NCBI RefSeq assembly: GCF_023702125.1
Contig: NZ_CP098415.1
Location: 2,542,001-2,606,000, forward strand
Origin: Halorubrum hochsteinianum
Lineage (GTDB): Archaea > Halobacteriota > Halobacteria > Halobacteriales > Haloferacaceae
Reading direction: 5' to 3'
DNA length: 64,000 nt
Part shown: positions 1 to 64,000 of the stretch, one piece after another
Position numbering within the stretch: position 1 is the stretch's first letter
Layout of the letters: every line of letters begins with the position of its first letter
The notes under the pieces: generated by a model
What the model saw: the letters and a program-made list of their open reading frames with translations, nothing else
The model's database searches: none
What the model was told of the DNA's origin: nothing
Position numbers and translations under genes: made by a program

Positions 1-2
1 GG

Positions 3-980
3 GTAACCCAACCATGGGCAATCGTCACCGAAGGCGGATCCGTGGTTCACCGCCGCTTAAACGACTTCCAGCCAGAACCGCTGTTTGTTGACTGGATCAA
101 CGGAGAACCCAAAACGGAACACGCACACCCCGACCTTTATGATCACCCACGTCTCGTCGCCGCTAGAGAGGCGTGGTCCGCAGTCGCAAGAACAGCTGTC
201 AACGAAATTGAAACTCCTGTGTTTTATTCCCAGAATAATGGCTACGGATGTGGTGTCTATATAAATCCTCCAGAAAAAGTTGTGGAAGATTTCTCAACGT
301 CGCCCGCTGATTCTCCGGATACTGTGCTTCACCTCCGTTCCAGACTACTTAATGAGAGACGGCTTCCGAAGGTAGGAGGATTTCGGGCTGTTAACGGCCA
401 CGATAAGCGTGGGAAAGTCAATAACACTCCAAACGGATGGTATGTCCTCGAAAAAATAAATGCTCTTGAGAGACCTCTACGTCCCTATCAAATTGTAGAT
501 GTTACACAGGAGTCCGTTACTTTTGAGATTCTTGAGGCCGATAACAGTCGAGAGTCAGTTTCGCCGGGGGACATCTCGGAACCGGCAACTGAGATCGAGA
601 ACATCGTCACGGATGCCCGAAATCTCATCCAAGAGAACCGGGTAGGAATAGTGAACCTGAAAGAGAGAATTGTACCGCAGACAAACTCTATTGATGTTTT
701 TGTTCAGTCGAAAAAAAGGGCGTATCGAGACAAGCTACAGGATATCTTTGATATCAACACCGACGTTGCGTTGCTGAAGTACATCTATCGTGGATCGATC
801 TCGGATAAGGGTCTGATCGGTCAACTGGGTCAACTATACGATACGACTGGACCTGACGTGGAGATTCACGGTAGTGAGAAGCTTCCGGACCATGCGTTAA
901 GTGTTGTCGATGAGTCTCATGACGTAGATGATATAGGAGAAATATTGTCAAAATTCGAGGATAAATCCCTGATTATATAA
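3..980 (+). CDS. Unrecognised AT-rich protein, 5' end outside window
   Basis: The reading frame is open from the first bases of the window to a TAA at 978-980. The residues before the GTG at 42 (VTQPWAIVTEGGS) continue smoothly into the rest, so the true start is probably upstream and the GTG at 42 is only the first available start inside the window. About 325 residues are visible. I recognise no family, signal peptide or membrane segment. The gene is unlike its neighbours: it is AT-rich, has several A-runs, and uses AGA arginine codons freely (for example around 345-360 and 660-670), which the GC-rich genes that follow rarely do. This suggests recent horizontal acquisition, perhaps the edge of an island lying to the left. 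Function unknown. Confidence 0.6.
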   Translation, partial: VTQPWAIVTEGGSVVHRRLNDFQPEPLFVDWINGEPKTEHAHPDLYDHPRLVAAREAWSAVARTAVNEIETPVFYSQNNGYGCGVYINPPEKVVEDFSTSPADSPDTVLHLRSRLLNERRLPKVGGFRAVNGHDKRGKVNNTPNGWYVLEKINALERPLRPYQIVDVTQESVTFEILEADNSRESVSPGDISEPATEIENIVTDARNLIQENRVGIVNLKERIVPQTNSIDVFVQSKKRAYRDKLQDIFDINTDVALLKYIYRGSISDKGLIGQLGQLYDTTGPDVEIHGSEKLPDHALSVVDESHDVDDIGEILSKFEDKSLII

Positions 981-1000
981 CTGTCAATCGAACCGGTGGA

Positions 1001-1008
1001 TTTTAATT
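1001..1008 (+). promoter_or_regulatory. TATA-like box of fumC
   Basis: The AT-rich octamer TTTTAATT lies 23-30 bases before the GTG start of fumC, the normal haloarchaeal spacing for a leaderless transcript. It supports the GTG at 1031 as the start. Confidence 0.5.
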
Positions 1009-1030
1009 CGAGATCGTCGGAATAGCCCCT

Positions 1031-2449
<1,419 letters not shown>

Positions 2450-2512
2450 GCGGACCGTTCTCTCGCGGATCGCCAGCCGGCACCGCGCCGGTCGTTCGCG
2501 CCGGATCGGAAC

Positions 2513-2520
2513 CATTTAAG
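2513..2520 (+). promoter_or_regulatory. TATA-like box of sucCD
   Basis: CATTTAAG stands 27-34 bases before the sucC ATG, in otherwise GC-rich DNA. It implies a leaderless sucCD transcript starting at or next to 2547. Confidence 0.55.
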
Positions 2521-2546
2521 CCGCCGTCGGTACCGATCCCACACGG

Positions 2547-3692
2547 ATGAAACTTCACGAATATCAAGCGAAGTCTATCTTCGCGGACGCCGGGATCCCG
2601 GTACCGGACTCCCGGCTCGCGACGAGCGTCGACGAGGCGCTCGACGCCGTCGACGAGATCGGCTACCCGGCCGCGATCAAGGCGCAGGTCCACGTGGGCG
2701 GCCGCGGCAAGGCCGGCGGGATCAAGATCGCGACCGACCGCGAGGAGGCCGAGGAGTACGCCGAGGAGATCCTCGGGATGGACCTGAAGGGGTACACCGT
2801 CGACTCGGTCCTCGTCGAGGCGGGCGTCGACTTCGTCGACGAGCTGTACGTCGGCGTCACGATGGACCGCGGCGAGGGCGAACCGGTCCTGATGGTCTCG
2901 ACCGAGGGCGGCGTGAACATCGAGGAGGTCGCCGAGGAGAACCCCGACGCGATCGCGCGCGAGCACGTCGACCCCGCGTTCGGGCTCCACCCGTATCAGG
3001 CCCGGAAAGTCGTCTACGAGGCGGGCGTCGACGCCGACGTGGCCCTCGACGTGGCGTCGATCCTCTCGACGCTGTACGACCTCTACGAGGAGAACGACGC
3101 CTCCGAGATCGAGGTCAACCCCGTCATGATCACGGGCGACCGCGACGTGGTCGCCGCCGACGCCGTGATGAACATCGACGAGGACGCGCTGTTCCGCCAG
3201 CCCGAACTGGCCGAGATGGCCGAGGCGTCCTACGAGGACGACTTAGAGCGGAAGGCCGGCGAGTACGGCTTCGACTACGTCCGGCTGTCGGGCAACGTCG
3301 GCATCATCGGCAACGGTGCCGGCCTCGTCATGACGACGCTGGACCTCGTCGACTACTACGGCGGGTCGCCCGCGAACTTCCTCGACATCGGCGGCGGCGC
3401 GAAGGCGGAGCGCGTCACGCAGGCGCTCGACATGGTGTTCTCCGACGACAACGTCGACGCGGTCGTGTTCAACATCTTCGGCGGGATCACCCGCGGCGAC
3501 GAGGTCGCAAAGGGGATCAACGAGGCCTTAGAGCAGTTCGACGAGATCCCGAAGAAGGTGGTCGTCCGGCTCGCCGGCACGAACGCCGAGGAGGGGATGG
3601 AGATCCTGAACACGGACCTCGTGGAGGTCGAGAAGACGCTGGAGGACGCGGTCCAGCGCGCGGTGAAGAACGCGGAGGAGGTGACCCAATGA
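2547..3692 (+). CDS. sucC: Succinate-CoA ligase (ADP-forming) beta subunit
   Basis: Beta subunit of succinyl-CoA synthetase, which makes ATP (or GTP) from succinyl-CoA in the TCA cycle. At 381 residues it has the usual length. The N-terminal part is an ATP-grasp domain beginning [20 protein letters not shown], with [14 protein letters not shown] near residue 45. The C-terminal half is the CoA-ligase domain with [11 protein letters not shown] and [14 protein letters not shown]. Its TGA overlaps the sucD ATG by four bases, so the two subunits are translationally coupled as expected for a 1:1 complex. Confidence 0.97.
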
Positions 3693-4558
3693 GCATTTTC
3701 GTCGACGACGACACCAGAGTAGTGGTTCAGGGAATCACCGGCGGGGAAGGGAGGTTCCACGCCGGCCAGATGATCGAGTACGGCACGAACGTCGTCGCCG
3801 GCGCGGTGCCCGGCAAGGGCGGCCAGGAGGTCGAGGGCGTCCCTGTCTACGACACCGTCGACGAGGCCGTCGAGGCGGAGGACGCGGACGCCTCCGTGAT
3901 CTTCGTGCCGCCGGCGTTCGCCGCCGACGCGATCTTCGAGTCGCTCGACACCGACCTCGACCTCGCGGTCGCGATCACCGAGGGGATCCCGACGCAGGAC
4001 ATGGCGAAGGTGAACAAGCGCCTGAGCGAGACCGACACGCGCCTCCTCGGGCCGAACTGCCCGGGGATCATCACGCCCGGCGAGGCGAAGCTCGGCATCC
4101 TCCCCGGTAACATCTTCTCCGAGGGGAACGTCGGGCTCGTCTCCCGCTCCGGGACGCTCACCTACCAGGTCGTCGACAACCTCACCGAGCGCGGACTCGG
4201 CCAGTCGACCGCCATCGGCATCGGCGGCGACCCGATCATCGGGACCTCCTTCATCGACGCCTTGGAGGCGTTCGAAGCCGACACCGACACCGACGCGGTC
4301 GTGATGTGCGGCGAGATCGGCGGCGAGGACGAGGAGCAGGCCGCCCGCTTCATCGGCGAGCACATGGACACGCCGGTCGCCGGCTTCATCGCCGGCCGCA
4401 CGGCACCGCCGGGCAAGCGGATGGGCCACGCGGGTGCCATCGTCTCCGGCTCCGGCACCGGGACGGCGCAGTCGAAGATCGACGCCCTCAACGACGCGGG
4501 CGTCCCCGTCGGCGACACTCCCGAAGAGGTCGCCGACCACGTCGAGGACTTCCTGTAG
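3689..4558 (+). CDS. sucD: Succinate-CoA ligase (ADP-forming) alpha subunit
   Basis: Alpha subunit of succinyl-CoA synthetase, 289 residues. The N-terminal CoA-binding Rossmann domain shows [22 protein letters not shown]. The phosphorylated active-site histidine is His247 in GHAGAIVSG, and [17 protein letters not shown] is the usual CoA-ligase segment. It starts with ATG at 3689, overlapping the end of sucC (ATGA), so the two form an operon. A T-run follows at about 4598-4602. Confidence 0.97.
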
Positions 4559-4597
4559 ACGGGTCGGACCGCCGCTCCGACGGCGCGGCTCCCGGTC

Positions 4598-4602
4598 CGT
4601 TT
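4598..4602 (+). terminator. Possible T-rich termination site after sucD
   Basis: A run of five T residues lies 40 bases after the sucD stop and before the next start at 4659. Archaeal termination needs only a T-rich non-template stretch, so this is a plausible but weak signal. Confidence 0.25.
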
Positions 4603-4658
4603 TTCAATTCCGGTACTCGGAGCGAAAGCTAAACCTACTGGGAGAGAAACAGGTGGAC

Positions 4659-6029
4659 ATGAACGCCGGTCCCGATAACCCGTCGGAAAAACCCGACTCG
4701 GTCGCGTCCGACGCGTCGGGAACGAGCGGCGACGGGCCTCGTCGCGTCCTCTTCGTCGACGACGAGCCGGGAGCGGCCGACCTCGCCGCGACGCACGTCG
4801 AACGGCTCGTGGACGACATCGAGACCGTCACTCGGCTGTCGCCGGAGGAGGCGCTCTCCGTGGTTCGGAGTCAGAGCGTCGACTGCGTCGTCAGCGACTT
4901 CGACATGCCCGGGTCGAACGGGCTTGAGTTCCTCGAAGATGTCCGGGCGGTCGACTCCGGGCTCCCCTTCGTGCTGTTCACCGGGAAGGGGAGCGAGGAG
5001 ATCGCGAGCGAGGCGATCACCGCCGGCGTCACCGACTACCTCCAGAAGGGGGCCGGCCGGGACCGCTACGAGATGCTCGCGAACAGCGTCGCGAACGCCC
5101 TCGGACATCGGAAGGCCGAGCGCGACCTCCGCGAGGTGAACGCGAAGGTCACGGCCATCCACGAGTTCGCGACGGGGCTGGCGTCGGTGACGGACGTGGA
5201 GACGGTGTTCGACCGCACCGTCGACGCGGCCGAGGACATCCTCGAGTTCGACCGCTGCGTCGCCGCCCACCGACGCGGCGACCGGGTCGTTCCGACGGCG
5301 CTCTCCGAGAGCGTCACCGAAGGCGAGATCCGGACCTTCGACGTCGGGGAGGGGGTCGTCGGAACCACCGTCGCCAAGGAGGAGACCATGGTGGTCGACA
5401 ACCTCAGCGTCGACCCCGCGGACCCGGACGAGCTGGAGGACCCGGCGGCACCGGGCCGCGATCCGTCGGGGCCCGACCGGCGGGAGGGAGCGGAGGTCGC
5501 CGACCCGGTGGCCGACGACATCCGGTCGGCGATCAGCGTTCCGATCGGATCTCACGGCGTTTTACAGGCCGTCTCGGACGGGTACGCCGCGTTCGACGCG
5601 CGCGACGTCGAATTCGCGGAGCTGCTGGCGACCCACGCGGCCGACCGGATCGAACAGATCGAGACGGAGGACGCGCTCAGGCGCGAGCGGGACCGCCTCG
5701 CCGCGCTCTTCGACGACCTCCCGCTCCCGGCGGTGCGCACCGTCGCGCTCGGCGACGGGGAGCGTCGCCTCGACGCCGCGAACGAGGCGTTCGAGGAGAC
5801 GTTCGGCCTCTCGGTCGAACACGGGTACGAGGAGATGCGAGAGGCGCTCATCCCGGACGGTGCCGATCGGATCGACCCCGAGGCAGCCCTCGACCGCGAC
5901 GGGCCGTCGCGGCTCGAAGTGCGCCGGCGGACGCCCGACGGCCTGCGCGATTTCATCCTCCACGTCATTCCCGTCGAACAGACGCAGGAAACCGTCATAT
6001 ACAGCGTGTACGCCGACATCGGCGAGTAG
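4659..6029 (+). CDS. Receiver-GAF-PAS sensor protein, front part of an interrupted histidine kinase
   Basis: From ATG 4659 (an in-frame GTG at 4653 is an alternative) the product is 456 residues. A response-regulator receiver domain comes first: the acidic pair is in LFVDDEP (residues 31-37), the phospho-acceptor is Asp80 in SDFDMPG, and the lysine is in VLFTGKG. A GAF-like domain (about residues 165-330) and a PAS-like segment (about 345-450) follow. No kinase core is present before the TAG at 6027-6029. After the TAG the same frame continues with KRVERTLRKLHATTREMF, the linker that normally joins PAS to GAF in haloarchaeal kinases, so this is the front part of a longer protein. It may still work as a receiver/sensor fragment, or the whole gene may be a pseudogene. 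Confidence 0.75.
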   Translation: MNAGPDNPSEKPDSVASDASGTSGDGPRRVLFVDDEPGAADLAATHVERLVDDIETVTRLSPEEALSVVRSQSVDCVVSDFDMPGSNGLEFLEDVRAVDSGLPFVLFTGKGSEEIASEAITAGVTDYLQKGAGRDRYEMLANSVANALGHRKAERDLREVNAKVTAIHEFATGLASVTDVETVFDRTVDAAEDILEFDRCVAAHRRGDRVVPTALSESVTEGEIRTFDVGEGVVGTTVAKEETMVVDNLSVDPADPDELEDPAAPGRDPSGPDRREGAEVADPVADDIRSAISVPIGSHGVLQAVSDGYAAFDARDVEFAELLATHAADRIEQIETEDALRRERDRLAALFDDLPLPAVRTVALGDGERRLDAANEAFEETFGLSVEHGYEEMREALIPDGADRIDPEAALDRDGPSRLEVRRRTPDGLRDFILHVIPVEQTQETVIYSVYADIGE

Positions 6030-6077
6030 AAGCGGGTCGAACGCACCCTCAGGAAGCTCCACGCGACGACCCGCGAG

Positions 6078-7175
6078 ATGTTCGGCGGCGAGAGCCGCGA
6101 GGAGATCGCCGAGCTGGCCACCCGCGCGGCGATCGACATCCTCGAGTTCCCGAACAGCGGCGTTCGGCTGTACGACCCCGAGGCGAACGTCCTCCGGCCG
6201 ACGGCGATAAGCGAGGAGGCGACCGCGGCCTTCGGCGACCGACCCCCGTTCGGCCCCGGAGACGGCCGCGTCTGGGAGGCGTTCGAGACCGGCCAGCCGG
6301 TCCTCGTCGACGACCTCGCCGCGGTCGACACCGCGGTCGGGTACGGCGACATCCGGAGCCTCCTCGTCGTTCCGCTCGGCGACCACGGCGTCATGCCGCT
6401 CGGCTCGCGGGAGCCGAACGCCTTCGACGAGACCGACCTCCAGTTGGCGCGGGTCCTCGCGGCGAACGTCACGGTCGCGCTCGACCACGCCGAGCGGACC
6501 GAGCAGCTGCGCGACCGCGACGCCGCGCTCCAGCGGGAGATCGACCGGCTGGAGAAGTTCGCCGGGCTGGTGTCTCACGACCTGCGGAGTCCGCTCAGCG
6601 TCGCCACCGGTCGGACGGACATGGCGCGGTCCCTGACCGACGACGAGGCCGTCCTCGCCGAGCTCGACCGGGTCGAGGACGCCCACGACCGGATGTCACA
6701 GCTGATCGCCGATCTCCTCGCGCTGGCCCGACAGGGCCGGACGGTCGATCAGATCGAGCCCGTCCCCCTCGCCGAGGCGGCCGAGCGCGCGTGGAGCACC
6801 GTCGACACCGCGAACGCGACCCTCGACGTCGCCGACGCGTCGGCCGCGGTCGGCGCGGACCCGGAACGGCTCCGGACGCTCCTGGAGAACCTGTTCGCGA
6901 ACAGCGTGGAGCACGGCTCCACTGGAAGCCGGTCGGAGACCGGCGACGATCTCACCGTCTCCGTCGGACCGCTCCCGGACGGGTTCTACGTCGCGGACGA
7001 TGGGTCCGGGTTCGACATCGACCCGGACGAGGCGACGGACTACGGGCGGTCGAGCACGGCGGCCGGAACGGGCTTCGGTCTCGCGATCGTCCGCGAGATC
7101 GCAGCCGCGCACGGTTGGGAGCTGTCGATCGAGGACGACGACGGCGCTCGCTTCGAGTTCCGGACCGATCGGTGA
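6078..7175 (+). CDS. GAF-histidine kinase, rear part of an interrupted sensor
   Basis: This continues the frame of the receiver-GAF-PAS part after the TAG. ATG 6078 is the first start codon, but homologous-looking sequence begins right after the stop (6030). The 365 residues hold a GAF domain (1-135) and a HisKA domain with the phospho-accepting His167 in LVSHDLRSPLSV. The HATPase domain has an N-box (LLENLFANSVEHG), a G1 box (VADDGSGFD) and a G2 box (GTGFGLAIVREI). The kinase core looks intact, so a soluble kinase could be made if translation restarts at 6078. No membrane segment is visible. Its partner regulator is unknown. Confidence 0.75.
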   Translation: MFGGESREEIAELATRAAIDILEFPNSGVRLYDPEANVLRPTAISEEATAAFGDRPPFGPGDGRVWEAFETGQPVLVDDLAAVDTAVGYGDIRSLLVVPLGDHGVMPLGSREPNAFDETDLQLARVLAANVTVALDHAERTEQLRDRDAALQREIDRLEKFAGLVSHDLRSPLSVATGRTDMARSLTDDEAVLAELDRVEDAHDRMSQLIADLLALARQGRTVDQIEPVPLAEAAERAWSTVDTANATLDVADASAAVGADPERLRTLLENLFANSVEHGSTGSRSETGDDLTVSVGPLPDGFYVADDGSGFDIDPDEATDYGRSSTAAGTGFGLAIVREIAAAHGWELSIEDDDGARFEFRTDR

Positions 7176-7255
7176 TATTTAAAAACGGGGGTTGCGTGCG
7201 CGGCCGGCGCACAGACGGGCCACGGTTATGCGCGATTCGCCCGTTTACGTGATGT

Positions 7256-7564
7256 ATGGACGAAGGAACCCGCGAGCTGCTCGAACCGCTCCCGCCGAGC
7301 GCCAAGCTGGTCTACTACGTGCTCGACGCCGAGGGCCGGTTCGACCAGACCGGCCTCGCCGAGGAGACCCGTCTCTCCACCCGAACCGTCCGGTTCGCGG
7401 TCGAGAAGCTCACCGAGGTCGGGCTCGTCGAGGAGGGGCTGTGCCCCCGCGATGCGCGCCGCTCCGTCTATCAGGCCGTCCCGCCCGCGGAGCGCGACCC
7501 CGTCGACGAGCCGGAGGCGGCCGCCGAGGCCGACGCGCCGACCGCCGCCGTCGCCGAGGACTGA
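7256..7564 (+). CDS. Small winged-helix transcriptional regulator
   Basis: A 102-residue protein. Residues 12-70 read as a MarR/TrmB-like winged helix: PSAKLVYYVLDAEGRFDQTGLAEETRLSTRTVRFAVEKLTEVGLVEEG, with the recognition helix around STRTVRFAVEKL and the wing around residues 63-75. The C-terminal 30 residues are acidic, alanine-rich and probably disordered. A TATA-like stretch (CGTTTACGTG, about 7230-7240) precedes the ATG at leaderless spacing. Proteins of this small size are common in haloarchaea; the target is unknown. Confidence 0.8.
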   Translation: MDEGTRELLEPLPPSAKLVYYVLDAEGRFDQTGLAEETRLSTRTVRFAVEKLTEVGLVEEGLCPRDARRSVYQAVPPAERDPVDEPEAAAEADAPTAAVAED

Positions 7565-7656
7565 GGCTGACCGGCCTCGAACCGCTCCGACGCTGATCTT
7601 CCGACGCCCCGATCCGTCGCGCTTTTGCCCCCGGGACCGATACCCTACACACTCAG

Positions 7657-9009
7657 ATGGCGACGTACCACATCGAGACGTACGGCTGTAGCTCCAACCG
7701 GGGAGAGAGCCGGGAGATCGAGCGCGCCCTCCGCGACGGGGGGCACCGCCCGGCCGACGGCCCGGAAGACGCGGACGTCGCCATCCTCAACACCTGTACC
7801 GTCGTCGAGAAGACCGAGCGCAACATGCTCCGCCGCGCCGAGGAGCTGTCGGACATCACCGCAGAGCTCGTCGTCACCGGCTGTATGGCGCTCGCGCAGG
7901 GCGAGCAGTTCGCGGAGGCGGACGTCGACGCCGAGATCCTCCACTGGGACGAGGTCCCCTCGTACGTGCTCAACGGCGAGTGCCCGACGGTCACGCCTGA
8001 CGCCGAGCCGGTCTTGGACGGCGTCGTCGGCATCCTCCCCATCGCGCGCGGCTGTATGAGCAACTGCTCGTACTGTATCACCAAGTTCGCCACCGGCCGC
8101 GTCGACTCCCCGTCGATCGAGGAGAACGTCGAGAAGGCCCGCGCGCTGGTCCACGCCGGCGCGAAGGAGATCCGCGTCACGGGACAGGACACCGGCGTCT
8201 ACGGCTGGGACAACGGGGACCGGAAGCTCCCGGAACTGCTCGATCGGATCTGCGACATCGACGGCGAGTTCCGCGTCCGGCTCGGGATGGCGAACCCCGG
8301 CGGGATCCACGGCATCCACGAGGAGCTCGCCGAGGTGTTCGCCGCGAACGAGGAGCTGTACGACTTCATCCACGCGCCGGTCCAGTCCGGCTCCGACGAC
8401 GTGCTCGAAGACATGCGCCGGCAGCACCGCGTCGAGAAGTTCCGCGAGGTCGTCGAGACGTTCGACGACCGGCTCGACCACTGGACGCTCTCGACCGACT
8501 TCATCGTCGGCTTCCCCACGGAGACCGAGGCCGACCACGACCGGTCGATGGACCTGCTCGCCGAGGTCCGGCCGGAGAAGATCAACGTCACGCGCTTCTC
8601 GAAGCGCCCCGGCACCGACGCCGCCGACATGAAGGGGCTCGGCGGGACGATCAAGAAGGAGCGCTCGAAGGCGATGTCCGAGTTGAAGATGGAGGTCGTT
8701 GGCGAGGCGTACGAGTCGATGGTCGGCGAGACGTTCGAGGTGCTCGTCGTCGAGGAGGGGACCGGCGACTCCGTGAAGTGCCGCGACTCCGCCTACCGGC
8801 AGATCATCGTCCAGAACGCGGCCGACCGCGGCGTCGAGGTCGGCGACTTCCTCACCGTCGAGGTCACCGGCCACAACACCGTGTACGCGTTCGGCGATCC
8901 GGTCGCGACGGACGAGGCGACCGACCCCGACGCGGCGGAACGCGACGCGCTCGACGGCGACTCGGTCGACCGCGACGAGGGCCCGGAGTCGACCGTTTCC
9001 TCGGCGTAG
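7657..9009 (+). CDS. tRNA t6A37 methylthiotransferase (MtaB / CDKAL1 type)
   Basis: Radical-SAM enzyme that adds a methylthio group to t6A at tRNA position 37. Cysteines of the N-terminal methylthiotransferase domain are Cys11, Cys47 and Cys76 (second Fe-S cluster). The radical-SAM cluster motif CxxxCxxC is Cys133, Cys137 and Cys140 in RGCMSNCSYC. A C-terminal TRAM domain lies in about residues 350-420. The last 25 residues are an acidic tail. Length (450) and order of domains match the archaeal/eukaryotic e-MtaB group rather than MiaB or RimO. It is monocistronic, and convergent with the kinase gene that follows. Confidence 0.92.
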   Translation: MATYHIETYGCSSNRGESREIERALRDGGHRPADGPEDADVAILNTCTVVEKTERNMLRRAEELSDITAELVVTGCMALAQGEQFAEADVDAEILHWDEVPSYVLNGECPTVTPDAEPVLDGVVGILPIARGCMSNCSYCITKFATGRVDSPSIEENVEKARALVHAGAKEIRVTGQDTGVYGWDNGDRKLPELLDRICDIDGEFRVRLGMANPGGIHGIHEELAEVFAANEELYDFIHAPVQSGSDDVLEDMRRQHRVEKFREVVETFDDRLDHWTLSTDFIVGFPTETEADHDRSMDLLAEVRPEKINVTRFSKRPGTDAADMKGLGGTIKKERSKAMSELKMEVVGEAYESMVGETFEVLVVEEGTGDSVKCRDSAYRQIIVQNAADRGVEVGDFLTVEVTGHNTVYAFGDPVATDEATDPDAAERDALDGDSVDRDEGPESTVSSA

Positions 9010-9052
9010 CGGCTCGCTGGGCCGACCGCTTCTCTCGCCGGGCCGGCCGGAC

Positions 9053-10216
9053 TCAGTTCGGGTCCGTCGCGTTCGACCCGCGCGACTTCGAGTCTCTCGA
9101 CCCCGGCCGCGTCGACCGCCGTCCACCCGGCCCGGGACGTCCCGAGTTCTCCCCGACCGACCGGGTCGCTTCGGGGTCGTCGGGGAGCCGGATCCGGACG
9201 ACGGTGCCCCGCGGGTCGTTCTCGGCGAACTCCACCGTTCCCCCCGCCCGGGCCACGGTCCAGTATATCAGCCACAGCCCGAGCCCCTCGGTGTGTTCGA
9301 GCGGGGTCTCCTCGGCGTTGCGGAGCGTCTGTCGCTCGATCCGCGGGATGCCTCGCCCCGTGTCCTCGATGACGAGCTCCGTCGCGTCCCCGTCCCGGCG
9401 TACCCGCACCGTGATCGCCACGTCGTCGTCGTTGTGTTCGATCGCGTTCCGGAGCGCCTCCTCGACCGCGAGCGGGAGCGACGGGTGAGTTCGGACGACG
9501 CAGTCTTCGGGGAGTTCCGTGTGAATCGCGACTCCGGACGACTCCGCGGTCACCCGGGCGATCCGCGCCTCGACCACGGCGACGAGGTCGATCGACTGGA
9601 GGGTTTCCGTCCGCCAGATCGCGGCGATGCGCCGCGTTCGCTCGCTCGTCTCGACGAGCTCCTCCAAGTGGGTCCGGGCGATCCGCGCCCGTTCCGCGAT
9701 CGTCTCCCCGTCCGCCGCGTCCTCGATCCCTTCGAGGTGGCCGAGCGCCACCGCCAGCTCGTTTCGGATGTTGTGACGAAGCACCCGGTCGTTGATCGAG
9801 AGGAGCGTCGTCAGATCCTGCGCCTCGGTGAGCCGTTCGTCCGCCTTCACCACGTACAGCCCCGCCCGCGATCCGACCGCCGCGCCGAGGCTGGCGGCGA
9901 ACGAGAGCAGGAAGGAGAGCTTGAACGCGTGGTGGCCGAGCAGCCAGATGAGCCAGACGACGCCGGCGAGCGCGGCGAACCCGAGCGCGGTGCCGACGCC
10001 GATCCGGACCGCTCGCCACTGCCCCGAACGAGAGATCTCCCAGCGCGGGAGGTCGTGGACGGTGTAGAAGACGACGCCCGAGAGGGCGAATATCAGCCCG
10101 AACTCGAGCGCGGTCCCCAGGTTCCGGCTTCCGAAGACGAGGTGGCGCGCGGTGACGCCGAAACAGCATCCGCCGAGAGCAGCGAAGCCGTATCGGGGCG
10201 GTACACGCTGGACCAT
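9053..10216 (-). CDS. Membrane-bound sensor histidine kinase
   Basis: 387 residues. The first 120 contain about four hydrophobic segments (near 11-27, 36-53, 72-95 and 100-120), so the sensor is in or near the membrane. A short linker leads to the phospho-accepting His148 in RVLRHNIRNELAV, a spelling typical of haloarchaeal HisKA variants. The ATPase domain follows, with LRNAIEHND as N-box, DTGRGIPRIE as G1 and LGLWLIYW as G2-like. The last 40 residues are a basic, proline-rich tail. No response regulator is adjacent. The ligand is unknown. Confidence 0.88.
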   Translation of the reverse strand: MVQRVPPRYGFAALGGCCFGVTARHLVFGSRNLGTALEFGLIFALSGVVFYTVHDLPRWEISRSGQWRAVRIGVGTALGFAALAGVVWLIWLLGHHAFKLSFLLSFAASLGAAVGSRAGLYVVKADERLTEAQDLTTLLSINDRVLRHNIRNELAVALGHLEGIEDAADGETIAERARIARTHLEELVETSERTRRIAAIWRTETLQSIDLVAVVEARIARVTAESSGVAIHTELPEDCVVRTHPSLPLAVEEALRNAIEHNDDDVAITVRVRRDGDATELVIEDTGRGIPRIERQTLRNAEETPLEHTEGLGLWLIYWTVARAGGTVEFAENDPRGTVVRIRLPDDPEATRSVGENSGRPGPGGRRSTRPGSRDSKSRGSNATDPN

Positions 10217-10276
10217 CGACGATACTACCCGCCGGAGACTGATATCCGTTTCTAGTTCTGACAGGTCCGGACCGGC

Positions 10277-12355
10277 CTACTCGTCGTAGATCAGCTCCAC
10301 CTCGTCGGCGAACCGGTCCAAGATGTTCCGCCGCTTCTTCTTCATGGTGGGCGTGAGCAGGTCGTTCGCCTCGGTGAACTCCTCTTCGACGAGCCGGAAC
10401 TGCTTTATCTTCTCGTACGACTCGAACTCCTCGTTCACGCGGTCGACCTCCGCTTGAATCCGCTCGCGGACCCGGTCGTCGCGACAGATCTCCGCGGGGG
10501 CCTCGGACAGGTCGATCCCCTCGGCGTCGGCCCACGCCGCGACCTTCTCGAAGTTCGGGACGATGAGCGCGGAGACGAACTTCCGGCCGTCGCCGAGCAC
10601 GACGCACTGCTCGACGAACTCGTTGGCCGCGAACCGGTCCTCGATCGGCCCCGGCGCGACGTTTTTTCCGGTCGAGAGCACGAGCAGTTGCTTCGCGCGC
10701 TCGCGGAAGGCGATGTACCCGTCGGGCCGGAGTTGGACGATGTCGCCGGTCCGGAACCACGGCTCGGCCGCGGCGTCGGACGCGTCCGGTGCGTCCCCCT
10801 CGACGCCGACGCGTTCGTCCGGCGGCGTCCCGGCGGTCACGACGCCCTCGGGGAGTTCGTCGGCGGCGACGAACGCCTCCTCGGTCGCGTCCGGTCGGTT
10901 CCAGTATCCGTCGGTCACCTGCGGCCCGCGGACGAGCAGTTCCCCCACGTCGCCGTCCAGGTCCGCGACCTCCTCGCCGACGACCGCGTCGTCGATCGCG
11001 ATCTCCGTGTCGACGACCGGCGGACCGATGGTCCCCACCGTCGGGCGCTCCGGCGGGTTGACGCTGATGACGGGGGAGGTCTCCGTCAGGCCGTACCCCT
11101 CTAAGATCGGGAGGTCCATCGCGTGGTACAGCGCGCAGAGCTCGGCCGACAGCGACCCGCCCCCGGAGATGAAGAATTCGATGTTGCCTCCGATCGCCTC
11201 CCGGACCGACGAGAAGACGAGCCGGTCGGCGACCGCGCGCTTGGCGTCAAGGATCGGACCGGGGTCGTCGGCCTCGTGGTGGGCGCGACCGACCTTGACC
11301 GCCCACTCGAAGATGCGCTCCTTGACCGGCGACTCGCTCGCCTGCTCGCGGATCGCGTCGTACAGCTTCTCGTAGACGCGCGGGACGCTGGTCGTCGTCG
11401 TCGGCCGCACCAGCCCGAAGTCCTCGCGGAGCGTGTCGGGGCTCTCCGCGTACGCGACGGTCGCGCCGGCGGCGAACATCATGTAGTGGCCGGCCATCCG
11501 CTCGAAGACGTGCGCGAGCGGGAGGAACGAGAGCGTCGTCGACTCCGCGGAGATGCCGGGTACCTCGGGGTCGCGGTCGGGCCTGTCGGCGAACCGGCGG
11601 TAACACTGCGAGACGTTGTCGCGGAAGTTCGCGTGCGTGAGCCGGACGCCCTTCGGCTTCCCGGTCGTCCCGGAGGTGTAGATGAGGCTGGCGAGGTCGT
11701 CCGTGTCGACCGCGTCGATCCACCCCTCGTAGGCCGCCTCGTCGAACGCCGCCGCGCCGCGCTCGTGGACCTCCCCCAGCGTGTACACGTCGTCGGTCGT
11801 CGATCTGTCCGTATCGATTTCGGCCGCCACGGCGTCGGCGTCGACGTCGTCGATCGTCACGATCGCTTCGAGGTCGTGTTCGAGGTCGTCGCGGACGCGG
11901 AGCACGTCCGCGAGCATCTCGCGGTTCTCGGCGACGACGACGGTCGCCTCCGGGTCCTCCAGCAGGTATCGGAGCTGTGTCGGCGACGAGGAGGCGTAAA
12001 CCGTCGTCACCGCCGCGCCGGCCGCCAGCGCGGCGAAGTCCGTCTGGGCCCACTCCATGCGGGTCTTCGAGTACATCGCCACCCGCGTGTCGCCGTCGAC
12101 GCCCGCCTCGCGGAGCCCCGCGGCGAGGCTCCGGACGATCCCGCGCATCTCGGCGTACGTCAGGTCGGCGTACTCGCCCGCGGGTGCCGCCGGGACGACT
12201 CCGGCGGCGACGAGCGACCGGTCGTAGATGCCCCCCTTGTACCGCTGCGCGAGCCGGTCCGCGTGCCGCTCCGCGGTCCCCTCGAACATCTGCGGGAGGG
12301 TTTCCCGGGCGATCGCGGCGTCGGTGAACGATCGTTCCGCCTCCTGCCAACTCAT
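10277..12355 (-). CDS. AMP-dependent acyl-CoA synthetase (long-chain fatty acid type)
   Basis: ANL-superfamily enzyme that activates a carboxylic acid with ATP and joins it to CoA. 692 residues from the ATG at 12355; the frame stays open further upstream, but MSWQEAERS is the natural start. Motifs are the P-loop YTSGTTGKPKGVRLTH (about 226-241), GYGLTETSPV, and DGYIAFRERAKQLLVLSTGKN near the C-terminal domain, and LTPTMKKKRRNILDRF at the end, the usual end of FadD15-like ligases. The size and FadD15-like ending suggest a long-chain fatty-acyl substrate, though haloarchaeal lipids are isoprenoid, so the true substrate is uncertain. Confidence 0.85.
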   Translation of the reverse strand: MSWQEAERSFTDAAIARETLPQMFEGTAERHADRLAQRYKGGIYDRSLVAAGVVPAAPAGEYADLTYAEMRGIVRSLAAGLREAGVDGDTRVAMYSKTRMEWAQTDFAALAAGAAVTTVYASSSPTQLRYLLEDPEATVVVAENREMLADVLRVRDDLEHDLEAIVTIDDVDADAVAAEIDTDRSTTDDVYTLGEVHERGAAAFDEAAYEGWIDAVDTDDLASLIYTSGTTGKPKGVRLTHANFRDNVSQCYRRFADRPDRDPEVPGISAESTTLSFLPLAHVFERMAGHYMMFAAGATVAYAESPDTLREDFGLVRPTTTTSVPRVYEKLYDAIREQASESPVKERIFEWAVKVGRAHHEADDPGPILDAKRAVADRLVFSSVREAIGGNIEFFISGGGSLSAELCALYHAMDLPILEGYGLTETSPVISVNPPERPTVGTIGPPVVDTEIAIDDAVVGEEVADLDGDVGELLVRGPQVTDGYWNRPDATEEAFVAADELPEGVVTAGTPPDERVGVEGDAPDASDAAAEPWFRTGDIVQLRPDGYIAFRERAKQLLVLSTGKNVAPGPIEDRFAANEFVEQCVVLGDGRKFVSALIVPNFEKVAAWADAEGIDLSEAPAEICRDDRVRERIQAEVDRVNEEFESYEKIKQFRLVEEEFTEANDLLTPTMKKKRRNILDRFADEVELIYDE

Positions 12356-12537
12356 ACCCCCCCAGTCCCGCCCTACCCTCATAAACGACCCGGTAGTTTT
12401 GAGTTTCTCTCGACCGTCCGCTCCACGGACGCGACTGTTCGCGGTCTCCGAGTCGGATTTACGCCGTCTGCGGGTCGGTTCCGAGTCGTCGCCGAAGCGC
12501 CCGATACACGGTCGAGTGCGGCGGTTGCCCCCTGCGG

Positions 12538-13518
12538 TCAGCGGTCGGCGGCGACTCGACTCCCGACGCCGTCCCTGTCCGCGCGGACGCGGTCCGCCAG
12601 CTCCGCCGCCTGCGCCAGCACGGGATAGCGCGGCCCGTCGGTGGGTCCGTAGAGATAGCCGTAGAACGTCCGCTCGGAGTCGTCGTCGAGGCGGGGGGTC
12701 AGCGGCGGGTCGTCGAGCGAGCGCTGTCGGTCGGCGGCGAGCTCGTCGCACTCGCGCTCCAACTCCGCCAGCCGGTTCCAGACGTCGATCGCCGCGTCGG
12801 TCTCGCGCCCGTCGCGGACGCCATCCATGTGACCGAGCAGCCGCCGGCGGCGACGGTCGATACCGGACAGCGCCGTCTCCCGGTCCGCCAACTCCGCTAT
12901 CTCCTCGTCTATCGCGCCCGCCAGCCCGTCGCGCGCGTCCGCGGCGCGCCGGCTCCGGTCGACGAGCGCCGACTTGGCCCCGCTCGATAACCCCCCGTCG
13001 GTCGCCAGCGCCGTCGCCGTGTCGGGGCCGAGTTCCGCGGCCAGGCTCTCGGCCGCCGTCTCGTCGTACTCGTCCCGGTAGTGCGACAGCGACAGCACGG
13101 TGTCGTCGTACGCGGCCAGCACCCGCCGGAGCGTCACGTCGCCGCCGCTCGGTCCGCCGCCCGGCGAGACCCCGTTCCCCGCCGAGCCGATGCCGCCGAA
13201 CTCGCCGGCGGGGACGCCGGACGGGGTCGAGTCGGACGGGACCGGCACAGTGTCCATCTCGGCCACCCGGTCGGCGAACGCCTCGAACGCGTCGCGCTCG
13301 TCGAGGACGCGCCGTCGCTCCGCCCGGCAGGCCGCCTCGGCGTCGCGAACGTGCGCGAACGCGAGCAGCGCGACGACCCCGACGACCGCCACCGCCGCGA
13401 CCACCTCCGGCCGGGTCGCGACCGCGCCGACCTCGCACCATGCGTTCGAACACCCCGCCGCAGTCACCCCCTGGTCGGGGATCTGGAAGACCGTCGTCGA
13501 GCCCGGATGTACACTCAT
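12538..13518 (-). CDS. Haloarchaeal coiled-coil protein with one membrane helix
   Basis: 326 residues from the ATG at 13518; an ATG 33 bases upstream is also in frame but MSVHPGS is the likelier start. One hydrophobic helix lies near residues 37-55 (VVAAVAVVGVVALLAFA). The rest is long charged helix rich in Glu, Arg and Ala with no enzymatic motif. It ends with a compact segment (ERTFYGYLYGPTDGPRYPVLAQAAELADRV). The architecture resembles the haloarchaeal families of unknown function annotated around DUF7260, but I cannot confirm this. Role unknown. Confidence 0.65.
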   Translation of the reverse strand: MSVHPGSTTVFQIPDQGVTAAGCSNAWCEVGAVATRPEVVAAVAVVGVVALLAFAHVRDAEAACRAERRRVLDERDAFEAFADRVAEMDTVPVPSDSTPSGVPAGEFGGIGSAGNGVSPGGGPSGGDVTLRRVLAAYDDTVLSLSHYRDEYDETAAESLAAELGPDTATALATDGGLSSGAKSALVDRSRRAADARDGLAGAIDEEIAELADRETALSGIDRRRRRLLGHMDGVRDGRETDAAIDVWNRLAELERECDELAADRQRSLDDPPLTPRLDDDSERTFYGYLYGPTDGPRYPVLAQAAELADRVRADRDGVGSRVAADR

Positions 13519-13649
13519 CGCGTTTGTTAACACGTTACACGCACAAATCACTTTGGTTCGTCGCTCGGGCGTTCGTCGCGACGCGCTCGGCCACCGTCAG
13601 GTGGGGAATGGCGTCGGGTTCGGAGGTGGCGTCAACTACGGGGCGGGCG

Positions 13650-14492
13650 TCAGTTCCGGACGCCGTCGTCGGTGATCACGGTGTCGATCATGCCGATCGG
13701 GGTGGCGTCGTAGCTCGGGTTCTCGATCTCGACGTCCTCGACCGGCTCGCGCATCACCTCGACGGCGTCGCGGAACTCGTTCTCGAACCGGAACTCCTCG
13801 ATGGTCTTCGCGCCCGAGCCGACCGCGGTGACGGGGACCCCGAGCTCGCGGGCGGTGACGACGAGCGGGAACGTCCCGATCCGGTTGTAGTAGGTCCCGC
13901 CGGTGATACAGGTGATCCCGAGGAGGACGCGGTCGCAGTCGCGGAGCGCGTACCCCATCGCGCCGTCGACGACCATCCGCGTCTCGACGCGGGACATCCC
14001 GGCGAGGACGCGCGCGGTCTTGCGACCGAGGGTCCGCGGTCGCGCTTCGGTGACGTAGACGGTCAGGTGCGCGCCGTCGCGCGCGGCGTTCTCGATGGCC
14101 TCCAGCACGGTCGTCGAGTAGTCGTGGACGAGCAGCGTGTCACCGTCCTCGATGTGTTCCGCCGCGTTGGCCGCCGCCTCGCCCTTCGCGGTCTCGATGT
14201 CGTCGACGACGCGGGCGATCACGTCCTCCAGCAGCTGTTTCGCGCCCTCGACGCTCGTCGCCTCGCCGACGATGGAGCGCTCGACCTCGCGCATCGCGTT
14301 GTGGAGCGCGGCGTGGGAAGGGTTCGACCGGCGCAGCACGCCCGCGTTGTGTTCGAGGTCGCGCTCGAACTCGTCGACGGTCACGTACTCGCGGTCGAGC
14401 AGGTCCGCGAGCGACCGCGTCGCCTTCACGGCCACCGCCGACGTGCTGTGGGTCCGCATCGCCCGGATCTCGGCGACGGTCTCGTCGATCAT
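13650..14492 (-). CDS. eIF-2B alpha/beta/delta-like protein without the isomerase residues
   Basis: 280 residues with the eIF-2B/MtnA/ribose-1,5-bisphosphate isomerase fold: a helical N-terminal domain (SNPSHAALHNAMREVE) and a Rossmann C-terminal domain (LLVHDYSTTVLEAIENA, TYYNRIGTFPLVVTA). In the catalytic members the first motif carries Cys (THC) and the second an Asp (GADA...NKIGT). Here those positions read HDY and LGITCIT, so both catalytic residues appear replaced. It is therefore more likely a non-catalytic regulatory paralogue than a true isomerase, although such genes are often annotated as R15P isomerase or aIF2B. Confidence 0.8.
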   Translation of the reverse strand: MIDETVAEIRAMRTHSTSAVAVKATRSLADLLDREYVTVDEFERDLEHNAGVLRRSNPSHAALHNAMREVERSIVGEATSVEGAKQLLEDVIARVVDDIETAKGEAAANAAEHIEDGDTLLVHDYSTTVLEAIENAARDGAHLTVYVTEARPRTLGRKTARVLAGMSRVETRMVVDGAMGYALRDCDRVLLGITCITGGTYYNRIGTFPLVVTARELGVPVTAVGSGAKTIEEFRFENEFRDAVEVMREPVEDVEIENPSYDATPIGMIDTVITDDGVRN

Positions 14493-14550
14493 GCCTGAAG
14501 GGTCGGCCGGGCCGGTAAAAGGGGTTCCGGGGGCGGGCGGGTCCGAAGGA

Positions 14551-14641
14551 GTCCGAGTTCAGTCGAGTCCGATCCGGTCGAGTCCGATCCGGTCGAGTCC
14601 GATCCGGTCGAGTCCGAGTTCAATCGAGTCCGATCCGGTCG
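14551..14641. repeat. 15-bp tandem repeat derived from the end of the hydrolase gene
   Basis: The unit GTCGAGTCCGATCCG occurs three times back to back (14562-14576, 14577-14591, 14592-14606), followed by a partial copy. On a larger scale, bases 14551-14580 and 14612-14641 are the same 30-mer with one difference. The right-hand copy contains the stop codon and last codons (IGLD-stop) of the hydrolase on the minus strand, so the array grew by duplicating that gene's 3' end just past its stop. Confidence 0.85.
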
Positions 14642-15573
14642 ACCGCGCGCGGAACACAGCCCTCCGCCGGTTCGATGTACGAGTAGTGGTCCGCGACGAG
14701 GTCCGTGACCTCGACGTTCGCGTAACCCTCCGGCGCGGTCGCGGCCTCCGGAAGCCCGCCGTGACCGACCGCGCGGGTCCGGTCGGAGGCCCGGTACACC
14801 CAGCCGAGGACGCGGTCGTTCCGGCTGTGGAAGTTGTAGAGCGGGGCGTCGAGCGCGCCGATCGCCGGCCCGTACCGCCCGTCGCGCCCGACGCTCTCGT
14901 CAGGGACCGCGCCGCCGAACAGCGACGCCGAGGCGAGGGCGTCCGTCCGGCCGCGGTCGTCGAGCTCGCGGAGCGCCTCCCCCGTCACGCGAGCGCCGAG
15001 CGAGTGGGCGAACAGGTGGACCGGCCGCCCGTCCGCGTCCGCCCACGCCGTCAGCCAGTCCACCAGCGGGGCGGCGTTGGCCTCCGCGGTGCGCTTCGCC
15101 GGCCCCCAGTCGGCGTTCGACGCCCACGAGTAGCCGATTACGGGCGGGGCGTCGGCTCCGAGGGCCTCGTCGAGGGCGAGTCCCGCGGTGTGCGCCTGAT
15201 CGCGCGCCGACGCCGCGTCCGCCCCGAGCCCGTGGACGTACAGCGCAACCCGGTCGGCACCGTCGAACGCCCACGACCCCGACCGCTCCGTGGGATCCGA
15301 CTCGTCGAGCCGTCCGCGGGTCGACACCATGGGCTGCGTCTCCGGTGCCTCGTACCCGCCGAAGTCGCCGCCGAGTTCGTTCGCGGCGTAGAGTCCGCCG
15401 CCCCCGAGGAGGCCCACGCCGCCCGCGAGGAGTCGCCGGCGAGTGACGAGGCCGCCGGTGTCGCCGTCCGCGGAGTCCGTTCCGGAAGGGTCGTTGGTCG
15501 CGGAGTCCGTTCCGCCTGAATCGTCCGCGCGGTCCGCGCCGCCCGGGCCGCCGGAAGTGGGATCGGATGAGAT
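14620..15573 (-). CDS. Tat-exported alpha/beta-hydrolase-like protein (start codon unusual)
   Basis: About 318 residues. After an acidic Ser/Gly-rich leader comes a twin-arginine signal (TRRRLLAGGVGLLGGGGLYAA, about residues 42-62). Next is a hydrolase-like domain with YVHGLG (oxyanion loop), FAHSLGARV as nucleophile elbow (Ser, with Ala in place of the first Gly), SRNDRVLGW (acid) and DHYSYI (His). It probably works outside the membrane; substrate unknown. No ATG or GTG occurs in frame between the divergent gene and the signal peptide. An ATC at 15573 sits about 25-30 bases after a TATA-like ATATTTG, exactly where a leaderless start codon should be, so I place the start there. In-frame starts farther out lie inside the divergent gene. 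Confidence 0.6.
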   Translation of the reverse strand: MSSDPTSGGPGGADRADDSGGTDSATNDPSGTDSADGDTGGLVTRRRLLAGGVGLLGGGGLYAANELGGDFGGYEAPETQPMVSTRGRLDESDPTERSGSWAFDGADRVALYVHGLGADAASARDQAHTAGLALDEALGADAPPVIGYSWASNADWGPAKRTAEANAAPLVDWLTAWADADGRPVHLFAHSLGARVTGEALRELDDRGRTDALASASLFGGAVPDESVGRDGRYGPAIGALDAPLYNFHSRNDRVLGWVYRASDRTRAVGHGGLPEAATAPEGYANVEVTDLVADHYSYIEPAEGCVPRAVDRIGLD

Positions 15574-15595
15574 GTCGGATCGACGCGCCGGAGGA

Positions 15596-15607
15596 TCAAA
15601 TATTTGA
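15596..15607 (-). promoter_or_regulatory. Palindromic TATA-like element of the hydrolase
   Basis: The 12-base perfect palindrome TCAAATATTTGA lies between two divergent genes. For the minus-strand hydrolase it is about 25 bases before the ATC at 15573, good TATA-box spacing. The plus-strand gene has a separate GTTTAT at about 15622-15627, 25 bases before its ATG. Confidence 0.45.
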
Positions 15608-15651
15608 CGCGACTGCGACGGCTGTTTATCAGTCCGGGCCGTACGACGGAC

Positions 15652-16158
15652 ATGAGCTACCCGGTCACGTACTACTGTCCCCACTGCGGGACGCTCGTCG
15701 CGCTCGAACGGGAGGGGTACCTCGCGGACAAGTCGGTGACCCCGTACCCGCTGGAGGGGTGGACGTACGTCGCGCCCACTGAGCCGTTCGACGCGGACGA
15801 GGGCGGTGAGGGAGACGGAGAGGGAGGCAGTGACGGGGAGGAGGTCGAGGGCGACGCGCTCGACGCCGACGGCGTCCGGTTCGTCTGCGGCGAGAGCGAC
15901 GGCGTCGAATGGGACCCTCACGACGGCGTGCGCGGCACCGACGTGGGCGGCGACGAGCCGTATCGGGAGCCGGACGCCGAGGGCGTCGGCTGCGGCGAGC
16001 CCTTCTACCTCTCGTTCGTCCGCTACGAGGAGGGCCGCGAGATCGATCCGGACGCGGAAGCGGAACCCGTCGAGATCAACCCCGACCCGCGGCCGAGCGG
16101 CCCCCGCGGACCGAGCGGACCGAGCGGGGGCGGCGACTCCGACGGCGGCTTCTGGTGA
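15652..16158 (+). CDS. Hypothetical zinc-ribbon-like protein
   Basis: 168 residues starting with MSYPVTYYCPHCGTLVALER. The ATG at 15652 is chosen because a TATA-like element precedes it at about 25 bases; an earlier in-frame ATG at 15604 would run into the divergent promoter. Cys9-x2-Cys12 and two later single cysteines (FVCGES, GCGEPFYLSF) could bind one zinc. A very acidic Gly/Glu segment (about 45-65) and a Gly/Ser/Pro C-terminal tail are probably disordered. I do not recognise a described family. Confidence 0.65.
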   Translation: MSYPVTYYCPHCGTLVALEREGYLADKSVTPYPLEGWTYVAPTEPFDADEGGEGDGEGGSDGEEVEGDALDADGVRFVCGESDGVEWDPHDGVRGTDVGGDEPYREPDAEGVGCGEPFYLSFVRYEEGREIDPDAEAEPVEINPDPRPSGPRGPSGPSGGGDSDGGFW

Positions 16159-16543
16159 CTACGAAAGCTAGCGTTGCGCTAGTAATTGAGCGCTGAACGA
16201 CACGGACACTCCCGAAGCCCCAGCCGCGAGGCGGGCGCACGCTCGGGGCGCTCCTCACTCGGTCGCTTCGCTCCCTCGTTGCGGTGCTGCCGTCGCCTGC
16301 GCCCGCCTCACGACTGCCCCTTCGAGTCCCGCCCCACACAGCAGCCTCGCGCCTCCCCAGCGTCGCTGGCGGTCGAGCGAAGCGACGACCGCCAGCGACT
16401 CCCTCGCGCGTGCGGCTCGCGCCCTTCGGGCGCTCACCGGCACGCGCCGACCGGCCTGTTCACCTGTGACAGTTGTCGATGCTCCGCCGTGGCATTCGGG
16501 CCAACAGCCAAACCCCTTAAACGGTGAGCGAGTAGGCGTCGAC
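16159..16543. repeat. Gene-free GC-rich palindromic intergenic element
   Basis: 385 bases with no credible gene. It contains a perfect 12-bp inverted repeat, CGCTGGCGGTCG (16364-16375) and CGACCGCCAGCG (16386-16397), with a 10-base spacer. A second hairpin with a TTCG loop is GCGCCCTTCGGGCGC (16419-16433). There are also many short CGCTC/GAGCG-type repeats between 16200 and 16330. From memory, similar sequence recurs between genes in Halorubrum genomes, but I cannot check that here. The last 30 bases carry the mch promoter (CCTTAAACG at 16515-16523). Confidence 0.55.
16515..16523 (+). promoter_or_regulatory. TATA-like box of mch
   Basis: CCTTAAACG is 21-29 bases before the ATG at 16544. It decides that start over the upstream in-frame ATG at 16466, which would precede the promoter. 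Confidence 0.45.
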
Positions 16544-17482
16544 ATGGAGAGCATCAACCGGACCGCGATCGAGTTAGTCGACGAGGCGCTCGATTTCGCC
16601 GGCGAACTGGACGTGGTCGGCTACGAGCTGGACAACGGGGCCACCGTCGTCGACTTCGGAATCGACGCGGCCGGCGGGGTCGAGGCTGGGCTGCTGCTCG
16701 CGGAGATACAGACTGCCGGGCTGGCGAACCTACAGACGCGGATGGGGACGCTCGCCGGCGCGCCCCGACAGTACGTCGAGCTGTCGACGGACCACCCCGC
16801 GGTCGCGCTGCTCTGCTCGCAGAAGGCCGGCTGGGAGGTCACGACCGAGAGCGGCTTCGAGGGGCTCGGCTCCGGCCCGGCCCGCGCGCTGGTCGGCCGC
16901 GAGGCCGAGTTCGAGCGCGTCGGCTACTACGACTCCTCGGAGTTCGCCACGCTGGCGATCGAATCGACGACGCTGCCCGACGAGGAGGTCGCGGAGCAGG
17001 TCGCGGAGCTGGCCGAGGTCGACACCGACGGCGTGTTCCTCCCGACGTTCGCCACCGGGTCGACCGCCGGCTCCGTCACCACCGCGGCCCGCGCCGCCGA
17101 ACTCGCCGTCTTCCGCCTCTTGGAGGTCGGCTACGAGCCGACGGACGTGCTCCACGCCTCCGGCTCCGCGCCGCTCGCGCCCCCGACCCGCGACGAGACC
17201 GAGGCGATGGGCCGAACGAACGACGCCTTGGCGTACGGCGGCGAGGTCCACCTCCAGGTCGCGCGCGACGACGACCGGTTCTCGGAGATCGTCTCCACCG
17301 CCAGCGAGGAGTACGGGACACCCTTCGTCGAGGTGTTCGAGGACGCCGACTGGGACTTCTACGACGTGCCCGAGAGCGTGTTCGCCCCGGCGCAGGTCAC
17401 CGTCGACGTGGTCGACGGCCCCGTCTACACCGTCGGCGACACCGACGAGGAACTGCTCGCGGAGTCGTTCGGTTACCGCTGA
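16544..17482 (+). CDS. mch: Methenyltetrahydromethanopterin cyclohydrolase
   Basis: C1-metabolism enzyme interconverting methenyl- and formyl-tetrahydromethanopterin (or the equivalent folate in haloarchaea). 312 residues, typical for Mch. Recognisable segments are MESINRTAIELVDEAL, VDFGIDAAGGVEAGLLLAEI (13 residues repeated in spirit in all Mch), TDHPAVALLCSQKAGW, SGPARAL and GSAPLAPPTRDETEAMGRTNDAL. The start is set by the TATA-like box at 16515-16523. The organism is not a methanogen, so a biosynthetic C1 role is inferred. Confidence 0.93.
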   Translation: MESINRTAIELVDEALDFAGELDVVGYELDNGATVVDFGIDAAGGVEAGLLLAEIQTAGLANLQTRMGTLAGAPRQYVELSTDHPAVALLCSQKAGWEVTTESGFEGLGSGPARALVGREAEFERVGYYDSSEFATLAIESTTLPDEEVAEQVAELAEVDTDGVFLPTFATGSTAGSVTTAARAAELAVFRLLEVGYEPTDVLHASGSAPLAPPTRDETEAMGRTNDALAYGGEVHLQVARDDDRFSEIVSTASEEYGTPFVEVFEDADWDFYDVPESVFAPAQVTVDVVDGPVYTVGDTDEELLAESFGYR

Positions 17483-17528
17483 CTCCCCGGGAAGCCGACC
17501 CACCGAGCCGACCCCGTTACGACACCCG

Positions 17529-18065
17529 ATGCGACTCAAACCCGTCCCCGAACCCCCGTCCGACCTCGACGCGCTCCGCGAGTACCGGCGCGCGGTCCCG
17601 CTCGTCCCCGGCGACACCGACGACTGCTGCGCTCGCCTCCGGCGGCGCTGTGACCTCCCCGACCGGCAGACCGCCAACGACTGGCTCGCCTTCCTCCGGA
17701 CGCTCGGACTGGTCGAGGAGACCCCGCGGGGGTTCGTCCGCGCCGACGCGGAGCCGACCCGGGAGCGCGTCCGCGAGGGGCTCCGAGACGGCGTGCTGTT
17801 CGCGCCCGAGGCGCTCGCGGCGCTCGCCGAGGCCTCGCGCGATGATCCCGTGACTCCCGACGACCTCTTCGCGGCCACCCGCGAGCGGGTCCCGCGGCAC
17901 GACCGCGCCCGCGACCCCGAGTGGGAGGCCGCGTGGCGCGACCGCGCGGCCCGGCTGCTGGCGTGGCTCGCCCTCGTCGACCTCGCGACCCCCCTGGCCA
18001 CCGCGGGCGACGACCCGGAGGCTGCCGGGGGACAGGCCGGCTACGTCGCGGGCGACGCCGCCTGA
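17529..18065 (+). CDS. Conserved small haloarchaeal protein, winged-helix-like
   Basis: 178 residues, 46 bases after mch. Residues 35-75 (CCARLRRRCDLPDRQTANDWLAFLRTLGLVEETPRGFVRA) read as a helix-turn-helix/winged-helix: helix, turn, helix DRQTANDWLAFLRTLG, then a wing TPRGFVRA. The rest is helical and Ala/Arg-rich with no catalytic motif. Possibly a DNA-binding protein or a scaffold using that fold. The gene could share the mch transcript. Function unknown. Confidence 0.65.
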   Translation: MRLKPVPEPPSDLDALREYRRAVPLVPGDTDDCCARLRRRCDLPDRQTANDWLAFLRTLGLVEETPRGFVRADAEPTRERVREGLRDGVLFAPEALAALAEASRDDPVTPDDLFAATRERVPRHDRARDPEWEAAWRDRAARLLAWLALVDLATPLATAGDDPEAAGGQAGYVAGDAA

Positions 18066-18144
18066 GATTTTCCGACGGATCCCCCGCGCCCGGCGACGGC
18101 GACCCCGGAACAAGCCTTTTACTCGCAGCCGGAGAGAGACGCAC

Positions 18145-19338
18145 ATGAGACGCGCCGACGAGCGCACGGTCCGCTACGAGCCGACGAGCGTCAAGGACCT
18201 GCTCGTCGAGATGAAAGACACCGCGGAGCTTTTGATCGACCTCTCGTACTCGGCGGTGCTCCACGCGAGTCCGACGGTCGCCCACGAGGTCGTCGAACTC
18301 GAACACCGGATGGACGCCCTCCAGATGCAGGCCCGGATGAGCCTGATGCTCGCGGCGCGGAACCCGAACGAGGCGGAGACGCTCGCGCCCGTCCTCGGGG
18401 TCATCGCCGCCGCCGACAAGGTCGCGGACGCCGCGGGCGACATCGCCAAGATCGTCACCGAGGAGATCGGGCTCCCCGACGCGATGCGGGGCGCGCTCTC
18501 CGCCGGCGTCGAGACGCTCGTCCGCGGAACCGTGAGCGCCGACTCCGCGTACGCCGGCCGGAGCCTCGACGCCATCGACCTCGAATCTGAGACCGGCGTC
18601 CGCGTCATCGCGGTCCGGCGCGACGAGGACTGGATCCTCAACCCCGGACCGACGACGCGCCTGAAGGCGGGCGACGTGACCCTGCTTCGCGGTCCCGAGG
18701 CCGGCGTCGCCGAGGTCTACCCCGAACTGAGCGGCGAGCCGTTCGACCCCGAGCCGCCCGCGGAGCCCGCGATCGACGACTTAGAGCGCGCGGTCGACTC
18801 GATCGTGTTGATGAAGAACCTCTCGGAGCTGGCCGTCGACCTGGCCTACGGCTCGGTCCTCTTCGACAACGAGGAGCTTGCGGAGGAAGTGAGCAACTTG
18901 GAAATCGAGGTCGACGCGCTCCAGTCGCGGTTCGAGGCGTGGACGCTCCGGGCGGCCGCCGAGGCCGACGACCCGGTGTCGCTGCGCGGGCTCATCCACC
19001 TCGGCGTCGCGACCGAGGAGATCTCCGACGCCGCGCTGGCGATCACCGAGGGGGTCCGCCGCGACCTCGACGTCCACCCGGTCGTGGAGATGGCGGTCCA
19101 GGAGTCGGACGAGATAATTTCTCGCACCATCGTCGGCGAGGGGAGCGACCTCGACGGCACCGCGGTCGCCGACGGCGTGCCCGCGACCGACATCTCGACG
19201 AGCGTCCTCGCGGTCCGCCGCCCGGAGGAGGGGTGGCTGGTCGGTCCCGACATCGACACCACGCTCCGGGGCGGCGACGTGATCATCGCGAAGGGGACCC
19301 GGACCTCGGCGGAGGAGTTCGATGCCCTCGCGGCGTGA
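18145..19338 (+). CDS. Double PhoU / double TrkA-C domain protein (ion-transport regulator)
   Basis: 397 residues built as two similar halves. Each has a PhoU-like helical bundle (about residues 10-115: VKDLLVEMKDTAELLIDLSYSAVL; about 210-310: DSIVLMKNLSELAVDLAYGSVL). Each is followed by a TrkA-C/RCK-C domain (about 120-195: VRVIAVRRDEDWILNPGPTTRLKAGDVTLLRG; about 315-397: SVLAVRRPEEGWLVGPDIDTTLRGGDVIIAKG). TrkA-C domains bind cyclic di-AMP or other ligands in potassium and anion transport systems. No channel segment is present, so it would act as a soluble regulator. Its end overlaps the next gene by 17 bases. Confidence 0.88.
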   Translation: MRRADERTVRYEPTSVKDLLVEMKDTAELLIDLSYSAVLHASPTVAHEVVELEHRMDALQMQARMSLMLAARNPNEAETLAPVLGVIAAADKVADAAGDIAKIVTEEIGLPDAMRGALSAGVETLVRGTVSADSAYAGRSLDAIDLESETGVRVIAVRRDEDWILNPGPTTRLKAGDVTLLRGPEAGVAEVYPELSGEPFDPEPPAEPAIDDLERAVDSIVLMKNLSELAVDLAYGSVLFDNEELAEEVSNLEIEVDALQSRFEAWTLRAAAEADDPVSLRGLIHLGVATEEISDAALAITEGVRRDLDVHPVVEMAVQESDEIISRTIVGEGSDLDGTAVADGVPATDISTSVLAVRRPEEGWLVGPDIDTTLRGGDVIIAKGTRTSAEEFDALAA

Positions 19339-19750
19339 GGCGGACGGGGCGGAGCCGGAGAGCGGGCGGCAGGGCGGCGATGCTAACGGGGAGGGTCCGG
19401 GAGACGAGAGGGACAAACGGGGTCCCGTCGCCCTCGCTCGGGCGTACTACGGCGCGCTCGACACCGGCGAGTACGACCGGCTGCGCTCCCTGCTCGACCC
19501 CGGCTTCGTCCAGAACCGCCCCGACCGGACCTTCGAGGGCCGCGACCGGTTCGTCGCGTTCATGCGCGACGAGCGGCCGAACACGGACACGACCCACGTC
19601 GTCGAGCGCGTCTACCCCGCGGGCCCCGGCGTCGCGGTCCGGGGGAGGCTCCTCGACGCGGACGGCGAGGAGCTGTTCGCGTTCGTCGACGTCTTCGGCG
19701 TTGAGGACGGGCGGCTGACCGCCCTGGAGACGTACGCGGCCGACTCGTAG
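19322..19750 (+). CDS. NTF2/SnoaL-like protein
   Basis: 142 residues. After a charged, probably disordered leader (1-35), the segment VALARAYYGALDTGEYDRLRSLLDPGFVQNRP begins an NTF2-like cone fold, continuing through FEGRDRFVAFMRDERP to AVRGRLLDADGEELFAFVDVFGVEDGRLTALETY. This is the usual SnoaL-like pattern (ketosteroid-isomerase-like pocket). Its ATG is inside the previous gene's last codons (17-base overlap), so the two are probably cotranscribed. A start at an internal codon nearer residue 36 cannot be ruled out. Substrate unknown. Confidence 0.75.
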   Translation: MPSRREADGAEPESGRQGGDANGEGPGDERDKRGPVALARAYYGALDTGEYDRLRSLLDPGFVQNRPDRTFEGRDRFVAFMRDERPNTDTTHVVERVYPAGPGVAVRGRLLDADGEELFAFVDVFGVEDGRLTALETYAADS

Positions 19751-19777
19751 GATCGATTCTCGTCGGGCCGTCCCGAA

Positions 19778-20989
19778 TCACCAAGCCGCGCGCAACACGC
19801 CGAGGATCCCCTCGGCGGTCGCGTCGAGGTCGGCCGGCGCGCGCGCCATCGGCGGGTCCTCGACGACGAACTCGGCGATCGCCGGGAGGTCGTCCTCGTC
19901 CGTCTCGGGCAGGTCCCGGAGTCGGCTCGGCACGTCGAGCGAGTCCCGGACTTCGGCGACCGCCGCGACGACGTCCTCCGCGACTGCGTCGTCGTCGCGC
20001 CCCGCCGTCGGGACGCCCAGCCCGGCCGCGAGCGCCCGGCGGCTCGCGTCGACCTCGTCGAAGAGGTACGCCAGCGCGTGGGGCGCGATCGCGGCGTGAA
20101 CCGCGCCCTGCTGGACGTCGTACCGGCGGGCGAACCCGTGGCCGAACGCGTGGACGACGGATATCTTTCGGTCGAGTTGAACGAGCAGCGCCCCGACGAC
20201 GGCGCGGTCGGTCGCCGCCTCGCTCGACGGCTGGTCGCCCGCGACGTGCGGGAGCGCGTCCGAGAGGAGCCGGAGCCCGTGGACCGCGGCCGCGTCGCTT
20301 ACCGGGGAGGCGTCGCGGGCGTACGGCGTCTCGACGCCCTTGTTGAACCCGTTCATCGCCGAGCCGGCGAGCACCGACCGCGGCGTCGTCTCGAACAGCG
20401 CCGGGTCGGCGACGTCCGCGATCGGCCACGCGCCGCTCCCGCTGACGGTCACCGGCTGGCCGGTCGGGGACTCGCCGGCCGAGAACACCGCCAGCGACCC
20501 GCCCGCCGAGAGGTCCGCGCCCGCGAACGTCGTCGGGATGACGACGACTGGGAGGGCCGGCTCCGAGCCGGGTGCCAACTCGCCGAGCGCGTCCGCCCCC
20601 GACTCCGCGTCGGCGCGGAGGTCACCGAGGTCCCGCCCGTCCGCCGCGAGCAGTGTCGCCTGCCGCGCGACGTCGAGGCTCGCGCCGCCGCCGACCGCGA
20701 CGAGGACGTCTGCTCCAACCTCCGCCCGCGCATCGAGGAGGTCGTAGGCGGTCTCGACCCGCTTGTCGGGTGTGGTCCCGTCGAAGATTCCCGCGAACCG
20801 ATCGCCGAGTCCCTCTCGGATCGGGTCCATTAGCGCGTCGTTCGCGCCCGTGTTCGAGCCGCAGACGACCAAGGCGTCGTCGAGGCCGCGGTCGTCGAGC
20901 CAGCCGTCGAGGTCTGCGATCCGCCCCCGTCCGAACCGGATCTCGCAGCCGCGGTGAACGTGTTCGAAGGAGTCCGCGATGGGTAGCAT
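19778..20989 (-). CDS. Iron-containing alcohol dehydrogenase family protein
   Basis: 403 residues from the ATG at 20989 (MLPIADSFEH); the frame extends to 21118 but the extra part is arginine-rich shadow sequence. The dehydroquinate-synthase-like fold is seen in DVLVAVGGGASLDVARQ (NAD(P) loop, about 94-110), VVVIPTTFAGADLSAGGS and HAFGHGFARRYDVQQGAVHAAIAPH (about 280-304). In the canonical family the metal is held by Asp and His spaced four apart plus two later His. Here the first pair is Asn213 and Lys217, so the usual Fe/Zn site is incomplete. It resembles the maleylacetate reductase branch. Substrate unknown. Confidence 0.82.
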   Translation of the reverse strand: MLPIADSFEHVHRGCEIRFGRGRIADLDGWLDDRGLDDALVVCGSNTGANDALMDPIREGLGDRFAGIFDGTTPDKRVETAYDLLDARAEVGADVLVAVGGGASLDVARQATLLAADGRDLGDLRADAESGADALGELAPGSEPALPVVVIPTTFAGADLSAGGSLAVFSAGESPTGQPVTVSGSGAWPIADVADPALFETTPRSVLAGSAMNGFNKGVETPYARDASPVSDAAAVHGLRLLSDALPHVAGDQPSSEAATDRAVVGALLVQLDRKISVVHAFGHGFARRYDVQQGAVHAAIAPHALAYLFDEVDASRRALAAGLGVPTAGRDDDAVAEDVVAAVAEVRDSLDVPSRLRDLPETDEDDLPAIAEFVVEDPPMARAPADLDATAEGILGVLRAAW

Positions 20990-21148
20990 CGGCGAGGCGT
21001 ACGGCGGGCGGCGGCTTGTAGCTGTGGGACGCGTCAGCATACCGGGCGGGTTCCGGGTCCGAACCCGGCGTCGAACCTGACCGAGCGCGCCGCGCTCGGT
21101 CCCTGCGGCGTCCGTCACGGCCGCTCACGCGCGCGGGCGTGCGTCGGG

Positions 21149-21156
21149 TTTATAAG
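21149..21156 (+). promoter_or_regulatory. TATA-like box of gyrBA
   Basis: TTTATAAG, 30-37 bases before the gyrB ATG. It is the clearest TATA box in this part of the window. Confidence 0.6.
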
Positions 21157-21179
21157 CCGACGGCAATTAGCTGGAGTAA

Positions 21180-25612
<4,433 letters not shown>

Positions 25613-25712
25613 TCGCCCCGCGCGACGAAACCGCCCCGGTTCCGGTCTCCCGACCGCCCTCCGAGCGCGTGTGCGGAGTTGAACTGCCGACCCCCGGTAG
25701 GTCCTTCAGGAA

Positions 25713-25721
25713 AGTTACTTA
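25713..25721 (+). promoter_or_regulatory. TATA-like box of the acetyl-CoA synthetase gene
   Basis: AGTTACTTA lies 28-36 bases before ATG 25749 in the 136-base gap after gyrA. Confidence 0.4.
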
Positions 25722-25748
25722 CTGTCGCCGCGAAAATCCCCGGACGAG

Positions 25749-27797
25749 ATGGACGAGTACGAGGGGTTCGAGGAGGTCGTACACGAGCCGACCGAGGCGT
25801 TCGCCGAGTCGACGAACGTCGCGGCGTTCATGCGCGAGTACGGGATCGACGACTACGAGGAGCTGATCGAGCGGACGACCTCGGCGGTCCCGGGCGAACC
25901 GGAGTCCGGGGTCGACTGGTTCTGGGACGAGATCGTCGACTACCTCGATATCGACTTCTACACCGACTACGACGCGGTCCGGGACGACACCGACGGCCCG
26001 CAGTTCTCCGACTGGTACCCCGGCGGCGAGGTCAACGTCGCGCACAACGTCGTCGACCGCCACGCCGCGGTCGACTCCCCGAACCGAAACCGCGTCGCGC
26101 TGCTCTGGGAGGGGGAGCCGGGAGACGTCCGCGAGATCACCTACCACGAGCTCCGCCGGCAGAGCGACCGCGTCGCGAACTACCTGACCGAGGCCGGGAT
26201 CGAGACCGGCGACACCGTCGGGCTGTACATGCCGATGGTGCCCGAGGTCGTCTCGATTCTCTACGGCTGCCTGAAGGTCGGCGCGATCGCGGTGCCGATC
26301 TTCTCCGGGTTCGGCCGCGAGGCGACCGCGACTCGGATCGAGGACGGGGAGCCGTCCGTGCTGTTCACGGGCGACGGCTTCTACCGCCGCGGCGACGAGG
26401 TGCGGCTGAAGGGGACCGCCGACGAGGCGATCGCGGACGCCGGCCACGTCGAGGAGGTGGTCGTGTACGACCGACTCGGCGCGACGCCCGCGAGCGACGG
26501 CGGCGGTCCGAACGCGGCCGGTGAGGGAGGGGACCACACGGACCCCGTCCCGTGGAACGACGACCGCGACCGGACGTGGACGGGAGCGGTCGGCTCGCAG
26601 CCGTCGACCTACGAGACGAAGCACCTCCCGAGCGATCAGGAGTCGCTGCTGCTGTACTCCTCGGGGACCACCGGCGAGCCGAAGGGCATCGTCCACACCC
26701 ACGCGGGCGTCCTCACGCAGTGCGCCAAGGAGATCCACTTCGGCTTCGACCAGAAGCCCGCGGACCGCTTCTTCTGGGTCTCCGACATCGGCTGGATGAT
26801 GGGGCCGTGGACGCTGATCGGCAACCACGCGTTCGGCGGGACGGTGGTGATGTACGAGGGCGCGCCCGACCACCCCGAGCCGGACCGATTCTGGGAGATG
26901 ATCGACCGGCACTCGATCACGCAGTTCGGCATCTCGCCGACCGCGATCCGCGCGCTCCGCAAGCACGGAGACGAATGGGTCGAAGAACACGACCTCTCCT
27001 CGCTCCGGATACTGGGCTCCACCGGCGAGCCGTGGGACCCCGAGTCGTGGCGCTGGTTCTACGACGCGGTCGGCGGCGGCGACTGCCCGATAATCAACAT
27101 CTCCGGCGGCACGGAGATCTGCGGCTGCTTCCTGATGCCGATGCCCAACCGGCCGCTGAAGCCCTGTACGCTCGGCGGGCCCGGACTGGGGATGGACATC
27201 GACATCGTCGACGAGACCGGCGAGTCGGTCCGTGAGTCCGGCGAGCGCGGGTACCTCGTCGCGCGCGACTCCTGCCCCTCGATGACGAAGTCGCTGTGGT
27301 CGGGCGACGAGCGCTACGTAGAGGAGTACTGGTCGACGTGGCCCGACCTGTGGGACCACGGCGACTTCGCGCAGAAGGACGACGACGGGTTCTGGTTCCT
27401 CCACGGTCGCGCCGACGACGCCCTCAACGTCGCCGGGCGGAAGGTCGGACCGGCCGAGATCGAGGGCGTCCTCATCGACCACGACGCGGTCAATCAGGCG
27501 GCCGCGGTGGGCGTCCCGGACGACACCACGGGGACCGCGGTCGTCGCGTACGTCGTCCTCGAACCCGACGCGGAGCCGAGCGACGACCTCCGCGAGGAGC
27601 TACGCGCCTTAGTCGGCGACGAACACGGCAAGCCGTTCCGGCCGCGCGAGCTGCTGTTCGTCGACGCCTTCCCGAAGACCCAGTCGGGCAAGATCATCCG
27701 GCGCGCGATCGAGTCCGTCTACGTCGGCGAGGACCCGGGCGACCTCTCCTCGATGGAGAACCCGGAGGCGCTCGACGCGCTGCGGGACGCCGCCTGA
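25749..27797 (+). CDS. acs: Acetyl-CoA synthetase-like AMP-forming ligase
   Basis: 682 residues. Activates acetate (or a close short acid such as propionate) to the CoA thioester through an acyl-adenylate. Visible ACS features are WFWDEIVDYLDIDF and WYPGGEVNVAHNVVDRH in the N-terminal part, the P-loop LLYSSGTTGEPKGIVHTHAG (about 300-317), GWMMGPWTLIG, SGGTEICGCF, and the C-terminal catalytic lysine in PKTQSGKIIRRAI. An insert of about 35 residues rich in Gly and Asp (about 245-285) is longer than in bacterial Acs. It is monocistronic with its own promoter. The exact substrate is not determined by sequence alone. Confidence 0.88.
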   Translation: MDEYEGFEEVVHEPTEAFAESTNVAAFMREYGIDDYEELIERTTSAVPGEPESGVDWFWDEIVDYLDIDFYTDYDAVRDDTDGPQFSDWYPGGEVNVAHNVVDRHAAVDSPNRNRVALLWEGEPGDVREITYHELRRQSDRVANYLTEAGIETGDTVGLYMPMVPEVVSILYGCLKVGAIAVPIFSGFGREATATRIEDGEPSVLFTGDGFYRRGDEVRLKGTADEAIADAGHVEEVVVYDRLGATPASDGGGPNAAGEGGDHTDPVPWNDDRDRTWTGAVGSQPSTYETKHLPSDQESLLLYSSGTTGEPKGIVHTHAGVLTQCAKEIHFGFDQKPADRFFWVSDIGWMMGPWTLIGNHAFGGTVVMYEGAPDHPEPDRFWEMIDRHSITQFGISPTAIRALRKHGDEWVEEHDLSSLRILGSTGEPWDPESWRWFYDAVGGGDCPIINISGGTEICGCFLMPMPNRPLKPCTLGGPGLGMDIDIVDETGESVRESGERGYLVARDSCPSMTKSLWSGDERYVEEYWSTWPDLWDHGDFAQKDDDGFWFLHGRADDALNVAGRKVGPAEIEGVLIDHDAVNQAAAVGVPDDTTGTAVVAYVVLEPDAEPSDDLREELRALVGDEHGKPFRPRELLFVDAFPKTQSGKIIRRAIESVYVGEDPGDLSSMENPEALDALRDAA

Positions 27798-27830
27798 GTA
27801 CGGAACCGACCGCCTCGAACCGAGATCCAG

Positions 27831-28301
27831 TCAGGCGGCCGCGTCCGCCACCGCCTCGTCGAGTTCGTCGTAGTCCGGTTCTTGCCCGGCGTTGTCCGCG
27901 AGCCAGCGGTACGTCACGGTCCCGTCCGCGTCGATCACGAACACGGCGCGCTGGGCGACCGTCTCGACACCGTAGCCCTCGAAGTCCTCGATCACGTCGT
28001 ACGCCTCGATCGCGCCGTGGTCCGGGTCGCCGACGAGCGCGAACGGGAGGCCGTACTGGGTGCGGTACGCCGCGAGCGCGTGCGGCAGGTCGGTGCTCAC
28101 GCCGAACAGCGTACAGTCGTCGCGGTCGAACCCGTCGCGGAGCGCCTCCATCTCGTCGGTACAGGTGTTCGAGAAGGCGGCGGGGAAGAAGGCGAGCACG
28201 ACCGGCTCGTCGCCAAGGTGGTCCGAGAGTCGGAACGGCGCGATGTCGCCGTCCACGAGCGATCCGGTGAAGTCGGGAGCGTTGTCGCCGACGTGTGGCA
28301 T
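27831..28301 (-). CDS. Peroxiredoxin (AhpC/TSA, BCP-like)
   Basis: 156 residues from the ATG at 28301 (MPHVGDNAPDF); the open frame further upstream is not gene-like. It reduces hydroperoxides with thiol electrons in the cytoplasm. The thioredoxin fold has the peroxidatic site PAAFSNTCTDEM with Cys47. A second cysteine at residue 63 (RDDCTLFGVS) might be the resolving residue. The Pro-x3-Thr/Ser-x2-Cys signature is shifted to Ser44-Asn-Thr-Cys47, as in AhpE/BCP relatives. It is convergent with the acs gene. Its reductant in this organism is unknown. Confidence 0.9.
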   Translation of the reverse strand: MPHVGDNAPDFTGSLVDGDIAPFRLSDHLGDEPVVLAFFPAAFSNTCTDEMEALRDGFDRDDCTLFGVSTDLPHALAAYRTQYGLPFALVGDPDHGAIEAYDVIEDFEGYGVETVAQRAVFVIDADGTVTYRWLADNAGQEPDYDELDEAVADAAA

Positions 28302-28455
28302 ATCTGGTTGTCGTCGGCCGGGCGTATCACGGTTTCGACGGCGGAATTCGAGTCGGTCCGTCGCCCTCGGGCGGCCCGTCCTCGATACGACCGGAGGAGA
28401 CGACGCGACTCGCATCGGGACAGAGACCAAGTGGGTCGCCGCGGTAGGACCGCGC

Positions 28456-29373
28456 GTGTCCCGCCCTCCACGCCGCCCGATCCGCCGTCGAGTGGTACTG
28501 CTGACCGCGACCGCCTCGGTGCCCGCGCTGTCCGGATGTCTCGACGCCGACTTCGGGGACGACGGTGCCGCAGCGACCGTTCTCAAGCTCGACGAGGCGT
28601 CGGTCACGGGCGTTTCGAACGCCTTCGCCACCTCCGTCGACATGGTCGGCCACGCCGGCCGAGCCGCCGTGCGGACCGCGATCGACGGCGGCGAGGGGAC
28701 CGTCGAGGGATACTACGGTCCGGACGTCTCGGCACCGTACGTCGTCACCGACGGCCCGGCGTTCCACCGCATCGAGACCGAGACGCTCCGCTCGGTCGCG
28801 GCGACGGGCTACGAGTACGCGGTCGAGGTCGACGCCGTCGACTCGTTCCGCTCCGGCCCCCCGTCGAACGTCCCGTTCGCTGACCTCCCGGAGTGCGACC
28901 GCGACGCGGTCCGCGACGCGCTCGGGAACGCGGGTCTCGTTCACGCGCCGCACTATCCGCCGTTCGACGTGACGTTCGCGTACGCGTCCGCCGAGACGCG
29001 GGAGCGCTCGCGGTTCGTCCCCGCGAACGACGGCCAGCGCGTCGAGTGGGACGGCGAACTGCTCCGGTTCGGGTTCGAGGAAGAGCGGTCGGTCGAGGTC
29101 CGAACCGTGGCGGTTCGCGCCGAGCACGTCGCCTCGTCGCCAGACGAGTTCCGTCGGGCCGTCGGCGAGGAACACGGTCGGTCGTTCGACGACCCGGGCC
29201 CGGAGCGGCGCGCGATCCTTGACGCGGCGATCGACTCCGAGTACCGCGAGTCCCCGCCGCACTCCGACGCGTTCGCGGCAGTCCTCGACGCGATTTCGAC
29301 CGACGGGGAAGCCGTTCCGCTCGTCCGCTACGACGGGGACTGGTACTTCACGCACCTCTCCGGGTGGGACTGA
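28456..29373 (+). CDS. Predicted secreted lipoprotein, function unknown
   Basis: 305 residues from GTG 28456 (MSRPPRRPIRRRVVLLT). The N-terminus has consecutive arginines, a hydrophobic stretch and the lipobox ALSGC (Cys28), which fits a twin-arginine lipoprotein, the usual export route in haloarchaea. The mature part is acidic, with no recognised enzyme motif. Its last 70 residues (EEHGRSFDDPGPERRAIL...VPLVRYDGDWYFTHLSGWD) look like a compact beta domain. The open frame extends much farther upstream, but that part overlaps the peroxiredoxin gene on the other strand. It is followed by tatA. Confidence 0.65.
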   Translation: MSRPPRRPIRRRVVLLTATASVPALSGCLDADFGDDGAAATVLKLDEASVTGVSNAFATSVDMVGHAGRAAVRTAIDGGEGTVEGYYGPDVSAPYVVTDGPAFHRIETETLRSVAATGYEYAVEVDAVDSFRSGPPSNVPFADLPECDRDAVRDALGNAGLVHAPHYPPFDVTFAYASAETRERSRFVPANDGQRVEWDGELLRFGFEEERSVEVRTVAVRAEHVASSPDEFRRAVGEEHGRSFDDPGPERRAILDAAIDSEYRESPPHSDAFAAVLDAISTDGEAVPLVRYDGDWYFTHLSGWD

Positions 29374-29442
29374 TTCCTCCTGCGGTCGCCGATCAAGTTC
29401 GGACGCCCTCGGCGGCCGCGCGGATCCGGCGGAGGCAAAAAG

Positions 29443-29450
29443 ACTATAGT
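29443..29450 (+). promoter_or_regulatory. TATA-like box of tatA
   Basis: ACTATAGT, 27-34 bases before the tatA ATG, embedded in an A-rich stretch. Confidence 0.45.
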
Positions 29451-29476
29451 CGCCACAGGGTTACTGCGAGACAGAG

Positions 29477-29749
29477 ATGGTAAGTGTGATTCCACTGTTC
29501 GGCGGTCTTCCGGTGGGGCCCGAGCTCCTCATCATCCTGCTCGTGCTGGTCCTGCTGTTCGGGGCGAACAAGATCCCGAAGCTGGCCCGCTCGACCGGGC
29601 AGGCGATGGGTGAGTTCAAGAAGGGCCGCGAGGAGATCGAGGAGGAACTGAAAGAGATGGACGACGACGACAGCGGCTCGGTGGTCAACGACGAGGACGA
29701 CGAGTTCGACGACCTCGAAGCCGAGACCGACAAGGAAACCAGCGCGTAA
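29477..29749 (+). CDS. tatA: Sec-independent translocase protein TatA
   Basis: 90 residues with the classic TatA/E plan: a short periplasmic N-terminus, one membrane helix (about 14-31, PELLIILLVLVLLFGA), the hinge FGANKIP, an amphipathic helix (KLARSTGQAMGEFKKGREEIEEEL), and an acidic tail. It forms the pore-like assembly for folded twin-arginine substrates, which dominate haloarchaeal secretion. Two proteins in this window (the hydrolase at 14620-15573 and the lipoprotein at 28456-29373) carry Tat-like signals and could be substrates. It has its own TATA-like box. Confidence 0.93.
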   Translation: MVSVIPLFGGLPVGPELLIILLVLVLLFGANKIPKLARSTGQAMGEFKKGREEIEEELKEMDDDDSGSVVNDEDDEFDDLEAETDKETSA

Positions 29750-29802
29750 CGCCGGCTCCGACACCGATCGACTTCCGCCGTACAGTCTTCTCTCCCCGAT
29801 TT

Positions 29803-29875
29803 GGGCGCGTGGCCTAGCGGACAGGGCGAGAGGTTCCTAACCTCTCGATCGCGGGTTCGAATCCCGTCGCGCCCG
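29803..29875 (+). tRNA. tRNA-Arg (anticodon CCU)
   Basis: Cloverleaf of 73 bases. Acceptor arms GGGCGCG and CGCGCCC pair fully, with G as discriminator. The anticodon stem is AGAGG/CCTCT around the 7-base loop TTCCTAA, giving anticodon CCT, which reads AGG arginine codons. The T arm is GCGGG-TTCGAAT-CCCGT. CCA is not encoded and no intron is seen. Confidence 0.93.
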
Positions 29876-30019
29876 TTCCTTCGCTCCGCTCAGTCACGGG
29901 CGCGACTGGCTCCACGCTCGCTCACTACGTTCGCTCGCGGGGATCCCGCCGTGCCCGCTATCTGCGAACGAAGTGAGCAGTAGCGGCACAAGCGGGATTC
30001 TTGCGCTGTCGAAAGCGCG
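29876..30019. repeat. GC-rich inverted-repeat element behind the tRNA
   Basis: 144 bases without a gene, between the tRNA and the end of the next (minus-strand) gene. The 15-mer GCTCACTACGTTCGC (29920-29934) recurs as an inverted copy with one mismatch (29964-29978), separated by 29 bases. Its style resembles the palindromic DNA at 16159-16543. I see no integrase or direct copy of the tRNA 3' end, so no attachment site is claimed. Confidence 0.45.
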
Positions 30020-30727
30020 TCACCGCTCAGAGTCCTCCAGCCGCCTGAACGAGTGCGACGCGAGCGCGACCGATCCCACCGCGATGGCGAGCGTCGCGCC
30101 CGCCAGTCCGGCTCCGGGCTCGTACAGCAGCGGCGGGTGGAAGCCGACCCAGTAGTCGACGACGACGTTCGCGACGCCGAGCGCCAGCGCCGTCGCGAGC
30201 GCGCCCGGCGTCGTGCGCCCGAACGCCGGGAACAGGAGCGCCAGCCCGACGAACAGCAGGTGCGTCCCGATCACGCCCCAGTAGTAGAGCCACGCGTCCG
30301 GGGCGGCGACGTACCGGCCGAACGCGAGGTTGAGCGAGACCAGCGGCCAGACGCCGAACTGGACCAGCCAGACGAACGCGACCGTCTGGAGGTACGCCGA
30401 CGCCCGCGAGACCGGGGTGTCGACGGTCACGTCGCCGCCGCGTCGGACCGTGGGCACGATTCCGACGAGGACCGCTCCGCCGAGCGCGACCGCGACCGTC
30501 GAGTCCGCGTACAGCGGCCAGAGGGGGACCGGAACCGAACCCGCCGTCGGCGCGTAGTACCAGGTCCCGACCGCGAGCATGAACGCGGTGAACCCGCAGA
30601 CGACGGCGAGGCTCCGCGGCGTCCCGAGTAGCTCCTCGGCGATCGCCGCCCGCACCCGCCGCCTGACCGCGGGACTTCGCAGTCGCCGGAGTCGCCGGAG
30701 CCGCGGAAACCGCTCGGAGCGTGACAC
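30020..30727 (-). CDS. DUF1405-type polytopic membrane protein
   Basis: 235 residues with an arginine-rich N-terminus and about six hydrophobic segments. The signature GTWYYA (about residue 54) followed by PLWPLYADSTVA matches the family of small membrane proteins known as DUF1405 (YpjA-like), which has no assigned activity. Other conserved spots are FGVWPLV, WLYYWGVIGTHLLF and VDYWVGFHPPLLY. The ATG start at 30727 overlaps no neighbour and the gene faces away from the pilus operon, so the 107 bases between hold two divergent promoters. Confidence 0.8.
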   Translation of the reverse strand: MSRSERFPRLRRLRRLRSPAVRRRVRAAIAEELLGTPRSLAVVCGFTAFMLAVGTWYYAPTAGSVPVPLWPLYADSTVAVALGGAVLVGIVPTVRRGGDVTVDTPVSRASAYLQTVAFVWLVQFGVWPLVSLNLAFGRYVAAPDAWLYYWGVIGTHLLFVGLALLFPAFGRTTPGALATALALGVANVVVDYWVGFHPPLLYEPGAGLAGATLAIAVGSVALASHSFRRLEDSER

Positions 30728-30834
30728 GGCGGCGATCCGTGCGCGACGGCCTAAAACCCGACCGTCCGCTGTCGATTATCAATCGCGGTGTTTTGCCAGA
30801 CAGCTTTTTCAACGGACCCGGCGTTGACGGGACT

Positions 30835-33800
30835 ATGAGCGACGAGGACGCCGAGCGCCCCGCCCAGCGGTCCGATCTGGAGGGCGACAGCTCCGCGTCC
30901 GACGCGTCCCCGCGGGACGGTCGGGATGACGCCGAGGAACCCGACCAACGAGACGACCCCGACGAACGGGACGCGGACGCGGACACAGAACCGGCGGATC
31001 CGACGAACCGGACGGATCCGGCGGAGGGCGATACGGCGACCGAGACGACGGACGACGCTGAGTCGTCGGAAGGAGACAGGTCTTTCGACCCCGACGACGG
31101 GGCGGTCGAGGCGTCCGAACTCGACCCCGACGACGGGGCGGTCGAGGCGTCCGAACTCGACCCCGACGACGGGACGGACGGGGGGTCCGAACTCGACGAG
31201 GACGACGGACCGGACGCGGGGTCGCCGGTCGTCACCGACCGGTACACCTGGCGGTCCCTGCTCGCGGAGCGAGGCCAGGAGGACGCCGCGCGGCGGGTGT
31301 ACGACGACGTGCCGGACGCCCCGGCGGTGCCGGCCGACGCGGTCGCGCTCCACCTCCCCGACGGCGTTGACGACGTGATCCGGGCCGCCGGGGTCGACGA
31401 ACCGTTCGAGGCCGACGGCGAGACCGCGGTCTCCGGCCACGGGACCCCGGACCGAGGCACGCTGGTCGTCGGCTCGGACGCCGTCCTGCTCGACGGGTCG
31501 GCCGTCGTGCCGACCGGCGAGCGCCTCGCAGCGCCGCCCGAGACGGTCCCCGACGAGGACGGCGAAGCCGGAGTCGACGTGCCGGATGCGGACGGCGAGA
31601 GCAGCGACACGGACGCGGGCGACGGAGAGGCGGACGCGAACGGCGACGAAACGGCCCCTACCGACGGCGAGACGGAACGCGACGACACCATCGTTGACGA
31701 CGTCGACACCGAGGACGCGGCACCGGACACGGTCTTCGCGGACCCGGTCGGACGTGGCGGCGTCGGCGGGGTCGTGGTCGCGTCCGGCGACGCCGTCGAG
31801 CCGGTGCCGTCGCGCGCGCCGACCCCGGACGAGTGGGTCCGAGTCGACCTCGATCCGGCCGCGCTCCTCGGGTTCGACCCGAGCGAGACGGACTATCGGG
31901 TCCGCGCGGCCGCGGCGGTCGGCGACGTCCTCTGGGACCTGTGCGCTGAGCGGTACGACCCGTACTCGGTCCCGGTGTTGAAGGGGTACTACACGTGGGA
32001 CGACTACCGCGAGGAGTTCTTCCTCGACGAGGACGGGAACCCGCCGACGGTCGAGAACGAGGAGGGAGAACCCGAGCCGCAGGCGTTCACCCACGAGGAC
32101 AAGACGGAGGCGCTCGGGTTCGACCCGGACCGCACCGAGGAGCTGCTCGGTGCGGGCGGGAACGCCGCCGCCGACCTCGCCGACCTCGTCGACGAGCGGA
32201 CCGTCGACGTCAACCCAGAGATCGACGAGGACGCGTTCTTCTCGACCGCGGAGGGCCACACGACGCTGACGAACCGGTACGACCTGGAGAAGGCGGTACC
32301 GATGCCGAAGAAGACGCACTTCCGCGAGGAGGAGCGCTACTGGGTGAACAAGCCGTACGCGTTCGTCATCGTCTTCCGGTCGACGAAGGAGAACGAGGTG
32401 AAGTACTACGCGGTCCAGCCGTACCGGACCGAGATCGAGACGGACCTCACGGAGTTTCTCACCGGGAAGCTCCGCACCTCGATCAAGTACGCCGACGAGT
32501 CGATCGCGGGCGGCGGCGAGGCGTTCCGCGAGGAGGTGATAGTCGAGGAGACGCGGTCGCTCCTGGACCGCTACGGAATCTACGAGGACGACGGCGACGA
32601 GCGCGGGATCGCGGACGCGCTGATCGACCGGTTCGGGATCGAGCCGTCCGAGGGGATCGCGTGGCGGATCGCGGAGTCGCTGGGCTACGAGCCGCCCGTC
32701 GAGTCGGAGTCCGACCCGCCGGAGATCAGCGCCCGCCCCGAGCCGGCCGTCCTCGCGGAGGACGCCGAGACGCTCTCGGAACACCAGGTCGAGAAGCTGC
32801 TGTACTACCTCAAACGCGACTTCATCGGCTACGAGCGGATCGACCCGATCAAGTACGACATCAACGTCGAGGACATCTCCTGTGACGGGTACAACTCCCC
32901 CGTCTTCGTCTACCACTCCGAGTACGAGCAGATCATCACGAACATCCATCACGGCACCGACGAGCTGGACGACTTCGTAGTGAAGCTGGCGCAGCGGTCC
33001 GGGAAGGGCATCTCGAAGCGGCGGCCCCAGGTGGACGCCACCCTCCCCGACGGCTCGCGCGCCCAGCTCACGCTCGGCCGCGAGGTGTCCGACCACGGGA
33101 CCAACTACACCATCCGGCAGTTCAACGACGTTCCGTTCACCCCGATCGACCTGATCAACTGGAAGACGTTCTCGCTCGACGAGATGGCGTTCCTCTGGCT
33201 CTCGATCGAGAACCACAAGAGCCTGATCTTCGCCGGCGGCACCGCCTCCGGGAAGACGACGAGCCTGAACGCGGTCTCCCTCTTCATCCCCTCGAACGCG
33301 AAGATCGTCTCGATCGAGGACACCCGGGAGGTGGAGCTGCCGCAGCGCAACTGGATCGCCTCCGTCACGCGCCCCTCCTTCTCCGACGACGACAAGGGCG
33401 ACATCGACGAGTTCGACTTACTGGAGGCCGCGCTCCGCCAGCGCCCCGACTACACCGTGATGGGCGAGATCCGCGGCGAGGAGGGTCGGACCGCCTTTCA
33501 GGTGATGTCGACCGGCCACACCACCTACACCACCTTCCACGCCGACTCCGTCGGCGAGGTGCTCAAGCGGTTCACCACCGACCCGATCAACGTCTCGAAG
33601 ACGATGTTCACCGCACTCGATCTGGTCTCCATCCAGACGTCGACCCGCGTTCAGGGCAAGAAGGTCCGCCGGAACAAGTCGATCACCGAGATCAACCACT
33701 ACGACGCCGAGAACGACGAGATCAACGTTCAGGACGTGTTCCAGTGGCAGGCCGAGACGGACGAGTTCCTCCAGATGGGCGACTCGAACACCCTCGAAGA

Positions 33801-34806
33801 CATCATGTTCGACCGCGGCTGGAGCCGTGAGACGCTCGACGAGGAGCTGCGCAAGCGCCGCGTCGTGTTGGCGTACCTCATCGACCGCGGGCTCAACAGC
33901 TACGCGCAGGTGGCGGCGACGTTCCAGGCGTTCATCAACGACCCGGAAACGGTGCTCGCGCTCATGGCCAACGACGAGCTCGAGCGCTCGCTGGAGGACC
34001 TCCGCGAGATGGAGTCGGTGCTGATCAACGTCGACCGCGACAAGGAGGAGCTGGTCCCGCGACCCGAACCGGACGCCGAGGCGCGGGCGGAGGTCGCCGA
34101 GATACTCGACTCCGCCGAGGACCTGTTCGAGACGTACCGGGGCGAGGTGCCGGACTCGGTCGCGAACGCCCTCCTCGAGATGGCTCCCGCCCGCGACGTC
34201 GAGGCGCGGCCGGGAGGGGACCGCGAGGCCCTCGCCGAAACGGTGCGGGAGGCGGACGCGACGGACGCGACCGCGATCGAGGCGAACGCGGAGCCGGAGG
34301 CGGCCGACGCCGACCCGGACGCCCAGTCACCGGACACCGGCCCGGACGCCCAGTCGCCCGACTTCGATCCGGACGCCTCACCGACCGACCCCGCTCACGG
34401 CGACTTCGGGGAGACCGCCGAAGCGGACGCGACCGCGGCCGGCGACGGCTCCGGCGACCCCGGGGACATCGACTTCGGGGAGCCGTTCGACGAGGGGGTC
34501 GACGTGCTCTCGTCGCCCGCGGGACCGCCGGGATCGGGCGCGGAGCCGGACGTGAGCGAGGGGTTCGGCGCTCCCGACCCCGACGCCGGCGACTCCGTCG
34601 AATCCGCGGTCGACGGGCCCGGGGAATCGGACGAGCTCGACGGGCCGACCGAACCGGCCGAACCGGGGAAATCGGAGGGCGAGGACGCTTCGGACGCCGA
34701 TCCGCCGGACGCCGAGCCGCCCGGGGGCGACTCGTCGGACGGCGAGTCCGGCGACGACATCGAGAACTGGGGGTTCGGCGACGTCGAGCCCGCGGAGGAC
34801 GGGTGA
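30835..34806 (+). CDS. Type IV pilus / secretion ATPase (PilB3-like), very large
   Basis: 1323 residues; start MSDEDAERP at ATG 30835. It is the motor of a type IV pilus-like system, hydrolysing ATP on the cytoplasmic face of the platform protein. The conserved core is about residues 370-1130. Walker A is GGTASGKTT at 801-809, Walker B is YTVMGEIRGEE at about 873, and the Asp/His boxes are nearby (SIEDTREVELPQ; TTYTTFHADS). About 350 acidic, low-complexity residues precede the core, with a 12-residue tandem repeat (GAVEASELDPDD type) near 84-119. About 190 similar residues follow it. Such wings are common in haloarchaeal homologues, but these are long. First gene of the pilus operon. Confidence 0.92.
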   Translation: MSDEDAERPAQRSDLEGDSSASDASPRDGRDDAEEPDQRDDPDERDADADTEPADPTNRTDPAEGDTATETTDDAESSEGDRSFDPDDGAVEASELDPDDGAVEASELDPDDGTDGGSELDEDDGPDAGSPVVTDRYTWRSLLAERGQEDAARRVYDDVPDAPAVPADAVALHLPDGVDDVIRAAGVDEPFEADGETAVSGHGTPDRGTLVVGSDAVLLDGSAVVPTGERLAAPPETVPDEDGEAGVDVPDADGESSDTDAGDGEADANGDETAPTDGETERDDTIVDDVDTEDAAPDTVFADPVGRGGVGGVVVASGDAVEPVPSRAPTPDEWVRVDLDPAALLGFDPSETDYRVRAAAAVGDVLWDLCAERYDPYSVPVLKGYYTWDDYREEFFLDEDGNPPTVENEEGEPEPQAFTHEDKTEALGFDPDRTEELLGAGGNAAADLADLVDERTVDVNPEIDEDAFFSTAEGHTTLTNRYDLEKAVPMPKKTHFREEERYWVNKPYAFVIVFRSTKENEVKYYAVQPYRTEIETDLTEFLTGKLRTSIKYADESIAGGGEAFREEVIVEETRSLLDRYGIYEDDGDERGIADALIDRFGIEPSEGIAWRIAESLGYEPPVESESDPPEISARPEPAVLAEDAETLSEHQVEKLLYYLKRDFIGYERIDPIKYDINVEDISCDGYNSPVFVYHSEYEQIITNIHHGTDELDDFVVKLAQRSGKGISKRRPQVDATLPDGSRAQLTLGREVSDHGTNYTIRQFNDVPFTPIDLINWKTFSLDEMAFLWLSIENHKSLIFAGGTASGKTTSLNAVSLFIPSNAKIVSIEDTREVELPQRNWIASVTRPSFSDDDKGDIDEFDLLEAALRQRPDYTVMGEIRGEEGRTAFQVMSTGHTTYTTFHADSVGEVLKRFTTDPINVSKTMFTALDLVSIQTSTRVQGKKVRRNKSITEINHYDAENDEINVQDVFQWQAETDEFLQMGDSNTLEDIMFDRGWSRETLDEELRKRRVVLAYLIDRGLNSYAQVAATFQAFINDPETVLALMANDELERSLEDLREMESVLINVDRDKEELVPRPEPDAEARAEVAEILDSAEDLFETYRGEVPDSVANALLEMAPARDVEARPGGDREALAETVREADATDATAIEANAEPEAADADPDAQSPDTGPDAQSPDFDPDASPTDPAHGDFGETAEADATAAGDGSGDPGDIDFGEPFDEGVDVLSSPAGPPGSGAEPDVSEGFGAPDPDAGDSVESAVDGPGESDELDGPTEPAEPGKSEGEDASDADPPDAEPPGGDSSDGESGDDIENWGFGDVEPAEDG
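31086..31193 (+). repeat. 36-bp in-frame tandem repeat inside the ATPase gene
   Basis: Two perfect 36-base units (31086-31121 and 31122-31157) and a third diverged unit (31158-31193). They encode 12-residue acidic repeats in the disordered N-terminal wing, so copy number can change without breaking the frame. Confidence 0.85.
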
Positions 34807-34833
34807 CACGATGTCGGTCTTGAGGGACTCGTC

Positions 34834-36870
34834 GTGAGCCTCGACGTGGACGCGGGCGACGGCGGGCTCGACGCGAACGTCCTCGCGGAGCTGTGTTACC
34901 CTGTGTTCGAGCTCCTGTTCGACCCCGACGGCGACTTCGTCGCCGACGTCGAGCGCAAACTCGTCGAGGCGCGCATGCCCGATCAGGTCGAGATGTACGT
35001 CTCGATGGCCCTCGCGGTCGGGCTGTTGGTCGGCGGGTCGCTCTGGGCGGTCGGCACGCTCGTCGGCTACGGCGCGTTCTCGCTCGGGCTGATCGACCCC
35101 GGAACCCTCTCGCTCGGCGTCCCCGCGCCGACCCCGGAGATCCAGGCGCTGCTCCGGTCGCTCGTCGTGCCGACCGCGGTGTTCGTCAGCGGGCTCGTCT
35201 TCGGATCGATCGGCTTCGCGCTCGGGTTCGGCGGCCTCCTCGCGGTCCCGTACTCCCGGGCCTCGTCGCGGAAGCGCGAGATCAACCTCCTGTTGGCCGA
35301 CTCCGTCTCGTTCATGTACGCCCTCTCCGTCGGCGGGCTCAACCAGCTGGAGATCCTGCGCGCGATGGCGGCCGCCGAGGACACCTACGGCGAGGTGTCC
35401 CGCGAGTTCCAGAGCATCGTCAACGAGACGGAGTACTTCGGCACCGACTACCGCAACGCGATCCGCCAGCAGTCGCTCGAGACCCCCTCCGACGAGCTCT
35501 CGCAGTTCCTCGCCGACATGCTCTCCATCGTCAACTCCGGCGGCGACATGGAGAGCTTCCTGAAGGACAAAAAGGAGAAACACCTCCGCACGTCGAAACA
35601 GGAGCGCGAGATGACGTTGGAGACGCTGGAGCTGTTCGGCGAGATGTACATGACGCTCTCTCTGTTCCCGCTCCTTCTCATCATCATCCTCGTCATCATG
35701 GGGATGATGGGCGAGGCCGACGACCGCCTGCTGTACGTCACGGTGTACCTGCTCATCCCGCTCGTCGGCGTCGGCTTCCTCGTGTTGGTCTCGACGGTGA
35801 AACAGGACGAGCCGGGCGACGGCTACCTCCAGCCGGACGGCGGCAGCGAGCGGCTCCGGCAGACGAGTCAGGAGGGGCTCTTCCACTTCGGGCTGGTGGA
35901 GGCGTTCGTCGGGACCTTCGGCGTCTTCGACCGCATCCGCGACCGCGAGGGGACCCACAAGACGATGGAGATCCTCTCCGCGCCCCACGTTTTCCTGCGC
36001 GAGAACCCCCTGTACACCCTCGCTCTGACCGTCCCCTCGGCGCTCGCGCTCGTCGGCGTCGCGGCCGCGGCCGGCTCGGCCCCGACGACGCTCGACGGGT
36101 GGATCGCTCGCCCCGTGTGGTCGGCGTTCGTCTGGATCTACGTCCCCGTCTACGTCGTGTTGATCCCGCTCGGGGTCTTCTACGAGTGGCACCAGCGCTC
36201 GCGGCGGGCGGTGACAGGGAAGCTCTCGGAGACCCTCCGGAAGCTCTCCTCCGCGAACGACACCGGGCAGACGCTGCTCGAATCCGTCCAGACCGTCTCG
36301 GAGACGTCGACCGGGACGCTCTCGGACGAGTTCGAGGTGATCCACGCGAAGGTGAACTACGGGATGAGCCTGCGGGACGCCTTAGTCGAGTTCAACAACT
36401 CGTACGCGGTGCCCCGGCTCGCCCGGACGGTGAAGCTCATCACTGAGGCGCAGGAGGCCTCCTCGCAGATCACGGACGTGCTGACGACGGCCGCGCAGGC
36501 CTCGGAGAACCAGGACGACATCGAGCGCGAGCGCAAGTCCCGGACCCGGATGCAGGTGGCGATCATCGTGATGACGTACATCACGCTGCTCGGCGTGATG
36601 GCCATCCTCCAGACGCAGTTCATCGACGTGATGGGCGACCTGGTCTCGCAGAGCGACGGCGGCGGGAGCGCCGGCGGGGCGGGCTTCGGCGGCGGCGGCG
36701 GCATCGACCCCGACATCCTCTCGATGCTGTTCTTCCACGCGGTGACGATCCAAGCGATCCTCTCGGGGTTCATCAGCGGCTACATCCGCGACGCGGAGCT
36801 CGTCTCCGGGGTCAAGTTCGCCGTGATCCTGATGACGCTGGCGCTGGGGGTGTGGATCTATGTCGGGTGA
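34834..36870 (+). CDS. Type IV pilus platform protein (PilC3/TadC type)
   Basis: 678 residues, GTG start. Two T2SSF domains are visible. The first (about residues 135-235) contains REINLLLADSVSFMYALSVGGLNQLEILRAMA. The second (about 460-560) contains GKLSETLRKLSSANDTGQTLLESVQTV and YGMSLRDALVEF. About nine membrane segments include 50-75, 105-135, 265-290, 300-322, 395-415, 425-445, 570-590 and two near the C-terminus. It would anchor the ATPase and extract subunits from the membrane. Between the ATPase stop and this start is an 8-codon mini-frame (ATG 34811 to TGA 34837) overlapping the start as GTGA. Next gene overlaps by 11 bases. Confidence 0.9.
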   Translation: MSLDVDAGDGGLDANVLAELCYPVFELLFDPDGDFVADVERKLVEARMPDQVEMYVSMALAVGLLVGGSLWAVGTLVGYGAFSLGLIDPGTLSLGVPAPTPEIQALLRSLVVPTAVFVSGLVFGSIGFALGFGGLLAVPYSRASSRKREINLLLADSVSFMYALSVGGLNQLEILRAMAAAEDTYGEVSREFQSIVNETEYFGTDYRNAIRQQSLETPSDELSQFLADMLSIVNSGGDMESFLKDKKEKHLRTSKQEREMTLETLELFGEMYMTLSLFPLLLIIILVIMGMMGEADDRLLYVTVYLLIPLVGVGFLVLVSTVKQDEPGDGYLQPDGGSERLRQTSQEGLFHFGLVEAFVGTFGVFDRIRDREGTHKTMEILSAPHVFLRENPLYTLALTVPSALALVGVAAAAGSAPTTLDGWIARPVWSAFVWIYVPVYVVLIPLGVFYEWHQRSRRAVTGKLSETLRKLSSANDTGQTLLESVQTVSETSTGTLSDEFEVIHAKVNYGMSLRDALVEFNNSYAVPRLARTVKLITEAQEASSQITDVLTTAAQASENQDDIERERKSRTRMQVAIIVMTYITLLGVMAILQTQFIDVMGDLVSQSDGGGSAGGAGFGGGGGIDPDILSMLFFHAVTIQAILSGFISGYIRDAELVSGVKFAVILMTLALGVWIYVG

Positions 36871-37378
36871 CCGCGCGCAGACCGTCCTCGACTTCGTCGT
36901 CGGGATGTCCGTGTTCCTCGTCGCGGTCGGGTTCACGTTCGCGTTCGTCCCGTCGCTTCTGGAGCCGTACGCGGTCGGGGAGGGCGCGACCGTCATCGTC
37001 GCCGAGCGCGGCGCGGCGCGGCTCGCGGAGTCGTCGCTCACCGGCGTCGGCTCGACCGCGGCCCTGTCGCACGCCTGTACGTTCGCGTTCTTCGGCGGGA
37101 CTGCCCCGGCGGCCGACGAGGAGTGCGGGTGGACCGAAGACGCCGACGACCTCCACGCGGAACTCGGCGTCGACGACCTGCGCGGACTCAATCTCACCGT
37201 GACGCAGGACGGGAGGGTCCAGCAGCTCGAATCGAACGGGAACGTCACCACGATGCGCGCCGGTCCCGCACCGCCGCGGACGGAGAGCGTCTCGGCCGCC
37301 AGCCGCATCGTCACCATCGACGATCCCGAGAGCCCGGGGGATCCAGAGACGTACCGGCTCACGCTGCGGGTGTGGTGA
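36860..37378 (+). CDS. Pilin-like protein 1 of the pilus operon
   Basis: 172 residues, overlapping the platform gene by 11 bases. The N-terminus MSGDRAQTVLDFVVGMSVFLVAVGFTFAF has the archaeal class III plan: short charged leader, Arg-Ala before Gln as likely cleavage site, then a hydrophobic helix. The exported part is acidic. It holds two cysteines (about 73 and 90) that could form a disulfide, since they lie in a short segment THSHACTF...DEECGW. It probably corresponds to one of the haloarchaeal families of unknown function (DUF7287) found after PilB/PilC genes. Role as minor subunit is inferred. Confidence 0.75.
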   Translation: MSGDRAQTVLDFVVGMSVFLVAVGFTFAFVPSLLEPYAVGEGATVIVAERGAARLAESSLTGVGSTAALSHACTFAFFGGTAPAADEECGWTEDADDLHAELGVDDLRGLNLTVTQDGRVQQLESNGNVTTMRAGPAPPRTESVSAASRIVTIDDPESPGDPETYRLTLRVW

Positions 37379-37379
37379 G

Positions 37380-38015
37380 ATGTTCGTCGAACACCTCCCC
37401 GACGACCGCGGGCAGGCGCACACCCTGGAGGCGTTCACGGCGGCGCTGCTCCTCGTCGCCGGCCTCATCTTCGCGACGCAGGCGACGGCCGTCACGCCGC
37501 TGTCCGCGAGCACGTCGAACCAGCACGTCGAGAATCAGGCGGCGATCGCCGCGCAGGACGTGTTGACGACGACCGGGGAAAGCGGGAACCTGCGGGCCGC
37601 GCTGCTGTACTACGAGGACGGCGAGTTCGTCGACAGCGGCGACGAGGCCGGCTACGCGGGGGTGCCGCCGGCGTCGCACCCGCTCCACGACCCGCTGACG
37701 GAGGCGTTCGGCGACCGTCAGATCGCCTTCGACATCGAGGTGGCTTTCCCCGAGGACGGCGGCAACCGGACGGGCGACGCCACCGTGGTCGACATGGGAT
37801 CGCCGAGCGACAACGCGGCGACCGCGAGCGCCCGCGTGGCGCTGTACGCCGACGACCGACTGTTCGACGGCAGCGTCGACGATCCGGGCGACGCGACCTA
37901 CTCCGGGCCGCGGCTCGCGAACGAGAGCGGACACGACTACTTCGCGCCGTCGGTCGGCGGGAGCGACACGCTGTACACGGTCGTGGAGGTGAAAATTACC
38001 GCATGGCAGATGTGA
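37380..38015 (+). CDS. Pilin-like protein 2 of the pilus operon
   Basis: 211 residues, starting two bases after the previous stop. The leader MFVEHLPDDRGQAHTLEAFTAALLLVAGLIFATQA shows Arg-Gly before Gln and the conserved Glu at about position 5 of the helix, as in type IV pilins. The exported domain contains TSNQHVENQAAIAAQDVLTT and a threonine/aspartate-rich second half. It ends in VEVKITAWQM, like a membrane-distal beta strand. It matches in position the family called DUF7288 in other haloarchaea (from memory). Its end overlaps the next gene by 13 bases, so it belongs to the same operon. Confidence 0.75.
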   Translation: MFVEHLPDDRGQAHTLEAFTAALLLVAGLIFATQATAVTPLSASTSNQHVENQAAIAAQDVLTTTGESGNLRAALLYYEDGEFVDSGDEAGYAGVPPASHPLHDPLTEAFGDRQIAFDIEVAFPEDGGNRTGDATVVDMGSPSDNAATASARVALYADDRLFDGSVDDPGDATYSGPRLANESGHDYFAPSVGGSDTLYTVVEVKITAWQM

Positions 38016-39007
38016 GTTTCCCCCGCAGGCGCGGGCACGAGAACGACGGCCCCGACCACGACGAGGACCGGGCGCAGATCATCCTGATCACCGGGCTCAC
38101 GCTCGCCGTCCTCTTCGTCGCGGTGGTGCTCCTGTTGAACACCGTCATCTACACCGAGAACCTCGCGACTCGGGGTACGGACGCGGGGGGCGCGGAGGCG
38201 ATCGAGTTCCGCGACGACGCCGTCGACGACCTCGCCGGGATCCTCCACCGCGAACACCGGAACGCGAGCGACGGCGACGTCCTCGACGACTTTGACGAGA
38301 GCGCGGGGACGTACGGTCGCACTGTCGCCGGTCTGCGGGCGCGCGACGGGGTGATCGCGAACGTGAGCGTGAACCGCTCCACCGTCGACCGGGGGTACTT
38401 CGTCGCCCAGAACGAGACCGAGAGCGGCTTCCGGAACATGACTGCCCCCGACGGCACGACGGCGAACTGGACGGTCGCCGGCGGGGTAACGCGGACGCGG
38501 AACTATCGGATGACCGTCGATCCCGACGACCTGTCGAGTTCGCCGGACCCGGTGTTCACGGTCGTTGCGGACGGCACGGACGGTGGCACCAACGAAACCT
38601 GGTCGGCGTCGCTGTCCGCGGGGTCGGGCGACAACCTGACCGTGACCGTGGACGACGGGGACGGATCCCCGGCGACCGAGTCGTTCGAGCCCGGACCGGG
38701 CGGGAACCACGCCGTTGACTTCACCGGCGGTACGGTCAACGGCGTGCCGTTCGACGCGCTCGTCTGGGCCGACGGAGTCCAGACGGGGTCCGACCCGTAC
38801 GGCCTGCGCTACGAGAACGGGACCGCGGCGACCGGGACCTACCACCTCGTCGTCGACGACCGCGACGGCGGCGCGAGCCCGGACCGCCCCTCCCGGCCGT
38901 ACGTCGCCGACGCCGTCTACAGCGTCTACGTGGAACTCACCCACCGGACGCCGGAACTGACCTACGGCGACGCGGTCCGGCTCGCGCCGGGTGAGCGCGA
39001 TGCGTGA
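38003..39007 (+). CDS. Pilin-like protein 3 of the pilus operon
   Basis: 334 residues. A longer charged leader (1-22) ends EDRAQIILITGLTLAVLFVAVVLLLN: Arg-Ala before Gln and then a hydrophobic helix. The exported domain begins with ENLATRGTDAGGAEAIEFRDDAVDDLAGILHREH and continues as an Asp/Thr/Gly-rich beta region with several Asn-x-Ser/Thr sites that could be N-glycosylated in haloarchaea. Position and start resemble the family DUF7261. Its last codons overlap the next gene (ATG at 39000). Confidence 0.72.
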   Translation: MADVSFPRRRGHENDGPDHDEDRAQIILITGLTLAVLFVAVVLLLNTVIYTENLATRGTDAGGAEAIEFRDDAVDDLAGILHREHRNASDGDVLDDFDESAGTYGRTVAGLRARDGVIANVSVNRSTVDRGYFVAQNETESGFRNMTAPDGTTANWTVAGGVTRTRNYRMTVDPDDLSSSPDPVFTVVADGTDGGTNETWSASLSAGSGDNLTVTVDDGDGSPATESFEPGPGGNHAVDFTGGTVNGVPFDALVWADGVQTGSDPYGLRYENGTAATGTYHLVVDDRDGGASPDRPSRPYVADAVYSVYVELTHRTPELTYGDAVRLAPGERDA

Positions 39008-39488
39008 CGGGCCGGGCGGAACGGACCGTGCCGTGTCGGTCACCGTCGGCTACGTCATGACGCTCGCGGTCGCGACGCTGCTGCTCTCCGGGCTGTTCGT
39101 CGCCGGCGGGTCGTTCGTCGAGACGCAGCGCGAGCGCGCGGCGCAGGGGGAACTCACCGTGGTCGGCGAGCGGATCGCGGCCGATCTGGGCACCGTCGAC
39201 AGGGTCGCGTCGAGTGCGTCGCCGCCGCGGGGGAACCTGACCGTCGAACGGCCGCTGACGCTCCCCGACAGGGTGTCGGGGACCGGCTATCGGATCCGTA
39301 TCGAGGCGTCGGGGGCGGCGGGCACGATCGCGCTCGAAAGCGAACAGGCCGGCGCGACCGTCGAGGTCCCGTTCCGCACGAGCGACGACATCGCGGTCCG
39401 GAACGCGACCGTCGACGGCGGCGACCTCCTGATACGCTGGGACCCGGACACCGAATCCGGCGGGGCCGTGGTGGTGAGTGAGCGATGA
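39000..39488 (+). CDS. Pilin-like protein 4 of the pilus operon
   Basis: 162 residues from ATG 39000; a GTG nine bases upstream is also possible. Leader MRDGPGGTDRAVSVTVGYVMTLAVATLLLSGLFVAGG: Arg-Ala before Val, then a helix. Residues 40-162 form a small beta-rich domain beginning QRERAAQGELTVVGERIAADLGTVDRVA, ending SGGAVVVSER. The order and pattern suggest the family DUF7266. It overlaps its neighbours at both ends (8 bases upstream, 4 bases downstream), so it is translationally coupled. Confidence 0.72.
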   Translation: MRDGPGGTDRAVSVTVGYVMTLAVATLLLSGLFVAGGSFVETQRERAAQGELTVVGERIAADLGTVDRVASSASPPRGNLTVERPLTLPDRVSGTGYRIRIEASGAAGTIALESEQAGATVEVPFRTSDDIAVRNATVDGGDLLIRWDPDTESGGAVVVSER

Positions 39489-40288
39489 CGGATCGCGGTC
39501 GCGGTTCCGGCCCTCAGCGAGACGACCGAAGGACGGGCCTCTGGGGGGACGACCGCGGGGTCAGCGAGACGATCGGGTTCGTCCTCGTGTTCGGACTGAT
39601 CGCGACGACGATCGCGGTCACGTTCACCGTCGGTCTCGGCGGGCTGGAGGACGCCCGGCTCGCCGAGCGCGACAACAACGTCGAGCGCGCGTTCGACGTC
39701 CTCCACGACAACGTTAACGACCTCAGCCGGGACGGCGCGCCGAGTCGGGCGACCGAACTCCGGCTCGGCGGCGGCGAACTGGCGTTCGCGGACGACTCGA
39801 CCCTCCGAATACTCGACTCCACCGGCGACGGGATCGAGCGGTCCTCCACGTCGATCGTGTACCGCGGCGCGGGCGAGACGGAGATCCGCTACGAACACGG
39901 CGCGGTGATCCGGCGCGACGGGGGCGGCAGCGTCATGCTTCAGGAGCCGGACCTCCTCTTCGGCGAGACGACGCTGATCGGGTTCGTCGATGTCGGCCGC
40001 GAGGGGACCGAGCGGGTCGGCGGCGACCGCACGGTCCTCGTTCGGACCGATCGCCCCGGCGACCGCACCGCGACGGAACTGACGGGGAACGTCACGATCC
40101 GGATCCGCGGCCCGACGGTCGACGCGTGGGCCCGGTATTTCGAGGAGCAGGAGGAGGGTTCTGGGAGCGGGACCTTCGACGAGGTGAACCGCACCGCGCC
40201 CGACGAGCTGACGGTCAACATGACCGCGGACGACGGCGACCGTGTCGTGGTCCACCGAACGCCGGTCGGGGTTCGGTTCACCGACTGA
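39485..40288 (+). CDS. Pilin-like protein 5 of the pilus operon
   Basis: 267 residues; ATG overlaps the previous stop (ATGA). The leader is long and polar (1-25), followed by DDRGVSETIGFVLVFGLIATTIAVTFTVG: Arg-Gly before Val-Ser-Glu-Thr-Ile-Gly, very close to archaellin and adhesion-pilin processing sites. The exported part has VERAFDVLHDNVNDLSRDGAPSRATELRLGGGEL, then beta-rich sequence ending VVVHRTPVGVRFTD. It probably belongs to the same family (DUF7289) as the convergent gene that follows, since both share this start and the WARYFE/WAAFFE segment. Last gene of the operon. Confidence 0.75.
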   Translation: MTDRGRGSGPQRDDRRTGLWGDDRGVSETIGFVLVFGLIATTIAVTFTVGLGGLEDARLAERDNNVERAFDVLHDNVNDLSRDGAPSRATELRLGGGELAFADDSTLRILDSTGDGIERSSTSIVYRGAGETEIRYEHGAVIRRDGGGSVMLQEPDLLFGETTLIGFVDVGREGTERVGGDRTVLVRTDRPGDRTATELTGNVTIRIRGPTVDAWARYFEEQEEGSGSGTFDEVNRTAPDELTVNMTADDGDRVVVHRTPVGVRFTD

Positions 40289-40301
40289 CCGAGTCGCCGA
40301 G

Positions 40302-42200
40302 TCAGCCGTCCTCGATCCGGATCTCCTGCGTCGAGACGTGGAGGTAGTTGATCGTCGGCACCTGTTCGACCTCGTCGAACACCTCCGCGGTCGCGAGCGC
40401 CTCGTCGTACCGCATCGTGAACCGCGCGTCGTCGAGGTCGTCGAACCCGTCGACGGTGAGCGCCCCGCGAATTACGACGTCGCCTTTGGCGTCGTCCACC
40501 TCGGCGTTCGGCGCGTACACGACGCCGGTGAGATCGACCGGGGCGTCGTCGCCGTCGAACTCCAGGCTGTCCGCGTTCGAGAACAGCCAGAACGAGTTGG
40601 CGGGCTCGTTCGTTCCGGTCGAGACCGTTATTCCAGTGTCGTCGTCCCCGTCACCGATATCGATGTCCCCGCCCGGCTCATCGTGGAACACTCGGAGTTC
40701 GGCGTCGTCGTCGACGGTCACCTCCGAAGCCCCCTCGAGCGCGAGATCGCCGCCGACGTGGATCCGTGCCTTCCCGTCGCCGACGACCCTGACTTTTGTC
40801 GGGTCCGAACCATCTCCGCTCAGCGAGAACTCGTCGTCGACGCGCAGGTCCAGATCGCCGTCGGTGACATCGAGGACCAGTTCGCCGCCGGACAGGTCCG
40901 CGTCGTCGAACCGGAATCCGGCGTGGTCCCCGCCCGCCTCGAAGGTGACGGTTCCGCCGTCGACGGTGAGGTCCCCGTCCGCGGCGGTGCCGTCTTCGCC
41001 GCCGTCCGAGGCGATGACCTCGGCGTCCTCGGCGCGGTACGTCTCGCTTCCGCCGGAGACGTCGAGCCCGTCCTCGACGGACGACCGGCTCGTGATCGGC
41101 GCGTCATCGCCGAGGTCACTCCACGAGGCGTAGCTCGTCGGCGAGGCGTTGCCGTAGCGGGTGTCGTACTCGTCGATCGCCCTGACCAAGTACCCCTCGA
41201 CCGGGTCGGGGTCCTCGATGGTCGCGCGCTCTGTCACGTTACCGATGACGTTGATCGGGTGGTCGCCGTTCTGGATCCCGTTGGGATTCGGCTGGATGTC
41301 GTACCGAGCCCGGAGGTCGCCCTTGATCGTCACGTAGTCGGATCCGCCCCCCTGGGGAGAGTCTATCTCTCCGCCCGCGGCGATCACGGCGTTGTCGCGG
41401 CTCTCGCTCGGACCAGCCCCCCCGGAGTCGTAGCTGTCGGCCGTCAGCGACTCGATCGACTCAAGATCGAACTCGTTGGCTCCGAGCGTCCCGATCGAGT
41501 ACGAGACCCCTCTTCCTACCAGTTCGGACCGCAGCAAAACGGTCACCGAGTCGTTTCTGCGGTCGATGATCCGGGTGTCGGTCCGGCTCTCGAAGAATGC
41601 GGCCCACCCCTCGTGGTAGTCGCCGGTCACCGTCACCCGGATGTCGTCAACCACCGGGTTTTGGGCGACGTGGCCGTTCGGCGACCCCTCGCTCGTCAGG
41701 ATCACTTCGTCGCCGTTGGCCGTCGTGTTCTCCGAGATGGTCACCAACGGGACGGTGAGCGTCTCGCCTCGGTAGTGGAACTCCGGCGCGGACACCATTC
41801 GGCTCCGGTTCCCGTCGCTCCGCCACACGCCGCCGCCCTGATACGCGATCCGCGTCCCGTCGCGTTCGTACACCAGCGCGCCGAGGCTCGCGTTGACGAT
41901 CTCGTCGCCCGTCTCGTTCTCGGCGATCACCATCCGCCCCGCGTCGTGGTCGACGGAGACGTCGCCGCCGCCGCTCCCGAACGAGACGCGCTGGCTCGGC
42001 GACTCCCCGTGCGCGACGAGGCTCGCCTTGGAGTCCACCTGCGTCATCGCTCCCTCGACGCGCTGGAGGTCCGCGGTCCGCTGGGAGTCGTCGAGCGCGG
42101 CACCGCCGAGCGCGACCGTGGTACCGACGACCGCGACCGTCAGCCCCAGCAGTAACACCGTTCCGAGCACCTCGCTCTGCGCGCGCTCACCCCCGAACAT
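40302..42200 (-). CDS. Large pilin-like protein facing the pilus operon
   Basis: 632 residues from the ATG at 42200 (an RC TATA-like CGTTTATGCG at about 42223-42232 is at leaderless spacing). The leader MFGGERAQSEVLGTVLLLGLTVAVVGTTVALGG has Arg-Ala before Gln-Ser-Glu. Residues 40-240 resemble pilin-like protein 5. After a linker comes a long Asp/Gly-rich beta region (about 420-600) ending VYAPNAEVDDAKGDVVIRGALTVDGFDDL...RYDEAL. This ending resembles the C-terminal domain of some bacterial PilX/Tad-type pilus proteins (annotated DUF7305). It could be an adhesin-like or tip component. The stop is 13 bases from that of the facing operon. Confidence 0.75.
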   Translation of the reverse strand: MFGGERAQSEVLGTVLLLGLTVAVVGTTVALGGAALDDSQRTADLQRVEGAMTQVDSKASLVAHGESPSQRVSFGSGGGDVSVDHDAGRMVIAENETGDEIVNASLGALVYERDGTRIAYQGGGVWRSDGNRSRMVSAPEFHYRGETLTVPLVTISENTTANGDEVILTSEGSPNGHVAQNPVVDDIRVTVTGDYHEGWAAFFESRTDTRIIDRRNDSVTVLLRSELVGRGVSYSIGTLGANEFDLESIESLTADSYDSGGAGPSESRDNAVIAAGGEIDSPQGGGSDYVTIKGDLRARYDIQPNPNGIQNGDHPINVIGNVTERATIEDPDPVEGYLVRAIDEYDTRYGNASPTSYASWSDLGDDAPITSRSSVEDGLDVSGGSETYRAEDAEVIASDGGEDGTAADGDLTVDGGTVTFEAGGDHAGFRFDDADLSGGELVLDVTDGDLDLRVDDEFSLSGDGSDPTKVRVVGDGKARIHVGGDLALEGASEVTVDDDAELRVFHDEPGGDIDIGDGDDDTGITVSTGTNEPANSFWLFSNADSLEFDGDDAPVDLTGVVYAPNAEVDDAKGDVVIRGALTVDGFDDLDDARFTMRYDEALATAEVFDEVEQVPTINYLHVSTQEIRIEDG

Positions 42201-42386
42201 GGCGCGGGGTACGTCGGGCGCACGCATAAACGTGGAGACCCGGCTATCGCGGCTGATATCCGGGTCCGCGGACGCGTTCGCGTCCCGAGCCGCGACCGTC
42301 TCCGGGGCGTCGACGGTCGGTCGGAGTCCGTCGCCGACGGGCGGTCGGGGCGATGATATTTCCTCCCGGCGCTCCTCCCTCCCGCC

Positions 42387-43175
42387 GTGACCGAGCAACT
42401 TCACCTCGACGACGACTCCGTGACGGCGTTCGACGCGACGGTCGAGCGCGCCCTCTCGGGCCCGCTGCGGGTCGTGCTCGACCGGACGCACTTCTACCCG
42501 ACCGGCGGGGGCCAGCCCCACGACACGGGAACGCTGCGAACGACCGACGGCGACCGCGTCTGGCGCGTGGTCGACGTCGAGAAGCGCGACACGGTGTACC
42601 ACGCCCTCGGCCCGGCGGAGGGGGCGGATGACGGCGGCGGTTTCCCGGAACCGCCCGAACCGGGCACGGAAGTGCGAGGCGAGATCGACGCCGACCGCCG
42701 GGCGGCGCACTCGCGGTACCACACCGCACAGCACCTGCTGTCGGCGCTGCTGCTTGCGGAGTTCGACGCGCAGACGACCGGCAACCAGCTGTACAGCGAC
42801 CGCGCGCGGCTCGACGCCGCCCGCGACCGGTTCACCGACGCGGACCTCGACCGGATCGAGACGCGGCTCAACGAGCTCGTCGCCGACGAGCGGGCCGTGT
42901 CGAGCTACTCGATGGACCGCGAGACCGCGGAGGCGACGCTCGACACCGAGCGGACGCGGATCGACCTGCTCCCCGACTCGATCGAGGAGCTCCGGATCGT
43001 CGAGATAGCGGGCCCGAGCGAGGGCGACGAGCCGTACGACCGGACCGCCTGCGCGGGGACGCACGTCGCCAACACGGCCGAAATCGGCGAGGTCGTCGTC
43101 ACGGGCCGAGAGACGAAGGGCCCCGAGGAGGAGCGCGTGCGGTTCGCGCTCGCCGAGCACGTCGACGAGGACTGA
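42387..43175 (+). CDS. alaX: Alanyl-tRNA editing protein AlaX
   Basis: 262 residues, GTG start. Free-standing editing domain that hydrolyses mischarged Ser-tRNA(Ala) or Gly-tRNA(Ala). The four zinc ligands are visible: His-x3-His in HTAQHLLSA (about residues 112-116) and Cys-x3-His in CAGTHVAN. The N-terminal beta domain has LDRTHFYPTGGGQPHDTG as in AlaRS. The length and full N-terminal domain place it in AlaX-M/L rather than the minimal AlaX-S. An acidic insertion (about residues 75-92) is haloarchaeal. It stands alone. Confidence 0.92.
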   Translation: MTEQLHLDDDSVTAFDATVERALSGPLRVVLDRTHFYPTGGGQPHDTGTLRTTDGDRVWRVVDVEKRDTVYHALGPAEGADDGGGFPEPPEPGTEVRGEIDADRRAAHSRYHTAQHLLSALLLAEFDAQTTGNQLYSDRARLDAARDRFTDADLDRIETRLNELVADERAVSSYSMDRETAEATLDTERTRIDLLPDSIEELRIVEIAGPSEGDEPYDRTACAGTHVANTAEIGEVVVTGRETKGPEEERVRFALAEHVDED

Positions 43176-43221
43176 GGGGACCGCCAGCGCCCGGAACGCG
43201 CCTCGGCCGCGATCCCGCCGC

Positions 43222-43228
43222 TTATATG
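43222..43228 (+). promoter_or_regulatory. TATA-like box of the TFS gene
   Basis: TTATATG, about 22-28 bases before ATG 43250. It rules out the in-frame ATG at 43226, which overlaps the box. Confidence 0.55.
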
Positions 43229-43249
43229 GGATCCGCGGTAGGTTCGGGC

Positions 43250-43570
43250 ATGAAGTTCTGCGACGAGTGCGGATCCATGATGAAATCCGGCGAGGGCGAA
43301 GACCACTGGGTGTGCGACTCCTGCGGCAACGAGATCGGGCGCGACGACAGTGACGACGAGTGGACGACCCAGTCGCAGGTCGAGTCCGAGATCGTCGACG
43401 TGAGCGACGCCGAGGACAAGGGGCTGCCGACGACGACCGCGCAGTGCCCCGAGTGCGACAACGACCAGGCGTACTGGTATATGCAACAGATCCGGGCGGC
43501 CGACGAGTCAGAGACGCGCTTCTTCGTCTGTACCGAGTGCGAACACAAGTGGCGCGAAGACGACCACTGA
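43250..43570 (+). CDS. tfs: Transcription factor S (TFIIS-like cleavage factor)
   Basis: 106 residues. Rescues backtracked archaeal RNA polymerase by stimulating transcript cleavage. The N-terminal zinc ribbon uses Cys4, Cys7, Cys23 and Cys26 (MKFCDECGSM...WVCDSCG). The C-terminal ribbon is AQCPECDNDQAYWYMQQIRAADESETRFFVCTECEHKW, with the catalytic acidic pair in the AADESE hairpin. The length is standard. The start is set by the TATA-like box at 43222-43228. Confidence 0.95.
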   Translation: MKFCDECGSMMKSGEGEDHWVCDSCGNEIGRDDSDDEWTTQSQVESEIVDVSDAEDKGLPTTTAQCPECDNDQAYWYMQQIRAADESETRFFVCTECEHKWREDDH

Positions 43571-43611
43571 CCGGCGGTCCGTTTTAACTGTCCCCCCGGC
43601 GAACGACCCCC

Positions 43612-44157
43612 ATGGAGCCGCCCGTCGTCCCCCGCGACCGCCTCGACGGCTGGACGCTCGTCGCGGAGGCGACCGAGCGGCCGTTCGCCGCGGGACCGGT
43701 CTCGGTCACGGCGGCCACGACGCGGTACGAGCGCGAGACTCCGCCCCCGCGACCGTTCTTCTTCGCGAGCCGACTCCGCCTCTCGCCGGACGCCGACCCG
43801 AACCCCGCCCTGACTCGACTCGTCGAGTCGCGGGCCCGCGAGGGGTTCCGCGACCGCCTCGCCGACCGAGCGATTACGGGACTCGAACACCGCGACGACC
43901 GCTCGCTCGCGGTCGACGACTCCGAGGCGTCGCGCGCGACGCTCTCGACCTTCCACGGGCGCTGTACCGTCGACGGCGAGCGGGTCCCGGTGGAGGCGCT
44001 GCTCGCGGTGTGGGAGCGCGGCGAGTACCTGCTCGCCGGCGGCGCGTACCCGACCGGCGACGGGTTCGAGGCGACTCGACAGGGAGTGCTGACGCTGGTC
44101 CGCGGCGTCCGTCCGCCGGATGCGGCCGACGGCGGCAGCCCAGAGCGGTCGGACTGA
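43612..44157 (+). CDS. Conserved haloarchaeal protein of unknown function
   Basis: 181 residues beginning MEPPVVPRDRLDGWTLVAEATERPFAAGPVSVTAATTRYE. The sequence reads as one alpha/beta domain with an even spread of charge and no signal peptide, membrane helix or cysteine motif. RPFFFASRLRLSP, GRCTVDGERVPVEALLAVWERGEYLLAGGAYP stand out as the best-ordered strands. The tail from residue 165 is disordered. It is 41 bases behind TFS, with a small T-run between. I do not recognise the family. Confidence 0.65.
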   Translation: MEPPVVPRDRLDGWTLVAEATERPFAAGPVSVTAATTRYERETPPPRPFFFASRLRLSPDADPNPALTRLVESRAREGFRDRLADRAITGLEHRDDRSLAVDDSEASRATLSTFHGRCTVDGERVPVEALLAVWERGEYLLAGGAYPTGDGFEATRQGVLTLVRGVRPPDAADGGSPERSD

Positions 44158-44161
44158 CCGG

Positions 44162-44731
44162 TCAGCAGGCGACCGCGCCGGCGCTCGAATCGATCGGCGA
44201 CCCGTCGTCCTCGTAGCCGGCGTCGCCGACCGCGCCCTCGAACATCGGCAACCGCAGGTCGTAGGTGTACAACACGTCGAAGGCCGCGAACGGGTCGACC
44301 CCGTTCGCGATCGCCTCCCGGGCGGTCAGCCTGACGCCGGCCGCGAGCGTCACGATCGGTTCGCCGTCGAGCGACCCGGCCGTTTCGAGGCCGAACTCGT
44401 TGCCCGCGCCGGAGTCGGTCAGCACGGAGAGGTGGAGTACCGCCTCCATCGTCGCCCCGCCTTCGCCGCCGATGGATATCGGGTACCCCTCGCCGGTGAA
44501 ACAGCGCGTTATCGGCCCGACTTCGCTCCCGTTCCCGTCGAGGCCCGGCCCGACGGTTTCGGGGCCGTCCGAGGCGACCGACGCGTGTGTCGCCGCCCCC
44601 GAAACGTGGTTCGCCGTCCCCGACGCCGAAGCCGAAGCGCCCCCCGCCACCGCTCCGCCGCCGACGCTCGCGGCGACGAGCAACAGCGCGAGCGCGAGGA
44701 CGCCGACGCGGGCGCGGTGCGAGCGAGTCAT
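44162..44731 (-). CDS. Small secreted protein, function unknown
   Basis: 189 residues. A clear Sec-type signal peptide (MTRSHRARVGVLALALLLVAASVGGGAVAGG, cleavage probably after residue 31-35) is followed by a Ser/Ala/Gly linker and a folded domain with two cysteines (RCFTGEGYP near residue 77 and the penultimate GAVAC at the C-terminal end). These could form a disulfide. No enzymatic motif. Its 3' end lies 5 bases from that of the unknown gene at 43612-44157, with which it converges. Confidence 0.65.
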   Translation of the reverse strand: MTRSHRARVGVLALALLLVAASVGGGAVAGGASASASGTANHVSGAATHASVASDGPETVGPGLDGNGSEVGPITRCFTGEGYPISIGGEGGATMEAVLHLSVLTDSGAGNEFGLETAGSLDGEPIVTLAAGVRLTAREAIANGVDPFAAFDVLYTYDLRLPMFEGAVGDAGYEDDGSPIDSSAGAVAC

Positions 44732-44778
44732 CTGTCACTCCTTCGATCGCCCCGCTTAAATCACCGCGGTCGGCGGTA

Positions 44779-45159
44779 TCAGTCGAGAGAATCGCCGCCG
44801 AGTAACCCCTCGACGAGCAGTTCCGCCGACGCGACGTTCGTCGCCAGCGGCACGTCCTTCACGTCGCAGACGCGCAGCAGCGCCGAGATGTCCGGCTCGT
44901 GCGCCTGCGCCGTCAGCGGGTCGCGGAGGAACACGACCCCGTCGATCCGGTCGCTCGCGACCATCGCGCCGATCTGGAGGTCGCCGCCGAGCGGCCCGGA
45001 GGATTGCCTGTTGACCGCCAGTCCGGTCTCCTCCGAGATGCGTTTGCCGGTCGTCCCGGTGGTCACCAGTTCGCAGTCGTCGAGGGCGGCCGCGTGCGCC
45101 TCGACGAACGCGACCATCTCGTCTTTCAGTTCGTCGTGCGCGATGAGCGCGATGCGCAT
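44779..45159 (-). CDS. mgsA: Methylglyoxal synthase
   Basis: 126 residues. Converts dihydroxyacetone phosphate to methylglyoxal and phosphate. Family motifs are [15 protein letters not shown] at the start, the phosphate loop TTGTTGKRI (about 33-41), [14 protein letters not shown] with the catalytic Asp about residue 60, [24 protein letters not shown] (with the His near 88) and [13 protein letters not shown]. In E. coli numbering these correspond to Asp71 and His98. It is the middle of a minus-strand cluster. A role in an alternative glycolytic bypass is inferred. Confidence 0.93.
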
Positions 45160-45183
45160 ACGTGGCGGTCGCCGCGGCGTCGG

Positions 45184-45624
45184 TTAAGTACTCCCCTCGC
45201 CGCGACCGTCGCTCTCACACCGGCCTTCGAGCCAGTCGAACTGGGCGGAGAGCTCCGCCCGGCGCTGTCGCTCGATCACGGTGGCGTCGAGGAGGTCGCC
45301 GACGAGCGCCACGTCGAGCGCGAACGTCGTCGCGGCGGTCACCTCGCTCCCGTCCGCGGTCGAGGTCACGGCGTACTCCGTCCGCATCGACTCGAATATC
45401 CCCTCGCGCTGCTCGTAGGCGAGGTCCGCGTCCGGGTCCTCGACGAGTTCCAGCGTCAGTTCGACCGACGCCGGGTCCACGTCGTTCGCCACGCGAACCG
45501 TCTCGCCGTCGACCGCGACCGCGTCGAACCCCGCCGACCGGACGAACGGTTCGATATCGCGCATCGCGTCGCGGACGGTCTCCGGCGACGCGTCGACCGT
45601 CCGCGAGACCGTGACGGTGTTCAT
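45184..45624 (-). CDS. START/SRPBCC-like protein
   Basis: 146 residues with the coenzyme-Q-binding/polyketide-cyclase type START fold: SRTVDASPETVRDAMRDIEPFVRSAGF at the beginning, central antiparallel strands (VELTLELVEDPDADLAYEQREG), and the long C-terminal helix ERQRRAELSAQFDWLEGRC. It probably binds a hydrophobic ligand or acts as a chaperone-like protein. Its ATG overlaps the stop of the membrane protein upstream (45621-45624), so it belongs to that operon. Confidence 0.78.
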   Translation of the reverse strand: MNTVTVSRTVDASPETVRDAMRDIEPFVRSAGFDAVAVDGETVRVANDVDPASVELTLELVEDPDADLAYEQREGIFESMRTEYAVTSTADGSEVTAATTFALDVALVGDLLDATVIERQRRAELSAQFDWLEGRCESDGRGEGST

Positions 45625-47006
45625 TCCGCCGGGGTCACCTCGTCGGCGTCGTCATCTCCCCCACTCGACGACCGACTCGGGGCGAACGGGCCGAGGGCGA
45701 CGCGGGCCAGCTCGCCCGGCGCGTGCCGCCGGACCACGAGGAGGGCGTTGACCGCGAAGACTCCGACGCCGAGCGTCACCAACGTCATTCCGACGAGCGT
45801 CGCCGCCGTCGGTCCCTCGGCGAGCGTCGCCGCCGTCGGTCCCTCGGCGAGCGTCGCGCCCGCCGCGTCGGCGGCGAGCGCGGAGCCGACGAGCAGCGCC
45901 GTTCCGAGGAACAGCAGCGTCCCGTCGACGGCCGCGAGGCGGTCGTCGTAGAGGTCGTCGACCATCGGCACCGCCTCCAGCCCGACCCGGTCGCTGTACC
46001 GGTGGACCCAGACGACGAACGGGACGATGTGGTACAGCGTGCCGAGGATGACGAAGCCGATCACGCCGAGGAGCAACGCCGGGGCGCTGCCGGGGCCGCC
46101 GAGGACGTGCTCGGGGGCCGTCGGCGACCTGAACCAGGCCGGCGCGGCGGTCGCGACCCACGCGACGAGCGCGAGCGCGACGACGGCGTACCGCGTGTAC
46201 ATCGGGGTGCGCTCGACGCGCATCTCGGAGAGCCGGCGGGCGAGGACCGCGGCGACCGCCAGCGCGGCTACCAGTATCAGGACGCCGCCGACGCGCGCGA
46301 CTGGAGTTGACCCGACGAGCCGACCGGCCGCGAGCGCGACGACGCCGGCGGGATGGCCGACCTCCTCGACGGCGCGGAGACGGTGGTCGGCCTCGTGTAG
46401 CTCCGTCTGCGTGAACATCGTCGCGAGCTGGTACAACGCGCCGTAGACGGTCGTGAGCACCGCGCCGAAGACGGCGAGGGCGACGTGAGCGCCGCGGACC
46501 CCCGCGTGAGAGACGCCGAGGTCCGCGAGGAGGCCGGACCCGAGGCCGACGGCGAGCAGGACGCCCAGACCCGTCAGGGCGACGAAGAAGGCGAGCGCGA
46601 CGGCGAAGTGCCGCTCGGTCACGTCGAACTCGTCGAGGGTCGCGAGCGTCCGCCCGACGTTGTAGACGAACGTCCAGAAGCCGGCGAGCAGGAGGACGCC
46701 GAACCCCGCGAGCCACGAGAGCCGGCCGAAGGCGAGCGCCGCCGCGAACCCGACCAGGCCGACGACGACCAGCGCGAGGTGGACGTTCGCGAGGCGTCGC
46801 GACCGGAGCGTCGTCCCCGACCACACCGGGACGAACTGCGTCATCGCGCCCATGATCGTCACGCACACCCACCCAACCAGAAACAGGTGGACGTGGACGA
46901 GACCGCCCAGTCCCGGCACCGCGTCGACGGCCAGTCCGATCCCCGCGAGCAGGGCGCTTCCGAGGAGGGCGGCCCCGACGACGAAGTGCCGGAGCGGGAC
47001 CGTCAT
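45621..47006 (-). CDS. Polytopic membrane protein, heme-copper oxidase subunit I-like
   Basis: 461 residues from ATG 47006 (an in-frame ATG at 47051 would add MGAVPRGIDAARGPP). About 12 membrane helices. Histidines occur at oxidase-like places: His38 and His40 in GGLVHVHLFLVGWVCVTIMGAMTQFVPVW, and YHIVPFVVWVHRYSD near residue 345. The pattern resembles haloarchaeal proteins loosely related to cytochrome oxidase subunit I/NnrS, but the copper and proton-channel residues cannot be confirmed by eye. A perfect 27-base tandem duplication lies near the C-terminal end. It is cotranscribed with the SRPBCC protein. Confidence 0.68.
   Translation of the reverse strand: MTVPLRHFVVGAALLGSALLAGIGLAVDAVPGLGGLVHVHLFLVGWVCVTIMGAMTQFVPVWSGTTLRSRRLANVHLALVVVGLVGFAAALAFGRLSWLAGFGVLLLAGFWTFVYNVGRTLATLDEFDVTERHFAVALAFFVALTGLGVLLAVGLGSGLLADLGVSHAGVRGAHVALAVFGAVLTTVYGALYQLATMFTQTELHEADHRLRAVEEVGHPAGVVALAAGRLVGSTPVARVGGVLILVAALAVAAVLARRLSEMRVERTPMYTRYAVVALALVAWVATAAPAWFRSPTAPEHVLGGPGSAPALLLGVIGFVILGTLYHIVPFVVWVHRYSDRVGLEAVPMVDDLYDDRLAAVDGTLLFLGTALLVGSALAADAAGATLAEGPTAATLAEGPTAATLVGMTLVTLGVGVFAVNALLVVRRHAPGELARVALGPFAPSRSSSGGDDDADEVTPAE
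45794..45857. repeat. 27-bp tandem duplication in the membrane-protein gene
   Basis: Unit CGAGCGTCGCCGCCGTCGG followed by TCCCTCGG: copies at 45794-45820 and 45821-45847, then 10 bases of a third. In frame it repeats nine residues (AEGPTAATL) in a loop between the last helices. Confidence 0.85.
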
Positions 47007-47154
47007 CGGCGGCCCTCGCGCCGCGTCGATACCGCGCGGAACTGCTCCCATGGACGGAGAACGGAACGCCTCTCCCCTCCTGCTGTCGCCGAAGATGTTC
47101 GCGCCGTCGTCAGCGCGCGGGAGTCGCCGCCGCACCCCCGCCGAACCGCGCGGG

Positions 47155-47160
47155 ATTAAG
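47155..47160 (+). promoter_or_regulatory. TATA-like element upstream of hyuAB
   Basis: ATTAAG, 25-30 bases before an ATG at 47185 but 94 bases before the hyuA ATG. The likely transcript start is thus at the small frame 47185-47253, not at hyuA itself. Confidence 0.4.
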
Positions 47161-47184
47161 TCCGTCCGGTAATCAGATCGTCCC

Positions 47185-47253
47185 ATGCCACGCGACCGAG
47201 AGACCGCGTCCTCCGGCGTCCGGGCCCTCTGGGACGCCGCGGAGGTGCCGTAG
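47185..47253 (+). other. 22-codon leaderless upstream reading frame
   Basis: Begins with ATG at the position expected for a leaderless transcript and ends with TAG directly abutting the hyuA ATG (TAGATG). The product would be MPRDRETASSGVRALWDAAEVP. It may be a translated leader that feeds ribosomes into hyuA, or chance. Confidence 0.35.
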
Positions 47254-49272
47254 ATGGGCGGGCGAACCGATGATCCCCGAGCGATCGGCGTCGACGTCGG
47301 CGGCACGTTCACCGACGTGGCGCTCTCGCTCGGCGGCGACCTCGTCACCGCGAAGGTGCCGAGCACCGAGGACCAGAGCGAGGCCGTCGTCGCGGGGATC
47401 GAGAAGGCCTGCGAGGCGGCCGGCATCGACCCCGAGAGCGTGACGGAGTTCTCCCACGCGATGACCGTCTCCGTCAACGCGCTGCTGGAGAACGACGGCG
47501 CGCGGACCGCGATCGTGACGACCGAGGGGTTCCGCGACGTGCTTGAGATCGGCCGTCAGACCCGCCCGTCGCTGTACGACCTCGACGCCGAGAAGCCGAC
47601 GCCGCTCGTCCCCAGACGACGCCGGTTCGAGGTCGCCGAGCGCGCGACCCCCGACGGGATCGAGCGCGCGGTCGACGACGGGGACGTCGAGGCGCTCGTC
47701 GCCGACCTCCGCGAGGCGGACGTCGAGTCCGTCGCGGTCTGCCTCCTCCACGCCTACGCCAGCCCGGAGAACGAGCGGCGGGTCGCGGCGGGGCTGCGCG
47801 AGGCGCTCGACGTGCCGGTGTCGGCCTCCCACGAGGTCCTGCCCGAGTTCCGCGAGTACGAGCGCACGTCGACGACGGCCGTCGACGCGTACGTGCGGCC
47901 GGCGATCGACGGGTACGTCGGCCGCCTCACCGAGCGGGCGCGGGACCTCGGCCTCCCGCGGCCGCGGATCATGCAGGCCAACGGCGGCGTCACCGACGCC
48001 GACACCGTCAGGCGGAACGCCGTGACGACCGTCCTCTCGGGCCCCGCGGCGGGCGTCGTGGGCGCGAGCGCCGCGGCGGCGACCGACGCCGACCGCGACG
48101 GGCTGGTCACCTTCGACATGGGGGGTACCTCCAGCGACGTGAGCCTCGTCCGCGACGGCGAGGTCGCACGGACCACGGAGTCCGTGATCGCCGACCGACC
48201 GATCGGGACGCCGATGGTCGACGTCGAGACGGTGGGAGCCGGCGGCGGGTCGATCGCGTGGGTCGACGCCGGCGGCGCGCTCCGGATCGGCCCGCGCTCG
48301 GCCGGGGCCGACCCCGGTCCCGCCTGCTACGGCAAGGGCGGCACGGAGCCGACCGTCACGGACGCGGACCTCGTCTTGGGCTACGTCGGGGCGGACACCG
48401 ACCTCGGCGGCGACCTCTCGCTCGACGCGGCGGCCGCCCGCGACGCGCTCGCCGACCTCGCCGACGAGGCGGGGATGGACGGGCCGGTCGCGGCCGCGTT
48501 GGGGGTCCACCGCGTCGCGAACGCCGACATGAGCCGCGCGATCCGCTCGGTCACCGTCGAGCGCGGCCACGACCCCCGGGCGTTCGGGCTCGTCGCGTTC
48601 GGCGGTGCCGGTCCGATGCACGCCGTCTCGATCGCGGACGGACTCGACATCGACCGCGTCGTCGTCCCCCACGCGTCCGGCGTCCTGTCGGCGTACGGGC
48701 TGCTCGCGGCCGACGAGACCCGCGACGCGGTGCGGACCCGACAGGGCCCGCTCGCCGGAGTCGAGGGTGACGCGGTCGACGAAGTCTACGGGGAGTTGAC
48801 GGACCGACTGCTGGGCGAGGTCAGCGATCCGGACGCGGCGCGGGTGGAGTACGCCGCTGACCTCCGGTACGAAGGGCAGAGCTTCGAACTCACCGTCGAC
48901 GTCGAGCGGCCGTTCGACCCGGTGGCGGCCGGCGAGCGGTTCGCGGCGGCCCACGAGTCGGCGTACGGCTACCGCGCGGACGAACCGGTCGAACTCGTGA
49001 ACTGCCGCGCCACGGCGACGGTCCCGCGGAGCGCGCCCGCGGTCGAGTCCGTCGGCGGCGGCGACGCGGAACCGCGGACCACCCGCGAGGCGGTGTTCCC
49101 CGAAGGGACCCGCGAGACCCCCGTCTACGACCGCGAGCGGTTCCCGGCCGACGAGGCGGTGGCGGGGCCCGCGGTGGTCGAGGGCGCGGAGAGCACGGTC
49201 GTCGTGCCGCCGGGATGGGGCGTGCGACTGCGCGGCGACGGCGCGCTGGTCGCGGAGGTGAGCGACGCGTGA
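47254..49272 (+). CDS. hyuA: Hydantoinase/oxoprolinase subunit A
   Basis: 672 residues. ATP-dependent ring-opening enzyme subunit; the family includes N-methylhydantoinase, 5-oxoprolinase and acetone carboxylase beta. Sugar-kinase-like ATP motifs are IGVDVGGTFTDVALS at residues 10-24 and FDMGGTSSDVSLV (about 288-300). HAMTVSVNALLE near residue 70 and the C-terminal SGVLSAYGLLAADE complete the family pattern. The true substrate (hydantoin, oxoproline or other cyclic amide) is not readable from sequence. It is followed by the B subunit with a GTGA overlap. Confidence 0.92.
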   Translation: MGGRTDDPRAIGVDVGGTFTDVALSLGGDLVTAKVPSTEDQSEAVVAGIEKACEAAGIDPESVTEFSHAMTVSVNALLENDGARTAIVTTEGFRDVLEIGRQTRPSLYDLDAEKPTPLVPRRRRFEVAERATPDGIERAVDDGDVEALVADLREADVESVAVCLLHAYASPENERRVAAGLREALDVPVSASHEVLPEFREYERTSTTAVDAYVRPAIDGYVGRLTERARDLGLPRPRIMQANGGVTDADTVRRNAVTTVLSGPAAGVVGASAAAATDADRDGLVTFDMGGTSSDVSLVRDGEVARTTESVIADRPIGTPMVDVETVGAGGGSIAWVDAGGALRIGPRSAGADPGPACYGKGGTEPTVTDADLVLGYVGADTDLGGDLSLDAAAARDALADLADEAGMDGPVAAALGVHRVANADMSRAIRSVTVERGHDPRAFGLVAFGGAGPMHAVSIADGLDIDRVVVPHASGVLSAYGLLAADETRDAVRTRQGPLAGVEGDAVDEVYGELTDRLLGEVSDPDAARVEYAADLRYEGQSFELTVDVERPFDPVAAGERFAAAHESAYGYRADEPVELVNCRATATVPRSAPAVESVGGGDAEPRTTREAVFPEGTRETPVYDRERFPADEAVAGPAVVEGAESTVVVPPGWGVRLRGDGALVAEVSDA

Positions 49273-50867
49273 GCGACGCCGACCTCGACCCGGTGACGCT
49301 GGAGATCCTCCGGAACCAACTGGAGAGCGTCGCGGCCGAGATGGGCCACGTGCTGATCCGCGGCGCGTACTCGCCGAACATCAAGGAGCGACAGGACTGC
49401 TCGACGGCGCTGTTCGACGCCGACGGCCGGATGGTCGCGCAGGCGGAACACATCCCGGTCCACCTCGGCGCGATGCCCGACGCGGTCGCGGTCGTCCTCG
49501 AAAAGGACCCGAAACCGGGCGACGTGTTCGTCGTCAACGACCCGTTCGCCGGGGGGACGCACCTCCCCGACGTGACGCTGGTCTCGCCGGTCGCGCCCGA
49601 CGGCGAGGTCGTCGGCTTCGCCGTGTCGCGCGCGCACCACGCCGACGTCGGCGGCAGCGCCCCGGGGAGCATGCCGCCCGGCGCGCGGGAGATCTACGAG
49701 GAGGGGCTCCGCCTCCCGGCGGTCCGCCTCGTCGACGGCGGCGAGCCGAACGAGGCCGTCCGCGACCTGATCCTCGCCAACGTCCGGACGCCGAGCGAGC
49801 GTGAGGCGGACCTCCGGGCGCAGCGGGCCGCGAACGCGCGCGCCGAGGAGCGGGTCGGCGAACTGCTCGACGAGCACGGCGAGACGCTGCTCGACGCGTT
49901 CGACGCCGTCATCGACTACTCCCGCGAGCGCGTGGAGGCCGAGATCGCCGACCTCCCCGACGGCACCTACCGCGCCGCCGACGTCCTTGAGGGCGACGGC
50001 GTGACGGACGCGGACGTCCCCGTCGAGGTCGCCGTCACCGTCGACGGCGCGGCGATCGACGTCGACTTCGCCGGGACCTCCGATCAGGTGGACGGCAACC
50101 TCAACGCCCCGTTCTCGGTCGCGAAGAGCGCGGTGTACTTCGTCGTCCGCGCCGTCACCGACCCGGAGATCCCGCCGAACCACGGCTGCTACGAGCCCGT
50201 GTCCGTCTCCGCGCCGGAGGGGTCGCTGCTCGATCCGCGCCCGCCCGCGGCGGTCGTCGGCGGGAACGTCGAGACGAGCCAGCGCGTCACGGACGTCACT
50301 CTCGCCGCGCTCGCCGAGGCGGTCCCCGAGGAGATCCCCGCCGGCGGGCAGGGGACGATGAACAACCTGATCGTCGGCGACCGCGCGGGGGAGTTCACCT
50401 ACTACGAGACCATCGCCGGCGGCTTCGGCGGTCGGCCGAGCAAGGACGGGATGGACGGCGTTCAGGTCGGGATGACGAACACGCTCAACACGCCGGTCGA
50501 GGCGCTGGAGACGGCGTACCCGCTCCGCGTCGAGCGGTACGCGCTGCGCCCGTCGAGCGGCGGTGACGGCCGGTATCGCGGCGGTCTCGGCCTCGAACGG
50601 ACCGTCACCGTCGAGACGGACGCGACCGTCTCGCTGCTGACCGAGCGGCGGCGGACCGCCCCGCGGGGGCTCGCCGGCGGCGAGGACGGGGCAATGGGGA
50701 AGAACCTGATCGACGGCGAACCGGTCCCGGCGAAGGCGTCGGTCGACGTACCGGCCGGGACGACCGTCTCGATCCTGACGCCCGGCGGCGGCGGGCACGG
50801 CGACCCAGCCGAGCGCGACCCGGACGCCGCGGAGCGGGACCGCCGCGACGGGAAAGTCGAGGACTGA
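49269..50867 (+). CDS. hyuB: Hydantoinase/oxoprolinase subunit B
   Basis: 532 residues from GTG 49269, which overlaps the hyuA TGA. Family motifs are DPVTLEILRNQLESVAAEMG, IKERQDCSTALFDADGRMVAQAEHIPVHLGAMP, NDPFAGGTHLPDVTLVSPV, the metal/ligand AHHADVGG (about residue 121), and SSGGDGRYRGGLGLERTV near residue 435. The AAV-GGNVETSQRV segment is conserved. Length is normal for a separate B subunit; in plants and animals both halves are fused. It works with HyuA as a complex. The tail is charged and probably disordered. Confidence 0.92.
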   Translation: MSDADLDPVTLEILRNQLESVAAEMGHVLIRGAYSPNIKERQDCSTALFDADGRMVAQAEHIPVHLGAMPDAVAVVLEKDPKPGDVFVVNDPFAGGTHLPDVTLVSPVAPDGEVVGFAVSRAHHADVGGSAPGSMPPGAREIYEEGLRLPAVRLVDGGEPNEAVRDLILANVRTPSEREADLRAQRAANARAEERVGELLDEHGETLLDAFDAVIDYSRERVEAEIADLPDGTYRAADVLEGDGVTDADVPVEVAVTVDGAAIDVDFAGTSDQVDGNLNAPFSVAKSAVYFVVRAVTDPEIPPNHGCYEPVSVSAPEGSLLDPRPPAAVVGGNVETSQRVTDVTLAALAEAVPEEIPAGGQGTMNNLIVGDRAGEFTYYETIAGGFGGRPSKDGMDGVQVGMTNTLNTPVEALETAYPLRVERYALRPSSGGDGRYRGGLGLERTVTVETDATVSLLTERRRTAPRGLAGGEDGAMGKNLIDGEPVPAKASVDVPAGTTVSILTPGGGGHGDPAERDPDAAERDRRDGKVED

Positions 50868-50948
50868 CGGCACGGGTATCTCAAAGCGAGCTCGACGGCG
50901 CGGGTCCGGCAGAACAGATTCGGCGAAAATGCGGCCGCCCCGGTCAGT

Positions 50949-52874
50949 TCACTTGAACCGGAACGTCTCCAGGTTCTTCGGCGCGAACGTCCGCATGTTG
51001 TAGTCGTGGTACAGCGACGAGGAGAGGTCCTGAACGGAGCTCTCGTCGCCGTGGACGCACAGCACCTTCTCCGGGCGCGGGTTCATCGTCTTCACGAAGT
51101 TCTCTAACCCCTGCCGGTCGGCGTGGCCGGAGAAGCCGTCGACGACCTCGGTCCCCATCTCCAGCGTGAGTGTGTCGCCGCGGCTTCCGCCGCCCCAGCC
51201 GTCGACCGGAATCTCGTCCCAACCGTTCTGGATCCGGCGGCCGAGCGTCCCCTGCGCCTGATAGCCGACGAACACGAGGTTCGAGTCCGGGTCGGGGCCG
51301 ATGTGGCGGAGCCACGACATGATCGGCCCGCCCTCGATCATCCCCGAGGTGGAGATGACGATACACTCGTCGCCGTCGGCGACGTCCTGTCGCTCGTCCT
51401 CGCCGGCGTCGATGTGGTTGAACTGGTCGGCGAGGAACGGGTTCTCGTCCTCGTGGAAGATGCGGTCGCGGAGGTCGTCGCGGAGGTACTCGGGGTAGGT
51501 CGTGTGGATCGCGGTCGCCTCCCAGATCATCCCGTCGAGGTGGACCGGCATCTCCGGGATTTCGCCTTCCCGCATCGCCTCCTCCAAGACGAGCATGATC
51601 TCCTGCGAGCGCCCCACGGCGAACGCGGGAATGACGACTTTCCCCCCCTGCTCGTACGTCTCGTTGATGACCTCCTTGAGCGCCTCCTCGGAGTCCTCCT
51701 GGTCGGTCTGGTAGTCGTTGCGGCCGCCGTAGGTGGACTCCAGCACGAGCGTCTCCACCCGCGGGAAGTCGTTGACCGCGCCGTTGAACAGGCGGGTGTC
51801 CTCGTAGTGGATGTCGCCCGAGAACGCGACGTTGTAGAGGCCGTCGCCGATGTGGAAGTGCGTGACGGCGCTGCCGAGGATGTGGCCCGCGTTGTGGAAG
51901 GTGAGCTTCACGTCCGGGGCCACGTCGGTCACGTCGCCGTACTCCAGCGGGATGGTGTGTTTGATCGCCTCGCGGACCTGCGCGGACTCGTACGGCGGCG
52001 TCCGGCCGTCCTTCGCCGCGACGTCGAGGTAGTCGAGGGTGAGCAGGCCCATCAGGTCGCGGGTCGGCTCCGTCGTGTAGATCGGGCCGTCGTAGCCGTA
52101 CTTGAAGAGGAGCGGGACGAGCGCCGAGTGGTCGAGGTGGGCGTGCGTGAGGATGACCGCGTCGAGCGTCGCCGCGCCCGCGCCGAGCGCCTCGGGGACT
52201 TGGAGGTACGGGACCTCGCCCTCGGCTCCGGGCTTGTCGCCGCAGTCGATGAGGATCCGGGTCTCGGGCGTCGAGAGGATGAAGGCGGCGCGGCCGACCT
52301 CGCGGCAGCAGCCGAGCGTCGTGATCCGGACCCACTCGTCGTCGGACATCTCCTCGCGGTGGATCTGCCGGCCGACGCGTTCGAGGATGTCGCGGCGCTC
52401 CTCGCGCTCGTTCTTCAGGAAGCCGCGCACGTTCGAGACGGTGGAGGACTCGATCGGCGGCGTCCGAACGACCTCGGGGGTCCAGCCGACCTCCTGGGTG
52501 ATCTCGCGGAGCGTCGAGCCGCGGCGGCCGATCACCATCCCCGGCTTCTCGGCCTCGATGACGACCTCGCCGGTGTCCTCGTGGAAGTCGAGGTCCGTCA
52601 CCCCGGCGTCGTCCGGGATCACCTCTCGGACCTCGTCCTCGGCCCGCGCGGGCGGGGAGAGGGCGCTCGGGTCCGGGCGGACCGTGATCCGCTTGCGGAG
52701 CTTCGAGGCGAGCCGTCGGATCAGGTCGCCGTCGCCGGCGAACCGCTTGGGGTCGCGCGTGTACACGACCAGCTCCGGGCCCTCGTATTTGACATCTGTG
52801 ACCGTGATGTCGTTCGGAATCTCCTGTTCGATCTCCGATTTCAACGTATCGAGTTGCTTATCGACTTGACTCAT
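50949..52874 (-). CDS. cpsf1: aCPSF1 / FttA, beta-CASP ribonuclease and transcription terminator
   Basis: 641 residues. Archaeal homologue of CPSF73, shown in other archaea to cleave RNA at T-rich 3' ends and terminate transcription genome-wide. The N-terminal KH domains are at about residues 1-70 and 70-150, the second with the GxxG loop in IGRRGSTL (115-122). The metallo-beta-lactamase core follows, with HAHLDH at 244-249, FSGDIHYEDTRL, and the beta-CASP domain with VGRSQEIMLVLEEAM. The zinc ligands DGFSGHADRQGL and HGDES lie near the C-terminus. All catalytic residues are present. Monocistronic; start MSQVDKQLD. Confidence 0.95.
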   Translation of the reverse strand: MSQVDKQLDTLKSEIEQEIPNDITVTDVKYEGPELVVYTRDPKRFAGDGDLIRRLASKLRKRITVRPDPSALSPPARAEDEVREVIPDDAGVTDLDFHEDTGEVVIEAEKPGMVIGRRGSTLREITQEVGWTPEVVRTPPIESSTVSNVRGFLKNEREERRDILERVGRQIHREEMSDDEWVRITTLGCCREVGRAAFILSTPETRILIDCGDKPGAEGEVPYLQVPEALGAGAATLDAVILTHAHLDHSALVPLLFKYGYDGPIYTTEPTRDLMGLLTLDYLDVAAKDGRTPPYESAQVREAIKHTIPLEYGDVTDVAPDVKLTFHNAGHILGSAVTHFHIGDGLYNVAFSGDIHYEDTRLFNGAVNDFPRVETLVLESTYGGRNDYQTDQEDSEEALKEVINETYEQGGKVVIPAFAVGRSQEIMLVLEEAMREGEIPEMPVHLDGMIWEATAIHTTYPEYLRDDLRDRIFHEDENPFLADQFNHIDAGEDERQDVADGDECIVISTSGMIEGGPIMSWLRHIGPDPDSNLVFVGYQAQGTLGRRIQNGWDEIPVDGWGGGSRGDTLTLEMGTEVVDGFSGHADRQGLENFVKTMNPRPEKVLCVHGDESSVQDLSSSLYHDYNMRTFAPKNLETFRFK

Positions 52875-53092
52875 ATCTCACTGCGGGTCGTCGGGGCCGT
52901 CGTCGTCGAATCGCGTCGCGCGGCGACTCGCCGCCGATCGGTCGACCGTGACGGGATAGGCATAGTGGAAGTACTGTCCGTACTGGTTCCGTACGCGGGA
53001 ACAGCCAGCGAAAACCCGCTTGGTTCACGCTACTGCCCCGCCGTTATAAAAGCCTTCGCAAAGGGCAAGCACCCGGCGGCCGAACGCGGCCC

Positions 53093-53617
53093 ATGCGCGT
53101 CACACCGCAGACGGTCCGCGACGAACGCGACTGGGTCCGCGACCGGGCCGACGTGGTCGTCCCGGTCCTCAACGACACCCGCGACCGGCTCGGCCGGCTC
53201 TTCGAGACGAGCGTCGACACGGTGTCGCGCGAGGCGTACCGCCGCGAGGTCGACGCCGTCTTCGCCGACGGCGAGGTCGCGGTCAACGTCGCCGCCTGCG
53301 TCGCGCTCCTGCGCGACCTCGACGTGACGGGCGACTACCCCGGATTCGTCGTCGACGAGGTGCTCGGCCGCGAACTGGCGGCGACGGTCGCCGGCGGGCG
53401 GCCGCTCTCGCTGCTCGCGCAGGCGACGTTCCACGTCGCGGACCTCCACGTCCACCGCGACGCCACGGCGGAGGCGGACGAACGGGGAGCCGGGACGGCC
53501 GGCGCGGACGACCTCGACGCGGCGCTCGCCGCGGGGTTCCAGACGCGGCTCCCGGGCTGGGACTGGCGGGAGGGAGAGAGCCCCTTCGCGGTCGACCCCG
53601 ACGGCTCCGAGGAGTGA
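53093..53617 (+). CDS. Conserved haloarchaeal protein of unknown function
   Basis: 174 residues, mostly helical: RVTPQTVRDERDWVRDRADVVVPVLNDTRDRLGRLFETSVDTVSREAY and then a globular helical region (VNVAACVALLRDLDVTGDYPGFVVDEVLGRELAATVAGG). No cysteine, signal or catalytic motif. The tail (140-174) is acidic with two tryptophans. A TATA-like GTTATAAAAG (53043-53052) lies about 45 bases before the ATG, allowing a short 5' leader. It diverges from the aCPSF1 gene. Unrecognised. Confidence 0.65.
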   Translation: MRVTPQTVRDERDWVRDRADVVVPVLNDTRDRLGRLFETSVDTVSREAYRREVDAVFADGEVAVNVAACVALLRDLDVTGDYPGFVVDEVLGRELAATVAGGRPLSLLAQATFHVADLHVHRDATAEADERGAGTAGADDLDAALAAGFQTRLPGWDWREGESPFAVDPDGSEE

Positions 53618-53638
53618 GTCCGTCGCGTCGCGGTCCCT

Positions 53639-54478
53639 CTACGAGGTGAAGTTCCTGATGAACCCGTACGCCCTGTCCACCAGCGCGTCTGGGAGGAACC
53701 GGGCGAGGACGCCGACGCGGGCGACCGTTCCGGGCTGGACGCGGGCCGGCGGCTGGGTCGCGCTGGCGGCGTCGTAGATGGCGTCCGCGACGAGCTCCGG
53801 CTCGACCGAGCCGGGGCCGTCCCCGCCGATCAGCTGCGCGTCCTCGAACATCGCGTAGAACTCGTCGTAGGCGTCGGTCCGCTCGATCCCCTCGCGCTCC
53901 TCGGGGTCGGCCTCCGCCTCCGCGCGCTTCGAGAAGTTCGTCTTCACCGGTCCCGGCTCGACGACGACCACGTCGACGCCGAGGTCCGCGACCTCGTTGC
54001 GCAGCGCGTCGGACATCGCTTCGAGGGCGAACTTCGACCCGCTGTACACGCCGCCGCCGGGAATGGACACCCGCCCCGCGACCGACGAGACGTTGACGAT
54101 GGTCCCGTCGCGCTCGCGTCGCATCGCGGGCAGCACCGCCCGGATCAGCCGATGCGGCCCGTACACGTTCACGTCGAACTGATCGTGGACCCGGTCGGTG
54201 GTGACGTCCTCGATCGGTCCGAACTGGCCGTAGCCGGCGTTGTTGATCAGGGCGTCGATCGCTCCCTCCTCGTCTAAGATTCGGTCGACGACGCGGTCGA
54301 CGTCCTCCTGGTCGGTCACGTCGAGCGTGGCGAGCTCACAGCCCGCCTCGCCGAGCGCCTCGACGTCGGCGGGGTTCCGCGCGGTCGCGTACACGGTCCA
54401 CCCCTCGTTGAGGAACGCGTGCGCCGCGGCGCGGCCGATACCCGAGGAACAGCCGGTGATGAGTACCGTCTTCTGCAC
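53639..54478 (-). CDS. Short-chain dehydrogenase/reductase
   Basis: 279 residues from GTG 54478; an ATG at 54505 is also in frame, but a TATA-like TTAT (RC, about 54504-54508) sits at leaderless distance from the GTG and would overlap the longer start. NAD(P)-binding TGCSSGIGRA, DVTDQEDVDRVVDRI and INNAGYGQFGP, then the catalytic Ser in VNVSSVAGRVS, Tyr-x3-Lys in YSGSKFALEAM. The pattern after the active site (VVVVEPGPVKTNFSKRAEAEADP) is that of classical oxidoreductases acting on retinol/steroid-like or unknown alcohols. Substrate not determinable. Confidence 0.88.
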   Translation of the reverse strand: MQKTVLITGCSSGIGRAAAHAFLNEGWTVYATARNPADVEALGEAGCELATLDVTDQEDVDRVVDRILDEEGAIDALINNAGYGQFGPIEDVTTDRVHDQFDVNVYGPHRLIRAVLPAMRRERDGTIVNVSSVAGRVSIPGGGVYSGSKFALEAMSDALRNEVADLGVDVVVVEPGPVKTNFSKRAEAEADPEEREGIERTDAYDEFYAMFEDAQLIGGDGPGSVEPELVADAIYDAASATQPPARVQPGTVARVGVLARFLPDALVDRAYGFIRNFTS

Positions 54479-54550
54479 GCGTCGTCGGTCGGTCCCCGGC
54501 GGCATAACTCTCCCGACCGACGGCGTCGCAGGAACGTCTCTCGGCGGCCG

Positions 54551-55003
54551 TCAGAGGTCTTCGGTTCGCGTCCACATCCCCTTCGAGGCCGGCGCGGAGC
54601 GCTCGAAGCCCCACCGCTCGTAGAACCCGTCGACGTCCGCCAGCAGGTTGACGTACGCGCCGTCGGGCGCGTTCGTCCGGAGCCACCCGACCAGCGTGTC
54701 CATCATCGCCGTACCGATCCCGCGTCCCTGCTGCGGCTCCGCGACGGCCATGTCGGAGAGGTGGAAGACGGACCCCCCGTCGCCGACGATCCGCGCCATG
54801 CCGACCGGCTCTCCGGTCGACTCCGCGACGACGTGGACGCCGTACGTCGTGTTCGGCAATCCACGTTCGACCGCCTCGCGGCTCCGCTCCGACATCCCGG
54901 CCTCGCGCCGGAGGCGGCGGAACGCCGCGACCGACGGCGTCGACTCGCGGAGCGCGTACCCTTCGGGCGCGGTCGGCGTCGGGGCCGAGTCGCCGTCGCT
55001 CAT
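54551..55003 (-). CDS. GNAT family N-acetyltransferase
   Basis: 150 residues. The acetyl-CoA-binding motif A is HLSDMAVAEPQQGRGIGTAMMDTLVGWL (V-x3-QGRGIG, about 81-108), preceded by the strand PVGMARIVGDGGSVFHL and followed by FYERWGFERS (motif B), as in small-molecule GNATs such as YitI-like proteins. Start MSDGDS at 55003; the leader is disordered. Substrate unknown. Its gene reads away from the proteasome gene by 74 bases in the same direction, so cotranscription is possible but not required. Confidence 0.88.
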   Translation of the reverse strand: MSDGDSAPTPTAPEGYALRESTPSVAAFRRLRREAGMSERSREAVERGLPNTTYGVHVVAESTGEPVGMARIVGDGGSVFHLSDMAVAEPQQGRGIGTAMMDTLVGWLRTNAPDGAYVNLLADVDGFYERWGFERSAPASKGMWTRTEDL

Positions 55004-55076
55004 GGCGGGACGACGCGGTCGGCAAAAATAGCGATTGCGGAGCCGAGTCGGATCGGAGGCGCGACGGACGAGGGCG

Positions 55077-55859
55077 TTACTCCTCGTCGTCGCCGTTTTC
55101 GTCCGCCTCGTCCGCTTCGTCCTCGTCGGCCGAGAGCAGGTCCCGCTCGTCGAGGATCGCCTCGATCTCGTCGACGGGCCGCTCCGTGTACTGCTCGTCG
55201 TCGACCGTGATCGTGGCGACACCGACGCCGTCGGGCGTCAGTTCGCCGTCGTTCGACCGCGCGAGCGTGTCGAGCGCGAGCCCGACGGCCTCGTCGGTCG
55301 AGAGGCCCTCCTCGTACTCCTCCTCGAGGTAGTCGCGGAGGTCGCTGCGGTCCGAGCCGATCGACAGCGCCTGCCACTCGTAGGGCGTGCCGGACGGGTC
55401 GGTCTCGAACAGGCGCGGCTCGCCGTTCTCGATGCCGCCGACGATGAGCGCGACGCCGAAGGGGCGCGCGCCGCCGACCTGCGTGTACTGCTGGATGTGG
55501 TCGGTGATGTTCTTGGTGAGCGTCTCGATGCCGACCGGCTCGCCGTAGCGGAGCTGGTTCACCTGCGCCTGCCGGCGGGCGAAGTCGATGAGCTGCCGGG
55601 CGTCGGCGACGTGGCCGGCGCTCGCGACGCCGACGTGGTCGTCGGCCTTGTGGAGCTTCTCGATGCTCTCCGGTTCCATGAGGGGGGAGCGGGCGCGCTT
55701 GTCCGCCGCGAGGACGACCCCGTCCTCGGCGCGGATACCGACGCTCGCCGTCCCTCGCTTCACCGCCTCCCGGGCGTACTCGACCTGGTAGAGTCGACCG
55801 TCCGGTGAGAAGATAGTGATGCCGCGGTCGTACGCCTGCTGTTGGGATTGGCCCTGCAT
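55077..55859 (-). CDS. psmA: Proteasome subunit alpha
   Basis: 260 residues. Forms the outer heptameric rings of the 20S proteasome and controls gate opening. The alpha signature is YDRGITIFSPDGRLYQVEYAREAVKRG (residues 10-36), and the N-terminal MQGQSQQQA supplies the gate. RPFGVALIVGG and SIGSDRSDLRDYLEEEY follow. It has no N-terminal catalytic Thr, as expected for alpha. The acidic tail (245-260) is haloarchaeal. It is last in a minus-strand operon with RNase P genes: the Pop5 gene ends 4 bases upstream of it. Confidence 0.96.
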   Translation of the reverse strand: MQGQSQQQAYDRGITIFSPDGRLYQVEYAREAVKRGTASVGIRAEDGVVLAADKRARSPLMEPESIEKLHKADDHVGVASAGHVADARQLIDFARRQAQVNQLRYGEPVGIETLTKNITDHIQQYTQVGGARPFGVALIVGGIENGEPRLFETDPSGTPYEWQALSIGSDRSDLRDYLEEEYEEGLSTDEAVGLALDTLARSNDGELTPDGVGVATITVDDEQYTERPVDEIEAILDERDLLSADEDEADEADENGDDEE

Positions 55860-55863
55860 GATA

Positions 55864-56343
55864 TCACTCGATGTCGAACGTCGTCGCGCCGACGCGACCC
55901 GACTCGACCCGCAGATCGCACGCGTCGCCGCGCACGACCGCGGCCCGTTCGGCGCTCCCGAACGCGACGTCTCGCTGTGTCGAACTGGGGGTCGCGCGAC
56001 CCATATATCTTTCCTCACAGGCACGCACCGTCCCCGAAATCCCCCTGACGAGGATTCCGACCGGCTCGCCGTCGACCTCGCTCACGCATGCGATCGCGGC
56101 GCGCGCGTCGTCGACGTGGCCGTGTCTGACCCGGACGACGGCCTCGCCGGTCCCGTCAGCGTGCGAGAACGACAGCAGCGTGAGGTCGGCGTCGGCGCTC
56201 CCGGCGTCGCCGAGGAGGTTTCCGGCGCTGTACCACAGCGAACGCTGGAACGCGCGCCGACCGATCTCGGCGTCGGACCACGACTCGATCCCGACCGCGA
56301 GGTACCGCCACCGCGGGCGCAGGTGCTTCGGGAGGTGTTTCAC
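55864..56343 (-). CDS. rnp2: RNase P protein component 2 (Pop5)
   Basis: 159 residues. Archaeal Pop5/Rpp14 homologue; with Rpp30 it forms the catalytic-activating pair on RNase P RNA for tRNA 5' maturation. MKHLPKHLRPRWRYLAVGIES is the standard opening; DAEIGRRAFQRSLWYSAGNLLG and AVVRVRHGHVDDARAAIACVSEVDGEPVGILVRGISGTVRACEERYMG are the core strands and helix. The last 45 residues after RYMG form an extension. It starts 7 bases after the methyltransferase stop and ends 4 bases before psmA, so all are cotranscribed. Confidence 0.93.
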   Translation of the reverse strand: MKHLPKHLRPRWRYLAVGIESWSDAEIGRRAFQRSLWYSAGNLLGDAGSADADLTLLSFSHADGTGEAVVRVRHGHVDDARAAIACVSEVDGEPVGILVRGISGTVRACEERYMGRATPSSTQRDVAFGSAERAAVVRGDACDLRVESGRVGATTFDIE

Positions 56344-56350
56344 GGGGCGA

Positions 56351-56974
56351 TCACGCCGGGAGATCCCGGATCCGCTCGGCGACGATCACCGCCACCTGGT
56401 CGTGGACGCGCTCGACGGCGGTCACCGCGAACCCCTCGTCGGTGAACGCCTCGACCAGCGTGCCGACGGTCGCCGGGTCGTCGACCTCGGGGCTGTAGAA
56501 CGGCGCGTCCGGGTCCGGATCCTCGAAGAACGCCACGTCGCCGAGGACGATCCGCCGCGCGCCCGTCTCGGCCATGACGCCGATCGCCTCGCGCTTCTCG
56601 TCGTCCGCGAGGTGGTGGAGCGCGAAGTTCGAGGTGACGACGTCGACGCGCTGGTCCGGCTCCAGCCCGGGGTCCCGGAACTCGCCGTAGGCGAACTCGA
56701 CGTTGTCGAGGCCGCGCTCGGCCGCCTTCCGCCGGCCCTCCTCCATCATCCCCTCGCTGATGTCGCGGGCGAGGACGCGCTCGGCGTCCTCCGCCAGCGA
56801 GAGCGCGATCGCGCCCGTTCCCGCGCCCAGATCGAGGACCACGTCGTCCGGCTCCGGCGCGGTGTGGTCGATCACCAGCCCGGCGCACGCGTGGTACTCG
56901 TCGCTCTTCGAGTCGTCGTACTCGGCCGCCTTCTCGGAGAACCGCTCGGCGTGTTCCTCAACCGTCTTCTTCAT
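56351..56974 (-). CDS. SAM-dependent methyltransferase between the RNase P genes
   Basis: 207 residues from ATG 56974 (MKKTVEEHAERF); an ATG nine bases upstream (MAGMKK) also works. Class I methyltransferase fold: SAM-binding VVLDLGAGTGAIALSLA (about 46-62), RVLARDISEGMMEEGRR, NVEFAYGEFRDPGL, and post-motif DVVTSNFALHHLADDEKR. It overlaps the 3' end of the Rpp30 gene by 17 bases and is followed by Pop5. The target is unknown. Placement between two RNase P proteins suggests a tRNA- or RNase P-related substrate, but a small-molecule or protein target is not excluded. Confidence 0.88.
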   Translation of the reverse strand: MKKTVEEHAERFSEKAAEYDDSKSDEYHACAGLVIDHTAPEPDDVVLDLGAGTGAIALSLAEDAERVLARDISEGMMEEGRRKAAERGLDNVEFAYGEFRDPGLEPDQRVDVVTSNFALHHLADDEKREAIGVMAETGARRIVLGDVAFFEDPDPDAPFYSPEVDDPATVGTLVEAFTDEGFAVTAVERVHDQVAVIVAERIRDLPA

Positions 56975-57740
56975 ACCTGCCACGTCGGACCCCCGGCTCT
57001 ATGAAGCCCCCGGAGCGGCGCTCCCGGTTCCGCTCGGCGAGGTCGCCCCACGCCCGCAGCCCCTCGCGGACGCCCTCGGCGTCGAATCCGATCGCCTCGC
57101 CGACGGCGACCAGCTCGCGGGGCGCTCGGAGCCCGAGGTGCGAGTCGGCGTTCGCGCTCACGACGTAGGGCGCGTCGTAGTGGGCGACGATCTCGCGGAG
57201 CTTCCGGAGGTCGGCGAGCGCCCGGACGCGCTTCCCGCCCGTCGCGCGGAGCGCCGGCCCGAAGTCGAACTCAACGTGAACGCCGTTGTCGCGCGCCGCC
57301 TTCGCGAGGACGTGGTTGACGTCCCCCCCGCCGGCCATCGGTCGGACGAGCACGTCGACGCGGGCCTGCTCGACCGCGAACCGGTTCAGGGCGTCGTCCC
57401 CGCCGCCGACGCAGACCACGGTCCTGTCCGAGCGGTGATTCCCGACCGCCCCCGAGGCGCTCGTCGGGTCGTCAGCGTCGATCTCCACCGCGTCGACCAC
57501 GTCGATCCCGTACTCCTCGCGGAGCGCGGCCGGATCGCGGACGGGGCCCTCGCGGCCGCCGCTCCAGCCGGAGGCCCGCCCGTCACCGCCGCCCTCGCCG
57601 GAGTCGCCCTCGCCCGCGGCCGACGACAGCGCGTCGCGCGTCCGCACCACGATCCCGTCGTAGCCGTGCCGAGCCGCGGTCTCGGCGTGGCGCGCGACGG
57701 TCGCCTCCCCGTCGGGGTAGGCGTGAACGGCCTCGTACAT
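56958..57740 (-). CDS. rnp3: RNase P protein component 3 (Rpp30)
   Basis: 260 residues. TIM-barrel protein of archaeal/eukaryotic RNase P that pairs with Pop5. Recognisable segments are MYEAVHAYPDGEATVARHAETAARHGYDGIVVRTR, VVCVGGGDDALNRFAVEQARVDVLVRP, NGVHVEFDFGPALRATGGKRVRALADLRKLREIV, and ANADSHLGLRAPRELVAVGEAIGF. A Gly/Ser/Asp-rich insertion (about residues 42-70) is a haloarchaeal addition. It heads the Rpp30-methyltransferase-Pop5-PsmA cluster. Confidence 0.93.
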   Translation of the reverse strand: MYEAVHAYPDGEATVARHAETAARHGYDGIVVRTRDALSSAAGEGDSGEGGGDGRASGWSGGREGPVRDPAALREEYGIDVVDAVEIDADDPTSASGAVGNHRSDRTVVCVGGGDDALNRFAVEQARVDVLVRPMAGGGDVNHVLAKAARDNGVHVEFDFGPALRATGGKRVRALADLRKLREIVAHYDAPYVVSANADSHLGLRAPRELVAVGEAIGFDAEGVREGLRAWGDLAERNRERRSGGFIEPGVRRGRYEEDG

Positions 57741-57824
57741 GGACCCCCGTTTCGCGGCCGAGCGTATCGGCGTTGCGCTTCGCCGCCCGCGCTCCGCGCG
57801 CTCTGCGAGTTCCGTGCCCTCGCG

Positions 57825-58661
57825 TCACCAGTCGTCGGCGGACTCCTCCTCCTTCTTCCACTCACGCCGCGGGTCCTCGCCCGTGAACCACGTCGCGATC
57901 CCGTCGGGGTCGTCTTCGCGGAACGCCCGTCGTCGGCCCCACTCGACGGTCGCCTTCGCGAGCGTGATCGGGAGGAGGTACGGGAGGAGGAGGACCTCGA
58001 CGCCGAACGCCTCCGCGATCTCGTCGAGCGCCCCGGGAGCGATCGCCGCCTCGACCGCGAAGATGCCGAACGTGACCGCTGTCACGGTCACGATCCCGAT
58101 CATGAAGTAGAAGAAGACGACGCGCTGTGCCGCCTCGACGACCATGTACGGCGACCGCTCCTCGTAGGCCCGCTCGGCGAGGAACTCGCGGCGCACCTCC
58201 GCGACCTGCGCGCCGCAGACGCCGAGCGCCGTCAGTCCGACCGTCGGCGTGAGATACGAGAGCGCGTCCCAGCCGACCGGAAGAAGCGGCACGAGCAGGA
58301 ACACGAAGACGCCGAGCGACCGGCGGACGACCCGGGCGTTCCGCCGGTATATCGGGGGCAGCCACGAGACGAGCTGGATCGGCTCCGCCGGGGTTCCCCA
58401 CACCTCCTCGTCCCGCTCCGCGTCCTCGTCGTAACCGACGATGTAGAACGAGCGGTCCTCCAAGTCGATCGGTCGCTCGGCGAACATCGCGGCCGCGCTG
58501 TGGGCGAGGACCATGACGACCACCTCGATCCAGTACACGGCGAGCAGTTCGCCGACGCGCCAGCCGAACGCGACGACGCCAGCGAGCGGGAGGAGGTTCG
58601 TCGCGACCACGAGCGCGAGGGCCGACCGGCCCCCGGCGGGAGGACGGCTGCGGGGCACCAT
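57825..58661 (-). CDS. DUF6498-type membrane protein
   Basis: 278 residues. At least six hydrophobic segments (about 13-33, 38-58, 112-130, 133-150, 175-197 and 212-230). The early motif VGELLAVYWIEVVVM and the ending WFTGEDPRREWKKEEE are characteristic of the haloarchaeal family called DUF6498. No enzymatic residues are visible. A TATA-like box (reverse complement of AATAAAGC, 58687-58694) lies at leaderless distance from the ATG at 58661. Function unknown. Confidence 0.78.
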   Translation of the reverse strand: MVPRSRPPAGGRSALALVVATNLLPLAGVVAFGWRVGELLAVYWIEVVVMVLAHSAAAMFAERPIDLEDRSFYIVGYDEDAERDEEVWGTPAEPIQLVSWLPPIYRRNARVVRRSLGVFVFLLVPLLPVGWDALSYLTPTVGLTALGVCGAQVAEVRREFLAERAYEERSPYMVVEAAQRVVFFYFMIGIVTVTAVTFGIFAVEAAIAPGALDEIAEAFGVEVLLLPYLLPITLAKATVEWGRRRAFREDDPDGIATWFTGEDPRREWKKEEESADDW

Positions 58662-58774
58662 CTATCGGACTCCCGGGTGCGGCGAGAATAAAGCTTCTCG
58701 GTCCGGACGGGAGGCGACGCGGGGCCTTCCCACCCGACCCGGTCGCTTTTCACCGCCCGTCGGAACACTCGCGT

Positions 58775-59059
58775 ATGCCCGCCGACCTACAGGAGAAGAC
58801 GGACCGCTACGAGCGGATGCTCGCGGACGCCCTGGCGGTCGCCGAGCCGCGGCCGCCGGCCGACACCCCGCTCGGCGAGGCCGCCGCGGACGTGACCGAG
58901 ATGGCCGAGTCGTACCTCGAGGACGGCCGCCACTTCCGCGAGGACGGCGACCCGGTGAACGCGCTCGCCTCCTACTCGTACGGCTACGGGTGGCTCGACG
59001 CCGGGGTCCGGCTCGGCCTGTTCGCGGTCCCGGACGACACCGAACTGTTCACGACCTGA
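58775..59059 (+). CDS. DUF357 family protein
   Basis: 94 residues, all helical: ADLQEKTDRYERMLADALAVAEP, then YLEDGRHFREDGDPVNALASYSYGYGWLDAGVRLGLF, which is the hallmark of the archaeal DUF357 family and shows a TPR-like helix pair. Short acidic C-terminal tail. No known activity. Reads toward the M20 peptidase gene, which starts 81 bases further on. Confidence 0.85.
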   Translation: MPADLQEKTDRYERMLADALAVAEPRPPADTPLGEAAADVTEMAESYLEDGRHFREDGDPVNALASYSYGYGWLDAGVRLGLFAVPDDTELFTT

Positions 59060-59140
59060 CTCGGTCGCGGCCGGCGTTCCCTCTCCGTTCCGCGTCGCCG
59101 CGAGGGACGCGCTTATGCGGCGACGGCCGCCAGAGGCCCC

Positions 59141-60259
59141 ATGGACGAACTCGCGGACCTGACCGAGCGGCTCGTTTCGATCCCCTCACACGAGGACGAG
59201 ACGGCCGCGGGCGACGCCATCGAGGAGTGGCTGCGCGCGGAGACGGACGCGACCGTCGAACGCGACGACGCGGGCAACGTGTTCGCGTTCGCGGGCGCGA
59301 CGGACGACCCCGACACCGACTCGCTCGCTCTCGTCGGGCACCACGACGTGGTGCCTCCGGCACCGGAACAGACGACGGGCGACGGACTCGACGGCGAGTA
59401 CGTCGTCGAGCGCCGCGACGGCCGGATCTACGGCCGCGGAACCGCCGACATGAAGGGGTCGGTCGCGGCCGCGATGCTCGCGTTCCGGGACGCGACGCCG
59501 CCCGCGGGCCGGGAGCTGATATTCGCCTCCTTCGTCGACGAGGAGGTCGGCGGCGAGGGGGCGCGACACGCGATCGACGAAGGCTTCGCGCCGGACCGGG
59601 CGGTCGTCGCCGAGGGGTCGACGAACTACTCGAAGTCCGGCGTGACCGACGTGGTGGTCGCCCACCGCGGCCGCCGGGGGTCGCGGCTCGTCGCGCGCGG
59701 CGAGGCCGCCCACGCCTCGGAGCCTGAGGCCGGCGAGAACGCGATCTACCGCGCCGCCGACGCGATCGACGCGGTCCGCGGACTCGACGCGCCGCGGGCG
59801 ACGGTCCTCGGCAACGAGGTGTCCGGGTCGCTCGCGGTCACGATCGTCGAGGGCGGCGACACGTGGAACGTGATCCCGGAGCGCTGCGAGGCGACGGTCG
59901 ACGAGCGCACGGTCCCCGGCGACCGGGCCGACCTCGCGGGGGTCGCCGACGCGACGCCGGGCGTCGAACTCGTCGTCGATCAGGACCTGCCGCCGATGGC
60001 CTGCGGCGACCCGGCGTTCGCGGACGCCGCGCTCGACGTCGCCCGCGCGGTCCACGAGGACCTCGGCCTCGACGCCCCCGAACACGTCACGAAGCCGCAC
60101 GCGACCGATGCGGGATGGCTCGCGGCGGCCGGCACCGACTGTCTGGTCTGCGGGGCCTCGGAGCCGGGCGAGGCGCACACCGACACCGAGAGCGCGAGCC
60201 TCGACGCTCTCGACCGCTGTTACCGGATCTACGCGGGGATCGCCGAGCGGGAGGCGTAG
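59141..60259 (+). CDS. M20 family metallopeptidase (ArgE/DapE type)
   Basis: 372 residues. Zinc-dependent amidohydrolase or peptidase. Metal-binding positions are His67 in VGHHDVVPP, Asp103 in GRGTADMKG, the catalytic/metal Glu134-Glu135 in VDEEVGGEG, Glu157 region (VVAEGS) and a C-terminal His in KPHATDAGW. The lid domain (about 168-280) contains AHRGRRGSRLVARGEAAHAS. The spelling with GRGTADMKG and ATDAGW resembles succinyl-diaminopimelate desuccinylase and acetylornithine deacetylase, but haloarchaea use related enzymes for lysine/arginine via LysW, so the exact substrate stays open. Confidence 0.88.
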   Translation: MDELADLTERLVSIPSHEDETAAGDAIEEWLRAETDATVERDDAGNVFAFAGATDDPDTDSLALVGHHDVVPPAPEQTTGDGLDGEYVVERRDGRIYGRGTADMKGSVAAAMLAFRDATPPAGRELIFASFVDEEVGGEGARHAIDEGFAPDRAVVAEGSTNYSKSGVTDVVVAHRGRRGSRLVARGEAAHASEPEAGENAIYRAADAIDAVRGLDAPRATVLGNEVSGSLAVTIVEGGDTWNVIPERCEATVDERTVPGDRADLAGVADATPGVELVVDQDLPPMACGDPAFADAALDVARAVHEDLGLDAPEHVTKPHATDAGWLAAAGTDCLVCGASEPGEAHTDTESASLDALDRCYRIYAGIAEREA

Positions 60260-60320
60260 TGAGCAGGGCGGGGATCCGGCGGCGGTCGCACGGCCGACGA
60301 GCGCCCCAGTATGGAAGGGG

Positions 60321-60327
60321 TTTTATG
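60321..60327 (+). promoter_or_regulatory. TATA-like box of the L39e-L31e-eIF6 operon
   Basis: TTTTATG, 26-32 bases before the rpl39e ATG at 60353, at leaderless spacing. Confidence 0.5.
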
Positions 60328-60352
60328 CGACCCGTGGAAAGTGTGCGCCACT

Positions 60353-60505
60353 ATGGGAGACAAGTCGAAGGCTCAAAAGAAGCGTCTGGCGAAGGCGGAA
60401 CGCCAGAACACCCGCGTCCCCGCGTGGGTCATGATGAAGACGGACATGAACGTGACGCGAAACCCCAAGCGGCGCAACTGGCGTCGGAACGACCTGGACG
60501 AATAG
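60353..60505 (+). CDS. rpl39e: Ribosomal protein L39e
   Basis: 50 residues, the normal size: [20 protein letters not shown]...[28 protein letters not shown]. The basic N-terminus and the [19 protein letters not shown] core are diagnostic. It lines the nascent-peptide exit tunnel. The start at 60353 is chosen because a 14-residue upstream extension (ATG 60311) precedes the TATA-like box. It ends in TAG directly abutting the rpl31e ATG. Confidence 0.95.
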
Positions 60506-60784
60506 ATGTCCACGAACGACTTCGAGGAGCGCGTCGTCACCGTCCCGCTCCGCGACGCAAAGGACAAGCCCGTCCAGCAGCGCGCCGACTACGCGATGAA
60601 GATCACGCGCCAGCACCTCGCGAAGCACTTCTCCGTCGACGAGGACGACGTGATCATCGACGGGTCCGTCAACGAGGCCGTCTGGACGAACGGGCGACAG
60701 AACCCGCCCAGCACGGTTCGGGTCCGCGCGGCTCGGTTCGTCGAGGACGGCGAACCGGTCGTCGAGGCCGAGCACGCGGAGTAA
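60506..60784 (+). CDS. rpl31e: Ribosomal protein L31e
   Basis: 92 residues. [70 protein letters not shown] is the complete L31e fold, with an acidic tail. The ATG follows the rpl39e TAG without a gap. It ends one base before the eIF6 GTG, so three genes are read as one unit. Confidence 0.95.
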
Positions 60785-60785
60785 C

Positions 60786-61451
60786 GTGTTACGGGCGACC
60801 TTCACCGGCTCGTCGTACGTGGGCGTGTTCGCCCGCGCCGTCGACGACCTCCTGTTGATCCGGCCGGACGTCGACGAGGGCCTCGCCGAGGACATCGGCG
60901 CGGAGCTCGGCGCGGAGCCGCTGCTCACGACCGTCGGTCGGTCCAACACGGTCGGCGCGCTCGCGACGGGCAACGAGAGCGGCGTCCTCGTCTCCTCGCG
61001 CGCGACCGAGCGCGAGAAGGACCGGATCGCGGACGTCGCCGGCGGCCCGGTGTACGAGCTGCCGGGCGAGATCAACGCCGCCGGGAACGTCGTCCTCGCG
61101 AACGACTACGGCGCGTACGTCCACCCGGACCTCTCGCGCGAGTCGATCCAGACGATCAAAGACGCCCTCGACGTCCCCGTCACCCGCGGCGACCTCGGCG
61201 GCGTCCGCACCGTCGGCACCGCGGCGGTCGCCAACAACACGGGGGTGCTCTGTCACCCGCAGTCGACCGAGTCGGAGCTTCAGGCGGTCGAGGAGGCGCT
61301 CGACGTGCGCGCCGACCTCGGCACCGTCAACTACGGCGCGCCGCTCGTCGGCTCCGGCCTCGTCGCCACCGACGAGGGGTACGTCGTCGGCGAGGACACG
61401 ACCGGGCCGGAGCTAGGCCGGATCGAGGAGACGCTCGGCTTCATCGACTGA
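60786..61451 (+). CDS. eif6: Translation initiation factor 6
   Basis: 221 residues, GTG start. Binds the 50S subunit and prevents premature joining with 30S. The five-fold repeat of the pentein-like fold is visible: [87 protein letters not shown] and [31 protein letters not shown]. Its location behind L39e and L31e is the standard archaeal order. Confidence 0.95.
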
Positions 61452-61490
61452 GCCGTTCGCCGACGCCCGCCTTCGCCGCCCCTCTCATAC

Positions 61491-61498
61491 TTTTAATA
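61491..61498 (+). promoter_or_regulatory. TATA-like box of the ABC exporter operon
   Basis: TTTTAATA is 24-31 bases before ATG 61522. The transporter pair therefore has its own leaderless promoter, separate from the ribosomal operon. Confidence 0.5.
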
Positions 61499-61521
61499 GC
61501 CGCAGCGGAGTCGAGTGCGGT

Positions 61522-62514
61522 ATGCCCGCTATCGAGTGCCGGAACCTCACGAAGTACTACGGCGACGTGCGGGGGGTCGAGGACGTCTCCTTCGCCGTCG
61601 AGGACGGCGAGGTGTTCGGCTTCCTCGGTCCGAACGGCGCGGGGAAGACGACCGCCATCCGGACGCTGCTCGGCTTCCTGTCGCCGACGAGCGGCGGCGC
61701 GACCCTCCTCGGCCACGACGCCACCGACCCGGTCGCGTCGCGTCGCGCCCGCGAGCGCGTCGGCTTCCTTCCCGGCGACCCCGGGCTCGACCGCGACCGC
61801 ACCGCGGGGGCGTTCCTCGACCATCAGGCGGCGCTCCGCGGCGAGTCGAGCCGCGACCGACTCGTCGACCGGTTCGGCCTCGACGAGTCGCGGCGGATCG
61901 GCGACCTCTCGCGGGGGAACCGCCAGAAGGTGGCCCTCGTGGCGGCGTTCATGCACGATCCGGACCTCCTGCTGCTCGACGAGCCGACCTCCGGGCTCGA
62001 CCCGCTACTTCAGGAGGAGTTCGCCGCCCTCGTCCGCGAGCGCGTCGACGACGGGGCGAGCGTCCTCCTCTCCTCGCACGTCCTCGGCGAGGTGGCCGCG
62101 CTCTGTGACCGCGTCGGGGTCCTGCGCGAGGGCCACCTCGTCGCCGTCGAGTCCGTCTCGGACCTCCGGTCGCGGGGCGGCAAGCAGGTCCGCGTCCGCG
62201 TCGCCGAGGACGTCGCGCGCGCCGACTTCGAGCGCCGCGACGTGATGAATCTCCGCGTCGGCGAGACCGTCTCGTTCACGTGGACGGGCGAGTACGACGC
62301 GCTGATCGACCTCCTCTCCGGATACTCCGTGCTGGACCTCGACGTCGTCGACGCCCCGCTCGAAGAGGCGTTCATGACCTTCTACGACGGCGACGTGCCG
62401 GGACCGGCGGGGAGCGGGAACGGGGGACGAAGCGCCGGAACGCGCGTCGGGGACGCCCCCTCGAACGCGGCTCCAGCGGACGCGACCGCGGACTCCGGGG
62501 GTGGGGATCGATGA
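61522..62514 (+). CDS. ABC transporter ATP-binding protein (exporter type)
   Basis: 330 residues. Drives an ABC-2-type exporter. Walker A is GPNGAGKTT (about residues 37-45), the Q-loop region is GFLSPTSGGATLLG, the signature is LSRGNRQKVALVAAFMHDP (variant of LSGGQ), Walker B is LLLLDEPTSGLDP, and the switch His is in LLSSHVLGEVAALCD. A substrate-independent C-terminal extension (about 215-300) is typical for NatA/CcmA-like proteins; the last 30 residues are disordered. Overlaps the permease ATG (ATGA). Cargo unknown. Confidence 0.92.
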   Translation: MPAIECRNLTKYYGDVRGVEDVSFAVEDGEVFGFLGPNGAGKTTAIRTLLGFLSPTSGGATLLGHDATDPVASRRARERVGFLPGDPGLDRDRTAGAFLDHQAALRGESSRDRLVDRFGLDESRRIGDLSRGNRQKVALVAAFMHDPDLLLLDEPTSGLDPLLQEEFAALVRERVDDGASVLLSSHVLGEVAALCDRVGVLREGHLVAVESVSDLRSRGGKQVRVRVAEDVARADFERRDVMNLRVGETVSFTWTGEYDALIDLLSGYSVLDLDVVDAPLEEAFMTFYDGDVPGPAGSGNGGRSAGTRVGDAPSNAAPADATADSGGGDR

Positions 62515-63326
62515 GCGATCGCCCGGCCCCGTGGCTCGCGATCGCGCGGTACGACGCGGCCGGCCGCGCCCGCGGGTCGCTCGCGACGACGGGACTGCTC
62601 TCCGCGTTCCTCCTCGTGTTCCTGGCCTTCTTCCCGTCGCTGTCGACCGCGGGGGTCGACCTCGACGCGTACGTCGACGCGTTCCCGCCGGCGTTTCAGG
62701 AGGTGCTCGGGATCATCGCCATCTCCTCGATCGAGGGCTTCCTCGCGGTGGAGTTCTACCAGTTCGCGTGGCTGCTCCTGGTCGGACTCTACCTCGCCTA
62801 CCTCGCGGGCGGAACGATCGCCGGCGACGTCGCCAGCGGCCGGATGGACCTCACGCTGTCCGCGCCGGTCGGCCGCCGGGACGTCGTCGTCGGCCGATTT
62901 CTTGGACTGGTCCCGCTCGTCGCCCTGCTGAACCTCGTGCTGCCGGTCGTCGCGTACGTCGGCGTCCTCGCGGTCGGCGAGACGATCGCGGTCGAGCGAC
63001 TCGTCGCGGTCCACGCGCTCGCCGTGCCGTACCACCTGACGTGCGTCGCGCTCGGCGTCGCCGTGTCGACGGTCGTCTCGCGCCCGGGGGTCGCACAGCG
63101 GATCGCGCTCGGCGCGCTGTTCGGGCTGTTCATGTTCGAGTCCGTGGCCGCGAGCACCGACTTCGCGGGACTCGGCGACGTGAGTCCGACGGCGCACTAC
63201 GACCCCTCGGCGGTCCTCGTGTTGGGCGAGTACGACGCGACCGGCGCGGCGACGCTGCTCGCGGCGACGGCCGTCCTCGTCGCGCTCGCCGTCGTTAGGT
63301 TCCGGCGCGCGGACCTCCCGGGGTGA
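62511..63326 (+). CDS. ABC-2 type permease
   Basis: 271 residues from ATG 62511, which overlaps the stop of the ATPase gene. Six membrane helices: about 23-40, 80-105, 130-155 (GRFLGLVPLVALLNLVLPVVAYVGVLAV), 170-190, 200-215 and 243-262. The segment GTIAGDVASGRMDLTLSAPVGRRDVVVGRFLGLV is the coupling-helix region of ABC-2 permeases (NosY/NatB type). It forms the membrane part of the exporter with the preceding gene. Cargo (ion, antibiotic or lipid) cannot be told. Confidence 0.9.
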   Translation: MSDRPAPWLAIARYDAAGRARGSLATTGLLSAFLLVFLAFFPSLSTAGVDLDAYVDAFPPAFQEVLGIIAISSIEGFLAVEFYQFAWLLLVGLYLAYLAGGTIAGDVASGRMDLTLSAPVGRRDVVVGRFLGLVPLVALLNLVLPVVAYVGVLAVGETIAVERLVAVHALAVPYHLTCVALGVAVSTVVSRPGVAQRIALGALFGLFMFESVAASTDFAGLGDVSPTAHYDPSAVLVLGEYDATGAATLLAATAVLVALAVVRFRRADLPG

Positions 63327-63438
63327 CGCGCTCCCCCGAAATTCCGCCGCCGTCAGTCCCGCTCCGTCCTGATCGGGGCGACGCTGCGCGTGTCGCCTTT
63401 TAGGAAGATACTTCCCTGTCCCTGCCGGATCGGGGAAC

Positions 63439-63615
63439 ATGAGTACCTACACGGTGAGTGGACGGTTCCAGAGCCGAGACGGCGACCAGCCGTTCACGAA
63501 GGACGTCGAGGCGGAAAACGAGGATCTCGCCCGCGAGCGGATCTACACGAACGTCGGGAGCCAGCACAACCGGAAGCGCACCCAGATCGAGATCGAGGAG
63601 GTGTCCGAGGCATGA
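63439..63615 (+). CDS. rpl18a: Ribosomal protein L18Ae (L20a / LX)
   Basis: 58 residues: MSTYTVSGRFQSRDGDQPFTKDVEAENEDLARERIYTNVGSQHNRKRTQIEIEEVSEA, the complete small archaeal LX protein. TVSGRF, ENEDLARERIYTNVGS and RTQIEIEEV are the family hallmarks. It has an upstream T-rich CCTTTTA (63396-63402) that could be a promoter. Its TGA overlaps the prefoldin alpha ATG (63612), so they are translationally coupled. Confidence 0.93.
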   Translation: MSTYTVSGRFQSRDGDQPFTKDVEAENEDLARERIYTNVGSQHNRKRTQIEIEEVSEA

Positions 63616-64000
63616 TGGGCGGCGGACAACAGCAGCTCCAGCAGCTCTCTCAGGAGCTACAGGCGCTCGACGAGGAGATCGAAGAGCTCGAAGGCGAAAT
63701 CGCCGACCTCCGCGAGGAGCAGTCGGACATCGACGACGCGGTCGAGGCCATCGAGACGCTCGACACGGGCTCGACCGTTCAGGTCCCGCTGGGCGGCGGC
63801 GCGTACCTCCGCGCGGAGGTCCAGGACATCGACGAGGTCATCGTCTCGCTCGGTGGCAACTACTCCGCGGAGCAGGAGCAGGACGACGCCATCGACGTCC
63901 TCCGGAGCAAGCAGGAGGCGCTCGACGAGCGCATCGAGGAGACGCAGGCGGAGGTCGACGAGCTGGAGTCCGAGAGCGACGAGCTCGAACAGCAGGCCCA
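63612..64000 (+). CDS. pfdA: Prefoldin alpha subunit (3' end outside window)
   Basis: About 129 residues are visible before the window ends. Start ATG 63612 (overlapping the rpl18a stop) or the next codon, ATG 63615. A long coiled-coil helix (LQQLSQELQALDEEIEELEGEIADLREEQSDIDDAVEAIETL) leads to the beta-hairpin STVQVPLGGGAYLRAEVQDIDEVIVSLGGNYSAEQEQDDAIDVLR and a second helix of heptads (SKQEALDERIEETQAEVDELESESDELEQQA). This is the classic prefoldin alpha plan. The hexameric jellyfish chaperone hands unfolded proteins to thermosomes. Only a short C-terminal part is missing. Confidence 0.92.
   Translation, partial: MMGGGQQQLQQLSQELQALDEEIEELEGEIADLREEQSDIDDAVEAIETLDTGSTVQVPLGGGAYLRAEVQDIDEVIVSLGGNYSAEQEQDDAIDVLRSKQEALDERIEETQAEVDELESESDELEQQA

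Follow-up and report, generated by a model that had tools for sequence, protein, structure and literature searches.

Archaeal sensor kinases that begin with an N-terminal receiver domain (REC) and continue with PAS and/or GAF domains, a HisKA domain and a HATPase domain have been described (PMC5847659), as have output-less archaeal regulators of the REC-PAS-GAF type, mostly from methanogens (PMC5847659). Besides, genes disrupted by an in-frame stop form one of the classes that the annotation of haloarchaea lists (PMC4500146). The locus reported here belongs to a Halorubrum genome of 3.06 Mb and lies at positions 4659 to 7175 of the window, i.e. the whole stretch of 64,000 nucleotides that was analysed. 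The domain order of these archaeal kinases (PMC5847659) recurs both in the read-through frame and in the sister species' uninterrupted protein, with the PAS domain falling just below the cut-off, whereas the frame here is cut by a TAG between the PAS and the second GAF domain. As in the class of genes with an in-frame stop (PMC4500146), the remaining kinase frame aligns with its homologues end to end, but this kinase gene is as yet without further damage. A recent and ordinary nonsense mutation most likely broke this sensor kinase gene, which would be dispensable in the genus.

From the ATG at 4659 to the TGA at 7173-7175 (plus strand), a single reading frame is observed, the sole break of which is the TAG at 6027-6029; read through, it comprises 837 amino acids plus the TAG at codon 457. 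The N-terminal part (4659-6029, plus strand), as given by frame translation and Pfam, counts 456 amino acids with a REC-GAF-PAS organization and closes at the TAG, and the C-terminal part (6030-7175, plus strand) counts 381 codons plus the TGA with a GAF-HisKA-HATPase organization, its sequence being undamaged. When the two halves were scanned apart with Pfam, Response_reg (residues 30-135), GAF_2 (178-331) and PAS_8 (346-410) were found before the TAG, the last being marginal (22.9 bits in the first half vs. a cut-off of 21.8), and GAF_2, HisKA and HATPase_c were found after it, all above cut-off. The second half alone thus holds histidine kinase domains, with HisKA at 39.8 bits (cut-off 26.9) and HATPase_c at 51.1 bits (cut-off 26.4). 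The order of domains is identical in the read-through frame and in the uninterrupted sister protein, with PAS_8 below the cut-off of 21.8 in both (20.5 and 20.8 bits, respectively). The first-pass annotation had described a frame open from 4659 but for this TAG and otherwise undamaged, with receiver, GAF and PAS before it and GAF, HisKA and HATPase after it; frame translation, the opening of the frame down to its native end at 7173-7175 and the separate Pfam scans bear this description out. A search of the PDB with 6078-7172 returned 35 sequences, mostly named histidine kinases or sensor proteins, with the kinase core as the main region of match. In the ATPase domain, the motif NSVEHG is followed by a linker of variable length (around 6910-6950 in the window, as compared with L002), and it is within this linker that the sister protein (853 amino acids vs. 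838 codons here) differs in length, the difference being in frame.

Regarding the native start, a promoter-like motif, GCGAAAGCTAAA, is present at 4622-4633 on the plus strand, about 28 nt before the ATG at 4659, and is presumably a BRE/TATA element of the haloarchaeal type. The corresponding pattern, GCGAAAnnTAAA, precedes 34 of the 48 sequences aligned, the kinase gene here counted (14 of 48 are without it), the distance from its eighth base to the ATG being 29 nt in 31 of the 34 sequences that bear it, and it occurs in none of 411 gene-internal stretches; as the pattern was composed after viewing the sequences, these counts are descriptive and do not constitute a test. A translation start at ATG 4659 is well supported by these sequence features, and a leaderless transcript predicted to begin at this ATG would fit with them. 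A scan for promoters and terminators of the bacterial type, a kind of scan unsuited to archaea, returned nothing over 4550-7300.

Among 52 Halorubrum genomes searched, each represented by its best match among the matches listed, a strong best match (E of 1.2e-175 or lower) was obtained in 46 of the 51 genomes other than the one at hand, and none of these 46 best matches contains an internal stop, the match in the genome's own sequence carrying one TAG. The search for uninterrupted homologues, which had been proposed from the outset, thus yielded them in most of the genus. The remaining five genomes (G014, G016, G029, G033 and G043) only gave paralogue-like best hits (E from 1.1e-74 to 3.4e-83), and the matches of G008 and G023 run into contig ends, downstream of the stop site. 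A codon alignment of 48 sequences was built from the kinase gene here, the 46 genus matches and strain L046. Facing the TAG here, CAG is found in 42, CAA in four and CAC in one of the 47 relatives, for some of which orthology is unproven, namely the distant G034, G041 and G049 (59-64% identity), where sucD was not seen upstream. The sister, Halorubrum tebenquichense DSM 14210, is 92% identical and has CAG at the site. Based on the codons of these 47 relatives including the CAG of the sister, the ancestral codon is deduced to be CAG (Gln), the last branch having undergone a C-to-T transition; the sense codons of the relatives, the CAG of the sister and the presence of the stop in no relative examined all designate a C-to-T nonsense event. 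Where CAG or GAG had been envisaged as precursor, CAG is retained (42 of 47 relatives, sister included) and GAG is discarded. The converse situation, in which the two halves would always be separate in relatives, was also looked for; a split common to relatives is rejected, as a stop occurs at the site in 0 of 47.

As background, relaxed selection or further damage is expected in an old pseudogene and not in a very recent one. Pairwise dN/dS values against the sister are 0.041/0.189 before the stop and 0.023/0.096 after it. Substitutions were further polarised with nine relatives and the differences unassignable to one branch were dropped, amounting to 12 before the stop (6 nonsynonymous, N, and 6 synonymous, S) and two after it (1 N, 1 S). 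On the branch leading to the gene at hand, 21 N and 24 S substitutions are counted before the stop (omega 0.30, 0.16-0.56) and 6 N and 15 S after it (omega 0.14, 95% interval 0.04-0.38), a contrast that is not significant (Fisher p 0.19); nor is the comparison of the part after the stop with the sister branch (11 N and 10 S vs. 6 and 15 here; p 0.21). Decay after the stop was thus sought on this branch, through omega and the openness of the frame, and neither relaxed selection nor further damage was detected, which implies that the stop is young, or that it is a sequencing error, or that the remainder is still translated. Should the second half have been untranslated since the mutation, a rough hand estimate, comparing the upper bound of omega (0.38) with a background near 0.24, allows this period to occupy at most about one fifth of the branch. 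The proposal of a recent nonsense mutation, already made by the first-pass annotation, is strengthened by the stop-free match in 46 of 51 genomes, the CAG of the sister and the absence of decay past the stop.

Within 400 nt upstream of the kinase gene, sucD is found in 45 of the 48 sequences; downstream, within 600 nt, 42 of the 48 have a winged-helix gene, the window counted. Out of the six sequences without the latter in range, four are interrupted by the end of their contig, another carries it at 726 nt and the last shows none. In G016, G029 and G033, the matches to sucD and to the winged-helix gene are 168-365 nt apart and no kinase match is found between them, from which it follows that Halorubrum can live without this kinase gene. 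G043, where sucD is present and the winged-helix gene is not in reach, and G014, with a distant sucD-like hit only, are uninformative as to the absence of the kinase since the flanking pair is not seen together. Of the related proteins, the kinase query has at least 26 matches in its own genome, itself counted.

The main source of doubt is technical, as the living strain could have a CAG and an intact kinase, the TAG resulting from a sequencing or assembly error. A single substitution with no further damage and no decay is what such an error would leave, but the genome is 99.23% complete in two contigs, and finished assemblies seldom contain isolated C/T substitution errors. Between 1049 and 57670, the window and a single sister contig are collinear as far as that contig extends, long pieces being 89-97% identical. 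The window is hit by 47 sister ORFs, of which two below 60% identity were left out and seven of the other 45 were flagged, i.e. the kinase, one ORF of 60 amino acids, another with a stop at column four, an ORF antisense to sucD, two with over-long starts and a last one with two stops ahead of the conserved part; besides the kinase, none resembled a broken conserved gene, as judged from coordinates, with one read fully. Given this collinearity and the fact that the flagged ORFs other than the kinase look short, over-long or antisense, a sequencing error is possible but not the first guess, and it is considered unlikely. In the reverse comparison, hits in the sister were obtained for 45 window ORFs, of which three below 60% identity were left out and five were flagged, at 10277-13453 (minus strand), 28060-29373, 40302-43160 (minus strand), 45621-47477 (minus strand) and 56703-58691; these run into stops, changes of frame or incomplete coverage on the sister contig and are probably over-long or spurious ORFs, or reflect the end of that contig. 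Readthrough of the TAG, programmed or by a suppressor, would for its part restore the kinase at full length, perhaps in regulated amounts, in line with a frame open on either side of the TAG and with the absence of decay. In archaea, readthrough has been demonstrated for selenocysteine and pyrrolysine only, as stated by a review (PMC8211752). Against it, the stop is conserved in 0 of 47 relatives, TAG terminates the adjacent sucD, and 10 of 47 heuristic window ORFs longer than 100 amino acids end in TAG, a set including the kinase and some spurious ORFs. The best PylS hit reaches 26 bits for a cut-off of 178, and a CUA anticodon was called by ARAGORN at 0 of 46 tRNA matches (three of which were called solely with introns allowed), a list that is incomplete since tRNA-Trp was not called; along these two lines, neither pyrrolysine decoding nor a suppressor tRNA was found. 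Programmed readthrough finds no support in the sequence, and its occurrence appears extremely improbable.

The last possibility to be weighed is that both parts are translated. A stable split kinase, with the second part made from ATG 6078 and the two parts working as two proteins, could account for the undamaged second half and its low omega on this branch, and archaea, chiefly methanogens, are known to have output-less REC-PAS-GAF proteins, as said (PMC5847659). Work on overlapping gene pairs of Haloferax volcanii has demonstrated restart, for which a Shine-Dalgarno (SD) motif is helpful and inessential and the efficiency of which is expected to drop with distance (PMC6728339). Here, the first possible restart codon is the ATG at 6078-6080 (plus strand), 48 nt past the TAG, the later start codons up to 6500 being ATG 6393 and TTG 6444. 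No SD-like tetramer is present in the 20 nt preceding ATG 6078, and the native promoter pattern has zero copies in 5801-6400; TATA-like patterns also gave nothing over 5801-6400, though as they equally miss the native promoter this is no test. All 48 aligned sequences have ATG at this codon; judging by this conservation, the Met at 6078 is an ancestral and ordinary residue of the linker and not a new start. Efficient restart at a distance of 48 nt would be unlikely by analogy with H. volcanii. As 0 of 47 relatives are split, and with a restart codon so placed and lacking these motifs, a stable split kinase is judged quite unlikely. A very young split underway, in which both halves would be translated through restart 48 nt on and a receiver-sensor protein would work in trans with a free GAF kinase, is rated very unlikely.

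Under the preferred explanation of a recent nonsense mutation, the sensor histidine kinase gene (REC-GAF-PAS-GAF-HisKA-HATPase) is the one that most Halorubrum genomes carry between sucD and the winged-helix gene, and a single C-to-T change would have turned the conserved Gln codon of the linker between the PAS and second GAF domains (6027-6029) into TAG. The ribosome would begin at the leaderless ATG 4659 and halt after 456 residues, giving a REC-GAF-PAS protein without the kinase core. This predicted 456-amino-acid product would resemble the output-less archaeal REC-PAS-GAF regulators mostly described in methanogens, but would arise by truncation (PMC5847659). The translation of the C-terminal part (6030-7175) is probably lost or weak, the kinase half being presumably unmade or made in small amounts via restart at ATG 6078. 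The loss would be recent and tolerated, perhaps thanks to the many related kinases of the genome. Annotators should treat the locus as a single, disrupted kinase gene and not as two genes, or verify it at the read level. Beyond annotation, its significance is little, except that such a clean break by one substitution, in a kinase otherwise undamaged, could be used to test restart and readthrough in haloarchaea under natural conditions of sequence.

A few observations relate to the surroundings of the gene. The small winged-helix gene at 7256-7564, for which MarR_2 scores 21.8 bits, under the cut-off of 27, stays near sucD in the three species without the kinase, whether as a partner of the kinase or as a mere neighbour. 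In one of these species (G029, locus L143, 1461-2328), the sucD match is broken close to the start of the gene into two pieces lying in different frames, one of residues 1-15 and one of residues 14-289, which is an apparent frameshift in a genome 82% complete. On the minus strand of the window, a second kinase-like gene is found nearby at 9053-10216, with no HisKA match at E 0.001 and with HATPase_c recognized by Pfam.
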